From Arthrobacter sp. HMWF013 (GTDB lineage Bacteria > Actinomycetota > Actinomycetes > Actinomycetales > Micrococcaceae), in the NCBI RefSeq assembly GCF_003061105.1, contig NZ_QAIQ01000028.1, forward strand, positions 1 to 39,096: DNA of 39,096 nucleotides, written 5' to 3'. The notes beneath the pieces are model-generated. The model worked only from the letters and a program-made list of their open reading frames with translations. It was not told the origin of the DNA and ran no database searches. Of the stretch, positions 1 to 39,096 are shown in pieces (the first letter of the stretch is position 1; each line of letters begins with the position of its first letter). The position numbers were made by a program, and so were the translations under genes.

Positions 1-45
1 CCACTGTCGATAATCCCTGGGTCACGAAGTAAGGAAGCTGCTGCC

Positions 46-483
46 ATGACAGACGATTTTGGGTTGTTCGATACGGACACTCCGCCGGCAAGTGCCGGCG
101 GCAGCGAAGACGAGCGAACAGAGAAAAAGCCGGAGCTCGTCTACGGTTCGCCCGAGGAGTTCCTGCATGAGCAGCTGCTGCCCACATATGTCCGCAGCGT
201 CACCGGAAAGTCCGCGAAGTGGTGCATCGAGTGGTACTTCCACCCGGAAGCCGTGTCACGCGTAGCTGCAATGTGGCGGGCCTGGGAGCACCTCCGCCTG
301 GACGCTGCCACCGGCATGAGCGTGTGGTGGCGCGACCACGCAGACCACCACATGCGGGTCCTCCTGGACCCCCAGGGCCCGTTCTACAACTGCGACATGA
401 AAGAACATCGCGACCCCGAACACCTCGAACCAAGAAAGGCGCCAGCGGGATGGTTCCCAGACGTTCGGACTATTCCTACCTAG
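46..483 (+). CDS. DUF4913 domain protein
   Basis: A 145-residue soluble protein of unknown biochemical role. Its first ~30 residues are acidic and low in complexity. From about residue 30 it shows the DUF4913 pattern: a Trp/Glu/Trp-rich core, His-Pro-Glu-Ala followed by Arg, then Trp-x-x-Trp-Glu, a Trp-Trp pair, a His-rich stretch and Gly-Pro-Phe before a Cys. This family is typical of actinobacterial plasmids and integrative conjugative elements, where it usually sits near coupling-protein genes. The ATG is preceded by AAGGAA nine bases upstream. The next gene, lsr2, is convergent, and a strong hairpin separates the two. Family assignment is from motif recognition; no function should be assumed. 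Confidence 0.8.
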   Translation: MTDDFGLFDTDTPPASAGGSEDERTEKKPELVYGSPEEFLHEQLLPTYVRSVTGKSAKWCIEWYFHPEAVSRVAAMWRAWEHLRLDAATGMSVWWRDHADHHMRVLLDPQGPFYNCDMKEHRDPEHLEPRKAPAGWFPDVRTIPT

Positions 484-521
484 AAACGGGCAGCTACCGG
501 ATGATGGCAGCGCAATAAAAT

Positions 522-557
522 AGTCGGGGCTGGAATCTATGGATCCCAGCCCCGACT
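522..557. terminator. bidirectional terminator between DUF4913 gene and lsr2
   Basis: A perfect 12-bp stem (522-533 with 546-557) with a 12-base loop is followed on the plus strand by a T-rich run. The minus-strand side is also T-rich, from the AATAAAA at 514-520. It lies between two convergent genes, so it probably stops transcription from both. Confidence 0.85.
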
Positions 558-574
558 TTTTCTTTGTTTCGTCC

Positions 575-904
575 TTAGTGCACGGCCTCGTACTTCTCTA
601 CGACTTCCGCTTGAATACGACCACGAGTATTTACCTGGATGCCGTTCTCAACTGCCCACATCCGTACCGCTTTTGCATCCGGCCCACCCTGCGAGGACTT
701 TGTACGAGCAACCGGACGACCACGTCCGCCAGATACCTTGCGGCCGGCGTCCGTAAAGCGGCTCAGAGCTTCGCGTAGTTCGTTCGCGTGCCCCTCGTTC
801 AGATCAATCACGTATTCACTGCCGTCGAGGGCGAAAGATATCGTTTCGCTTGCTTCCGAGCCATCAATGTCATCTTCCAGAACCACGACCGTCTTTTTTG
901 CCAT
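575..904 (-). CDS. lsr2: Lsr2-family nucleoid-associated protein
   Basis: A 109-residue Lsr2, an H-NS-like protein that binds AT-rich DNA in the minor groove and silences foreign genes in actinobacteria. The N-terminal dimerisation domain covers about residues 1-60, opening with Met-Ala-Lys-Lys and an acidic Glu-Asp-Asp-Ile-Asp-Gly segment. A basic linker follows, then the C-terminal DNA-binding domain with a Trp-Ala-x-Glu-Asn-Gly helix and the Arg-Gly-Arg hook near residue 95. Length is normal for the family. No Shine-Dalgarno sequence precedes the ATG; a TAAAAT element sits six bases upstream, so translation may be leaderless. Lsr2 copies are common on actinobacterial plasmids and islands, which fits the DUF4913 neighbour. 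Whether this is the main chromosomal or an accessory copy cannot be told from the window. Confidence 0.93.
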   Translation of the reverse strand: MAKKTVVVLEDDIDGSEASETISFALDGSEYVIDLNEGHANELREALSRFTDAGRKVSGGRGRPVARTKSSQGGPDAKAVRMWAVENGIQVNTRGRIQAEVVEKYEAVH

Positions 905-916
905 AAAACGATTTTA
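904..916 (-). promoter_or_regulatory. putative leaderless promoter / AT palindrome at lsr2 start
   Basis: On the minus strand TAAAAT (916-911) lies six bases before the lsr2 ATG, the distance expected for a -10 box that starts transcription at the start codon. The same bases form the palindrome TAAAACGATTTTA. It is an AT-rich spot that Lsr2 itself might bind, so autoregulation is possible. No clear -35 box was seen. Confidence 0.4.
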
Positions 917-1073
917 ACTGCCAGCTGAACGATCGGATGCGCCACGCGACAAGCAATTAGTAGCCGACTAAGGAGACCAAGCAGGCCGACGGCTAACTTT
1001 CGAATCAGCTGGCGATAAGAAGTGCGCAGCAACGGCACTCACGAAGCGAGCAGTACACAGTTGGGGTCAACCC

Positions 1074-1143
1074 GGGTTATCCACGGCTGGAAACCGGGAG
1101 CCACCGGGAAAGCTCCCTCAGAAGCAGTAGTGGTGGATAACCC
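1074..1143. repeat. inverted DnaA-box-like pair upstream of GHKL gene
   Basis: GGGTTATCCAC at 1074-1084 is repeated perfectly in inverse orientation at 1133-1143, with 48 bases between. Each arm contains TTATCCAC, matching 8 of 9 positions of the DnaA box consensus TTATCCACA. A small hairpin (1096-1101 with 1112-1117) lies between them, and a weaker TTGTCCCC lies at 1152-1159. The region holds no gene. It could be a replication-origin element or an operator for the downstream gene. Confidence 0.55.
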
Positions 1144-1236
1144 CATCAGGATTGTCCCCGGCTGTGGGCAGTGGTGCGCTCCTTAACCTTTAGACCCTTG
1201 AACTGGTTGCACTGCCATAGGTGGCATGGTTGTCTC

Positions 1237-3210
1237 ATGCGTATTCAATTGGAGGCTGGGGCCGACCACGTCGAAGCGTTGGCGCACGAGCGCAATCCGG
1301 TCCAAGCCGTCATTGAGCTCATCTGGAACAGTCTGGACGCCGAAGCACACACCGTCACTGTAAGCCTGCTCCGCAATGACGCTGGCGGCGTCGAAGGCGT
1401 CATCGTCGAAGATGACGGACACGGAATCAGCCCAGACGAATTTCAGTCATCCTTCAAGTGGGTGGGCAACTCTTGGAAGCGCGGCGCCCAGACAACGAAA
1501 GGTCCCGAGGGTCGCCCCCTCCATGGCGAACTAGGCCAAGGCCGACTCCGTGCCTTCGCGCTTGGTACTACCGTGCGTTGGATATCCGTTGCTGAGGACG
1601 CCACGGGACAACGCTATAGAAGTGAAATCGCGGCCACCGTTCCGGACCGCAATGATTTCAGGGGTCCTGAGCCATCCCAGTCGACAGCCGAAACAGGTAC
1701 GAGATTTGAGGCAACAGGTCGGCATAAGCTCGACCGCTTGGATACTGAAGCGGCCAGGGAGCAGATAACCGCCGCCCTCGCTCCATATCTAATGACTTAT
1801 CCCGACGTGTCAGTAGTTCTTGATCATCGCTCTCTAAGGCCTGCCGACGAGATTGAACGCGACGTGACTGAGGCACTGTCATGGGCGCATGGCGATTCAG
1901 TGCACAACGCTGACCTGCGCATAATCGAATGGAAAGGCGGCAAGGAACGCACACTGCACCTGTGCAGTGATCTGGGTGTTCCCGTCGATGATTTGCCAGC
2001 TGGACCAGCACCAGATTTTAGGTACGCGGCGTATGTGTTGTGGTCGGACATGCCTCATCACGCGGCCGAATGGATTCTGGCGAAGATGGAACATGAGCCA
2101 AGTGTCATCGGATCCCTACTGAAGTCTGTCAACGCTCGCTTAGCGTCCTACTTTGATGAGCGACGTGACGAACAACGGCGTGAGCTGGTCGAGTCCTGGA
2201 AGGGCGACGACACCTACCCCTACAAGGATGGTCCGGAATCCGAAGAACAGAAAGTCGAACAGGCTACATTCGATGTCGTCGCAACAGCGATACGACGGCA
2301 CATGCCCAAGAAAAGGGAACAGCGGCGTTTGACACTTGGACTCCTTAAGGACACTCTGCAGCGGCATCCGACCGGGCTGGGGAACCTTCTCGATCAATTT
2401 GTAGGCTTGAGCGCCGAGGAAAAGGACCAGCTGACGCGATTGTTGGAGCGGTCATCCCTGGCTCGACTGATTGCGGCAAACACGAGCGTTACCAACCGAA
2501 TCGATTTTCTAGCTGCCTTGCGTCACATGATTTTCGACAAGGAGGCGTCCGAGGTTGTGAAGGAACGCCAGCACCTTCACACCATGCTGGAGAGCGAACT
2601 TTGGGTTTTCGGTGAGCAATTCAACATGATGTTTTCTGAGCGCGGTCTTACTCATGCACTCCGACAACACCTAAACATGCTTGGGCGGGACCCCAAGGAG
2701 GCAGGGAACGTCCGACTCACAGACGGAGGCCAAGGTCGACTCGACCTAATGCTCTCCGCGAAGACGAGAGATCATGACCGCATCAGGCATCTGGTGGTGG
2801 AACTCAAAGCCCCTGCCGTGAAAGCGACGGATAAGGAAGCTTCTCAAATCAAAAAGTATGCTCGAGCTGTGGTTGCCAACCCACAGTTTGCGGACACTCG
2901 CTCTGAGTGGGATTTCATGCTGCTGGTAACTGATTACGATGACTCCGTCCGGGGAGACATCAACCAGGATGGTCGCGCCTCTGGGATTTTGGATCAATCG
3001 CGCGTGGATCCGAATTCACCGGTTAATTACCGGGTTTGGGTTAAAAAGTGGAGCGAAGTCATAAATGAGGCCGAGCGCAGGCTCGACTTTTATCAACAGA
3101 GCCTGAACCATGACCCATCGCTTGACGACGTCCGCGCGTACCTCGTGGAGCACCATGGCGATGTCATTCCTCAAGGCCTCTTTCCGGAAGGCGATGCACA
3201 AGCGAGTTAG
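1237..3210 (+). CDS. GHKL ATPase fused to PD-(D/E)XK-like nuclease domain
   Basis: A 657-residue protein with an N-terminal Bergerat-fold (GHKL, MutL/Hsp90/MORC-like) ATP-binding domain. Motif N1 (Glu-Leu-Ile-Trp-Asn-Ser-Leu-Asp-Ala) is at about 27-35 with Asn31 as the Mg ligand. Motif N2 (Asp-Gly-His-Gly) is at 60-63 and the glycine-rich lid (Gly-Glu-Leu-Gly-Gln-Gly) at 97-102. A long middle region follows. The C-terminal part shows Asp503, Glu522-x-Lys524 after a hydrophobic strand, and Gln537, the order of a PD-(D/E)XK nuclease core. I chose the ATG at 1237 rather than the upstream GTG at 1171 because the GHKL domain begins there and AGGTGG lies 12 bases before it. ATP-gated nucleases of this type occur in prokaryotic restriction or defence loci. 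A defence role is an inference. Confidence 0.75.
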   Translation: MRIQLEAGADHVEALAHERNPVQAVIELIWNSLDAEAHTVTVSLLRNDAGGVEGVIVEDDGHGISPDEFQSSFKWVGNSWKRGAQTTKGPEGRPLHGELGQGRLRAFALGTTVRWISVAEDATGQRYRSEIAATVPDRNDFRGPEPSQSTAETGTRFEATGRHKLDRLDTEAAREQITAALAPYLMTYPDVSVVLDHRSLRPADEIERDVTEALSWAHGDSVHNADLRIIEWKGGKERTLHLCSDLGVPVDDLPAGPAPDFRYAAYVLWSDMPHHAAEWILAKMEHEPSVIGSLLKSVNARLASYFDERRDEQRRELVESWKGDDTYPYKDGPESEEQKVEQATFDVVATAIRRHMPKKREQRRLTLGLLKDTLQRHPTGLGNLLDQFVGLSAEEKDQLTRLLERSSLARLIAANTSVTNRIDFLAALRHMIFDKEASEVVKERQHLHTMLESELWVFGEQFNMMFSERGLTHALRQHLNMLGRDPKEAGNVRLTDGGQGRLDLMLSAKTRDHDRIRHLVVELKAPAVKATDKEASQIKKYARAVVANPQFADTRSEWDFMLLVTDYDDSVRGDINQDGRASGILDQSRVDPNSPVNYRVWVKKWSEVINEAERRLDFYQQSLNHDPSLDDVRAYLVEHHGDVIPQGLFPEGDAQAS

Positions 3211-3284
3211 TAGCTGATGGAACACGAAGAACCCGTCCTGGCGCTGGCAGAGATTACTCGCAAGAGGACCCTTATTGTGGGGGC

Positions 3285-3749
3285 ATGGATGTCGCAGCTT
3301 TGGTGGTATCGATTTTTGCTTTCGTCGCCGCCGCTCTGAGCGCCCTTTACGCGAGACATCAGGTCCGTGTTGCTCATTCAGCCTCGCGCGCCCAGTCGCT
3401 GCTCGCTGTTTTGGACTATCTCCAGAGGTCTGACATCCGTGACTCAAGACGGGAAGTGCTAACCGTTTTGAGCACTGTTCCGGCTTCGTCATGGACAGAT
3501 ATACAGCGCGCTACTGCGTCCAACGCTTCAGCTTCTTACGACCTAGTCGGGACGCTGCTCAAAAGCGGGGTTGTCGACAAAGAACCAATCATCCAGAACT
3601 ACGGGGCCAGCATCGTTCGTTGCCATGATATTTGCGCTCCGATGATTCAAGGTTTCCGCGCTAACATGCCCGATGCTCTCGCTAAGAGTTACTGGGACGA
3701 CTTTGATTGGCTGGCTGATGAGGCGCGCAAGGAGTTTGGCCACGGCTAG
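3285..3749 (+). CDS. small membrane-anchored protein, DUF4760-like
   Basis: A 154-residue protein with one N-terminal transmembrane helix (about residues 3-22, alanine/valine-rich) followed by a soluble helical domain. The layout resembles DUF4760-type proteins: a membrane anchor, an Arg/His/Gln-rich post-membrane segment, a Leu-x-Tyr-Leu helix, Arg-rich Asp-Ser-Arg-Arg-Glu, and a C-terminal Tyr-Trp-x-x-Phe-x-Trp-Leu segment. Function is unknown. It lies 74 bases downstream of the GHKL-nuclease gene on the same strand and may be cotranscribed with it. The start is uncertain: a G-run directly abuts the ATG, and the better AGAGGA motif is 15 bases away. It could be the membrane partner of a two-gene defence module or merely a neighbour. 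Confidence 0.6.
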   Translation: MDVAALVVSIFAFVAAALSALYARHQVRVAHSASRAQSLLAVLDYLQRSDIRDSRREVLTVLSTVPASSWTDIQRATASNASASYDLVGTLLKSGVVDKEPIIQNYGASIVRCHDICAPMIQGFRANMPDALAKSYWDDFDWLADEARKEFGHG

Positions 3750-3946
3750 ATTAGCGACTCGTAAGGTCCACGCCGATGCTCCCTCTACCTCGACGACGCT
3801 GCGTATAGCAAGCCTCCAAGTTGCACGAGTCTGTCCGGTATGGATCTAAGACTGTTCGGGAGCCCCGTGCAAAAACTACTTTTTGGACCCTATTCTCACG
3901 GTCCATCGACTGCGCTCTGACGTCAGGCTGGGGTGTGCCCTAATCT

Positions 3947-4263
3947 GGCGGTCTCTCCGCCAAGCAGCGCTGTGCCGACCCAGATACAACCCGGAGCAGG
4001 AAGGGAACGAAGGGCAATGCCTAAGGCGAGGACCAACAGGGACATCCACAACCAGCGGTCGAGTCCCAGCCGGTAAGCGAATCCGGGTGCTAGGGGTGAA
4101 AAGACCGCGAAAGCGACTAGTGGAAGTCCCGTTAGGAGCCCCCGCCGCACTGGTTAGCCCAAGATCAGTGCTGGCGTTCGCGAGTACAGGCCCCACGCTG
4201 ACAAAGGCTACCCGAAGGTTAACTGCGATGAGTGAACCCCGATTAGGGCGAAGCTCAGCCTGA
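3947..4263 (-). pseudogene. remnant of CynX/NimT-family MFS transporter
   Basis: Reading the minus strand from about 4250 gives the N-terminal signature of CynX/NimT transporters: Asn-Leu-Arg followed by Ser-Val-Gly-Pro-Val-Leu and Asp-Leu-Gly-Leu-Thr-Ser-Ala-Ala-Gly. The frame then breaks. Removing one base from the five-C run at 4139-4143 restores the continuation (Leu-Leu-Thr-Gly-Leu-Pro, then Ser-Pro-Leu-Ala-Pro and a Gly-Thr-Ala-Leu-Leu-Gly helix). Similarity ends near 3958, after only about 100 of the ~400 residues expected, at an inverted repeat GGCGG-TCTCT-CCGCC (3947-3961). So this is both frameshifted and truncated, a scar of an older gene. The frameshift alone might be a sequencing error, but the truncation could not be. 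Confidence 0.75.
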
Positions 4264-4578
4264 CGACGCGGTCTGGTGGCTTCCGGATTACAGCGGGCAT
4301 GGAAGTTATTCCTCTTGCGCGGGGAGTAGCGCGTATCCACTGCCCGAGTGCGCTTATGACAGGTGGCTGAGCCGAATCGACCTGGCAGGATGAGATTGCT
4401 CATTAGCGCTGATTAGCACCACCGAGCAACCGCGGACTCGCCCTGAGTCTACGACTCCAGCAAGCATTATTCGAAAAAGACCGTCGCTCGCGTGAATTAG
4501 CGAGGCCGCGGAATGAACTCAGCGGTGGGAAGCGATAGCCAACACCGTCAAGGTACGACGATGAAGCCTTGGGGTCAC
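4264..4578. other. intergenic, no gene recognised
   Basis: About 315 bases between the transporter remnant and the end of the amino-acid permease gene. I see no convincing reading frame, RNA gene or clean rho-independent terminator. A weak stem (GGGGT with ACCCC) lies at 4571-4591 across the permease stop codon. Confidence 0.6.
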
Positions 4579-6078
4579 TTAGCGCACCCCTTCAGAGGAA
4601 GCAGCGTCGGCGATTGTAGAAGCATTCGCCGCACTGTCGATTTCTTCCTGCAGGGGATCGTAGCGTTCCTCGGCACGACCACGTGTGTGCTTGTCGACAA
4701 AGTAATAGGCGATCAGCAGCAGTGCGAAGAACGGCACGCCCGCCATCCATGCCGACGTGAGTCCGTCTATAAACATTGTGGAGATCAGCACGGCGGCGAG
4801 GAACAGGATGGCGAGAGTGCTCGTCACGGGGGCGCCGATTAGGCGGGCGGGTGAATTTGGAAGGTTATGTCGGGCACGCACTATCCGGAATCGTAGGTGG
4901 GTCACCAGGATCAGGATCCATACGACAAGAGCGCCGAAGACGGAAATTCCGAAAAGTGCCAGATAGGCGGTGTCAGCCGCGACGACGGAAATGATGGCAG
5001 CCAAGAGCAGGCCGGCAGAGCTGAGGATTAGCGCCCGGGCAGGTGCGCCGCCCTTGGACAGCTTGCCTGTCCACTGCGGTGCGTATCGATGTGCCGCGAG
5101 CGAATGGAGCATGCGGGATGTCAGGTAAAGATTGGCGTTTGCTGATGAAAGCGCTGCCGTCAGAACGACGAAGTTCATGATCGTTGCTGCCGCGGGGATA
5201 CCGGCAGCTTCAAACACCAAGACGAAGGGGCTCGCCGTAATGTTGCTGCCTACTTGTGCAGTTTCGGTCCAAGGGATCACGGACAGGACAATGGTGATGG
5301 CGATCAGGTAGAACAAGACCAGTCGAAATGCCATGGATTTGGTGGCGCGGACGACGTCCCGCTTCGGGTTTTCCGATTCGGCAGCGGTTACGGAGACAAC
5401 TTCCGTACCTATGAAGCTGAAGATGACGAAGACCATGGCCAGTAATAGCCCCTCAAGGCCGTTAGGCATGAATCCGCCGCTGGAGGTCAAGTTGTCGAGC
5501 CCGACGGGGGGCCGGTTCGGTAGCCCGAAAAAGAGCAACGCTACGCCCAGGAGTATGAAGGCAACGATGGCGCTGACCTTGATCATGGCGAACCAGTACT
5601 CGACTTGGCCGAACAATTTGACTGCCGCTGCATTCACTCCAAGGATCGCCACAGAAAATACCACGGTGGTGAGCCATAGGGGGATCTCTGGCCACCAGAA
5701 CCGGACAAATATGCCGGCAGCGATTACTTCGCCGCCGATGGCTATGCATTGAATTGCCCAGTAGGTCCAGCGGACAACGAAGCCGGCCCATCTGCCTATG
5801 TAGGAGTGGGCCAAGACGCCAAAGGCGCCGGCAGTTGGATGTACAACAACCATTTCAGCGAGTGCCCAGGCAATAACGAGGGCAACCAGGCCGCAAACGA
5901 TGTAAGCAAGAATCGTTGACGGCCCGGCTTGGGATATCGCCAGTCCGGACCCTAGAAACAGGCCAGTTCCGATGGCTCCACCCAGCCCGATCATACTTAG
6001 CTGGCGCCCTGTCAACCTCCGTTGTAGACCATGAGTGTTTGATTCCATGGGCGGATCCTGCAAATTCTGTTCAGTCAT
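4579..6078 (-). CDS. amino acid permease (APC superfamily, AAT type)
   Basis: A 499-residue integral membrane transporter with about 12 predicted helices, expected to carry a neutral amino acid with protons across the cytoplasmic membrane. The first helix carries Gly-Leu-Gly-Gly-Ala-Ile-Gly-Thr-Gly-Leu-Phe-Leu-Gly-Ser-Gly (about 31-45), the substrate-backbone-binding stretch of APC proteins. The Gly-Thr-Glu...Glu-Ser-Glu-Asn-Pro signature of the AAT family follows in the middle. The ATG at 6078 is chosen because GGAG lies seven bases upstream; the open frame continues 26 codons further without a better site. Alanine dehydrogenase and an AldR-like regulator lie just upstream, so alanine, D-alanine, D-serine or glycine (CycA-like) is the likeliest substrate. 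The exact substrate is an inference. Confidence 0.88.
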   Translation of the reverse strand: MTEQNLQDPPMESNTHGLQRRLTGRQLSMIGLGGAIGTGLFLGSGLAISQAGPSTILAYIVCGLVALVIAWALAEMVVVHPTAGAFGVLAHSYIGRWAGFVVRWTYWAIQCIAIGGEVIAAGIFVRFWWPEIPLWLTTVVFSVAILGVNAAAVKLFGQVEYWFAMIKVSAIVAFILLGVALLFFGLPNRPPVGLDNLTSSGGFMPNGLEGLLLAMVFVIFSFIGTEVVSVTAAESENPKRDVVRATKSMAFRLVLFYLIAITIVLSVIPWTETAQVGSNITASPFVLVFEAAGIPAAATIMNFVVLTAALSSANANLYLTSRMLHSLAAHRYAPQWTGKLSKGGAPARALILSSAGLLLAAIISVVAADTAYLALFGISVFGALVVWILILVTHLRFRIVRARHNLPNSPARLIGAPVTSTLAILFLAAVLISTMFIDGLTSAWMAGVPFFALLLIAYYFVDKHTRGRAEERYDPLQEEIDSAANASTIADAASSEGVR

Positions 6079-6461
6079 GAAAATGCTCCGTCTTTCTAGA
6101 GGGATGAATCGATGCTCGACGTTGAGGTAGCGATTCATGGGTGCGACACGAGCCAAGAGGTCTGCCCCCGGCCTTGTGGGTCGTCGCTTGGAAGCAGTGG
6201 CCCTTCAGTCTGCAGCCACTAGTTCTCGACGCTTAGTGGCTGGCACCGGCCGCGCAATCCGACGCTATAGAGGTCATGTTGCGGCCAGTAACCAAGTCTA
6301 TTTCAATTGTGTTACGTTCGTAAGATTTCTGCCATATATGACGCGCCGGCCTGAAAGCGGCTCTGCTAGGGCGGCAAACCGTTTGGCTGATGAAGTTGTC
6401 ATCCCGTTCCGCACTGCCCTTGTCTCCTGGATCGTGACCGTGAGGGCCATTCGGTCTAGGA
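6079..6461. other. intergenic region between ald and the permease
   Basis: A 383-base gap with no supported gene. It holds a perfect 9-bp inverted repeat, CAGCCACTA at 6213-6221 with TAGTGGCTG at 6234-6242 and a 12-base loop. The hairpin has no T-run and could act as an attenuator or protein site. An AT-richer stretch around 6296-6340 probably contains the permease promoter, but no convincing -35/-10 pair was found. Confidence 0.45.
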
Positions 6462-7577
6462 CTAAATGGTGACGAGGTCTTGCCAAGCTGATAATTCCAG
6501 GCCATGGGCGTCGCTGACCGAGCGGTGCGTGACCTTCCCGCCGACGACGTTCGCGCCTGCGGCGAGGGCGGGGTCGCGGTCGAAGGCGGCCTTGACGCCC
6601 AGGTTGGCCAGGGATACGGCGTAGCGCAGGGTCACGTTGGTCAGCGCGTAGGTGGAGGTGTTGGGGACGGCGCCGGGCATGTTGGCTACGCAGTAGAAGA
6701 TGGTGTTGTGGACCTTGTAGGTGGGTTCCTGGTGCGTGGTGGGCAGGGTGTCTTCGAAGCAGCCGCCCTGGTCCACGGCGATGTCCACCAGCACTGAGCC
6801 GGGCTTCATGCGGGCCACGAGTTCGTTGGTGACCAGTTTGGGGGCCTTGGCGCCGGGGATCAGGACGGAGCCGATCACCAGGTCGGCGTCCACCACCGAT
6901 TTTTCGATCTCGTACTTGTTCGAGGCCACGGTCTTGAGCCGGCCTTGGTACTGGGCGTCGAGTTCGCGCAGGCGGTTGATGTTGATGTCCAGGATGGTGA
7001 CGTCGGCGCCGAGGCCCAGGGCCATGGCTGCGGCGTTGGTGCCGGCCACGCCTGCTCCCAGGACCACCACCTTGGCCGGACGCACGCCCGGTACGCCGCC
7101 AAGCAGTACACCTTTGCCGCCGGCGGGAGCCATGAGGGATGAGGCGCCAACCTGGACGGAGAGGCGGCCTGCGACCTCGGACATGGGGGCCAGCAGCGGG
7201 AGGGTGCGGCCTTCCTGCACGGTTTCGTAGGCGATGGCGGTGACGCCGGAGTTAATGAGCTCGCGGGTGAGTTCGGGCTCGGCGGCGAGGTGGAGGTAGG
7301 TGAAGAGGATCAGGCCCTTGCGGAAGCGGTGGTATTCGGCCTGGATGGGTTCTTTGACCTTCATGACCATGTCCGCGCGGGCCCAGACGTCGTCGGCCTC
7401 GTTGATGATTTCGGCGCCGGCGATGGCGTATTCCTCGTCGGTGATGCCGGAGCCGAGGCCTGCGCCGCGTTCCACCAGCACGGTGTGGCCGTGCGTGCGG
7501 AACTCGTTAACGCCCGCGGCCGTGATGGCTACGCGGAATTCGTTGTTCTTGATTTCTTTCGGGACACCGATGATCAT
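6462..7577 (-). CDS. ald: alanine dehydrogenase
   Basis: A 371-residue NAD-dependent alanine dehydrogenase, the usual family length, which interconverts L-alanine and pyruvate plus ammonia in the cytosol. The N-terminus Met-Ile-Ile-Gly-Val-Pro-Lys-Glu-Ile-Lys-x-x-Glu is diagnostic. The Rossmann motif Gly-Ala-Gly-Val-Ala-Gly-Thr-Asn-Ala is in the middle, and the substrate-side Pro-Gly-Ala-Val-Pro-Asn-Thr-Ser-Thr segment lies in the C-terminal third. The ATG at 7577 follows AAAGG by six bases; the open frame runs upstream but the extra residues do not resemble the family. It is divergent from an Lrp/AsnC regulator, the arrangement known for ald and aldR in mycobacteria. With the permease downstream it forms an alanine-use block. 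Confidence 0.96.
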   Translation of the reverse strand: MIIGVPKEIKNNEFRVAITAAGVNEFRTHGHTVLVERGAGLGSGITDEEYAIAGAEIINEADDVWARADMVMKVKEPIQAEYHRFRKGLILFTYLHLAAEPELTRELINSGVTAIAYETVQEGRTLPLLAPMSEVAGRLSVQVGASSLMAPAGGKGVLLGGVPGVRPAKVVVLGAGVAGTNAAAMALGLGADVTILDININRLRELDAQYQGRLKTVASNKYEIEKSVVDADLVIGSVLIPGAKAPKLVTNELVARMKPGSVLVDIAVDQGGCFEDTLPTTHQEPTYKVHNTIFYCVANMPGAVPNTSTYALTNVTLRYAVSLANLGVKAAFDRDPALAAGANVVGGKVTHRSVSDAHGLELSAWQDLVTI

Positions 7578-7645
7578 GAGAAACCTTTCGAAGAAGCGTG
7601 AAGGAGATTTACTAAAAAAAGCACATTCTGTCGTAAGTTGCCTAT

Positions 7646-7660
7646 AGATTTGTAGAATCT
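7646..7660. promoter_or_regulatory. candidate Lrp/AsnC operator in the ald-regulator intergenic region
   Basis: AGATT-TGTAG-AATCT is a perfect 5-5-5 palindrome, the spacing and AT-rich flank typical of Lrp/AsnC sites. It lies midway between the divergent ald and regulator genes. Two near-repeats containing TTCTGTCG occur at 7626-7633 and 7687-7694 and may be extra contacts. Binding is inferred. Confidence 0.45.
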
Positions 7661-7713
7661 GCAGTAGGAACAAAGGAATCAGACAGTTCTGTCGGGATGA
7701 GCGGAGTGGTTGG

Positions 7714-8190
7714 GTGGAAGAACCGAAGAAATTGCGGTCACCGTTAGATGATCTGGACCGCAAGCTGCTGGCACTCTTAACAGAAAACGCTCGAAGCACG
7801 AATCAGGCGCTCTCGGAAGCTCTCGGGATCGCACCCTCAACGTGCTTGTCACGGTTGAAGGCGCTCAAAGACACCGGAGTCATAAGCCGATTTACCATCG
7901 ATGTCGACACGGTGGCACTCGGCCGGTCCCTTCAGGCGATGGTGAGCGTTCGTTTGCGGCCGGGCGCAAGGCACCTCATGACGGCCTTCGGGGAGGAACT
8001 GCGGACGATGCCTGAGATTTCCCAGTTCTTTGTACTCGGTGGAGCGGACGACTTCCTCATCCACATAACTGCTCGGGACACAGAGCACATCCGCCAGTTT
8101 GTCCTTGAAAAGCTCTCGTCTAACCCGGCAGTCGCTGGAACGCAGACAAGTCTTGTTTTCGAGCATTCACGTGGAATGTCACCCGCCTAA
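7714..8190 (+). CDS. Lrp/AsnC-family regulator, AldR-like
   Basis: A 158-residue transcription regulator. It has an N-terminal winged helix-turn-helix (about 10-60, with Leu-Asp-x-x-Asp-Arg-Lys-Leu-Leu and Ser-Thr-Cys-Leu-Ser-Arg-Leu-Lys recognition helix). The C-terminal RAM ligand-binding and oligomerisation domain (about 72-150) contains Gly-Gly-Ala-Asp-Asp-Phe-Leu. The GTG start at 7714 is supported by GGAG seven bases upstream. Position and divergence from ald suggest it senses alanine or another amino acid and controls ald, itself and perhaps the permease, as AldR does in Mycobacterium. The family assignment is firm; the effector is an inference. Confidence 0.9.
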   Translation: MEEPKKLRSPLDDLDRKLLALLTENARSTNQALSEALGIAPSTCLSRLKALKDTGVISRFTIDVDTVALGRSLQAMVSVRLRPGARHLMTAFGEELRTMPEISQFFVLGGADDFLIHITARDTEHIRQFVLEKLSSNPAVAGTQTSLVFEHSRGMSPA

Positions 8191-8552
8191 GGAAACGCAA
8201 GTGGACTAGAGGCGGGTACGGGAAGCGCCGGGTTGGTGAGATGTCAGAACCGTCTAGGCACGCTGGAAGTGCGCAACTGGCTGAAAGTTATTCGCATCCG
8301 CGTTGGCGCCTCAGCTCCCCGCGCAACCTGAAAAAGACGACAGAGTAGGGAGAGGGCACCCGCCAGTCCTTGGTCACCGTGCGGCTTTCTTCCCGCTCAC
8401 TAAGTTCTGCCCCGGGTCTGGGCAGGCCAGAGTTTCACGTTGCAGCCGAAGGACATCAACACGGGCACGCGGCGCTGGAACTGCGGTCCTGGTCCCATCG
8501 GTCACCGCGTACCACGTACGTTGCAAGGATCCCCCAAGTCAATGGGCCGGAA
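8191..8552. other. intergenic, no gene recognised
   Basis: About 360 bases between the regulator and the lgt fragment. No reading frame on either strand resembled a known protein and no RNA gene was seen. It may be rearrangement debris, because it begins where homology to lgt stops. Confidence 0.5.
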
Positions 8553-8615
8553 TCACCAGTCCGGGCTGGGGATGCTGGCCGGCACCATGGCGGCCGCCTG
8601 AAGGAGCGTCTGCAT
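8553..8615 (-). pseudogene. lgt: truncated 5' end of lgt (prolipoprotein diacylglyceryl transferase)
   Basis: An ATG three bases after the trpA stop codon opens a 20-codon frame ending in TGA. Its peptide (Met-Gln-Thr-Leu-Leu-Gln-Ala-Ala-Ala-Met-Val-Pro, then Ala-Ser-Ile-Pro-Ser-Pro-Asp-Trp) looks like the N-terminus of actinobacterial Lgt, which normally follows trpA and continues for about 300 residues. Nothing Lgt-like follows. The gene has been cut off and must be supplied elsewhere in the genome. Confidence 0.7.
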
Positions 8616-8618
8616 CGA

Positions 8619-9464
8619 TTAGGCTTCTTCCCTGGTCAGGCCGGTTTCCCGGGTCAAGCCAGTGCTGAGGTCCTTGGTGAGGGCAGCGACGGCCTCCACG
8701 CCGCCGTCGCGGATTGCGGCCACCAGCGCGGTGCCCACGATCACGCCTTCAGCGTAGGCGGCGATCTCCCGGACCTGGCCGGCATTGCAAACGCCCAATC
8801 CCACACAGACGCGCTCGGCGCCGACAGCATGCGCGGCGGCCACCACGTCCTTGGCAGCAGTGCTGACGGAAGTCCGGGCGCCGGTGACCCCCATGATGGA
8901 TACGGCGTAGACAAAGCCGCGGCTGGCATCCACGGTGCGCTGCATCCGCTCCGTGGTGGAGGACGGCGCCACGAGGAACACCCGGTCCAGGCCGTACTTG
9001 TCCGAGGCTTCCATCCACTCGGCGGCCTCGTCAGGGATGAGGTCCGGGGTGATGAGGCCGGCGCCGCCAGCTTCGGACAGGCGCCGGGAGAACTCGTCCA
9101 CGCCCATCCGGACTACCGGGTTCCAGTAGGTCATCACCAGGACGGCGGCATCGGTTTTGCTGGTGATGCCGGCCACCACATCAAAGACCTGGCGCACGGA
9201 GAAGCCCTTGGCCAGCGCCTCGGTGGTGGCAGCCTGGATGACCTGGCCGTCCATCACGGGATCAGAGTAGGGAATGCCGATTTCGATGAGGTCCGCGCCG
9301 TTTTCTGCCAGGGCAATACCTGCTGCGATGGTCTCCTCCACGCTCGGGTATCCGGCGGGAAGGTAACCGATCAGGGCTGCGCGGCCTTCGGCGCGCGCCT
9401 TGTCAATGGCCGCGGCCGACCTGCTGATGGTCTGTGCCTTGCTGGCCATCTCTGCACTGCTCAC
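8619..9464 (-). CDS. trpA: tryptophan synthase alpha subunit
   Basis: A 281-residue TIM-barrel enzyme that cleaves indole-3-glycerol phosphate to indole and glyceraldehyde 3-phosphate and passes indole to TrpB. The catalytic Glu is in Glu-Ile-Gly-Ile-Pro-Tyr-Ser-Asp-Pro, with the Asp-Gly-Gln-Val-Ile-Gln segment after it. The phosphate-binding Gly-Val-Thr-Gly-Ala-Arg and C-terminal Gly-Leu-Gly-Val loops are present. The GTG at 9464 overlaps the trpB stop by GTGA, giving translational coupling; an ATG five codons later is possible. The sequence appears intact and functional even though the next gene downstream, lgt, is cut off. Confidence 0.96.
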
Positions 9465-10789
9465 AGCTGCTCCCCCTCTTTGCCGATTTCCGCCTCGGCG
9501 GAGTCCTTGTCCAACAGATCGAACCATTCCGCTGCGGTGGCTACGTCCTTGTCACCGCGGCCCGAGAGGTTCACGATCACGATCTTGTCCTGCGCGGCCC
9601 CGCCGATAGCGGCAGCTTCTTCAGCCATCCGCTGGCCAACCTTGATGGCACCGGCCAGCGCGTGCGCGGACTCGATGGCGGGGATGATGCCTTCGGTGCG
9701 GCAGAGAAGGCGGAAGGCTTCCATGGCCTCGCGGTCAGTGATCGGCTCGTAGCTGACGCGGCCGATGTCCGAGAGGTAGGAGTGCTCCGGGCCCACGCCG
9801 GGGTAGTCGAGGCCCGCGGAGATGGAGTGGGACTCGATGGTCTGGCCGTCGTCATCCTGCATGAGGTAGGAGCGGGCGCCATGCAGGACGCCCGGCTTGC
9901 CAAGCGTGATGGTGGCCGCGTGGCGGCCTGTTTCCATGCCGTCGCCGCCTGCTTCGAATCCGTAGATCTTCACGGACGGGTCGTCCAGGAAGCCGTGGAA
10001 GATGCCGATAGCGTTGGAGCCGCCGCCGATGCAGGCGCAAACGGCGTCCGGGAGCCGGCCTTCCTGGTCCAGGATCTGGGCCCGGGCTTCCTCACCGATC
10101 ACCTCGTGGAAGTAGCGGACCATCGCCGGGAACGGGTGGGCGCCCGCGGCCGTGCCCAACAGGTAGTGGGTGTTGTCCACGTTGGCCACCCAGTCGCGCA
10201 AGGCGTCATTGATGGCGTCCTTGAGGGTCTGCGAGCCGCTGGTCACCGGGATGACGGTGGCGCCCAGAAGCTCCATCCGGGCAACGTTCAGTGCCTGGCG
10301 GCGGCAGTCTTCGGCGCCCATGTACACCACGCACTCCAGGCCCATCAGGGCAGCGGCGGTGGCGCTGGCCACGCCGTGCTGGCCGGCGCCGGTCTCGGCA
10401 ATGACGCGGGTCTTGCCCATGCGCTTGGCAAGCAGCGCCTGGCCCAGGACGTTGTTGATCTTGTGGGAACCGGTGTGGTTCAGGTCCTCGCGCTTGAGGA
10501 AGATACGGACTCCCCCGGCGTGTGTTGAGAAGCGCTTGGCTTCGGTCAGCAGGGAGGGCCGGCCGGAGTAGTTTTTGTTCAGGTCCGCGACCTGGGCCCG
10601 GAATTCGGGATCGTCCTTGGCCTTGTCGAACGTCTCTTCAAGCTCGTCCACGGCCGCAATGAGGGACTCAGGCATCCAGCGCCCCCCGAAGCTGCCGAAG
10701 TACGGCCCCGGGGCGTGTTTCAGGGAGCCGCCCTGCAGGAATGCCTCCACGGCCTTGTTGTCAGCGTTTCCTGAGGGTGCGTCGGCCAT
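9461..10789 (-). CDS. trpB: tryptophan synthase beta subunit
   Basis: A 442-residue PLP enzyme that condenses indole with serine to make tryptophan, in complex with TrpA. The PLP lysine is in [13 protein letters not shown] (near residue 114). The Gly-Ala-Gly-Gln-His-Gly carboxylate loop and the phosphate-binding Gly-Gly-Gly-Ser-Asn-Ala follow. The N-terminal [14 protein letters not shown] is classic TrpB1. All key residues are present and length is normal. Upstream, where a full trpC would be expected, only a trpC fragment remains, so the promoter driving trpBA here is unknown. Confidence 0.97.
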
Positions 10790-10939
10790 CAGTCCCGTCC
10801 TGTTCCAGTTGATCGTTCGGTAAGTTGTGGTGTCCCGGCAGCGGTGCCGGAACAGAATCCGCCGGGCGGCAAACAGCCCCTGTCCACAGCGTGCGCAGGG
10901 CTTTCCGGTCAGCCGTGGTCAGCGACGGCGGCGGCGCTG

Positions 10940-11107
10940 CTAGATGAGGACGCTGATGACGGAAGTGCCGCCGCGGGCCTGCTGCCTGACGAGCGACGCG
11001 GGGTCGCCGATACTGGCCAGCTCCGCCTTGGAGGGGCTCCGCGGCTTGATATTAACGGTGGCCTTGAGCTCATCGCGCGTAGCCGAAGTGCCGACCCTCC
11101 CAGGCAT
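10940..11107 (-). pseudogene. trpC: broken trpC (indole-3-glycerol phosphate synthase) fragment
   Basis: The minus strand encodes about 55 residues with the TrpC signature Arg-Ser-Pro-Ser-Lys, then Ala-x-Ile-x-Asp-Pro-Ala-Ser-Leu and Gly-Gly-Thr-Ser-Val-Ile-Ser-Val-Leu. TrpC normally continues Thr-Glu-Gln-Arg-Arg. Here the frame reads Ile-stop-Gln-Arg-Arg, so TAG replaces the Glu codon, and homology stops right after. The catalytic Lys and Glu residues further on are missing, as is a normal N-terminus. This is a nonfunctional remnant directly upstream of trpB. Confidence 0.75.
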
Positions 11108-11207
11108 CACGGACAGGCGCTGCAGCCTGGGTCAGGCCCTTCAGTCAGCAAGGGAAACTAGCCGTTTCCTGGCCTCTGAATCCTCCCGGACACGGGCATC
11201 GTGCTGC

Positions 11208-11606
11208 TCAACGCCCCGGGATGACGGCGATGCCCTGAATCTCGATGAGGGCTTCCTTCTGCCACAGCCTTGTCACGCCGATGCCGGCCATGGCCGGGTA
11301 CTCCGATCCTGCCATTTCACGCCAGATTCGGCCGATTTCTCGCCCGTGGGCCATGTAGTCGTCGACGTCGGTGAGATAGATGGTGACATTGACCAGGTCT
11401 TCCGGCTGGCCCCCGGCTTCCCGGAGGGTGGTGAGGACGTTGGAGAACGCCTGCGAGAACTGTTCCACGATGCCGCCGGGAACAATCTTCATATTCCTGT
11501 CCAGGGCGGTTTGTCCGCCCAAGAAAACGGTGTTGCCGGCGAGCATGCCGTGCGCGAAGCCGGAGGGCTTGGGAAGCGATTCCGGGTTAATCGTTTTATG
11601 GCTCAT
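11208..11606 (-). CDS. RidA-family enamine/imine deaminase
   Basis: A 132-residue YjgF/YER057c/UK114 (RidA) protein. The family forms trimers that hydrolyse reactive enamines and imines to ketones and ammonia. Seen here are Gly-Gly-Gln-Thr-Ala-Leu-Asp, a helix with Gln-Ala-Phe-x-Asn-Val-Leu, Val-Asn-Val-Thr-Ile-Tyr-Leu-Thr-Asp-Val, the usually active-site Arg position in Val-Thr-Arg-Leu, and a C-terminal Ile-Glu-Ile-Gln-Gly-Ile-Ala-Val-Ile-Pro. The ATG at 11606 has AGGAGG six bases upstream, which excludes the longer frame. It is divergent from the anthranilate-CoA operon and shares its control region. Because 2-aminobenzoyl-CoA monooxygenase/reductase makes an enamine product, a dedicated deamination role is attractive, but this is an inference. 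Confidence 0.88.
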   Translation of the reverse strand: MSHKTINPESLPKPSGFAHGMLAGNTVFLGGQTALDRNMKIVPGGIVEQFSQAFSNVLTTLREAGGQPEDLVNVTIYLTDVDDYMAHGREIGRIWREMAGSEYPAMAGIGVTRLWQKEALIEIQGIAVIPGR

Positions 11607-11665
11607 GCTGTTCCTCCTGGTCGGCGGGGGACTGCGAAAACTTGAAAAAGGCTCTGTCCAGATCA

Positions 11666-11719
11666 ATTGTGTCGTGCTACCTTGAGTATATGTGACGGTC
11701 GTAAAAAAGTCGACACAAT
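11666..11719. promoter_or_regulatory. divergent ridA / catabolic operon control region with inverted repeat
   Basis: ATTGTGTCG at 11666-11674 is repeated inversely as CGACACAAT at 11711-11719, 36 bases apart and roughly symmetric about 11692. Between them lies TGACGGTCGTAA (11693-11704), whose first ten bases recur upstream of the second CoA ligase gene (21654-21663). On the minus strand TATACT (11690-11685) is a good -10 candidate for ridA. The arms and the shared decamer are candidate sites for the PaaX-type regulator of the cluster or another factor. Confidence 0.5.
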
Positions 11720-11739
11720 GACCTGAAGGGACAAATAGC

Positions 11740-12591
11740 ATGAAACTCGCCACGTTGCGGACGGCCGGAGAAGGAACGACGGCGGCCGTCGCCATGGGGG
11801 CCGATTCTTACGTAGCCCTTCCGGCCGCCGATGTCGGAGAGTTGCTCGCCAGGCCGGACTGGCGGGAAGCGGTGCACGAAGCCCGTACGGCTGCCGGTCA
11901 GACCGTCATTGCGGCCGTTGATGCAGACTTCGCCCCGCTTCTGCCGCGGGCGGGCAAGGTGATCTGCTGCGGCCTCAACTATGGGGACCACATTCAGGAG
12001 ATGGGCCGGGAACTGCCGCAATACCCTACGCTGTTCGCTAAGTACGCGGATACCCTGCTGGGAGCAACGGACACTATCGAGGTCCGTGGCAGTGACCGCG
12101 TCGACTGGGAGGCTGAACTGGCTGTCGTCGTCGGTTCTGAACTGTTCCGCGCTGACGAGGAAGAGGCCGCCGGGGCCATCGCGGGGTACACCGTGGCCAA
12201 CGACGTCTCCATGCGGGACTGGCAGAACCGGACGCTGCAGTGGTTCCAGGGCAAGGCGTTTGACGCCACAACACCCGTCGGTCCGGTCCTGGTAACCCCC
12301 GACGAGGCTGGCGAAACTTTCGATGTCTACTGCTATGTCAACGGAGACGTTGTGCAGAAGGGGAACACCGGCACACTGGTGTTCGGTCCCGCGAAGCTTC
12401 TGTCCTACATCTCCCAGTTCACCATGCTGCGCCCCGGCGACCTTGTCCTGACGGGAACCCCTGGGGGAGTGGGCATGGGAATGAACCCACCACGTTTCCT
12501 GGAGGACGGCGATGTCCTCACCACCGAAATCACCGGAATCGGGCGGCTCGAGAACGTCGTCCGCATCCACCCGGCATCAACCAAGGAGTGA
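11740..12591 (+). CDS. fumarylacetoacetate hydrolase family protein
   Basis: A 283-residue FAH-superfamily enzyme; members hydrolyse or decarboxylate beta-diketo or acylpyruvate intermediates in aromatic catabolism. The C-terminal FAH domain starts near residue 72 with Cys-Cys-Gly-Leu-Asn-Tyr. It carries the metal-binding Asp-Trp-Glu-Ala-Glu-Leu-Ala-Val-Val motif, Tyr-Thr-Val-Ala-Asn-Asp-Val-Ser-Met-Arg-Asp, and Gly-Thr-Pro-Gly-Gly-Val-Gly near the end. The ATG has AAGGGA eight bases upstream. It is the first gene of the plus-strand anthranilate operon and overlaps or abuts the cupin gene. Fumarylpyruvate hydrolase, acylpyruvase or a ring-opening C-C hydrolase are options; the exact substrate cannot be read from the sequence. 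Confidence 0.88.
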   Translation: MKLATLRTAGEGTTAAVAMGADSYVALPAADVGELLARPDWREAVHEARTAAGQTVIAAVDADFAPLLPRAGKVICCGLNYGDHIQEMGRELPQYPTLFAKYADTLLGATDTIEVRGSDRVDWEAELAVVVGSELFRADEEEAAGAIAGYTVANDVSMRDWQNRTLQWFQGKAFDATTPVGPVLVTPDEAGETFDVYCYVNGDVVQKGNTGTLVFGPAKLLSYISQFTMLRPGDLVLTGTPGGVGMGMNPPRFLEDGDVLTTEITGIGRLENVVRIHPASTKE

Positions 12592-12596
12592 CCACC

Positions 12597-13079
12597 GTGA
12601 ACCAGACTGTTACCGAATACCGCCTCGAAGGCGACAACTCGATCTACGCGCAAGCTGACGGCAAGGTAGTCCCCGTGGTCACCCGCGCCGGACACGAAGA
12701 CACCAACACCGCCCAGTCCGGTGACTGCATCCGCGTCTCGGGTGTCAGCATCCAGCACACACCCGCCACCAAGATCTGGTTCGGCCAGGTATCCAACACA
12801 CCCGGCTACCGCTCTCTCCCGCACCACCACGGCGAAGCCGAAACCGGCGGCTACGTGCTGCGCGGCCACGGACGCATCTACTTCGGCGAGAACTACAAGG
12901 AATTCCTTGACATGAAGGCCGGCGACTGGGTGTTCGTTCCGCCGTTCATGCCGCACGTGGAGGCAAACATGTCCGTGACCGAAGAGCTTGTCTGGCTCAC
13001 CGCCCGCACACCGGAAAACCTGGTGGTCAACCTCGAAGACGTCCCTGACGAAACGCTCGCCGACTACCGCAGGGCATAA
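12597..13079 (+). CDS. single-domain cupin protein
   Basis: A 160-residue cupin. Both metal-binding motifs are complete: Pro-His-His-His-Gly-Glu-Ala-Glu with a following Gly, and Pro-Pro-Phe-Met-Pro-His-Val-Glu-Ala-Asn. This supports a bound metal and possible dioxygenase, isomerase or hydrolase activity. The GTG at 12597 is preferred over the GTG at 12588 (GTGA overlap with the FAH gene) because AAGGAG lies eight bases before it. Similar small cupins occur in aromatic acid clusters without a settled role. It is far shorter than gentisate dioxygenase. Its place between an FAH hydrolase and a thioesterase suggests work on a ring-derived intermediate. Confidence 0.82.
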   Translation: MNQTVTEYRLEGDNSIYAQADGKVVPVVTRAGHEDTNTAQSGDCIRVSGVSIQHTPATKIWFGQVSNTPGYRSLPHHHGEAETGGYVLRGHGRIYFGENYKEFLDMKAGDWVFVPPFMPHVEANMSVTEELVWLTARTPENLVVNLEDVPDETLADYRRA

Positions 13080-13083
13080 ACCT

Positions 13084-13956
13084 ATGATTACCGGAACCCT
13101 GACCTCAGAAACCTTCCTGCGGGCTGTGGACCTCACGCCCGCGCCGGCGGAGGTCTACGACGAGGCCTACGAGGCCACCACCCAGTACGTGCCGTGGCCC
13201 AAGGCCTACGGCGGTGACATGGTGGCACAGGCCGCAGCAGCGATGATGCGCTCGGTCGATGATGACCGTTCCCTGCATTCGATGCACAGTTACTTCATGC
13301 GGCCCGTCGATATCGGCTCAAGCGTCCGCTACGAAGTGGAGCGGCTGCGTGACGGACGGGGGTACTCCACCCGGACCGTCCGCGGCTTCCAGAACGGCAA
13401 GGCTGTCTACGCCGCCATGGGCTCCTTCCAGGTACCCGAAGAGGGCCCGGACTTCCAGCCCGAGGCTCCGACCGTCGTCGACCCTGAATCGCTGCGCAGC
13501 GCAGCGGAAGTGCTGGAAGAGGCCGATGGCCCCGCTGCCGAATACTGGTCCGCCGGCCGCAGCTTCGACATGCGGCACGTTCCAGGGCCTGTCTACATCG
13601 AGCTGGAGGGCGGGCCGGTCCCACAGCAGGCCATCTGGGTCAAGGCCTTCGACAGCCTTCCCGACGACGCGGACCTGCACCGCTCCGCCCTTGCTTATGT
13701 GTGCGACTACACCATCCTGGAGCCGCTCCTGCGAGTTAACGGACTCCACTGGTCCAGCCCTGGACTTGCCACCGCCAGCCTTGACCACTCGATGTGGTTC
13801 CACCGTGACGGCCGGGTGGATGAATGGGTCCTTTACGCCCAGGAAGCCGTGTCCGGGCAGAGCAACAGGGGCCTTTCCATGGGCCGCTTCTTCGACCGGC
13901 AGGGAAGGCTCCTTGCCACCGTGGCGCAGGAGGGCATGATCCGTCCCGGCGCCTGA
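13084..13956 (+). CDS. TesB-type acyl-CoA thioesterase (double hotdog)
   Basis: A 290-residue protein of the acyl-CoA thioesterase II family, which hydrolyses acyl-CoA to acid and CoA. The first hotdog (to about residue 120) has Pro-Lys-Ala-Tyr-Gly-Gly-Asp-Met-Val-Ala-Gln-Ala and Ser-Met-His-Ser-Tyr-Phe-Met-Arg-Pro. The second has Leu-Asp-His-Ser-Met-Trp-Phe-His and the terminal Ala-x-Val-Ala-Gln-Glu-Gly-Met-Ile-Arg, all standard. The ATG at 13084 follows the cupin stop by four bases. In this operon it may release a free acid from a hydroxylated or reduced aromatic CoA ester, or rescue CoA from dead-end esters. Confidence 0.9.
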   Translation: MITGTLTSETFLRAVDLTPAPAEVYDEAYEATTQYVPWPKAYGGDMVAQAAAAMMRSVDDDRSLHSMHSYFMRPVDIGSSVRYEVERLRDGRGYSTRTVRGFQNGKAVYAAMGSFQVPEEGPDFQPEAPTVVDPESLRSAAEVLEEADGPAAEYWSAGRSFDMRHVPGPVYIELEGGPVPQQAIWVKAFDSLPDDADLHRSALAYVCDYTILEPLLRVNGLHWSSPGLATASLDHSMWFHRDGRVDEWVLYAQEAVSGQSNRGLSMGRFFDRQGRLLATVAQEGMIRPGA

Positions 13957-14008
13957 CCTCTTCCACCAACTCATCAGTTTCACTGACGCACCACTGAAAG
14001 GAACGGCC

Positions 14009-15667
14009 ATGCGCATGACGCCATCGGCCCACGTGGACACGTTCACCCGCGACCACCTGCCGCCCGCCACCACCTGGCCGGCGCTCGAATTCACCCTCCC
14101 CGAACTCCAGTACCCCGAACGGCTCAACGCCGCCGCCGCGCTCATCGACAATGCCGTCGCTGAGCACGGCGCGGACCGGCCCGCACTGCGGACCCCGGAC
14201 GGCACCGTCTGGACCTACGGCGAACTCCAAAAGCGCGCCAACCAGGTGGCACAGGTACTCACCGAAGACCTCGGCGTGGTGCCCGGCAACCGCGTGCTGC
14301 TCAGGGGCCCCAATAATTCGTGGATCGTTGCCGTCTGGCTGGGTGTGCTGAAAGCCGGGGCAGTAGCGGTAACCACCATGCCCATGCTGCGCTCTATCGA
14401 AGTCGCCTCCCTGATCCGGCTTACCAAGCCGGTCGTTGCCATCTCCGATCACCGCTTTATTGCCGAGCTCGCCCTGGCGGCAGGGAAGGACGTCGCCGTC
14501 CTGCCGTACGGAAGCGATGACGACGGCGACCTCACCGCGCGCTGCGCTGCCAAAAGCGGGCAGTTCACAGCTGTGGATACCGCAGCCGACGACGTCGCGC
14601 TCCTGGGTCCAACGTCGGGCACCACCGGCGTGCCGAAGGTGACCATGCATTTCCACCGTGACATCCTTGCCAACGCCGACACCTTTGCCAGGCATATCCT
14701 GCAACCCACCGCGGACGACGTCTTTGCTGGTTCACCGCCGCTTGCCTTCACGTTCGGACTGGGCGGACTCGTGGTCTTTCCCTTACGGTTCGGCGCATCA
14801 TCTCTGCTCACTGAAAGGGCCGGACCGGTCGAGCTCGCCGAACACGCGGCAGCCGCCGGGGCTACCGTCCTCTTCACTGCCCCCACTGCTTACCGCGCCA
14901 TTCTCAAGGAAGGGCGGGGCGACCTGCTCCGCGGCCTGCGGATTGCCGTTTCCGCAGGCGAGCATCTGTCCAGGGAGACGTGGGAGGCAGTGCGCGATGC
15001 AACCGGGCTGCGCCTGGTCAACGGCATCGGCTCCACCGAGTTGCTGCACGTTTTCATTTCCGCAGCGGGGGATGACATCCGACCCGGTACCACAGGCCGG
15101 GCGGTCCCCGGCTTCCGGGCCACCATCCTTGACGGGGAAGGCAACGAGGTCGGGCCAGGACAAAGCGGCCGTCTTGCAGTCATTGGTCCCACCGGTTGCC
15201 GCTATCTTGATGACGAACGCCAGGCGAATTATGTAATCGGCGGCTGGAACGTCACCGGTGACACCTTTGTCATGGACGAGGACGGCTACTTCACCTACCA
15301 GGCCAGGTCGGACAACATGATCGTGTCCTCCGGCTACAACATTGGCGCTCCCGAGGTGGAAGCGGCCATCGACCAGCATCCAGATGTGGTCGAAAACGCC
15401 GTGATTGGCCGGCCCGACCCCGAGCGGGGCAGCGTGGTGTGCGCCTTCGTGGTGCTTCGCGACGGCGTCATCGGCGACGCCGGCAAGCGGAAGGACATCC
15501 AGGACTTCGTCAAGGCGACCATAGCCCCCTACAAGTACCCGCGGGACATCCGCTTCGTCACCGAGCTGCCGCGCAATCCCAGCGGCAAGCTCCAGCACTT
15601 CAAACTCCGCGACTCCATCGCGGCCGAAACCCAAGAACTCACCCCCGCCTGCCAGAGCCAGGCGTGA
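14009..15667 (+). CDS. 2-aminobenzoate-CoA ligase (AbmG-like)
   Basis: A 552-residue ANL-superfamily ligase that activates anthranilate to 2-aminobenzoyl-CoA with ATP and CoA. The P-loop Pro-Thr-Ser-Gly-Thr-Thr-Gly-Val-Pro-Lys is near 199-208. The Ser-Thr-Glu adenine motif sits in Gly-Ile-Gly-Ser-Thr-Glu-Leu-Leu-His, and Val-Thr-Gly-Asp with Asp-Glu-Asp-Gly-Tyr-Phe follow. The catalytic lysine is in Asn-Pro-Ser-Gly-Lys-Leu-Gln near 526. The overall pattern, including the N-terminal Asp-Thr-Phe-x-Arg-Asp-x-Leu-Pro-Pro, fits 2-aminobenzoate-CoA ligases rather than generic fatty acyl ligases. AAAGGA lies six bases before the ATG. The next gene is the matching 2-aminobenzoyl-CoA oxidoreductase, which supports the substrate. 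A close paralogue lies at 19911-21584. Confidence 0.88.
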   Translation: MRMTPSAHVDTFTRDHLPPATTWPALEFTLPELQYPERLNAAAALIDNAVAEHGADRPALRTPDGTVWTYGELQKRANQVAQVLTEDLGVVPGNRVLLRGPNNSWIVAVWLGVLKAGAVAVTTMPMLRSIEVASLIRLTKPVVAISDHRFIAELALAAGKDVAVLPYGSDDDGDLTARCAAKSGQFTAVDTAADDVALLGPTSGTTGVPKVTMHFHRDILANADTFARHILQPTADDVFAGSPPLAFTFGLGGLVVFPLRFGASSLLTERAGPVELAEHAAAAGATVLFTAPTAYRAILKEGRGDLLRGLRIAVSAGEHLSRETWEAVRDATGLRLVNGIGSTELLHVFISAAGDDIRPGTTGRAVPGFRATILDGEGNEVGPGQSGRLAVIGPTGCRYLDDERQANYVIGGWNVTGDTFVMDEDGYFTYQARSDNMIVSSGYNIGAPEVEAAIDQHPDVVENAVIGRPDPERGSVVCAFVVLRDGVIGDAGKRKDIQDFVKATIAPYKYPRDIRFVTELPRNPSGKLQHFKLRDSIAAETQELTPACQSQA

Positions 15668-15681
15668 GAAGGAGCAGGACC

Positions 15682-18072
15682 ATGAAAATCGCAATTGTTG
15701 GAGGCGGCCCGGGGGGCCTGTACTTCGCGGCACTGATGAAGCAGCTGGACCCGTCGCACGAGATCACCCTCTGGGAACGGAACGCTGCGAGCGACACCTT
15801 CGGCTTCGGTGTCGTCTTTTCCGACGAAACCCTGGGCGGGATCGGCAACGCGGACCCCGTGGTGGCCGATTACATGAGCCGCCGGTTCGCCCGCTGGGCT
15901 GACATCGATATCCACTTCGGCGGGAAGATGATCAGCGTGGGCGGCCAGGGTTTCGCCGCCATGAGCCGCAAGGAACTGTTGGAGCTGCTCCAACGCCGCT
16001 GCGCGGAGCTCAACGTCGACCTGCGCTTCCAGACCATGGCTCCTGCCGTTGAAGAGCTCGAAGCCAATTACGATCTCGTGCTGGCCGCGGACGGCGTCAA
16101 CTCGCAGATCAGGGCAAAGTACGCCGAATTTTTCGGACCGGACCTCGATCCGCGCACCAACAAGTTCATGTGGCTCGGCACGGACCAGGTCTTCGAGGCC
16201 TTCAAGTTCTTCGTGAAGGAGACCGAGTGGGGTGTCATGCAGATCCACGGCTACCCGTACTCGGACGAGGGCTCCACGTTCATCGTTGAGATGCACGAGG
16301 ACGTGTGGCGCTCCGCCGGCTTCGACGAAACCGCGAACGAAGTGTTTCCGCCGGGTGTCTCTGACGAGAAAGCAATCGCCAAGATCCGTGAAATTTTCGC
16401 TGAGGAGCTGGAGGGCTACGAAGTCCTGGCCAACAACTCCAAGTGGCTGAACTTCAACACCGTCCGCAATCAGAGCTGGAGCAAGGGCAACGTTGTCCTC
16501 ATTGGGGACGCAGCCCACACGGCACACTTCTCCATCGGCTCCGGCACCAAGCTGGCCATGGAGGACTCGCTGGCCTTGGCCGCCTGCCTGCACGAACATA
16601 CTGACGTCGAATCTGCACTGGCCGCCTACGAGGCCGAGCGGCGTCCCGTGGTGGCCTCCACCCAGCGTGCTGCCCAGGCATCCCTTGAATGGTTCGAGCG
16701 GATCGGCCAGTACAAGGACCAGGATCCCACACAGTTCGCCTTCAACCTGCTGACCCGCAGCCGCCGCATCACTCAGGAAAATCTGCGCCTTCGCGACCCG
16801 GAATTTGCCGAGGCAGTGGAGCGGAATTTCGCCCAATCCCAAGGCCTGACACAGGTCGCGCCGGCCATGTTCCAGCCCTTCCGTATCGGCGGGCTGGAAC
16901 TGAAGAACCGCGTGGTGGTCTCTCCCATGGACATGTACTCCGCGGTGGACGGCGTTCCCGGGGACTTCCACAAAGTCCACCTCGGCTCCAAAGCCCTGGG
17001 CGGCGCAGGCCTGGTCATGACCGAAATGGTCTGTGTCTCGGCGGCAGGACGCATCACCCCCGGCTGCACCGGCCTGTATACAGACAACCAGCGGGACAGC
17101 TGGAAGGAGATCGTGGAGTTCGTCCACAATCAGTCCACCGCCAAAATCGGCGCCCAGATTGGCCACTCCGGCCGCAAGGGCTCCACCAAGCTCATGTGGG
17201 AGGGCATCGACGAACCACTGGAAACCGGCAACTGGCAGGCGGTGGGCCCCTCCGCCATCCCGTACGGTCCCCCCAATCAGATGCCCGCGGAGCTTGACCG
17301 CGCCGGCATGGACGCCATCCGCGAAGAGTTCGTCGCCGCGACTCTCCGGGCCGAACAGTCAGGTTTTGACCTCCTCGAGGTCCACGCTGCCCACGGCTAT
17401 CTGCTGTCTTCGTTCCTCTCGCCGGTTTCGAACCGGCGGACGGACGAGTACGGCGGCAGCCTGGAAAACCGGCTGCGGTTCCCGCTGGAAGTGTTCGACG
17501 CCGTCCGCGCGGCCTGGCCTGGCAACAAACCGGTGACGGTGCGCATCTCGGCAACGGACTGGATCGAGGGCGGTAACACCTCCGACGACTCCGTCGAGAT
17601 CGCCCGCGCCTTCGTTGCCCACGGCGCAGCGGGCCTGGATGTCTCTACCGGCCAGGTAGCCAAGGAGGAAAAGCCAGCTTACGGGCGCAGCTACCAGACG
17701 CCGTTCGCTGACCGGATCCGTCAGGAAGTGGCCGCCCCGGCAGGCATGGCAGTGATCGCCGTCGGCGCCATCTCCAGCTACGACGATGTAAATTCCATCC
17801 TCCTGGCCGGCCGGGCAGACCTCATCGCACTTGGCCGCACCCACCTTTACGACCCCCAGTGGACCCTGCACGCAGCCGCCGAGCAGGAGTACCAGGGCCC
17901 GGCCGCCGCATGGATCCCGCAGTTCCGCGCCGGCCGCCGCAAGCCGCCAAGCTCCCGCACCGACGCTGTACGCCCCCGCCTGTCCCTATTAAAGGAACCA
18001 GATGCTGAAACCACCAACCCACATCTTCGCTGGACCCCCGCTTCCTCCTCAACACCGGTTCTGGTGAAGTAG
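15682..18072 (+). CDS. 2-aminobenzoyl-CoA monooxygenase/reductase (anthraniloyl-CoA monooxygenase)
   Basis: A 796-residue two-domain flavoenzyme. Residues 1 to about 390 are a single-component FAD monooxygenase: Gly-Gly-Gly-Pro-Gly-Gly dinucleotide motif at 7-12 and Gly-Asp-Ala-Ala-His near 277. From Met396 an old-yellow-enzyme domain follows, with Gly-His-Ser-Gly-Arg-Lys-Gly around His495 and the His-Ala-Ala-His-Gly-Tyr-Leu and Tyr-Gly-Gly-Ser-x-x-Asn-Arg motifs. This fusion is characteristic of the enzyme described in Azoarcus evansii, which hydroxylates and then reduces 2-aminobenzoyl-CoA to a non-aromatic 2-amino-5-oxocyclohexene carboxyl-CoA. The ATG at 15682 is set by the GAAGGAG upstream and the flavin motif; the open frame extends back into the ligase gene. 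The last ~27 residues after Arg-Leu-Ser-Leu-Leu look unrelated to the fold. Confidence 0.92.
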   Translation: MKIAIVGGGPGGLYFAALMKQLDPSHEITLWERNAASDTFGFGVVFSDETLGGIGNADPVVADYMSRRFARWADIDIHFGGKMISVGGQGFAAMSRKELLELLQRRCAELNVDLRFQTMAPAVEELEANYDLVLAADGVNSQIRAKYAEFFGPDLDPRTNKFMWLGTDQVFEAFKFFVKETEWGVMQIHGYPYSDEGSTFIVEMHEDVWRSAGFDETANEVFPPGVSDEKAIAKIREIFAEELEGYEVLANNSKWLNFNTVRNQSWSKGNVVLIGDAAHTAHFSIGSGTKLAMEDSLALAACLHEHTDVESALAAYEAERRPVVASTQRAAQASLEWFERIGQYKDQDPTQFAFNLLTRSRRITQENLRLRDPEFAEAVERNFAQSQGLTQVAPAMFQPFRIGGLELKNRVVVSPMDMYSAVDGVPGDFHKVHLGSKALGGAGLVMTEMVCVSAAGRITPGCTGLYTDNQRDSWKEIVEFVHNQSTAKIGAQIGHSGRKGSTKLMWEGIDEPLETGNWQAVGPSAIPYGPPNQMPAELDRAGMDAIREEFVAATLRAEQSGFDLLEVHAAHGYLLSSFLSPVSNRRTDEYGGSLENRLRFPLEVFDAVRAAWPGNKPVTVRISATDWIEGGNTSDDSVEIARAFVAHGAAGLDVSTGQVAKEEKPAYGRSYQTPFADRIRQEVAAPAGMAVIAVGAISSYDDVNSILLAGRADLIALGRTHLYDPQWTLHAAAEQEYQGPAAAWIPQFRAGRRKPPSSRTDAVRPRLSLLKEPDAETTNPHLRWTPASSSTPVLVK

Positions 18073-18074
18073 CC

Positions 18075-19439
18075 ATGGCAAACGCACCCGCCACGGACTG
18101 GAAAGTCCCCACCCGCACCACCGGACTTGTCCTCTTCTGCTGCTGGCTGGCCATCCTGGCCGAAGGCTACGACGTCGGCGTCCTCGGCGCCGTCCTGCCC
18201 GCACTGGCCGAATACAAAGAATGGAACCTCAGCCCGCTCGCCCTCGGGGGACTGGGATCCTACGCCCTGGTAGGCATGCTGATTGGCGCGCTTTTCATCG
18301 GCACCCTCAGCGACGTCATCGGCCGCAAGAAAATGCTCCTGGCCGCTATGGCCATCTTCACGCTGACCCAGGCGGGCGCAGCGTGGGCACCGACTCCGGA
18401 ACTGTTCGGACTCTTCCGCCTGATCGGCGGCCTCGGTATGGGCGGCATCATCCCCGTGGCAGCAGCCCTGACCATCGAATACTCCGCACCGAACAAGCGC
18501 TCCTTCAACTACGGACTCATGTACTCCGGCTACTCACTCGGCATAGTGGCGGCCGCCCTGGCCGCACTGTTCGTCCTGCCCTTGGGCGGCTGGCGGGCGG
18601 TGATAGCAATCGGTGCCGCGCCGATCGTGCTGCTCCCCATCATCTGGAAGCTTCTTCCCGAATCGCTGGATTACCTCGAGACCAAGGGCCGCAGATCCGA
18701 GGCGAAAGCCCTGGCCGCCAAGCTCAACATAACCGATTACACGCCGGTGGCTGCGCCTGCACCGGCCACCTCGGGGGCAGCGGCAGAACCGTGGTGGAAA
18801 ACCATCACCACCATGTTCTCCGGAAAGTACCTGCGCTCCACCGTCTTCTTCTGGATCTCGCTGTTCCTCGGCCTGCTCCTCGTCTACGGCCTGAACACCT
18901 GGCTGCCGAGCATCATGAAGAAGGCCGGATACGATCTAGGCTCGTCGCTGACCTTCCTGCTGGTCTTCAGCCTTGCCTCAGCGATCGGCGGCCTCATCCT
19001 GGGACGCGCCGCGGATAAATACGGCAAGAAGCTCATCCTCGTGGTTTTCTACATCCTAGGCGGGCTGGGCATCATGCTGCTGGTCTTCCCCAACACCATG
19101 GTGGTCAACCTGCTGTTCGTCGCCTTCGCGGGCATCGGTTCCATCTCCACCTCCCTGGTCCTTACCGGCTACATCGCCGACTACTACCCCGCCAAGATCC
19201 GCGGCACCGCCACAGGATGGGCCTTGAGCTTCGCCCGCCTGGGCGCCATCTCCGGACCATTGATCGGCGGCTGGATCGCCGGCTCCAAACTGCCCTTTGA
19301 GGCTAACTTCGCAATTTTTGCCGGCATTGCAGTGCTGGCAGCCGCGGCAGTTGCCATGATTCCCAAGCCGCAGACGGAAGCTACTGTTGCTCCGTCAAGC
19401 GACACGGAAGAAGAAAACGCCGACATCGGCACACACTAG
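18075..19439 (+). CDS. MFS aromatic acid:H+ symporter (AAHS family)
   Basis: A 454-residue 12-helix major facilitator protein expected to import an aromatic acid with protons. Helix 1 carries Glu-Gly-Tyr-Asp (about 30-33), whose Asp is typical of AAHS transporters such as PcaK and BenK. Motif A, Gly-Thr-Leu-Ser-Asp-Val-Ile-Gly-Arg-Lys-Lys, is at 76-86. A second copy, Gly-Arg-Ala-Ala-Asp-Lys-Tyr-Gly-Lys-Lys, lies in the cytoplasmic loop of the C-terminal half. The ATG lies two bases after the flavoenzyme stop, so the genes are cotranscribed. Anthranilate is the likely substrate from context. Confidence 0.9.
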   Translation: MANAPATDWKVPTRTTGLVLFCCWLAILAEGYDVGVLGAVLPALAEYKEWNLSPLALGGLGSYALVGMLIGALFIGTLSDVIGRKKMLLAAMAIFTLTQAGAAWAPTPELFGLFRLIGGLGMGGIIPVAAALTIEYSAPNKRSFNYGLMYSGYSLGIVAAALAALFVLPLGGWRAVIAIGAAPIVLLPIIWKLLPESLDYLETKGRRSEAKALAAKLNITDYTPVAAPAPATSGAAAEPWWKTITTMFSGKYLRSTVFFWISLFLGLLLVYGLNTWLPSIMKKAGYDLGSSLTFLLVFSLASAIGGLILGRAADKYGKKLILVVFYILGGLGIMLLVFPNTMVVNLLFVAFAGIGSISTSLVLTGYIADYYPAKIRGTATGWALSFARLGAISGPLIGGWIAGSKLPFEANFAIFAGIAVLAAAAVAMIPKPQTEATVAPSSDTEEENADIGTH

Positions 19440-19446
19440 GAGCAGC

Positions 19447-19935
19447 ATGGACCACACTGAGACGTCGGGGAGCGCCGGGTTTCCCCAGGCAACCGTTGAG
19501 CGGACCGTGGAGTGGGTGGATACCGACGCTTCGGGCCACCAGCACAACTCGGCCATCCTGCGCTGGGTGGAGGCGGCAGAGGCAGAACTCTTCCGAAAAC
19601 TGCACCTGCCCGACTACTTCCCCAGCGCCCCCCGCGTCCAGCAGGTCATCAACTACAAGGCCAAGCTATGGTTCGGGCAGCGCGTAAGCGCAACCGTGAA
19701 GATCAACGTTCTCGGGCGGACCTCCCTGACCATGGGCTTCGAGGTCCGGGGCGAACCAATGGGCGCCTCCGACGAAGGCGTTCCGGACTACGGGTCTGTG
19801 GCGGCTTTCGGGACCGTCACCACGGCCCATGTTCCAGCCGGCGCCGCCAACGCACAGCCCTGGCCGGAGCACTTCGTCCGGGCTGTGCGGACCGGGTCCT
19901 CGAATGCAGCTCAGCCGACGCTAACGGCCACCTGA
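19447..19935 (+). CDS. hotdog-fold acyl-CoA thioesterase (4HBT/YbgC type)
   Basis: A 162-residue single-hotdog thioesterase. The active-site segment reads Glu-Trp-Val-Asp-Thr-Asp-Ala-Ser-Gly-His-Gln-His-Asn, the 4-hydroxybenzoyl-CoA thioesterase pattern, with the following Ile-Leu-Arg-Trp-Val-Glu helix also present. AGGAG overlaps the transporter stop codon and sits four bases before the ATG. It is the second thioesterase in the operon. It may hydrolyse an aromatic or alicyclic CoA ester of the pathway. Its 3' end overlaps the convergent second ligase gene by 25 bases. Confidence 0.86.
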   Translation: MDHTETSGSAGFPQATVERTVEWVDTDASGHQHNSAILRWVEAAEAELFRKLHLPDYFPSAPRVQQVINYKAKLWFGQRVSATVKINVLGRTSLTMGFEVRGEPMGASDEGVPDYGSVAAFGTVTTAHVPAGAANAQPWPEHFVRAVRTGSSNAAQPTLTAT

Positions 19936-21584
19936 GTGCGTTCTGTCGCAGCTGACTCCTGAACACGCTCCCGTTCGAGTTCGGCGCGCAACACAAAGTG
20001 CTGCAGTTTGCCGCTGGGGTTGCGCGGCACTGCGGAAACGAACCTCACGTCGCGGGGATACTTGTAGGGCGCGATGTTGGCCTTAACGAAATCCTGAATC
20101 TCTTTCCGTTTCGCTGCGCTGGCTTCCACTCCTTGGCGAAGAACAACAAACGCGCAGATGATGTTGCCGCGTTCAGAATCGGGACGCCCCACCACCGCGC
20201 TTTCCACCACCTCGGGATGCTGATTTATGGCCTCCTCCACCTCCGCTGCTCCGATGTTGTAGCCAGAGGAGATGATGAGGTCGTCCAAACGCGCCACGTA
20301 GTGGAAGTACCCGTCTTCGTCGCGCATGAACGTGTCTCCCGTCAGGTTCCAGCCGCCCTGTACGTAGTTGAGCTGCCGGTCGTCCTTCAGGTACCGGCAA
20401 CCGGTAGGCCCAATGACGGCAAGCCTGCCGGGCTGGTTGGCGGCTGCTTCGCTGCCGTCCTCGTCGAGGACCGTGGCCCGGAAACCGGGGACGGCAAGGC
20501 CCGTTGCCCCCGTGCGAATATCACCCTCGGCGGCGGAGATGAAGACGTGCAGCATCTCGGTAGACCCAATGCCGTTAATCAGACGCAACCCGGATGCCTC
20601 ATACACCGCCTCCCAGGTCTCCTTGGGCAGGTGCTCCCCGGCGGATATCGCCAAGCGCAGGCCCTTGAGTAACGCCGCTTCCCCTTCCTTCAGGATGGCC
20701 CGGTAGGCGGTGGGCGCGGTAAAGAGCACGGTAGCACCGGCGGCGGCGGACTGGCGGGCGAGTTCCACCGGGGTAGCCCGCTCGGTCAGAAGGGCGGAGG
20801 CGCCAAAGCGCAGTGGGAACACAACCAGTCCGCCGAGTCCGAACGTGAACGCCAACGGTGGTGAACCAGCGAAAACATCGGCGGCGGTAGGTTTGAGGAT
20901 GTGACGTGCGAAGGTGTCCGCGTTGGCCAGGATGTCCCGGTGGAAATGCATCGTGATCTTCGGGACCCCTGTGGTTCCGGAGGTCGGCCCTAACAGAGCC
21001 ACGTCATCGGCTGCGGTGGCCACGTCCTTGAATGTGCCACTTTTCTGGCCGCATTGGACTGTGAGATCACCCGCATCGTCGCTCCCATAGATAAGGACAG
21101 CAACATCCTCCAGTGCTTCGGCTACGCCATCTGCAAAGCGGTGGTCGGTAAGGGCTACCGTTGGTCGGGTCGCTGTGCAAATCGCCCTGAGTTCACTACT
21201 GCGCAGCACAGGCATAGTCGTCACGACGACGGCTCCTGCCTTCAGCACCCCCAGCCAGGCCGCCACAAGCCAAGGGTTGTTCGGACCGCGGAGGAGCACA
21301 CGGTTTCCCGGTACTACCCCCAAGTCCTCCGTCAGAACTTGGGCCACTTGATTCGCGCGCTGATGCAGCTGCCCGTAGCTCCACGATTCCCCATCGGGGG
21401 TATGCAGGGCCGGACGGTCGTTGCCGAAGGTACGTACTCCGTCGGTAATAAGGCTGGTCGCAGCATTTAACTGTTCCGGATACTGCAGCTCGGCAAGTGT
21501 GAACTCAAGGACAGGCCATTGGTTGGCGGGCGGGAGATTGTCACGGGTGAAGGTGTCCATGTGCGCTGAAGGGGATAACACCAT
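19911..21584 (-). CDS. second 2-aminobenzoate-CoA ligase
   Basis: A 557-residue ANL ligase closely similar along its whole length to the ligase at 14009-15667; the stretches compared by eye are roughly two-thirds to three-quarters identical. It has the same Pro-Thr-Ser-Gly-Thr-Thr-Gly-Val-Pro-Lys P-loop, Gly-Ser-Thr-Glu-Met-Leu-His, and Asn-Pro-Ser-Gly-Lys-Leu-Gln lysine motif. The ATG at 21584 is chosen because AAAGGA lies five bases upstream. It is transcribed away from the PaaX-type regulator gene, and its promoter region carries the TGACGGTCGT element also found before the FAH operon. It may be an isoenzyme with different affinity, or act on a substituted anthranilate or benzoate. Confidence 0.88.
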   Translation of the reverse strand: MVLSPSAHMDTFTRDNLPPANQWPVLEFTLAELQYPEQLNAATSLITDGVRTFGNDRPALHTPDGESWSYGQLHQRANQVAQVLTEDLGVVPGNRVLLRGPNNPWLVAAWLGVLKAGAVVVTTMPVLRSSELRAICTATRPTVALTDHRFADGVAEALEDVAVLIYGSDDAGDLTVQCGQKSGTFKDVATAADDVALLGPTSGTTGVPKITMHFHRDILANADTFARHILKPTAADVFAGSPPLAFTFGLGGLVVFPLRFGASALLTERATPVELARQSAAAGATVLFTAPTAYRAILKEGEAALLKGLRLAISAGEHLPKETWEAVYEASGLRLINGIGSTEMLHVFISAAEGDIRTGATGLAVPGFRATVLDEDGSEAAANQPGRLAVIGPTGCRYLKDDRQLNYVQGGWNLTGDTFMRDEDGYFHYVARLDDLIISSGYNIGAAEVEEAINQHPEVVESAVVGRPDSERGNIICAFVVLRQGVEASAAKRKEIQDFVKANIAPYKYPRDVRFVSAVPRNPSGKLQHFVLRAELERERVQESAATERTQVAVSVG

Positions 21585-21653
21585 TGCTTTCCTTTCAAGA
21601 GTGAGCAGAGCAGGGCGAGGTGATGCGAGAAGCATCAAAATATGGCGAAACTT

Positions 21654-21665
21654 TGACGGTCGTTA
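21654..21665. promoter_or_regulatory. shared operator candidate upstream of second ligase
   Basis: TGACGGTCGTTA matches TGACGGTCGTAA at 11693-11704 in 11 of 12 positions. Both copies lie about 35-90 bases upstream of cluster genes. CTTGAGTA is also shared, at 11681-11688 and 21740-21747. The nearby PaaX-type regulator is the natural candidate binder, but this is inferred. Confidence 0.45.
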
Positions 21666-21826
21666 CAGGACTGCGATATGCTTAGACTAATTCAACGAAA
21701 TTGCGGGACTGCGACTTTCTTGTTTCGCGCCCGTAAAGGCTTGAGTACGTACAGTCCGCCCCGCGGTGTGACTTTCGGCGCCTGTAGCCTATGAATGACA
21801 TTCGCGATATCAACACGAGGTGCCCT

Positions 21827-22684
21827 ATGGCCGATGCTGCTTCCACTCCCGACGTAGTCCCCATGCCCCGCCACCAACACCTGATTGTGACCATTTACGG
21901 GCTCTACGCCCGTGACCACGGCGGGGTTCTCGCCGTCTCAGACCTGATCAGCCTTCTGCGCGAACTGGGGGTGGAATCGGCTGGGGTACGTTCCTCCGTG
22001 TCCCGGCTCAAAAAGCGGGGAGTGTTGGTAAGCCTCAAGCGAGGGGGATCCGCTGCGTACAGGCTGGCGCCGGGACTGGAGGATGTTTTCAAAGCTGGAG
22101 ACGAACGAATCTTTTCTCCCAGAAGGGCACAAAAGACAGATGGCTGGATTCTTACCTCCTTCTCCGTGCCGGAATCGCAGCGGCATCTGCGCCACAAGCT
22201 TCGCGCCATCCTTACCCGCATGGGATGTGGTCAGGTATCCGCGGGGCTTTGGATTGCGCCTGGGCATTTGGCCGCGGAAGTTGCCCTCCAGTTGCAACGT
22301 GCAGGACTGACTGAATACGCGGATTTGTTCACTGGTGCCTATCTGGGAGAACCGGAGGTTTCGGCAAAAGTAGGGCAGTGGTGGGATCTGGCTTCCCTCG
22401 AAGCCCTTTACACCGACTTCCTTGACAACCACGGAAACCTGCTCGAGCGATGGACTGCCACCCCGCGGAAGGCGGGGGAAAGCACCGCTACGCTCCGGCA
22501 GGCCTTCGTCGACTACGTGACCACAGTGACGCAGTGGCGGCGCTTGCCCTACATGGACCCGGGCCTGCCCGTGGTCTACCTTCCGGATGACTGGGCAGGG
22601 CTGGCGGCCGAGAAGTTGTTTGCCGACTTACACGCGCAGTTAGCCCCCATGGCGCGCCAATATGCCCACTCCGTCCTAGGCTAA
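21827..22684 (+). CDS. PaaX-family transcriptional regulator
   Basis: A 285-residue PaaX-like repressor. The N-terminal helix-turn-helix covers about residues 18-70 (Thr-Ile-Tyr-Gly-Leu-Tyr-Ala-Arg, then Gly-Val-Arg-Ser-Ser-Val-Ser-Arg-Leu-Lys-Lys-Arg-Gly). The central ferredoxin-like domain has Trp-Ile-Leu-Thr-Ser-Phe-Ser-Val-Pro-Glu followed by Gly-x-Gly-Gln-Val-Ser-Ala-Gly-Leu-Trp-Ile-Ala-Pro. The C-terminal PaaX domain ends with Arg-Arg-Leu-Pro-Tyr-Met-Asp-Pro-Gly-Leu-Pro. GAGG six bases before the ATG at 21827 favours it over the ATG at 21791. Classic PaaX responds to phenylacetyl-CoA, so here an aromatic CoA thioester such as 2-aminobenzoyl-CoA is a plausible inducer. It probably controls the divergent ligase and the FAH operon. 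Confidence 0.88.
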   Translation: MADAASTPDVVPMPRHQHLIVTIYGLYARDHGGVLAVSDLISLLRELGVESAGVRSSVSRLKKRGVLVSLKRGGSAAYRLAPGLEDVFKAGDERIFSPRRAQKTDGWILTSFSVPESQRHLRHKLRAILTRMGCGQVSAGLWIAPGHLAAEVALQLQRAGLTEYADLFTGAYLGEPEVSAKVGQWWDLASLEALYTDFLDNHGNLLERWTATPRKAGESTATLRQAFVDYVTTVTQWRRLPYMDPGLPVVYLPDDWAGLAAEKLFADLHAQLAPMARQYAHSVLG

Positions 22685-22688
22685 GTTG

Positions 22689-23972
22689 TTAGTCGCCGAA
22701 AAGGTGCACCCCGTTCCACTTTTTCCCCGGAAGCGATGGGCTGGAGAATCGCTGGTCGCCGGCCGTTGAGATGATCCTCCCATCGAGCATTGCCCACGTC
22801 ACCTTGTAGTACGAGTCCGCGTCTACGAGCGGGTCGCCTTCCATGGCCACCAGATCCGCCAGGAGCCCAGGCTCAATGCGTCCGACCTGGTCGTCCCCAA
22901 TGGCCGCTGCCGCATGCGTGGTTGCAGCGGCCAGGACCTCAGGTAGCGGGATGCCTGCCCTTGCCATCACAACGAGGCCGTCGGCGTAAGTTTCCGGTGT
23001 TGTGCTTGGCAGCCCCATATCCGTTCCAGCAGCGAGGGGGATTCCGGAATCGAACAGAAGCTTCAGGTTCGCCAGCGCTATATCCAACGGCGCCCACGGC
23101 ACTCCCTTGCTAAGCCAGTAATTGTTCGTCGTGGGCACCACGGGCACACGCTTGTCACCGATGGCCCGGGCAAGGTCCAGGTCTACAACGGCGATTGGGT
23201 CTGCTGCGAAACTTGCGTGCTCGATAGTGTCCACGCCAGCCAGAAATGCTATTTCTATTGCGTCCCTGCCTTGGCTGTGGGCGGTAACCGGAAGGCCAAA
23301 CCGGTGGGCCTCGGAAACGATCAGGTTCATCTCTTCCGCCGAGAAAAGCGGGGAATACGGGGTCTCCTTTTCGGACCGATAAGGGTTAGTAAACCCTCCC
23401 GAGGCCATGACCTTAATCCAGTCCGAACCTTGCTTGACGTGTTGGCGTACTGCCCGCCGAAGAGAAACTGGATCGTCGCACTCCATGCCGAAGGAATTAC
23501 CGTGACCACCCGTTATGGTGATGACTTCATTGGCAGTCTGGATACGGCATCCCTGTACCGTGCCGTTAGCGATTGCATCCCTGGCCACGCCCACAACATT
23601 TCCGGGGCCGCCGAGGTCGCGCACAGACGTCACGCCTACCCGAAGGAATCTCTGCGCATTGCTGATGACTTGCATCAACTGCATCTCACGCGTCTGATGG
23701 TGCGGTAGCGGGCCGTTGCCCTCCGGCCACTTCCATAGATGCACGTGTGAATCAATGAATCCGGCTGTCAGCGTGCGGTTGCCCAAAGCCACGTGGGGTT
23801 GATCAAAATCTGCTGCCGGCCCAACGGCCAGGATGCGCCCGGCCCTTACTGCCACCACTCCCTTATGCAGCACAGGCTGGTTGGGAGCGGTGATGATACG
23901 GTCTGCAGCGATAAGGATTGTTGGCATCTCGGTTTCGGACGATGCCTGAAGATGGAGCTGTTCAACGGTCAT
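22689..23972 (-). CDS. amidohydrolase-superfamily enzyme (HutI-related), second of pair
   Basis: A 427-residue metal-dependent amidohydrolase. All metal-ligand positions are visible: Gly-Phe-Ile-Asp-Ser-His-Val-His, Trp-Ile-Lys-Val-Met-Ala-Ser-Gly-Gly (carboxylated Lys), Val-Thr-Ala-His-Ser-Gln-Gly, Ile-Glu-His-Ala-Ser and Ala-Gly-Thr-Asp. This arrangement matches the Xaa-Pro/Xaa-Arg dipeptidase and imidazolonepropionase-related group. It overlaps the preceding amidohydrolase gene by ATGA and ends the minus-strand ABC-importer operon. No signal peptide is seen, so it acts in the cytosol on the imported compound. The amide or peptide cleaved is unknown. Confidence 0.85.
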   Translation of the reverse strand: MTVEQLHLQASSETEMPTILIAADRIITAPNQPVLHKGVVAVRAGRILAVGPAADFDQPHVALGNRTLTAGFIDSHVHLWKWPEGNGPLPHHQTREMQLMQVISNAQRFLRVGVTSVRDLGGPGNVVGVARDAIANGTVQGCRIQTANEVITITGGHGNSFGMECDDPVSLRRAVRQHVKQGSDWIKVMASGGFTNPYRSEKETPYSPLFSAEEMNLIVSEAHRFGLPVTAHSQGRDAIEIAFLAGVDTIEHASFAADPIAVVDLDLARAIGDKRVPVVPTTNNYWLSKGVPWAPLDIALANLKLLFDSGIPLAAGTDMGLPSTTPETYADGLVVMARAGIPLPEVLAAATTHAAAAIGDDQVGRIEPGLLADLVAMEGDPLVDADSYYKVTWAMLDGRIISTAGDQRFSSPSLPGKKWNGVHLFGD

Positions 23973-25297
23973 TTTCGTCCTACCGATTCGTTCGCGGGGA
24001 GCCGGAGCGTGCTGCGGTCCACAACGGCGCCGTTCTTTATCACATCGGACAGCCGTGAAAGTGCTGTGAGATCTTCGTGGGGGTTGTCCTCGGTGAGGAC
24101 GATGTCGGCGAGTGACCCGGGGTCCAGCGACCCCAGTAAACCCGCCTGGTCTATGGCAGCAGCAGCACCGCTGGAGGCAGCCCGCAGGATGTCCCAGTTA
24201 TCCAGGCCTGCTGCGCTGAGAAGCTCAAGCTCCCGCAGGTAGTCCGGCCCGAAGGACTGGTCAGTGCCGGTGGCCAGGATACCGCCGGCTTCCACGAGCA
24301 TCCTGATGTTGGCCTGGGCGATCGGTGTCATTACCCGCATCCAGTCTGCCCAGCGGTTGCCCTTTTGAAAATCGCTTTCAGTGGTGCGCAGCCGTTCCCG
24401 CTCGGCTTCGCTTTCACATGCGCGGTACAAAGGTAAGTCGACAAAGTCGGGGTCATCGGCCAGCCGGAAGTACCTGTCACCGATCGCGAGTGTCGAAACC
24501 ACGGGGATACGTTTCGTGGCCAGTAGTTCGGCGAAACCCGGGGTCATCGGTGACTGTATTACGGGATGCGCGAGAATATCTGCGCCGGCGTCAACGGCCT
24601 CGCGGGCCCGTAGTTCGTTGGAAACGTGCACTGTGACTTTGAGGCCGTGCTCGTGGATCTCATTGATCAGACGGGTCAATGTCTGGGGTGAGAGGAAAGG
24701 TACCAACGGCCGGACACCCCAGTTGTGCTCATCGTAGGTGACTTTGACGAGGTCCGGCCCCAGGGCCGCGTGGGCGGCAACAGCAGCTTTGATATCCGTT
24801 TCTTCGGAGATATGGATTCCTGCAGTAGACCCGTGCCCGCCGGGAGGGCTGAACAGATTGCCGGTGCAGAAGATGCGCGGCGCGAGGATGGTGCCTGCGC
24901 GCTCAGCCGCCCGGACGCCGCGGATCGCTTCGCTGTTGTTGCCGGCGTCGTAAACGCTGGTGACTCCGCAGAACAAAAACGTCTGAGCCCGCTGCTCGTA
25001 GGAGTCCAGGTCGACAGAAGAAGCGTCTTCGGGTGCAAGCCGGGGCGTGGGCCGCATATCGCTGGGTCCCTCGTGGGGAGATGTGCGCAGGTGGATGTGC
25101 GCGTCGATGAACCCGGGAACTGCGTATTGACCGCTGCCGTCAATCACCCCGCTGAATTCGGCGGGATGGGCTGAAGCTGCGTGGATGTCCTCTTTGATCC
25201 GGCCGTCCTCGATAATCAGTGACCTGTGTGGCTTCAGTGCCCGGGCCAGTGAATCGACAAGGGTTACGTTATGCAGGAGGGTGCGCGTTGTGGTCAT
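23969..25297 (-). CDS. amidohydrolase-superfamily enzyme, first of pair
   Basis: A 442-residue cytosolic amidohydrolase with Gly-Phe-Ile-Asp-Ala-His-Ile-His, Leu-Val-Lys-Val-Thr-Tyr-Asp, Val-Thr-Val-His-Val-Ser, Ile-Leu-Ala-His-Pro and Thr-Gly-Thr-Asp in order, so the binuclear metal site is complete. It is only distantly similar to the downstream amidohydrolase, mainly at the motifs, so the two probably act on different bonds or successive intermediates. It overlaps the ATPase gene upstream and the second amidohydrolase downstream, each by ATGA, which couples expression of import and hydrolysis. A role on dipeptide-like or N-acylated substrates is inferred from the importer type. Confidence 0.84.
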   Translation of the reverse strand: MTTTRTLLHNVTLVDSLARALKPHRSLIIEDGRIKEDIHAASAHPAEFSGVIDGSGQYAVPGFIDAHIHLRTSPHEGPSDMRPTPRLAPEDASSVDLDSYEQRAQTFLFCGVTSVYDAGNNSEAIRGVRAAERAGTILAPRIFCTGNLFSPPGGHGSTAGIHISEETDIKAAVAAHAALGPDLVKVTYDEHNWGVRPLVPFLSPQTLTRLINEIHEHGLKVTVHVSNELRAREAVDAGADILAHPVIQSPMTPGFAELLATKRIPVVSTLAIGDRYFRLADDPDFVDLPLYRACESEAERERLRTTESDFQKGNRWADWMRVMTPIAQANIRMLVEAGGILATGTDQSFGPDYLRELELLSAAGLDNWDILRAASSGAAAAIDQAGLLGSLDPGSLADIVLTEDNPHEDLTALSRLSDVIKNGAVVDRSTLRLPANESVGRK

Positions 25298-26112
25298 GCT
25301 GTGAACTCTTTTTCGGCGTTGTGGAGCGGTTTGTGGTTTGGCACGGGAACGGCATTCATAAGTGCCTGGGTGTACTCGGTTGCCGGGCGCTCAAAGACGG
25401 TGTCAGCCGGTCCGCTTTCGACGATGCGCCCTCCCCGCATGACGGCGAGTGAGTCTGCTACTGCGCGTACCACCGCGAGGTCGTGGCTGATGAACAGGTA
25501 GCTGAGCGAAAGTTCATCCTGAAGGTCCCTCAAGAGATTGATGATTTGGGCTTGGATCGAGACGTCGAGTGCTGATACGGCTTCATCGCAGACGATGAGC
25601 TTTGGGTTCAGGGCAAGGGCCCGGGCAATGCTGATGCGTTGGCGCTGGCCGCCGGAAAATGACGCGGGGTAGCGGTCGGCCATGTCCGGCGAGATCCCGA
25701 CGAGCTCCAGGAGTTCGTGGACCTTGGACTTCTCACCGGAACGTGTGCTTCGTGAGTGAATCCGCAAGGGCTCTGCGACGATCTGTTGCACTGTCATGCG
25801 GGGGTTCAGCGAATCGTAGGGGTCCTGGAAGACGATCTGCATTTCTTTGCGGTAGCTCCGCAGCCGTCGGGAAGAGAGCCCCACCAGCTCCACACCCTCC
25901 AGCTTCACCGAACCCGAGGTGGGCGTGGTCAGTTGCAGAACACAGAAACCCGTTGTCGACTTTCCGGAGCCTGATTCCCCAACCAGGCCCAGCGTCTCGC
26001 CGCGGCCGATGGTGAAGCTGACCTCGTCAACGGCCGTGACCGCTGATGCGCCCGTGCCGTACTTTTTTGTCAGGCCTTCGACCTGCAACAGTGGAGCGGA
26101 GGATGTGTTCAT
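25294..26112 (-). CDS. dipeptide/oligopeptide ABC importer ATPase (DppF-like)
   Basis: A 272-residue ATP-binding subunit with Walker A Gly-Glu-Ser-Gly-Ser-Gly-Lys-Ser-Thr (about 45-53), Q-loop Val-Phe-Gln-Asp-Pro-Tyr-Asp-Ser-Leu-Asn-Pro-Arg (the Dpp/Opp hallmark), signature Ser-Gly-Gly-Gln-Arg-Gln-Arg, Walker B Leu-Ile-Val-Cys-Asp-Glu and the switch His in Ser-His-Asp-Leu. It pairs with the ATPase encoded just upstream to power import. It is shorter than many DppF proteins at the C-terminus, where the Cys-rich region seen in some homologues is reduced. The gene overlaps both neighbours by ATGA. Confidence 0.93.
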   Translation of the reverse strand: MNTSSAPLLQVEGLTKKYGTGASAVTAVDEVSFTIGRGETLGLVGESGSGKSTTGFCVLQLTTPTSGSVKLEGVELVGLSSRRLRSYRKEMQIVFQDPYDSLNPRMTVQQIVAEPLRIHSRSTRSGEKSKVHELLELVGISPDMADRYPASFSGGQRQRISIARALALNPKLIVCDEAVSALDVSIQAQIINLLRDLQDELSLSYLFISHDLAVVRAVADSLAVMRGGRIVESGPADTVFERPATEYTQALMNAVPVPNHKPLHNAEKEFTA

Positions 26113-27098
26113 ACTGTGCTGCCTTCCCGGACTACGGGTGAGAAGTTGTCGTTCAACCGGACGAAACGGGAGTCCGGGTTGTGGCCGGGACGCAGTGTCT
26201 TTTCCTGCTCTTCGCTTCGGACCTCGTAGCCATGTTCGAGATGCTCCAGCATCGGGGCAGGGCGGGGAATGGTCGCCAGACGGCGATGGCGGGCCTCGGG
26301 GTCATCGATACGGGGTTGTGAGTGTAGAAGTCCCTGGGTGTAGGGGTGTAAAGGATCAGTGAAGAGGTCAGCAGCGGGGGCATATTCGACGAAGCGTCCG
26401 TCGTAGACGACGGCGACATGTGTGGCCATTTCGGCAACGACGCCCATGTCGTGGGTCACCAGCAGCAGTCCCATACTGTGTTCCCTGCTCAGGGCTCGCA
26501 TAATCTGCAGGATTTCCGCCTGGACCGTTACGTCCAGGGCTGTGGTGGGTTCATCTGCGATGAGCACCTTGGGCTCGCACGAGACGGCCATGGCGATCAT
26601 GACCCTTTGCTTCATCCCGCCCGAAAGTTGATGGGGATACTTGCGGTAGACCCCTTCGGGGTCGTTAATCATGACTTCCCTCAGGAGCTCGAGGGACCGG
26701 TTTCGGGCGACCGCACGCTTCATTGCTTTGTGCCGGATCAACTGCTCGGCGATCTGGTCCCCTACCCGCATGGTTGGGTTTAGGGACGTCATCGGGTTCT
26801 GGAAGATTACCGCCACGGCGCTGCCCCTGATGTCTTCCAGCACCCGCTTGCTTTGGCCGACAATGTCAACCCCGTCGAGCGCTACCGTGCCGGTGACGTG
26901 GGCCTGATCGGGGAGCAGCCCGGCCGTCGCCATCGCCATCGTTGATTTGCCGCTGCCGGACTCACCCACGATGGCTAGCGTCTCTCCGCGCGCCAGGGAA
27001 AAGGAGACATCATGCACCACAGGTGCCGGGCCTCGTGACGTTTGGTACGTAACTGACAAGTTCGACACTTTCAGGGCGACTTCTCGGTTGAGGGTCAT
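26109..27098 (-). CDS. dipeptide/oligopeptide ABC importer ATPase (DppD-like)
   Basis: A 329-residue ATP-binding subunit. Walker A is Gly-Glu-Ser-Gly-Ser-Gly-Lys-Ser-Thr, the Q-loop Ile-Phe-Gln-Asn-Pro-Met-Thr-Ser-Leu-Asn-Pro, the signature Leu-Ser-Gly-Gly-Met-Lys-Gln-Arg, Walker B Val-Leu-Ile-Ala-Asp-Glu-Pro-Thr, and the switch Thr-His-Asp-Met-Gly. The C-terminal oligopeptide-transporter extension (His-Pro-Tyr-Thr-Gln-Gly-Leu and after) is present. The start at 27098 overlaps the permease stop by ATGA; the open frame upstream lies inside the permease gene. It works with the DppF-like subunit. Confidence 0.93.
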   Translation of the reverse strand: MTLNREVALKVSNLSVTYQTSRGPAPVVHDVSFSLARGETLAIVGESGSGKSTMAMATAGLLPDQAHVTGTVALDGVDIVGQSKRVLEDIRGSAVAVIFQNPMTSLNPTMRVGDQIAEQLIRHKAMKRAVARNRSLELLREVMINDPEGVYRKYPHQLSGGMKQRVMIAMAVSCEPKVLIADEPTTALDVTVQAEILQIMRALSREHSMGLLLVTHDMGVVAEMATHVAVVYDGRFVEYAPAADLFTDPLHPYTQGLLHSQPRIDDPEARHRRLATIPRPAPMLEHLEHGYEVRSEEQEKTLRPGHNPDSRFVRLNDNFSPVVREGSTV

Positions 27099-27988
27099 TT
27101 GCTGCTCCTGTCGAGGTGGACACGGAGACCCTCGCCGAGCACGTTGATGCCGAGGACCAGGATGAAGATGGCCAGACCGGGGAAGATGGCAAGCCATGAG
27201 GCGCTGGCAACGTATTGGCGTCCTTCGCTAAGCATCGCGCCCAATGAAGGAGCGGGGGGTTGTACACCCATGCCGAGGAAGCTGAGCCCGGCTTCGATCA
27301 GGATCGCATGAGAGACGCTCAGGGTTGCCAAAACGATGGTCGCGGGAACGGTATGGGGAAGAACGTGCCGCACCATGATGTGAATGTCGCTGGCGCCAAG
27401 CGACCGGGACGCCGTGGTGTAAAGCATCTCCTTATAGACGAGCGCTTCGCCGCGGGTGTTGCGGGCAAAGGCCATCCATTGGGCGAAAGCGATGACAAGG
27501 ATCAGGTTGGTGATGCCACCACCAATGATCGCGATGGTAGTCAGAGCCAGAAGTACGGTCGGAATCGCCAGCACGGCGTCGGCAAGGCGCATAAAAATCG
27601 TATCGAGCCAGCCGCCGAAATACCCGGCCAAAAGTCCGATGAAAATTCCAAAGGCCATACCCAGCGCGACGGCCAGCAGGCCGATCAGGAGTGACGTCCT
27701 GAGTCCGTCGAGCATGCGCGCGAAGACATCACGTCCCAGGGAGTCGGTCCCCAAGAAATGCCCCGTCGTTCCTCCTGGTGCCCATGCAGGGGGCTTAAGG
27801 CGGTCAGTCAAGGTTTGTGCCACAACGGCGTCCTGCATGAAGAGCGATGCAACCCCGCCGGCAAGGCAGAGCAGGAGGATCGTCCCGCCGACGACGAACG
27901 CGGAATTGCCGGAGAAGAACCTGCCACGAACTTTTGTTGTCGTGTTGCCTTTGCCTGGGGTGATGAGAACCCTGTCGGTAATGGCCAT
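27095..27988 (-). CDS. dipeptide-type ABC importer permease (DppC-like)
   Basis: A 297-residue inner-membrane permease with about six helices. It has the N-terminal DppC hallmark His-Phe-Leu-Gly-Thr-Asp-Ser-Leu-Gly-Arg-Asp-Val-Phe-Ala-Arg after the first periplasmic segment. The cytoplasmic coupling loop (EAA motif) is around Tyr-Thr-Thr-Ala-Ser-Arg-Ser-Leu-Gly-Ala-Ser. It forms the pore with the DppB-like protein. Its ATG overlaps the upstream stop as TAATG, and its own stop overlaps the DppD-like start. Confidence 0.93.
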   Translation of the reverse strand: MAITDRVLITPGKGNTTTKVRGRFFSGNSAFVVGGTILLLCLAGGVASLFMQDAVVAQTLTDRLKPPAWAPGGTTGHFLGTDSLGRDVFARMLDGLRTSLLIGLLAVALGMAFGIFIGLLAGYFGGWLDTIFMRLADAVLAIPTVLLALTTIAIIGGGITNLILVIAFAQWMAFARNTRGEALVYKEMLYTTASRSLGASDIHIMVRHVLPHTVPATIVLATLSVSHAILIEAGLSFLGMGVQPPAPSLGAMLSEGRQYVASASWLAIFPGLAIFILVLGINVLGEGLRVHLDRSSK

Positions 27989-28917
27989 TAGTGAACTTCC
28001 TTGAGTACGCGGATTCGGGGATCAACCAGGAGGTAGGCGAGGTCGACGAGGAGGCTGATGCTGACGACAAAGAAGGCGACGATCAGCGTGATTGTCTGGA
28101 TGACCGCGTAATCTCTCGTTGCTATGGCTTCAACGGCCAAAGAGCCTATACCCGGCCACGCGAAAATTCTCTCGGTGATGACCGCACCACCGATTGCCTC
28201 GGCGAACATGAGCCCTGTAATTGTCAGGACGGGGATGGATGAATTACGAAGCATATGTTTGATGACAATCTGGGGTCCGCGAAGACCTTTGGCTTTGGCC
28301 GTGGTGATGTAGTTCTTGTTCATCGTCTCGATCATGCTGGACCGTGTGACTCTTGCGATGCTGATGAGGGGGACGATGCTCAAGGTGATTGCCGGAAGGA
28401 TGATGGACTGCGGGGAGTTGTTTCCGGCGAAAGGCAGCCATTTCAGGCTGACACCTACAGCCAGGATCAGGAGGATGCCTATCCAGAAAGACGGGACCGA
28501 CTGCCCGATCGTCAGAAGTCCGGTGATTACGTGGTCTACGAGCTTGCCCCTGCTAAGCGCTGCACGCATTCCCAGTGCAACTCCTATGACCACTGCGATG
28601 ATCAACGCCACAACGGCCAAGGCAACAGTGTTGCCCAACCGCGATAGCACTAGTTCAAGGGCCGGGATGTGAAACCTGTGGGATTCCCCAAAGTCCCCTC
28701 CGAGGATCTTGACGAAGAATAAGCCAAACTGCGCGGGGAGTGGCTGGTCGAGGCCGAGCTCGCGGGTCAGCTGTTCCTTCTGGGCTTCCGTCGCGTCTTC
28801 CGGGAGCATCTGATTCACCGGGCTCCCAGATAATCGGGAGATGATGAACACAACAACAGCTACCAGGGCAAGAACGGCGACTCCCTGGCCAAGCCTCCCG
28901 ATGATGTATCTCTTCAT
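27988..28917 (-). CDS. dipeptide-type ABC importer permease (DppB-like)
   Basis: A 309-residue permease. The N-terminal helix is followed by the Asp-Gln-Pro-Leu-Pro-Ala-Gln-Phe motif and Gly-Gly-Asp-Phe-Gly-Glu-Ser, standard for DppB. The coupling loop reads Tyr-Ile-Thr-Thr-Ala-Lys-Ala-Lys-Gly-Leu. Five or six further helices are visible. It starts 19 bases after the binding-protein stop and is part of the same operon. Confidence 0.93.
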   Translation of the reverse strand: MKRYIIGRLGQGVAVLALVAVVVFIISRLSGSPVNQMLPEDATEAQKEQLTRELGLDQPLPAQFGLFFVKILGGDFGESHRFHIPALELVLSRLGNTVALAVVALIIAVVIGVALGMRAALSRGKLVDHVITGLLTIGQSVPSFWIGILLILAVGVSLKWLPFAGNNSPQSIILPAITLSIVPLISIARVTRSSMIETMNKNYITTAKAKGLRGPQIVIKHMLRNSSIPVLTITGLMFAEAIGGAVITERIFAWPGIGSLAVEAIATRDYAVIQTITLIVAFFVVSISLLVDLAYLLVDPRIRVLKEVH

Positions 28918-28936
28918 GACTGGACTTCCGCTTCCG

Positions 28937-30511
28937 CTACTTTGTTTCGGCGTCGTACATGTACACGGATTCGTCTACTGAGGGTTCCCACACGAGGCGC
29001 TGGGAGACGCCGTACAGGTCGACCTGGGAGTAAAGGTAGAGGAAAGGTGCGTCTGCGAGCAGCTTTTTTTCGACCTGGCTGATTAGAGCGTCTTGCTGCG
29101 TCGGGTCAACAGTCACTGCTGCCTGATCAATCAGAGCATCAAGGGAGGGGTCGCTATAAAGGGAGTACCCTGACTTCCCCGTGCGGGCCGCCAGCAGGTA
29201 CTCCGCGATCGGATTGAAGGTGGAGTTGCCGTACGCGGCATAGTACGACTCGGGTACGTTGCCGCTGTTGGTGGCGTCGGCGAAGACTCCGAACTCCACA
29301 ATGTTCAGCTTGACCTTAATGCCCACCTCCGCAAGGTTGGACTGGATAGCCTGGCTGACCTGTTCAGCGAACGGATAGCGTCCCGCCGGCACCATCATTT
29401 CCATGCTGAAGCCATCGGCGTATCCCGCGTCGGCGAGAAGCTTCTTCGCGAGTTCCGGATCGTACTTCAGCGGCTTGTTGGCCTCGTCGTATCCCACGAA
29501 GTAGTCAGGTGTGAAGGTGGCGACACGGGATCCGTAACCGCCCATCACCGTCTTGATGATGGTGTCCATGTCCACTGCGTGGTTCATGGCCAGCCGTACA
29601 TCACGGTTCTGGAGCGGCCCTTCAGTACGGGTATTCAACCAAATTGTCGCAATTCGAGCGCTTGGGGATTGCTTTACGACCGCGTTGCCGGCACCTTCGA
29701 CTTCCGGGACGCTGTCCGGAGCGAGGTTAGTAACCAAGTCGATGTCACCGGAGCCGAGGCCAGCCATTCGGGCGGAGTTGTCAGCGATCGTCTTGAACGT
29801 GACTGAAGGAATTCTTGCAGCACCTCGGAAGTAATCCGACCGGCTGTCAAGAACGACTTGACTGTTCCGGTCCCATGTCTTCAGCGTGTAGGGGCCTGTT
29901 CCGATGGGCTTGCTGTCCAGGGCGGCAGGGTCCGCATCAAGTGAACCTTCCGGAATCATGAATAGATTCGGCAGCCGGGGCATAAAGAGCGGAGACGGTG
30001 TGCTCATGAGGAAACGCACAGTGTGGGCGTCCACGACTTCTGCGCCCTTGAGGCCCTTGAAATTGGAGGCGTGCAGGGTTGGCTTTCCTGTTGCTGTTCC
30101 GAGCATGGCATCAACGGTGTACTTGACATCTGCAGCATCGAAGGTCGAACCATCGGAGAACTTCACCCCGTCTGCGAGGGTGAATTCATAAGTAATGGCG
30201 TCCACTTGCTTCCAAGAGGTAGCCAGGTCCGGCTCGTACTTTGACGGGTCCTTTGGGTTGCGCGTGACCAGTGGGTCATACATGTGGCGCAGGACGTTTG
30301 ACGTGCTGGTTTCGCGCTGCTGCAACGGGTTCATGGTGGTGGGGTCCACGCCTTGGGCTATGGTCACGGGCCCTGAAACCGAACTCGAACTGGAGGAAGA
30401 ACCGCCGGAGCAGGCTGAAAGCATAAGGGCAGTCGACAGGAGGGCAACGCCGGCCTGGGCCGGTCGGGACCACCGCTGGGGTGACCTTGAATGGTTTTGG
30501 GGGACGTTCAT
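28937..30511 (-). CDS. dipeptide-type ABC importer substrate-binding lipoprotein (family 5)
   Basis: A 524-residue extracellular solute-binding protein. It has a lipoprotein signal: basic start, hydrophobic run to about residue 30, lipobox Leu31-Ser-Ala-Cys34, then a Ser/Gly linker. It is therefore anchored to the outer face of the membrane after lipid modification. The mature part shows family-5 landmarks: Tyr-Asp-Pro-Leu-Val, Leu-Ala-Thr-Ser-Trp, the Val-Lys-Phe-Ser-Asp-Gly signature, Ala-Asp-Asp-Val-Lys-like Ala-Ala-Asp-Val-Lys, and Gly-Thr-Gly-Pro-Tyr. It selects the substrate for the importer; the ligand is unknown but peptide-like compounds are typical. The ATG has only a weak Shine-Dalgarno match. 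It heads the operon that ends with two amidohydrolases. Confidence 0.93.
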   Translation of the reverse strand: MNVPQNHSRSPQRWSRPAQAGVALLSTALMLSACSGGSSSSSSSVSGPVTIAQGVDPTTMNPLQQRETSTSNVLRHMYDPLVTRNPKDPSKYEPDLATSWKQVDAITYEFTLADGVKFSDGSTFDAADVKYTVDAMLGTATGKPTLHASNFKGLKGAEVVDAHTVRFLMSTPSPLFMPRLPNLFMIPEGSLDADPAALDSKPIGTGPYTLKTWDRNSQVVLDSRSDYFRGAARIPSVTFKTIADNSARMAGLGSGDIDLVTNLAPDSVPEVEGAGNAVVKQSPSARIATIWLNTRTEGPLQNRDVRLAMNHAVDMDTIIKTVMGGYGSRVATFTPDYFVGYDEANKPLKYDPELAKKLLADAGYADGFSMEMMVPAGRYPFAEQVSQAIQSNLAEVGIKVKLNIVEFGVFADATNSGNVPESYYAAYGNSTFNPIAEYLLAARTGKSGYSLYSDPSLDALIDQAAVTVDPTQQDALISQVEKKLLADAPFLYLYSQVDLYGVSQRLVWEPSVDESVYMYDAETK

Positions 30512-30614
30512 GAGGAGCCATTTCTGTGAAGGACCCGCAGCATCTACAGGGTCACAAGCTGTGAAAACGGAAACTGCTAGGAACTAAAGGAGGGTGGGCC
30601 CTGCTGGATCGAAA

Positions 30615-30672
30615 GGCGTTTTGCCTATCGGTGTTTTGCGGGGCTGTTGGAGTTGACCTGTAGACGCAAAAC
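30615..30672. repeat. GTTTTGC repeats in the leader of the ABC-importer operon
   Basis: GTTTTGC occurs directly at 30618-30624 and 30633-30639 (as GTTTTGCG to 30640), and inverted as CGCAAAAC at 30665-30672. The second and third copies make an 8-bp inverted repeat 24 bases apart. They lie between the PLP-enzyme gene and the binding-protein gene, where the importer promoter should be, so they are operator candidates. Confidence 0.4.
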
Positions 30673-30721
30673 AAAAGCTATGTTTCAGTTCCGTGACGAA
30701 GGTAAATAAACAGGAAGGAAA

Positions 30722-31891
30722 TTATCGGCTTCTGTAGGCCCGGACGGCGTCAACGACGGCGGTGATGTCGTCCGTGGTCGTGTAGTAATGCACGGAGAGC
30801 CTCAGTAGCTCCCCGCGGGGTGCCGACATAACTCGCCGATCATGTAAGAACGCTGACAGAGCTACTGGATCTTCATCATAAATTGCGACCTGAGGCCCGC
30901 AGAGTTCCGGAGAGCCTGGTCTGCTGAGGCGCTCCCCGTCGCGCAGCAACTGATCTGCAAGGCTTTCCGCGAGAGCCTCCACATGCTCATATCCCCTGGC
31001 CTGGTCCACTGTAGCCAGCAGATCGAGCCCCGCATTGGCTGCATACACTGCAGGTATGGCCGGGGTCCCGGATTCGAAGCGGCGGGCCTCTTTTGGATAG
31101 TCCACGTGGTCCGGGTTGAATTCGAAGGGGTTCACCCTGCCGAACCATCCCGTCAGTTCAGGGGCCCGTTCGCTGGCAATGCCGTCACGCACGTAGATGA
31201 AAGCAACGCCGGCCAGCCCCAGCATGTATTTGAGGGTGCCAGTCACGAGGTAGTCGCAGTCCATGGCGCGGACGTCTATCGGCACAACTCCGGCTCCCTG
31301 GTAAGCGTCCACGAAAACCTGGGCTCCGGCCTCTCGGGCGAGTGCGCTAATTGCCCCGAGGGGCGCCCTGGATCCGTCGTGATAACTGACCAGTGGCACG
31401 GAGACGAACTGAACTGAGTCGTCAATGTGGCGTGCCCAGTTGTTAGCGTCAAGGGCCGCGAAGCGGTCCTCAACCGACTTGATACGCACCCCTTGTGCCT
31501 GCTGCGCACGCCAAACATGCCCCACTGAGGGGAATTCCAAGGCGGAGGTGACAATGGCATCGCGTTCACGGGATGCCCACGAAAAACTGGAAGCTACCTG
31601 GTAAGCGCCCTCGGATGCGGAGGGGACTATGGCAATTTCCTCTGGCGAGGCATTGATGAACTTAGCGAATTTGCGGCGGAGGGTTTCCACTTCATCCATC
31701 CATAACCCCCAAGGCGCTCCCGACTCGGTAAGGGATGATGTCAGGCTGTTCAATCCGGACAGGAGTGCTGTTGAAAGCGCTCCTTGGCTGCAGCTGGCCA
31801 TGTGTGCCATGTCTTGGAGAGGCGGGAAGTGCGAGCGGAAGTCTGCGGAGGAAAAGGACTCCACCAAAGGAAGTTTCTGGGCAAGCGTCAT
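30722..31891 (-). CDS. class V PLP-dependent enzyme, kynureninase/aminotransferase-like
   Basis: A 389-residue fold-type I PLP enzyme of the class V group, which contains kynureninase, cysteine desulfurases and isopenicillin N epimerase. The cofactor residues are visible: Asp195 and Gln198 in Val-Asp-Ala-Tyr-Gln-Gly-Ala, and the Schiff-base Lys221 in Val-Thr-Gly-Thr-Leu-Lys-Tyr-Met-Leu-Gly. An Arg-rich Phe-Glu-Ser-Gly-Thr-Pro segment lies downstream. The Lys-Tyr pair and its flank resemble kynureninase, but the N-terminal signature of true kynureninase is absent, so the substrate is open. It is divergent from an XRE-cupin regulator and the start appears leaderless. It may act upstream of anthranilate, yielding alanine as kynureninase does; this is only a hypothesis. 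Confidence 0.82.
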   Translation of the reverse strand: MTLAQKLPLVESFSSADFRSHFPPLQDMAHMASCSQGALSTALLSGLNSLTSSLTESGAPWGLWMDEVETLRRKFAKFINASPEEIAIVPSASEGAYQVASSFSWASRERDAIVTSALEFPSVGHVWRAQQAQGVRIKSVEDRFAALDANNWARHIDDSVQFVSVPLVSYHDGSRAPLGAISALAREAGAQVFVDAYQGAGVVPIDVRAMDCDYLVTGTLKYMLGLAGVAFIYVRDGIASERAPELTGWFGRVNPFEFNPDHVDYPKEARRFESGTPAIPAVYAANAGLDLLATVDQARGYEHVEALAESLADQLLRDGERLSRPGSPELCGPQVAIYDEDPVALSAFLHDRRVMSAPRGELLRLSVHYYTTTDDITAVVDAVRAYRSR

Positions 31892-31897
31892 GGTCCG

Positions 31898-31968
31898 AGC
31901 GTACGCATGTGGCTTTAGTCACGTCAACAAAAATTTTATGTGACTAAAAACGCGGCGGGTGCCATACT
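31898..31968. promoter_or_regulatory. operator and two divergent, apparently leaderless promoters
   Basis: TTTAGTCAC (31914-31922) and GTGACTAAA (31940-31948) form a perfect 9-bp inverted repeat with 17 bases between. On the plus strand GTGACT (31940-31945) and CATACT (31963-31968), 17 bases apart, are a -35/-10 pair ending six bases before the XRE-cupin ATG. On the minus strand TTGACG (31927-31922) and TACGCT (31903-31898), 18 bases apart, end six bases before the PLP-enzyme ATG. The right arm contains the plus-strand -35 box; on the minus strand the -35 box touches the left arm by one base (31922) and extends into the spacer. This fits repression of both genes by the XRE-cupin protein. Confidence 0.65.
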
Positions 31969-31974
31969 CTCCTT

Positions 31975-32514
31975 ATGAGCAATCTGCGCATCCGTTCTCT
32001 TCGTTTGGCTAAAGGGCTTACCTTGGCTGAGCTCGCTTCCGCTTCACAGGTTTCCGCGGGCATGCTAAGCCAGGTTGAGCGTGGTCTCACCGATCCGAGC
32101 CTTGAAACGCTGCGGCAGATTGCACGGGTCTTCAGCGTGCCCCTCTTCGAACTGTTCACTGATCCAGTAGACATGTCAACGGTTTCGGTAACCCGAAAAG
32201 GTGAGCACATCGAAATTAGCTCCCCGGCCACGGCAATCAGGTACGGCCGGCTCTCCGCCCCGGGGCGTAATCTCGAAGTGCTCCATGGACGGCTCGCCCC
32301 GGGGGGAGTTTCAAGCTCTGCGGTGCGTTCCCACCCGGCTGAAGAATGCATTGTCGTCCTGGCGGGAACCCTGCATGTTGATTTCAAGGAATCCCAGATA
32401 ACCTTGGGCCCGGGGGACAGCGCTCACTACGATTCGCGGATCCCGCACCGCATGATGAATACGGGCGAGCAGGAAGCGGAGTTTATTATCTCCGTTACCC
32501 CCCCAAGTCACTGA
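31975..32514 (+). CDS. XRE-family regulator with C-terminal cupin
   Basis: A 179-residue regulator. Residues 3-60 are an XRE helix-turn-helix (Ile-Arg-Ser-Leu-Arg, Thr-Leu-Ala-Glu-Leu-Ala, Gly-Met-Leu-Ser-Gln-Val-Glu-Arg-Gly, Pro-Ser-Leu-Glu-Thr-Leu). Residues about 105-175 are a cupin with His-Pro-Ala-Glu-Glu and Asp-Ser-Arg-Ile-Pro-His-Arg. The architecture resembles PuuR-type regulators that sense small metabolites through the cupin. No Shine-Dalgarno sequence precedes the ATG, and the predicted transcription start coincides with it. It probably represses itself and the divergent PLP enzyme from the inverted repeat between them. Its 3' end overlaps the convergent XRE-OsmC gene by seven bases. 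Confidence 0.9.
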   Translation: MSNLRIRSLRLAKGLTLAELASASQVSAGMLSQVERGLTDPSLETLRQIARVFSVPLFELFTDPVDMSTVSVTRKGEHIEISSPATAIRYGRLSAPGRNLEVLHGRLAPGGVSSSAVRSHPAEECIVVLAGTLHVDFKESQITLGPGDSAHYDSRIPHRMMNTGEQEAEFIISVTPPSH

Positions 32515-33212
32515 GCAGCGGCGTCCGGGGCGGAGACTTCCACGGAAATATCGACGGCCGCAAGAGCACGGGCCACGACGCAAGTACGTTTGGTGGTCTG
32601 GGCTATGGCCCGAAGCCGGTCATCTGGAATGTCTGCATTTCCAACAGTGCAGTCCAGGTGTATCGCCCTGATCGCGGTCACTCCGGAGCCGCGTACCAGC
32701 CGCACAGTTGCCTGCGTCGTCACAGCGCCCGGGGAGTAACCGGCCTTGTCCAGCTCGCCCGAAAATGACATTGAGAAACAACCTGCCAGAGCGGCTCCGA
32801 TGTGCTCCTCAGGGGAGCTTTCACCTTCCTTAGCCTGGGGAAGGCCGAGCCGGCTGGCATAGCTGAAGCCACGCTTATCCGAGTGCAGGGTTTGTATCGT
32901 GCCGGCCCCTTCCTTTTCAGGTCCCGTCCAATGGGAGCTGGCATGATGGAACGCCACATTTGACGGCGTCTCGGCTTCGAGCAGACTCGAGGCCGAGACG
33001 CCGTAAACGTCTGCGAGCCGGATCAGGGCGGGAAGCGATGGAGTCCGCTCACCCTGCTCCAGCCTGGATACATACGCTTCTGAAAGGCCGGTAGCCGAAG
33101 CCACATTTCCCAGGGTGCGTCCAAGCTGAAGTCGCAGGCGCTTGAGGCGTCCGCCGAGAACCTCAAGCGTCTCGGCGATTTCGTCATCCTGCGGGTCCAG
33201 CGGCGTTTTCAC
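32508..33212 (-). CDS. XRE helix-turn-helix fused to an OsmC domain
   Basis: A 234-residue protein with an unusual architecture. Residues about 18-75 form an XRE helix-turn-helix (Leu-Lys-Arg-Leu-Arg, Thr-Leu-Gly-Asn-Val-Ala, Glu-Ala-Tyr-Val-Ser-Arg-Leu-Glu-Gln-Gly-Glu-Arg, Pro-Ser-Leu-Pro). Residues about 90-228 form a complete OsmC/Ohr-like domain with both redox cysteines: Leu-Ala-Gly-Cys-Phe-Ser-Met-Ser and Lys-Arg-Thr-Cys-Val-Val-Ala-Arg-Ala-Leu. OsmC proteins reduce peroxides through such a pair. The likeliest role is a redox- or peroxide-sensing regulator, with OsmC in the place usually taken by a cupin. The GTG start is supported by GAAGGA seven bases upstream. It follows the stand-alone OsmC gene by 24 bases, so the two form one unit. 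Confidence 0.88.
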   Translation of the reverse strand: MKTPLDPQDDEIAETLEVLGGRLKRLRLQLGRTLGNVASATGLSEAYVSRLEQGERTPSLPALIRLADVYGVSASSLLEAETPSNVAFHHASSHWTGPEKEGAGTIQTLHSDKRGFSYASRLGLPQAKEGESSPEEHIGAALAGCFSMSFSGELDKAGYSPGAVTTQATVRLVRGSGVTAIRAIHLDCTVGNADIPDDRLRAIAQTTKRTCVVARALAAVDISVEVSAPDAAAQ

Positions 33213-33236
33213 GGAAAATTCCTTCAGTTCATGCGG

Positions 33237-33680
33237 TCAGGATCCGACGAGAGCTTCGACCGCCAGGGTGACCGAAGTCCCAGACAATGCGCGGGACACG
33301 GGACAGGAAGCTTTCGCCTCCTGGGCTATACGTTCGAATTCCTCGGTCCCTATGTCCTTCATTGAACCACTAATGATTAGGTGAGCATTGGTGATCGAGT
33401 ACCTGCCGCCGTCTTCAGCCATGAGAACTTCAGCCCGTGTCTCCAAATTCCCCACTTCGTATCCGGCATCGGTGAGCTTGTTTGATACGGACATTGTGAA
33501 GCATGCGGCAAGGGCAGCCCCAAGGAGCTCCTCGGGGTTCACTTGCGGCACACCTTCTACCCGGCTCTTTAGGGAGTACGGCCCCTCAAACGAACCGCTG
33601 CCGAGCGCGATGTGCCCGCCACCGGCGGTATCACTGCCGGCCCACGTAGCCGTTGCTTTCCTGCGAATCTTGAAACCCAT
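33237..33680 (-). CDS. OsmC/Ohr-family peroxiredoxin-like protein
   Basis: A 147-residue OsmC-type thiol peroxidase that in this family reduces organic hydroperoxides in the cytosol. It contains Leu-Gly-Ala-Ala-Leu-Ala-Ala-Cys-Phe-Thr-Met-Ser with the peroxidatic cysteine, and Ala-Lys-Ala-Ser-Cys-Pro-Val-Ser-Arg-Ala-Leu with the resolving cysteine. The N-terminal Ala-Thr-Trp-Ala-Gly strand and the Gly-Thr-Asn-Pro-Glu-like Val-Asn-Pro-Glu-Glu segment are typical. The ATG at 33680 has AAGGGA just upstream. It is cotranscribed with the XRE-OsmC regulator and divergent from the bicupin gene, so its expression is probably tied to that regulator. Confidence 0.92.
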   Translation of the reverse strand: MGFKIRRKATATWAGSDTAGGGHIALGSGSFEGPYSLKSRVEGVPQVNPEELLGAALAACFTMSVSNKLTDAGYEVGNLETRAEVLMAEDGGRYSITNAHLIISGSMKDIGTEEFERIAQEAKASCPVSRALSGTSVTLAVEALVGS

Positions 33681-33738
33681 GACGTCCCTTCGAGCAATGT
33701 TCACGCCTTTTGCGGAACTTTTGTTCTCCTACCCCTCC

Positions 33739-33779
33739 ACCTTGACACCTAGGCAAGGTCTTGGCAAGTGCTGTACGAT
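33739..33779. promoter_or_regulatory. operator-like CTTG/CAAG repeats and leaderless promoter of the bicupin gene
   Basis: ACCTTG (33739-33744) and CAAGGT (33754-33759) form an inverted repeat; CTTGGCAAG (33760-33768) is a second, tighter one. TACGAT at 33774-33779 is six bases before the bicupin ATG, consistent with a -10 box and leaderless start. A perfect TTGACA is at 33742-33747 but 26 bases from it, so it is unlikely to be the partner unless a factor remodels the site. Confidence 0.45.
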
Positions 33780-33785
33780 GCGTGC

Positions 33786-34532
33786 ATGGAAACCGATGAG
33801 AAATTGATTAATCAGCCCTCCAGCGCCAAGGCGCCCAACGTCTGGGCGGAGGAATCGGCGGGTGAACCGATCGAAGAACTCCTGCCCCGGGCGTCATCCT
33901 CCGCGCTGTCGCTGAAGGCAGTAAACCTGCCTGCGAACACCTCCCTGACAATCGGCGCTGAAGGCCAGGACTCCGTTTTGGTTTTGCTTGAGGGGGTTAT
34001 GGACATCAGGGTTGCGGGGCAGGAGCGCAGTCAGTCAGCTGGCGATGCAACTCTTTTGACAGACGGGACGGAAGCTGTGCTGAGGACCGGCCCAGCCGCG
34101 GCCACGGCGGTTCAGTTTGTTGTTGAAGTCGGTCTCGCGGACAGTCATGCGCCGCTGGGCGCTGGGGAAATATTCTCCTCCGTTGATTTAACCGATCCGC
34201 AGAGCGCAACCAGCAACCGGTCGTACCGCATCATCTTTGGCCCCGAAAATGGATCCTCGCACGCCACGTTGTTCGTAGGGCTGGTACCTGTCGGCGCCGC
34301 TCCGTGGCATTTTCATCAGTATGAGGAGATCGCCCTGATTTTGAAAGGTCAAGGGCTTTTCCATCATGACGGGACGGCCACTCCCCTTTTGGCAGGGTCA
34401 GCCTTCCATATCCCGGCCCGCGATCTTCACATCAACGAAAATACCTCTTCCAGCGAAGAGGTGCTGCTCCTGGGGTTTCTTACTCCCGCCGGCAGTCCCT
34501 CGGCTGCATATCTCCCCAAGCCCGTCGACTAA
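33786..34532 (+). CDS. bicupin protein
   Basis: A 248-residue protein with two cupin domains. The first (about 40-110) is degenerate and lacks the usual histidines. The second (about 165-235) holds Pro-Trp-His-Phe-His-Gln-Tyr-Glu-Glu, Gly-Gln-Gly-Leu-Phe-His-His and Phe-His-Ile-Pro-Ala-Arg-Asp-Leu-His-Ile-Asn-Glu-Asn, so it can bind metal. A role as a quercetinase-like dioxygenase, isomerase or sensor is possible; none can be assigned. The ATG at 33786 lies six bases after a TANNNT box and seems leaderless; a start six codons earlier has no better support. It is followed by a 290-base gap before the cyclase gene. Confidence 0.78.
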   Translation: METDEKLINQPSSAKAPNVWAEESAGEPIEELLPRASSSALSLKAVNLPANTSLTIGAEGQDSVLVLLEGVMDIRVAGQERSQSAGDATLLTDGTEAVLRTGPAAATAVQFVVEVGLADSHAPLGAGEIFSSVDLTDPQSATSNRSYRIIFGPENGSSHATLFVGLVPVGAAPWHFHQYEEIALILKGQGLFHHDGTATPLLAGSAFHIPARDLHINENTSSSEEVLLLGFLTPAGSPSAAYLPKPVD

Positions 34533-34653
34533 CTGCATAATCTGGCTGCGGCGGGCCGCTTTGCCTAAGTCTTGCTGTCCGCCGCCCTGGTCGGGTGCGC
34601 GCTTCTTTGTGACCAATACGTTGCGATCGAAATTTTTGCGGTACAAATCCGTC

Positions 34654-34669
34654 GATTCTGGTTAGAATC
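34654..34669. promoter_or_regulatory. palindrome in the leader of the cyclase-ThDP operon
   Basis: GATTCT-GGTT-AGAATC is a perfect 6-bp inverted repeat and includes TAGAAT (34663-34668), a good -10 box. A further short hairpin, GGGCTGC/GCAGCCC, lies at 34733-34747 in the untranslated leader. The rest of the 290-base gap between the bicupin and cyclase genes (34533-34822) shows no gene and no thiamine riboswitch motif. Confidence 0.4.
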
Positions 34670-34822
34670 AATTCCATACCCAACCGGTCGACGCTGCTCG
34701 GTGGGTTGACAAACTCGGTTCGCCCTCGGGGTGGGCTGCCGCAGCCCCATACGAAGGCGCGAGACAAATTCCTGGGACCACGCCCGCTTGACTGACAAAA
34801 GCAGCAATTGATTAGGAGAACG

Positions 34823-35599
34823 ATGTCTGTACTGGAAGGGCTGCTCAAGGCCTTTGGAAACGGTTCGGTGGAAGTCATCGACCTCACCACCCCGCTCAGC
34901 AGAGATACCCCCATACTCAACCTGCCCGAGCCCTTCTCCAACACCGTTGGGCTTGACCTCTCGCCAGTGAGCGACTTCGACGATGCTGGCCCTGCCTGGG
35001 CATGGAATGACATCACAGTGGGGGAGCACGCCGGTACTCACGTGGATGCGCCCGTGCACTGGATTTCCGGGCGGGATGGCAAGTCAGTGGACCAGATCGA
35101 GCCGTCCCGTCTCGTCGGCCCGCTGGTGGTCATCGACAAATCCATGGAAGTGGCTGACAACCCCGATTTCCTCCTGGAACCCGAGCATCTCGAGCAATGG
35201 CAGGAAGAGCACGGCCAATTTCCCGCTAACTGCTGGATCATTTTCCGGACCGGTTGGTCAACCCGGGGCGGCAACGCTGCTGACTTCGTCAACGCTGACG
35301 AAGCCGGACCTCACACCCCCGGAGTCTCCGTGGACGGCGCCCGCTGGATAGCCAAGAATGCCAGCATCAGTGGTTTCGGTGTGGAGACGGTAGGAATAGA
35401 TGCCGGGCAGGCCGGCAATTTCGACCCAATGTTTCCCGTCCATTCCTACCTGCTGGGTGCTGACAAGTATGGCGTCACGTCTCTTCGGCAAGTCGATAAA
35501 CTTCCCCTGGTGGGGGCTACCCTGATCGTTGCCCCGCTGCCAATTGTCGGCGGCACAGGTAGCCCTGCCCGCGTGTATGCGCTGGTGGAGTCAGCATGA
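34823..35599 (+). CDS. cyclase-family metal hydrolase (isatin hydrolase / kynurenine formamidase superfamily)
   Basis: A 258-residue enzyme of the cyclase (PF04199-type) superfamily, which opens amide or lactam-like bonds with a metal-activated water. The signature His-Ala-Gly-Thr-His-Val-Asp-Ala-Pro-Val-His lies at 69-79, giving His69, His73, Asp75 and His79 as metal or catalytic residues. The later Pro-Gly-Val-Ser and Gly-Ile-Asp-Ala-Gly segments also fit. The ATG at 34823 is preceded by AGGAG four bases away. It overlaps the next gene by ATGA. True kynurenine formamidase is usually shorter (about 210 residues). Isatin hydrolases are about this length. With a ThDP 2-ketoacid-type enzyme next to it, isatin to isatinate is an attractive guess, not a proven call. 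Confidence 0.85.
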   Translation: MSVLEGLLKAFGNGSVEVIDLTTPLSRDTPILNLPEPFSNTVGLDLSPVSDFDDAGPAWAWNDITVGEHAGTHVDAPVHWISGRDGKSVDQIEPSRLVGPLVVIDKSMEVADNPDFLLEPEHLEQWQEEHGQFPANCWIIFRTGWSTRGGNAADFVNADEAGPHTPGVSVDGARWIAKNASISGFGVETVGIDAGQAGNFDPMFPVHSYLLGADKYGVTSLRQVDKLPLVGATLIVAPLPIVGGTGSPARVYALVESA

Positions 35600-37272
35600 G
35601 CGGAACTGTCCCGGTCTCCACCGTTGTCGGGCAGACACTCGCGAAACTAGGGGTTGGCCACGTTTTCGGTGTGGTTGGCAGCGGCAACTTTGACGTCACC
35701 AACACCCTCATCAACGAAGGTGTACCGTTCACCGCCGCCAGGCATGAAGGCGGCGCCGCAACTATGGCGGATGCTTATGCCCGAATGTCGGACAAAGTAG
35801 GTGTCGTAACCACTCACCAGGGTTGTGGCCTGAGCAATGCCATCACTGGGATCGGGGAAGCCGCAAAAAGTCGAACGCCCCTGATCGTGCTGACGGCTGA
35901 CACACAGGGAGCCGCTGTACGATCCAACTTTAAAATTGACCAGGACGGTCTTGCCCGAAGCATCGGCGCAGTCGCCGAAAGAATTCATTCCGCTGAAACT
36001 GCAACAGCCGACACCGTGCGGGCCTTTCGAACGGCGGTCAATGAGCGGCGCACTGTTGTCTTGAGCCTTCCGTTGGACGTCCAGCATGCAGTGGCGGCTG
36101 AAACACCAAAAGCGATCAACGCCCCCCGAGCTGCCCGCCTACGGCCGGATCCCGCGAGTCTCGAAGAGTTCGTCCAGCTTCTTCAGCGTGCTGAACGCCC
36201 GGTCTTCGTTGCAGGGCGAGGGGGACGAGGAGCCGGAGAAGCAATCCTGGCCCTTGCAGAGCACACAGGGGCACTGGTTGCCACCTCCGCAGTGGCCAAC
36301 GGCCTCTTTAACGGTGAGACCTTCAATCTCGGAATTTCCGGGGGTTTTTCATCCCCTCTAACCGCTGAACTCATCTCCGGCGCCGACCTGATCGTCGGCT
36401 GGGGCTGTACTTTGAACATGTGGACCATGAGGCATGGCCAGCTGATATCGCCGGATGCCAAAGTTATCCAAATCGACGTCGAGGACTCCGCACTAGGCGC
36501 CAACCGGGCCATCACATTGGGCGTATTAGGCGACTCAGCCCTCACTGCCAATGACGCACTTGCCCGGCTGAAAGAGCTACAGCCGGAGCGGGTAGCTAAG
36601 TACCGCACAGAGAGCAACGCTGTACTCATCAAAAAGGCTTCACGCTGGCGGGACGTCGAAACACCGGACTTGTCCACGGATACGAGAATCGACCCCCGCA
36701 TCCTCAGCCGCGAACTCGACTCGATCCTCCCGACGAACCGTATTGTTTCAGTCGACTCCGGTAACTTCATGGGGTACCCAAGCCAATACCTTTCGGTGCC
36801 GGACGAGTACGGCTTCTGTTTCACCCAGGCCTTCCAGGCCATCGGTCTCGGCCTCTACACCGCAATCGGTGCGGCCCTTGCCCGGCCCGATCGGTTGCCC
36901 GTGCTGGGGGCCGGTGATGGCGGATTCCTGATGGGCATCAGCGAACTGGAAACCGCCGTTCGCTTGAAGCTGCCACTGGTGTGCATCGTCTACAACGACG
37001 CCGCTTATGGCGCCGAGGTGCACCATTTCGCCCAGGACGACGAAGGCGTTGACCTCAGCAGCGTGACTTTCCCCGACACTGACATTGCCGCAATCGGGCG
37101 GGGATTTGGTGCTGAAGGAATAACGGTACGTGACCCAAGTGACCTCCAGCCGGTTCATGACTGGGTCGCGGCCTACAAGGCGGGATCCCAGAGCAAACCT
37201 TTGGTGATTGACGCGAAGATTGCCTCTGATGGTGGGTCCTGGTGGCTTGCTGAGGCATTTCAGGGACACTGA
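35596..37272 (+). CDS. thiamine diphosphate-dependent enzyme (decarboxylase/ALS-like)
   Basis: A 558-residue ThDP enzyme of the acetolactate synthase / benzoylformate decarboxylase superfamily. The cofactor-activating Glu51 is in Ala-Arg-His-Glu-Gly-Gly-Ala. The ThDP/Mg motif runs from Gly440-Asp441-Gly442 to Asn467-Asp468, spaced as in the family. Three domains of normal length are present, with the middle Rossmann-like domain at about 185-340. It starts inside the cyclase stop codon (ATGA), so the two proteins are made together. If the cyclase yields an aryl-glyoxylate such as isatinate, this enzyme could decarboxylate it. Other 2-ketoacid or aldehyde-condensing reactions remain possible. 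Confidence 0.85.
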   Translation: MSGTVPVSTVVGQTLAKLGVGHVFGVVGSGNFDVTNTLINEGVPFTAARHEGGAATMADAYARMSDKVGVVTTHQGCGLSNAITGIGEAAKSRTPLIVLTADTQGAAVRSNFKIDQDGLARSIGAVAERIHSAETATADTVRAFRTAVNERRTVVLSLPLDVQHAVAAETPKAINAPRAARLRPDPASLEEFVQLLQRAERPVFVAGRGGRGAGEAILALAEHTGALVATSAVANGLFNGETFNLGISGGFSSPLTAELISGADLIVGWGCTLNMWTMRHGQLISPDAKVIQIDVEDSALGANRAITLGVLGDSALTANDALARLKELQPERVAKYRTESNAVLIKKASRWRDVETPDLSTDTRIDPRILSRELDSILPTNRIVSVDSGNFMGYPSQYLSVPDEYGFCFTQAFQAIGLGLYTAIGAALARPDRLPVLGAGDGGFLMGISELETAVRLKLPLVCIVYNDAAYGAEVHHFAQDDEGVDLSSVTFPDTDIAAIGRGFGAEGITVRDPSDLQPVHDWVAAYKAGSQSKPLVIDAKIASDGGSWWLAEAFQGH

Positions 37273-37454
37273 CCTCAAACGCCTCCCATTCTGACTCCCC
37301 CTCAGATTAGCCGTGGGTGTGAAACCGGTTTTGGTCGCCGTTCCGAATGGAAGCTCAAGAGCCGATAACCAGCCTTTATGTCTTCCTGCGAACTCATCCT
37401 GGAGCTTCCAGTATGAGGAAGGGCATAAAACAGCGGACTTTGCTGGTGAAATTG

Positions 37455-37502
37455 CCAATGGCCCCTTCCGCCCTGCAGCTTCAGGGCGGAAGGGGCCATT
37501 GG
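37455..37502. terminator. very long perfect hairpin between convergent operons
   Basis: A perfect 21-bp stem (37455-37475 with 37482-37502) and a six-base loop lie between the ThDP gene and the convergent gudD gene. There is no T-run on either side. It probably acts as a bidirectional terminator or a transcript-end stabiliser. Confidence 0.7.
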
Positions 37503-37539
37503 TACCAAGAGAGTCCGGTATAGCGTGGTATTCCGGGTA

Positions 37540-38868
37540 TTAGCGGACGAGGCAGGGCCGCTTGGGGTCGAAGGACCAGCCGTCGATGTAGTACTGCATG
37601 CCGATGCTGTCGTCGCGGGCGTCGAGGCCGTGCTCCAGGTACAGCTGGTGGGCCTTGTCCAGGGCTTCGCGGTCCAGTTCGATGCCGAGGCCGGGGGCGT
37701 CCGGAACCTCGATGGCGCCGCCCTTGATCTGCAGCGGTTCCTTGGTGAGGCCCTGGCCGTCCTGCCAGATCCAGTGTGTGTCCAGCGCGGTGATCTCGCC
37801 GGGTGCTGCGGCGCCGGTCTGGGTGAACATGGCGAGCGAGATGTCGAAGTGGTTGTTCGAGTGCGAACCCCAGGTGAGGCCGAACTCGTGGCACATCTGG
37901 GCCACGCGGACTGAGCCGTGCATGGTCCAGAAGTGCGGATCGGCGAGCGGGATGTCGACGGCGTTGCTGCGGATGGCGTGCGACATTTCCCGCCAGTCCG
38001 TGGCGATCATGTTGGTGGCCGTCTTCAGCCCGGTGGCCCGGCGGAACTCGGCCATGACCTCGCGACCGGAGAACCGGCCTTCGGCACCGCACGGGTCCTC
38101 GGCGTAGGCAACGACGCCCTGCATCCGCTTGCCCAGCCGGATGGCTTCGTCCAGGAGCCATCCGCCGTTGGGGTCCAGGGTGACCCTGGCCTCGGGGAAA
38201 CGCTTGGCGAGGGCGGTGACAACATCCACTTCGTCGTCCCCGGAGAGCACGCCGCCCTTAAGCTTGAAGTCGCTGAAGCCATAGCGCTCCTGTGCCGCTT
38301 CGGCCAGGGCGACGACGGCTTCCGGAGTCATTGCCTCCTGCCGGCGGAGCTTCTCCCAGCGGTCAGCCGGGGCGTCCTCCACGAGGTAGGGCAGGTCGGT
38401 GCGGGTATGGTCGCCGACGAAGAACAGGTACCCGAGCATCGGCACGGAGGTTCGCTGCTGCCCGTCGCCGAGGAGTTCGGCCACGGGAACGCCCAGGTAC
38501 TGGCCGTGCAGGTCCAGCAGTGCCGACTCCACGGCAGTCACGGCGTGGACCGTGGTGCGCAGGTCGAAAGTCTGCAGGCCGCGGCCGCCCGCGTCGCGGT
38601 CCGCGAACTCGGACGCAACCTCGCGCAGGAGCGAGCGGTAGCGGGCCACGGGCTTGCCGGTGATCAGGGCCCCGGCTTCCTCGATGGTGGTGCGGATTTT
38701 TTCGCCGCCGGGGACTTCGCCGAGGCCGGTGCGGCCGTCGGAGTCGGTAATGATGACGATGTTGCGGGTGAAGAAGGGGCCGTGCGCGCCGCTGAGGTTC
38801 ATCAGCATGCTGTCGTGGCCGGCGACGGGCACTACTTCCACGCGGGCGATGGTGGGCTGGTTGCTCAT
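37540..38868 (-). CDS. gudD: glucarate dehydratase
   Basis: A 442-residue enolase-superfamily enzyme of the usual length that dehydrates D-glucarate (and L-idarate) to 5-keto-4-deoxyglucarate. It has the Lys-x-Lys general base pair in Phe-Lys-Leu-Lys-Gly-Gly, metal ligands in Leu-Asp-Pro-Asn-Gly-Gly and Ala-Glu-Asp-Pro-Cys-Gly, Thr-Asn-Met-Ile, Asp-Pro-His-Phe-Trp-Thr-Met-His-Gly and the catalytic His in Ser-His-Ser-Asn-Asn-His. The N-terminal [10 protein letters not shown] is diagnostic. The ATG overlaps the upstream dehydrogenase stop by ATGA. It belongs to a sugar-acid operon that enters from the right edge and is unrelated to the aromatic genes. Confidence 0.95.
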
Positions 38869-39096
38869 GCGCCGACCTCAGCTCTCTCGTCGGCTGCCAG
38901 GACTACGGTGCCGTCGATGAGGCGGTTGACCTTCCACGGGTTCTCGTCCTGCAGCGGGGCCGGGAGGAGTTCCTGAGGAATGTTCTGGTAGGCGACGGGG
39001 CGCAGGAAGCGGTTGATGGCGAGGGTGCCGACGGAGGTGGTGCGGCTGTCGGAGGTGGCGGGGAAGGGGCCGCCGTGGACCATGGCGTGGCCGACT
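38865..39096 (-). CDS. 2,5-dioxovalerate (alpha-ketoglutarate semialdehyde) dehydrogenase, 3' end
   Basis: Only the last ~77 codons are in the window; the start lies beyond 39096. The peptide [14 protein letters not shown] followed by Arg-Thr-Thr-Ser-Val-Gly and Arg-Phe-Leu-Arg-Pro-Val-Ala-Tyr-Gln is typical of the C-terminus of the aldehyde dehydrogenases that finish the glucarate route to 2-oxoglutarate. It is translationally coupled to gudD, which supports that role. Confidence 0.85.

Follow-up and report, generated by a model that had tools for sequence, protein, structure and literature searches.

A cupin/FAH gene set in place of beta-oxidation genes in an Arthrobacter anthraniloyl-CoA cluster, with a proposed route to succinate and pyruvate

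The gene cluster described here lies in a 39,096-nucleotide stretch of DNA from Arthrobacter sp. HMWF013 (the window). It may degrade anthranilate, a breakdown product of tryptophan and indole, as its CoA ester, and would diverge from the known route after the flavoenzyme, where a cupin dioxygenase and an FAH acylpyruvase would take over; the chances of this scheme are judged to be about even. What sequence comparison establishes is the gene content, the intact active sites, the exclusivity with respect to beta-oxidation genes and the repeated change of gene set. On this basis, the lower half of the anthraniloyl-CoA pathway appears to exist in two alternative versions. What becomes of the reduced ring in this pathway is poorly defined, and curators of catabolic pathways omitted the anthraniloyl-CoA route, citing insufficient knowledge (PMC9007349).

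A single operon on the forward strand (11740-19935) comprises seven genes: an FAH-superfamily hydrolase of 283 aa, proposed to be an acylpyruvase (11740-12591; PF01557, 1.3e-65), a single-domain cupin of 163 aa, proposed to be a ring-cleaving dioxygenase (12588-13079; PF07883, 2.7e-8, and PF00190), a TesB-type acyl-CoA thioesterase of 290 aa (13084-13956, with 13084 adopted as the in-frame start; PF02551, PF20789 and PF13622), an AMP-binding CoA ligase of the anthranilate type (ligase 1; 552 aa, 14009-15667; PF00501), an FAD/OYE fusion of the 2-aminobenzoyl-CoA monooxygenase/reductase type (ABM; 796 aa, 15682-18072; NF006101, PF01494 and PF00724), a transporter resembling MFS aromatic-acid/H+ symporters (18075-19439; TIGR00895, 3.2e-88, below the cut-off of that model), and a hotdog thioesterase of 162 aa (19447-19935; PF13279, 4.4e-7; PF03061, 4.7e-6). 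Divergent from this operon are a RidA-family protein of 132 aa (11208-11606, reverse strand; PF01042, 1.4e-21), a second CoA ligase (ligase 2; 19911-21638, reverse strand, starting at 21638 or 21584; PF00501, 1.4e-65), and a PaaX-type regulator of 297 aa (21791-22684, forward strand; PF07848, PF20803 and PF08223). Every gene named by the first-pass annotation was recovered by matches to Pfam or NCBI family profiles, its two unrelated thioesterases being the TesB-type enzyme and the hotdog protein; the second ligase and the regulator were absent from it. Its statement that beta-oxidation genes are lacking was also borne out, since Pfam searches of the 30 ORFs of the window found no enoyl-CoA hydratase, hydroxyacyl-CoA dehydrogenase or thiolase. 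A weak 3HCDH_N match, below cut-off, sits on an alanine dehydrogenase (6462-7799), and a relative of isatin hydrolase is also encoded in the window.

The ABM is a full-length fusion of an FAD-monooxygenase domain (PF01494) with an OYE domain (PF00724), and it matches NF006101 with 1227 bits (cut-off 1078) over model positions 1-764 of 768. The GGGPGG and GD flavin motifs are present, the latter in 22 of the 23 rows compared from clusters with the cupin (cupin-type), with a gap in the other one. Residues Y419, H568, H571 and Y573, which we take to be the catalytic Tyr/His/His/Tyr of OYE, are intact in all 23 cupin-type enzymes, so that a reduced ring would be expected. Ligase 2 is a paralogue of ligase 1 (74% identity). 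The plasmid pAL1 of Arthrobacter Rue61a has the same cluster, with identical genes in identical order from RidA to ABM; ligase 1 is 80% identical to the ABM-adjacent ligase of pAL1, which by its position is taken as the one with measured anthranilate-CoA ligase activity (PMC3534580). The NCBI name of family NF006101, salicylyl-CoA 5-hydroxylase, together with the match above its cut-off, would suggest salicylate, or some other ortho-substituted benzoate, as the true substrate. This is very improbable, given that the ligases of Rue61a form anthraniloyl-CoA according to their measured activity, that this strain is reported not to grow on salicylate (PMC3534580), that RidA is a conserved partner, that sister clusters adjoin quinaldine-plasmid, quinolone-signal, kynureninase and tryptophan dioxygenase genes, and that the window encodes the isatin hydrolase relative.

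The regulator is 68% identical to the product of the PaaX-type gene after ABM on pAL1; its PaaX domains, and the presence of operator-like sites in its own and in target promoters, point to a repressor of the PaaX/MeqR2 type. A motif search with a palindrome that is presumably the MeqR2 consensus located TGACGGTCGTAA between RidA and FAH (11693-11704) and TGACGGTCGTTA between ligase 2 and the regulator (21654-21665), neither with an assigned strand. A site like the first of these occurs in 53 of 74 loci, against 0.73 expected. MeqR2 is said to bind anthraniloyl-CoA.

The cluster genes co-occur at 78 named loci, defined by means of the cupin query. Within the family, ABM is present in 40 of 197 genomes (the window's included); a cupin orthologue is found in all 40 of these and in none of the other 157, and it lies 2.6-3.8 kb upstream of ABM, on the same strand, in 41/41 family copies. 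The recurrence at 78 loci and the constant pairing of ABM with the cupin in the family argue that the grouping is not due to chance. The set had been described as unusual, which holds in comparison with the Azoarcus type but not within the family, where it is the normal set. Three of the 78 loci (L068, L070 and L073) lack the FAH gene, as does the S. cattleyicolor locus, and this counts against the proposed route. Elsewhere in the three genomes only FAH relatives of 49-58% identity, and weaker ones, occur; none was found in the S. cattleyicolor plasmid record, and the ten genes scanned at L073 and L070 included no clear candidate for a substitute. An alpha/beta hydrolase and another cupin are encoded upstream at L073. 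The cupin is also found near FAH without ABM, alongside short-chain dehydrogenases or an ene-reductase (L194, L196 and L200), as expected for a unit using alicyclic ketones. The alphaproteobacterial versions contain two extra short-chain dehydrogenases for which the proposed route does not account, and this is likewise counted against it.

In a phylum sample of ABM loci (40 fetched out of 41 besides the window), two carry cupin, FAH and TesB, 31 carry relatives of enoyl-CoA hydratase and/or acyl-CoA dehydrogenase, and seven have neither gene set; none combines a window-type cupin with beta-oxidation relatives. By the same test, the 18 plasmid ABM loci comprise 11 with the cupin, seven with beta-oxidation genes and none with both, and beta-oxidation queries from Paracoccus found no relatives at the 78 related loci. 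The gene-set label switches three times on the ABM tree, as forced by its starred branches, and a single cupin-type clade is rejected (p-AU 0.0008). The rows of this tree are a selection that includes 11 of the 78 close loci (L171, L177, L191, L003 and L006 were left out); L159, where only ABM was found, was left out of the final tree (35 and 23 rows), and the count of changes is the same as with it. Since the two sets are mutually exclusive and the label changes three times, cupin, FAH and thioesterase probably stand in for beta-oxidation on the same flavoenzyme product. The first-pass annotation had suggested that the reduced ring is processed differently, and this gains support from the fact that the two sets never occur at one ABM locus examined. 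Its further suggestion, that the ring is freed from CoA and opened by cupin/FAH chemistry, would agree with the route proposed below; it gave no mechanism for the cupin, for which oxidative cleavage to succinylpyruvate is our proposal.

Two further observations are counted against the proposed route: the beta-oxidation-type locus L173 has a 52% identical FAH relative about 7 kb from ABM, and eight genomes of the phylum sample with ABM outside the cupin type (G086, G107, G161, G181, G246, G267, G308 and G386) have a distant cupin relative (33-47%), not scored as window-type, on another contig. A cupin inside the beta-oxidation-type cluster of Ruegeria (L193) aligns weakly (E 0.002) and was not scored as window-type, and the annotated cupin at L189 has no match to the window cupin at E 1e-6. 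At L187, an annotated acyl-CoA dehydrogenase family gene lies 4.3 kb beyond ABM, with no match to the Paracoccus query. The cupin is close to no characterised enzyme family, and it could be thought that neither it nor the FAH acts on the ring, both being metabolite-repair or regulatory proteins, with the lower pathway elsewhere; their strict co-presence with ABM, the exclusivity with beta-oxidation and the three label changes make this very unlikely.

In the proposed route, the ligase would convert anthranilate to anthraniloyl-CoA, and the FAD/OYE fusion would form 2-amino-5-oxocyclohex-1-ene-1-carbonyl-CoA, a step known for Azoarcus. The RidA-like protein would hydrolyse this enamine to 2,5-dioxocyclohexane-1-carbonyl-CoA (C7H8O4 as the acid), and a thioesterase would release free 2,5-dioxocyclohexanecarboxylic acid from CoA. 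The cupin, acting as a dioxygenase with Fe(II) or a similar metal, would use O2 to cleave this cyclic beta-keto acid between C1 and C2, the bond cut by gentisate 1,2-dioxygenase in the aromatic analogue, and the resulting 2,4-dioxopimelate (succinylpyruvate, C7H8O6) would be hydrolysed by the FAH to succinate and pyruvate. The atom balance of this scheme is complete (C7H8O4 + O2 = C7H8O6; with H2O, succinate + pyruvate), with the steps assigned to RidA, the thioesterase, the cupin and the FAH, and their order, being ones that we infer. A free beta-keto acid would be prone to decarboxylation, which counts against the route. In the window copy of RidA, the Arg after PA, which we take to be the archetypal residue of the 2-iminoacid deaminases, is replaced by Met106; this position is Met in 77, Leu in nine and Thr in one of 87 actinobacterial cupin-type copies, and reads PAR in all five solved relatives printed. 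RidA-like proteins without this Arg occur in cupin-type and beta-oxidation-type clusters alike, so that deamination plausibly precedes the fork and takes place on the thioester. The best solved relatives of the TesB-type enzyme are acyl-CoA thioesterases II.

CoA esters of C7H7NO3 and C7H8O4 acids were found only in anthranilate-grown Rue61a (PMC3534580), and the second would fit the 2,5-dioxocyclohexanecarbonyl-CoA intermediate. The first could be accommodated by a pathway in which the flavoenzyme hydroxylates only and its product is set free by a thioesterase as 5-hydroxyanthranilate (or gentisate), before a ring-cleaving cupin of the gentisate kind and a maleylpyruvate-type FAH hydrolase act in turn: 5-hydroxyanthraniloyl-CoA is formed at limiting NADH (PMC3534580), and growth substrates reported to be used by Nocardia opaca include both 5-hydroxyanthranilate and gentisate (Cain 1968, cited through PMC4539516). 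Such an aromatic course is nevertheless distinctly unlikely. The OYE catalytic residues are intact throughout the 23 enzymes, C7H8O4-CoA has two more hydrogens than gentisyl-CoA, and the window cupin fits no gentisate dioxygenase model; no clear role would remain for RidA, since an aromatic 2-amine cut at its 1,2 bond would yield an amide. Moreover, Rue61a is reported not to grow on 5-hydroxyanthranilate or gentisate, though it converts the former cometabolically and uptake may be limiting (PMC3534580).

The cupin itself contains the metal-binding signature HxH(x)3E and the motif 2 His (H79, H81, E85 and H123) in 95/95 sequences, and the same four ligands in 41/41 diverse rows. This HxHxxxE...H site is of the 3-His-1-Glu kind, like that of oxalate decarboxylase, which is counted against the proposed route; the gentisate and 5-nitrosalicylate dioxygenases have a metal site of three His (PMC10306065). 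At E<=0.01 the window protein matches neither of the two curated models, that for gentisate dioxygenase and that for 5-aminosalicylate dioxygenase; among 41 relatives one matches gentisate_1_2 (7.9e-5) and three the aminosalicylate model (best 8.4e-4). Profile and sequence comparison found no characterised family that contains it, another point against the route. Acetylacetone dioxygenase Dke1 offers a parallel to the proposed reaction, being likewise a cupin, with a beta-dicarbonyl compound as the substrate of its oxidative cleavage; its site has three His, against 3-His-1-Glu here. The first structural model, built from 40 close relatives, could not be used (pLDDT 48), and a second one, with one distant viral-contig relative added, reached pLDDT 57. 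Because Foldseek and VIA-align matched this low-confidence model to the general cupin fold only, with similar scores for quercetinase, sugar ketoisomerase, and 3-hydroxyanthranilate and salicylate dioxygenases (Z 8.9 for the last, many cupins scoring alike), no function was taken from structure.

In the FAH protein, residues H84, E87, E124, E126, D155, Q162 and K172 are kept in 88/88 sequences. The His-Glu dyad, the Glu-Glu-Asp metal site and the Lys share the order and offsets of those in FAHD1 and the acylpyruvase family (PMC7116474, PMC8398924), a match based on the 73-to-19 alignment start and the published residue names, not on a residue-by-residue alignment. An acylpyruvase substrate is what we propose for the window enzyme; these residues cannot tell a hydrolase from a decarboxylase or a tautomerase. 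No curated FAH equivalog model matches it above cut-off, and the nearest solved sequence is 6j57, a protein of predicted function. FAH-superfamily enzymes break dicarbonyl C-C bonds (PMC8398924), and the FAH might open 2,5-dioxocyclohexanecarbonyl-CoA to 4-oxopimelyl-CoA by a retro-Claisen reaction without O2, with the cupin as an isomerase or accessory protein and beta-oxidation elsewhere in the genome, which does encode enoyl-CoA hydratase relatives 23-31% identical to the Paracoccus one, finishing the pathway. We regard this as unlikely: no necessary role remains for the cupin, the partner of 41/41 family ABM copies, the thioesterase becomes wasteful, Paracoccus queries turned up none of the required beta-oxidation genes at the 78 loci, and it is the FAH that some loci lack.

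The aerobic 2-aminobenzoyl-CoA pathway of Azoarcus evansii shares the CoA ligase and the FAD/OYE fusion, and thus the entry chemistry, but is described as ending in beta-oxidation (Schuhle 2001, cited through PMC4539516); the window has cupin, FAH and TesB instead, and no enoyl-CoA hydratase, hydroxyacyl-CoA dehydrogenase or acyl-CoA dehydrogenase by ABM. The scheme for Rue61a ends at 2-amino-5-oxocyclohexenecarboxyl-CoA or cyclohexanedione-carboxyl-CoA, and the words cupin and fumarylacetoacetate are absent from the main text of that paper (PMC3534580). The proposed route would run like the gentisate pathway, in which C1-C2 cleavage by a cupin is followed by an FAH-type fumaryl/maleylpyruvate hydrolase, and would differ from it in the alicyclic CoA-derived ring, in a single-domain cupin that the gentisate dioxygenase models do not recognise, and in needing no isomerase. 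No cupin/FAH route for anthranilate is described in the titles, abstract openings and passages covered by the search of open-access literature; the subscription papers on MeqR2 and the pAL1 sequence stand outside it, and a prior mention there is possible. The exclusivity of the two sets at ABM loci, as seen by comparison of these loci, is a new result.

The combined chemistry of the six genes would turn anthranilate into succinate, pyruvate and ammonia, leaving no step unaccounted for. Somewhat short of an even chance is given to the wider view that this constitutes a fifth aerobic logic for anthranilate, which would join ring reduction of the CoA ester, deamination by an Arg-less RidA, a new family of cupin dioxygenases and an acylpyruvase yielding succinate and pyruvate, with the cupin/FAH unit acting on other alicyclic substrates in proteobacteria. 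The known enzymes would thereby gain a cupin dioxygenase whose substrate ring is not aromatic, and a RidA-like deaminase that lacks the Arg and acts on a CoA thioester. If true, common soil actinobacteria would get from the ring to succinate and pyruvate by a shorter way that replaces fatty-acid-type enzymes, and this would help to explain their use of tryptophan, indole/isatin, quinaldine and the Pseudomonas quinolone signal, the breakdown of which yields anthranilate.

The window spans positions 1-39096 of contig C341, from a genome of 4.6 Mb and 731 contigs, and the anthranilate cluster within it centers on a tight plus-strand operon. Its first gene encodes an FAH hydrolase (11740-12591), whose stop is overlapped by the start of the cupin gene (12588-13079). 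The genes for a TesB thioesterase (13084-13956), CoA ligase 1 (14009-15667), the predicted 2-aminobenzoyl-CoA monooxygenase/reductase-type fusion (ABM; 15682-18072), an MFS transporter (18075-19439) and, last, a hotdog thioesterase (19447-19935) follow on the same strand. The RidA gene (11208-11606) is divergent and upstream of the operon, while the minus-strand gene for ligase 2 (19911-21638), 74% identical to ligase 1, forms a divergent pair with a plus-strand PaaX-type regulator gene (21791-22684). The first-pass annotation had named the ligase, the fusion, the FAH, the cupin, two thioesterases and the RidA, all of which are present, and its claim that the stretch holds no beta-oxidation genes is borne out by a scan of 30 window ORFs, which turned up none. 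Among the rows compared, the nearest ABM relatives belong to Pseudarthrobacter and Arthrobacter, and on this basis the family sampled below is taken as Micrococcaceae. Just ahead of the cluster, overlapping trpA and trpB genes (8619-10789, minus strand) both pass curated cut-offs. The cluster is separated from a relative of isatin hydrolases by a minus-strand run (22689-31891) with genes for a pair of amidohydrolases, a class V aminotransferase and an ABC transporter of the oligopeptide type, the last made up of two ATPases, two permeases, and a binding protein; 32508-33212 encodes one 234-aa protein in which a helix-turn-helix and an OsmC-like peroxiredoxin domain are fused.

The evidence points to anthranilate as the substrate, despite the NCBI family name of the fusion, salicylyl-CoA 5-hydroxylase, because of the synteny with plasmid pAL1 of Arthrobacter sp. 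Rue61a, the ligase activity and growth of that strain, the neighbors of sister clusters, and the isatin hydrolase relative. Plasmid pAL1, which confers the conversion of quinaldine to anthranilate, carries these genes in identical order from RidA to ABM, and its ligase adjoining ABM, 80% identical to ligase 1, is taken by position to be the plasmid-borne one that was assayed. Two ligases of Rue61a, one of them plasmid-borne, are described as active anthranilate-CoA ligases upon expression in E. coli, and the strain as growing on anthranilate and not on salicylate, gentisate, or 5-hydroxyanthranilate; on the same account a plasmid-free mutant retains growth on anthranilate, and therefore a chromosomal set must exist in this strain (PMC3534580). 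Sister clusters adjoin a quinolone-signal dioxygenase gene (L005), a kynureninase gene (L003), or a tryptophan 2,3-dioxygenase gene and a kynureninase-like gene (L187). The best solved relatives of the product of 34808-35599 are isatin hydrolases (5nmp, 5nnb, 5nna, 4j0n), and isatin ring opening yields isatinate, an anthranilate precursor. This gene overlaps one for a thiamine-diphosphate enzyme (35596-37272), and the pair perhaps processes isatinate, feeding anthranilate. Near the same cluster elsewhere, an isatin hydrolase relative (L195) and a cyclase-family gene (L004) each lie beside indolepyruvate oxidoreductase genes.

In Azoarcus, the further steps of this pathway are attributed to beta-oxidation in a review (PMC4539516). 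Loci with an ABM can be labeled cupin-type or beta-oxidation-type by their companion genes. When the cupin was used as query against genome contigs, the best 80 of 262 relatives were kept, giving 78 loci, which are close kin chosen for closeness to the window cupin (at least 80% identity). Within the DNA fetched, ABM, ligase, and TesB occur in 78/78, RidA in 77, FAH in 75, and a PaaX-type gene in 72; tblastn at E 1e-6 with Paracoccus enoyl-CoA hydratase, hydroxyacyl-CoA dehydrogenase, and acyl-CoA dehydrogenase queries found relatives in none. A sample of 197 Micrococcaceae genomes, including that of the window, is free of this cupin-closeness bias. ABM (cut-off E 1e-200) is present in 40 of them, and a cupin orthologue (at least 79% identity) in the same 40 and in 0/157 others; the cupin gene lies 2.6-3.8 kb upstream of ABM on the same strand in all 41 ABM copies. 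Looser cupin paralogues (53%) were found in genomes G458 and G482, and again in G529.

In a sample of 396 genomes of the phylum, 42 were positive for ABM (cut-off E 1e-150), including that of the window, and 40 of the 41 other loci were fetched, genome G267 being left out. Cupin, FAH, and TesB accompany ABM in 2 of these loci, enoyl-CoA hydratase and/or acyl-CoA dehydrogenase relatives in 31, and neither set in 7 (two on contigs <7 kb); this cupin and those relatives occur together in 0/40. L173, which is among the 31, carries a 52% FAH relative at a distance of 7 kb from ABM, and L181, among the seven, a 36% FAH relative. In eight ABM-positive genomes, a distant relative of the cupin (33-47%) lies on a contig other than that of the ABM. 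Eighteen plasmid ABM loci, hand-picked for reading, divide into 11 cupin-type and 7 beta-oxidation-type, and by the same test for relatives none has both sets. The earlier proposal that the reduced ring is processed differently, without beta-oxidation, agrees with these counts, the two sets never being together at the loci read, and the cupin/FAH/thioesterase set very probably replaces beta-oxidation.

The tree of 58 ABM proteins (23 cupin-type and 35 beta-oxidation-type) requires three label changes, each of which may run either way, and its starred branches force three; the grouping of all cupin-type proteins in one clade is rejected (p-AU 0.0008). The 19 actinobacterial cupin-type rows form a clade whose sister group is beta-oxidation-type and includes Streptomyces (L188) and ten genomes of one family. 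Four alphaproteobacterial loci, two from Rhizobium and two from Rhodobacterales, are cupin-type amid beta-oxidation-type neighbors; compared with the window, the ABMs of these four are just 47-50% identical and their cupins 72-75%. The pattern is most simply explained if the two gene sets use one and the same product of the flavoenzyme.

A RidA-family protein is common to both types of cluster. At the position of the archetypal Arg (five solved archetypes compared), the 87 actinobacterial cupin-type copies have Met (77), Leu (9), or Thr (1), the alphaproteobacterial cupin-type copies Met in 4/4, and the beta-oxidation-type copies Met in 25/33, the other eight also lacking Arg. In the archetype this Arg holds the substrate carboxylate, and a CoA thioester has no carboxylate. 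Since an Arg-less RidA-like protein occurs in both types and the thioester lacks that group, it is plausible from these residues that the enamine thioester is deaminated before the routes fork. Such deamination would give 2,5-dioxocyclohexanecarbonyl-CoA. A C7H8O4 acid is reported, as its CoA ester, exclusively from anthranilate-grown Rue61a; the discoverers suggested that the ester is cyclohexanedione-carboxyl-CoA (PMC3534580).

Profile comparison of the cupin with solved structures gave no close match to any characterized family; the best relatives are oxalate decarboxylases, and quercetinase, 3-hydroxyanthranilate dioxygenase, and gentisate dioxygenase rank lower. Its HxHxxxE motif and the His of the second motif are invariant in 95/95 relatives and in 41/41 diverse ones. 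In the FAH, H84, E87, E124, E126, D155, Q162, and K172 are kept in 88/88 (fragments <70% of length excluded). Matched by order and offset from query 73 = FAHD1 19, their positions fit those of His30 and Glu33 (the dyad), Glu71, Glu73, and Asp102 (the metal site), Gln109, and Lys123 in FAHD1, for which acylpyruvate cleavage and oxaloacetate decarboxylation are described (PMC7116474, PMC8398924). Dioxygenolytic C1-C2 cleavage of 2,5-dioxocyclohexanecarboxylate would yield the acylpyruvate succinylpyruvate, and its hydrolysis would give succinate and pyruvate, so that no step would be missing and no beta-oxidation needed. This specific oxidative route, cupin cleavage followed by FAH, has in our judgment about an even chance of being correct. 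Opening of the ring purely by hydrolysis would lead instead to 4-oxopimelate, for whose further steps the cluster has no evident enzymes. All 23 cupin-type enzymes aligned keep the OYE catalytic residues, which speaks against a route via aromatic 5-hydroxyanthranilate. Of the 36 rows first labeled beta-oxidation-type, 4 to 13 lack the expected residue at OYE Y419, H568, H571, or Y573 in an alignment where misalignment is possible; judged by these residues, some of the enzymes may hydroxylate their substrate but not reduce it. FAH may be replaceable, because it is absent from 3/78 loci (L068, L070, and L073) and from one megaplasmid locus (L186). At L003, a plasmid of Arthrobacter ERGS1:01, the FAH reading frame is interrupted; ABM matches in this strain fall on two plasmid records. 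According to its curators, GapMind leaves out tryptophan degradation via anthraniloyl-CoA monooxygenase/reductase because too little was known about it (PMC9007349).

The PaaX-type regulator shares 68% identity with its pAL1 counterpart adjoining ABM. The palindrome TGACGNNCGTcA, which we take to be the MeqR2 operator of pAL1, has three matches in the window with one mismatch allowed, two in the divergent promoters (11693 and 21654) and one inside a ligase gene; three in the whole window is not above chance (23/100 shuffles). The pAL1 region has four, two of them in the corresponding intergenic stretches. With the last-but-one or second position free, and loci L046, L056, L065, and L112 excluded, an operator-like site occurs in the stretch between RidA and the next gene in 53/74 related loci, against 0.73 expected if sites were evenly spread, a recurrence that is conservation among related loci and not 74 trials. 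In the three cupin-type loci L068, L070, and L073, which have no local FAH, the stretch separating the RidA and cupin genes holds such a site.

Cupin genes also occur without an ABM. An Alloyangia plasmid (L194) has the cupin (81%) and an FAH about 3 kb off with short-chain dehydrogenases, and on a Pacificitalea plasmid (L196) the cupin (80%) is accompanied by genes for an ene-reductase and a member of the acyl-CoA dehydrogenase family, with a 33% FAH relative about 4 kb from the cupin on the opposite strand. An Arthrobacter plasmid (L200) has the order dehydrogenase-FAH-cupin (cupin 43%). Dehydrogenase relatives occur close to each of three cupin paralogues of 52-53% (L212-L214), and acyl-CoA dehydrogenase relatives close to two of the three; no FAH was found in the DNA read around them. 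These loci suggest, without deciding it, that the chemistry of the cupin unit is directed at alicyclic ketones and not at CoA or nitrogen; the cupin of L194, L196, L200, and L212-L214 is possibly part of a general alicyclic ring-opening unit.
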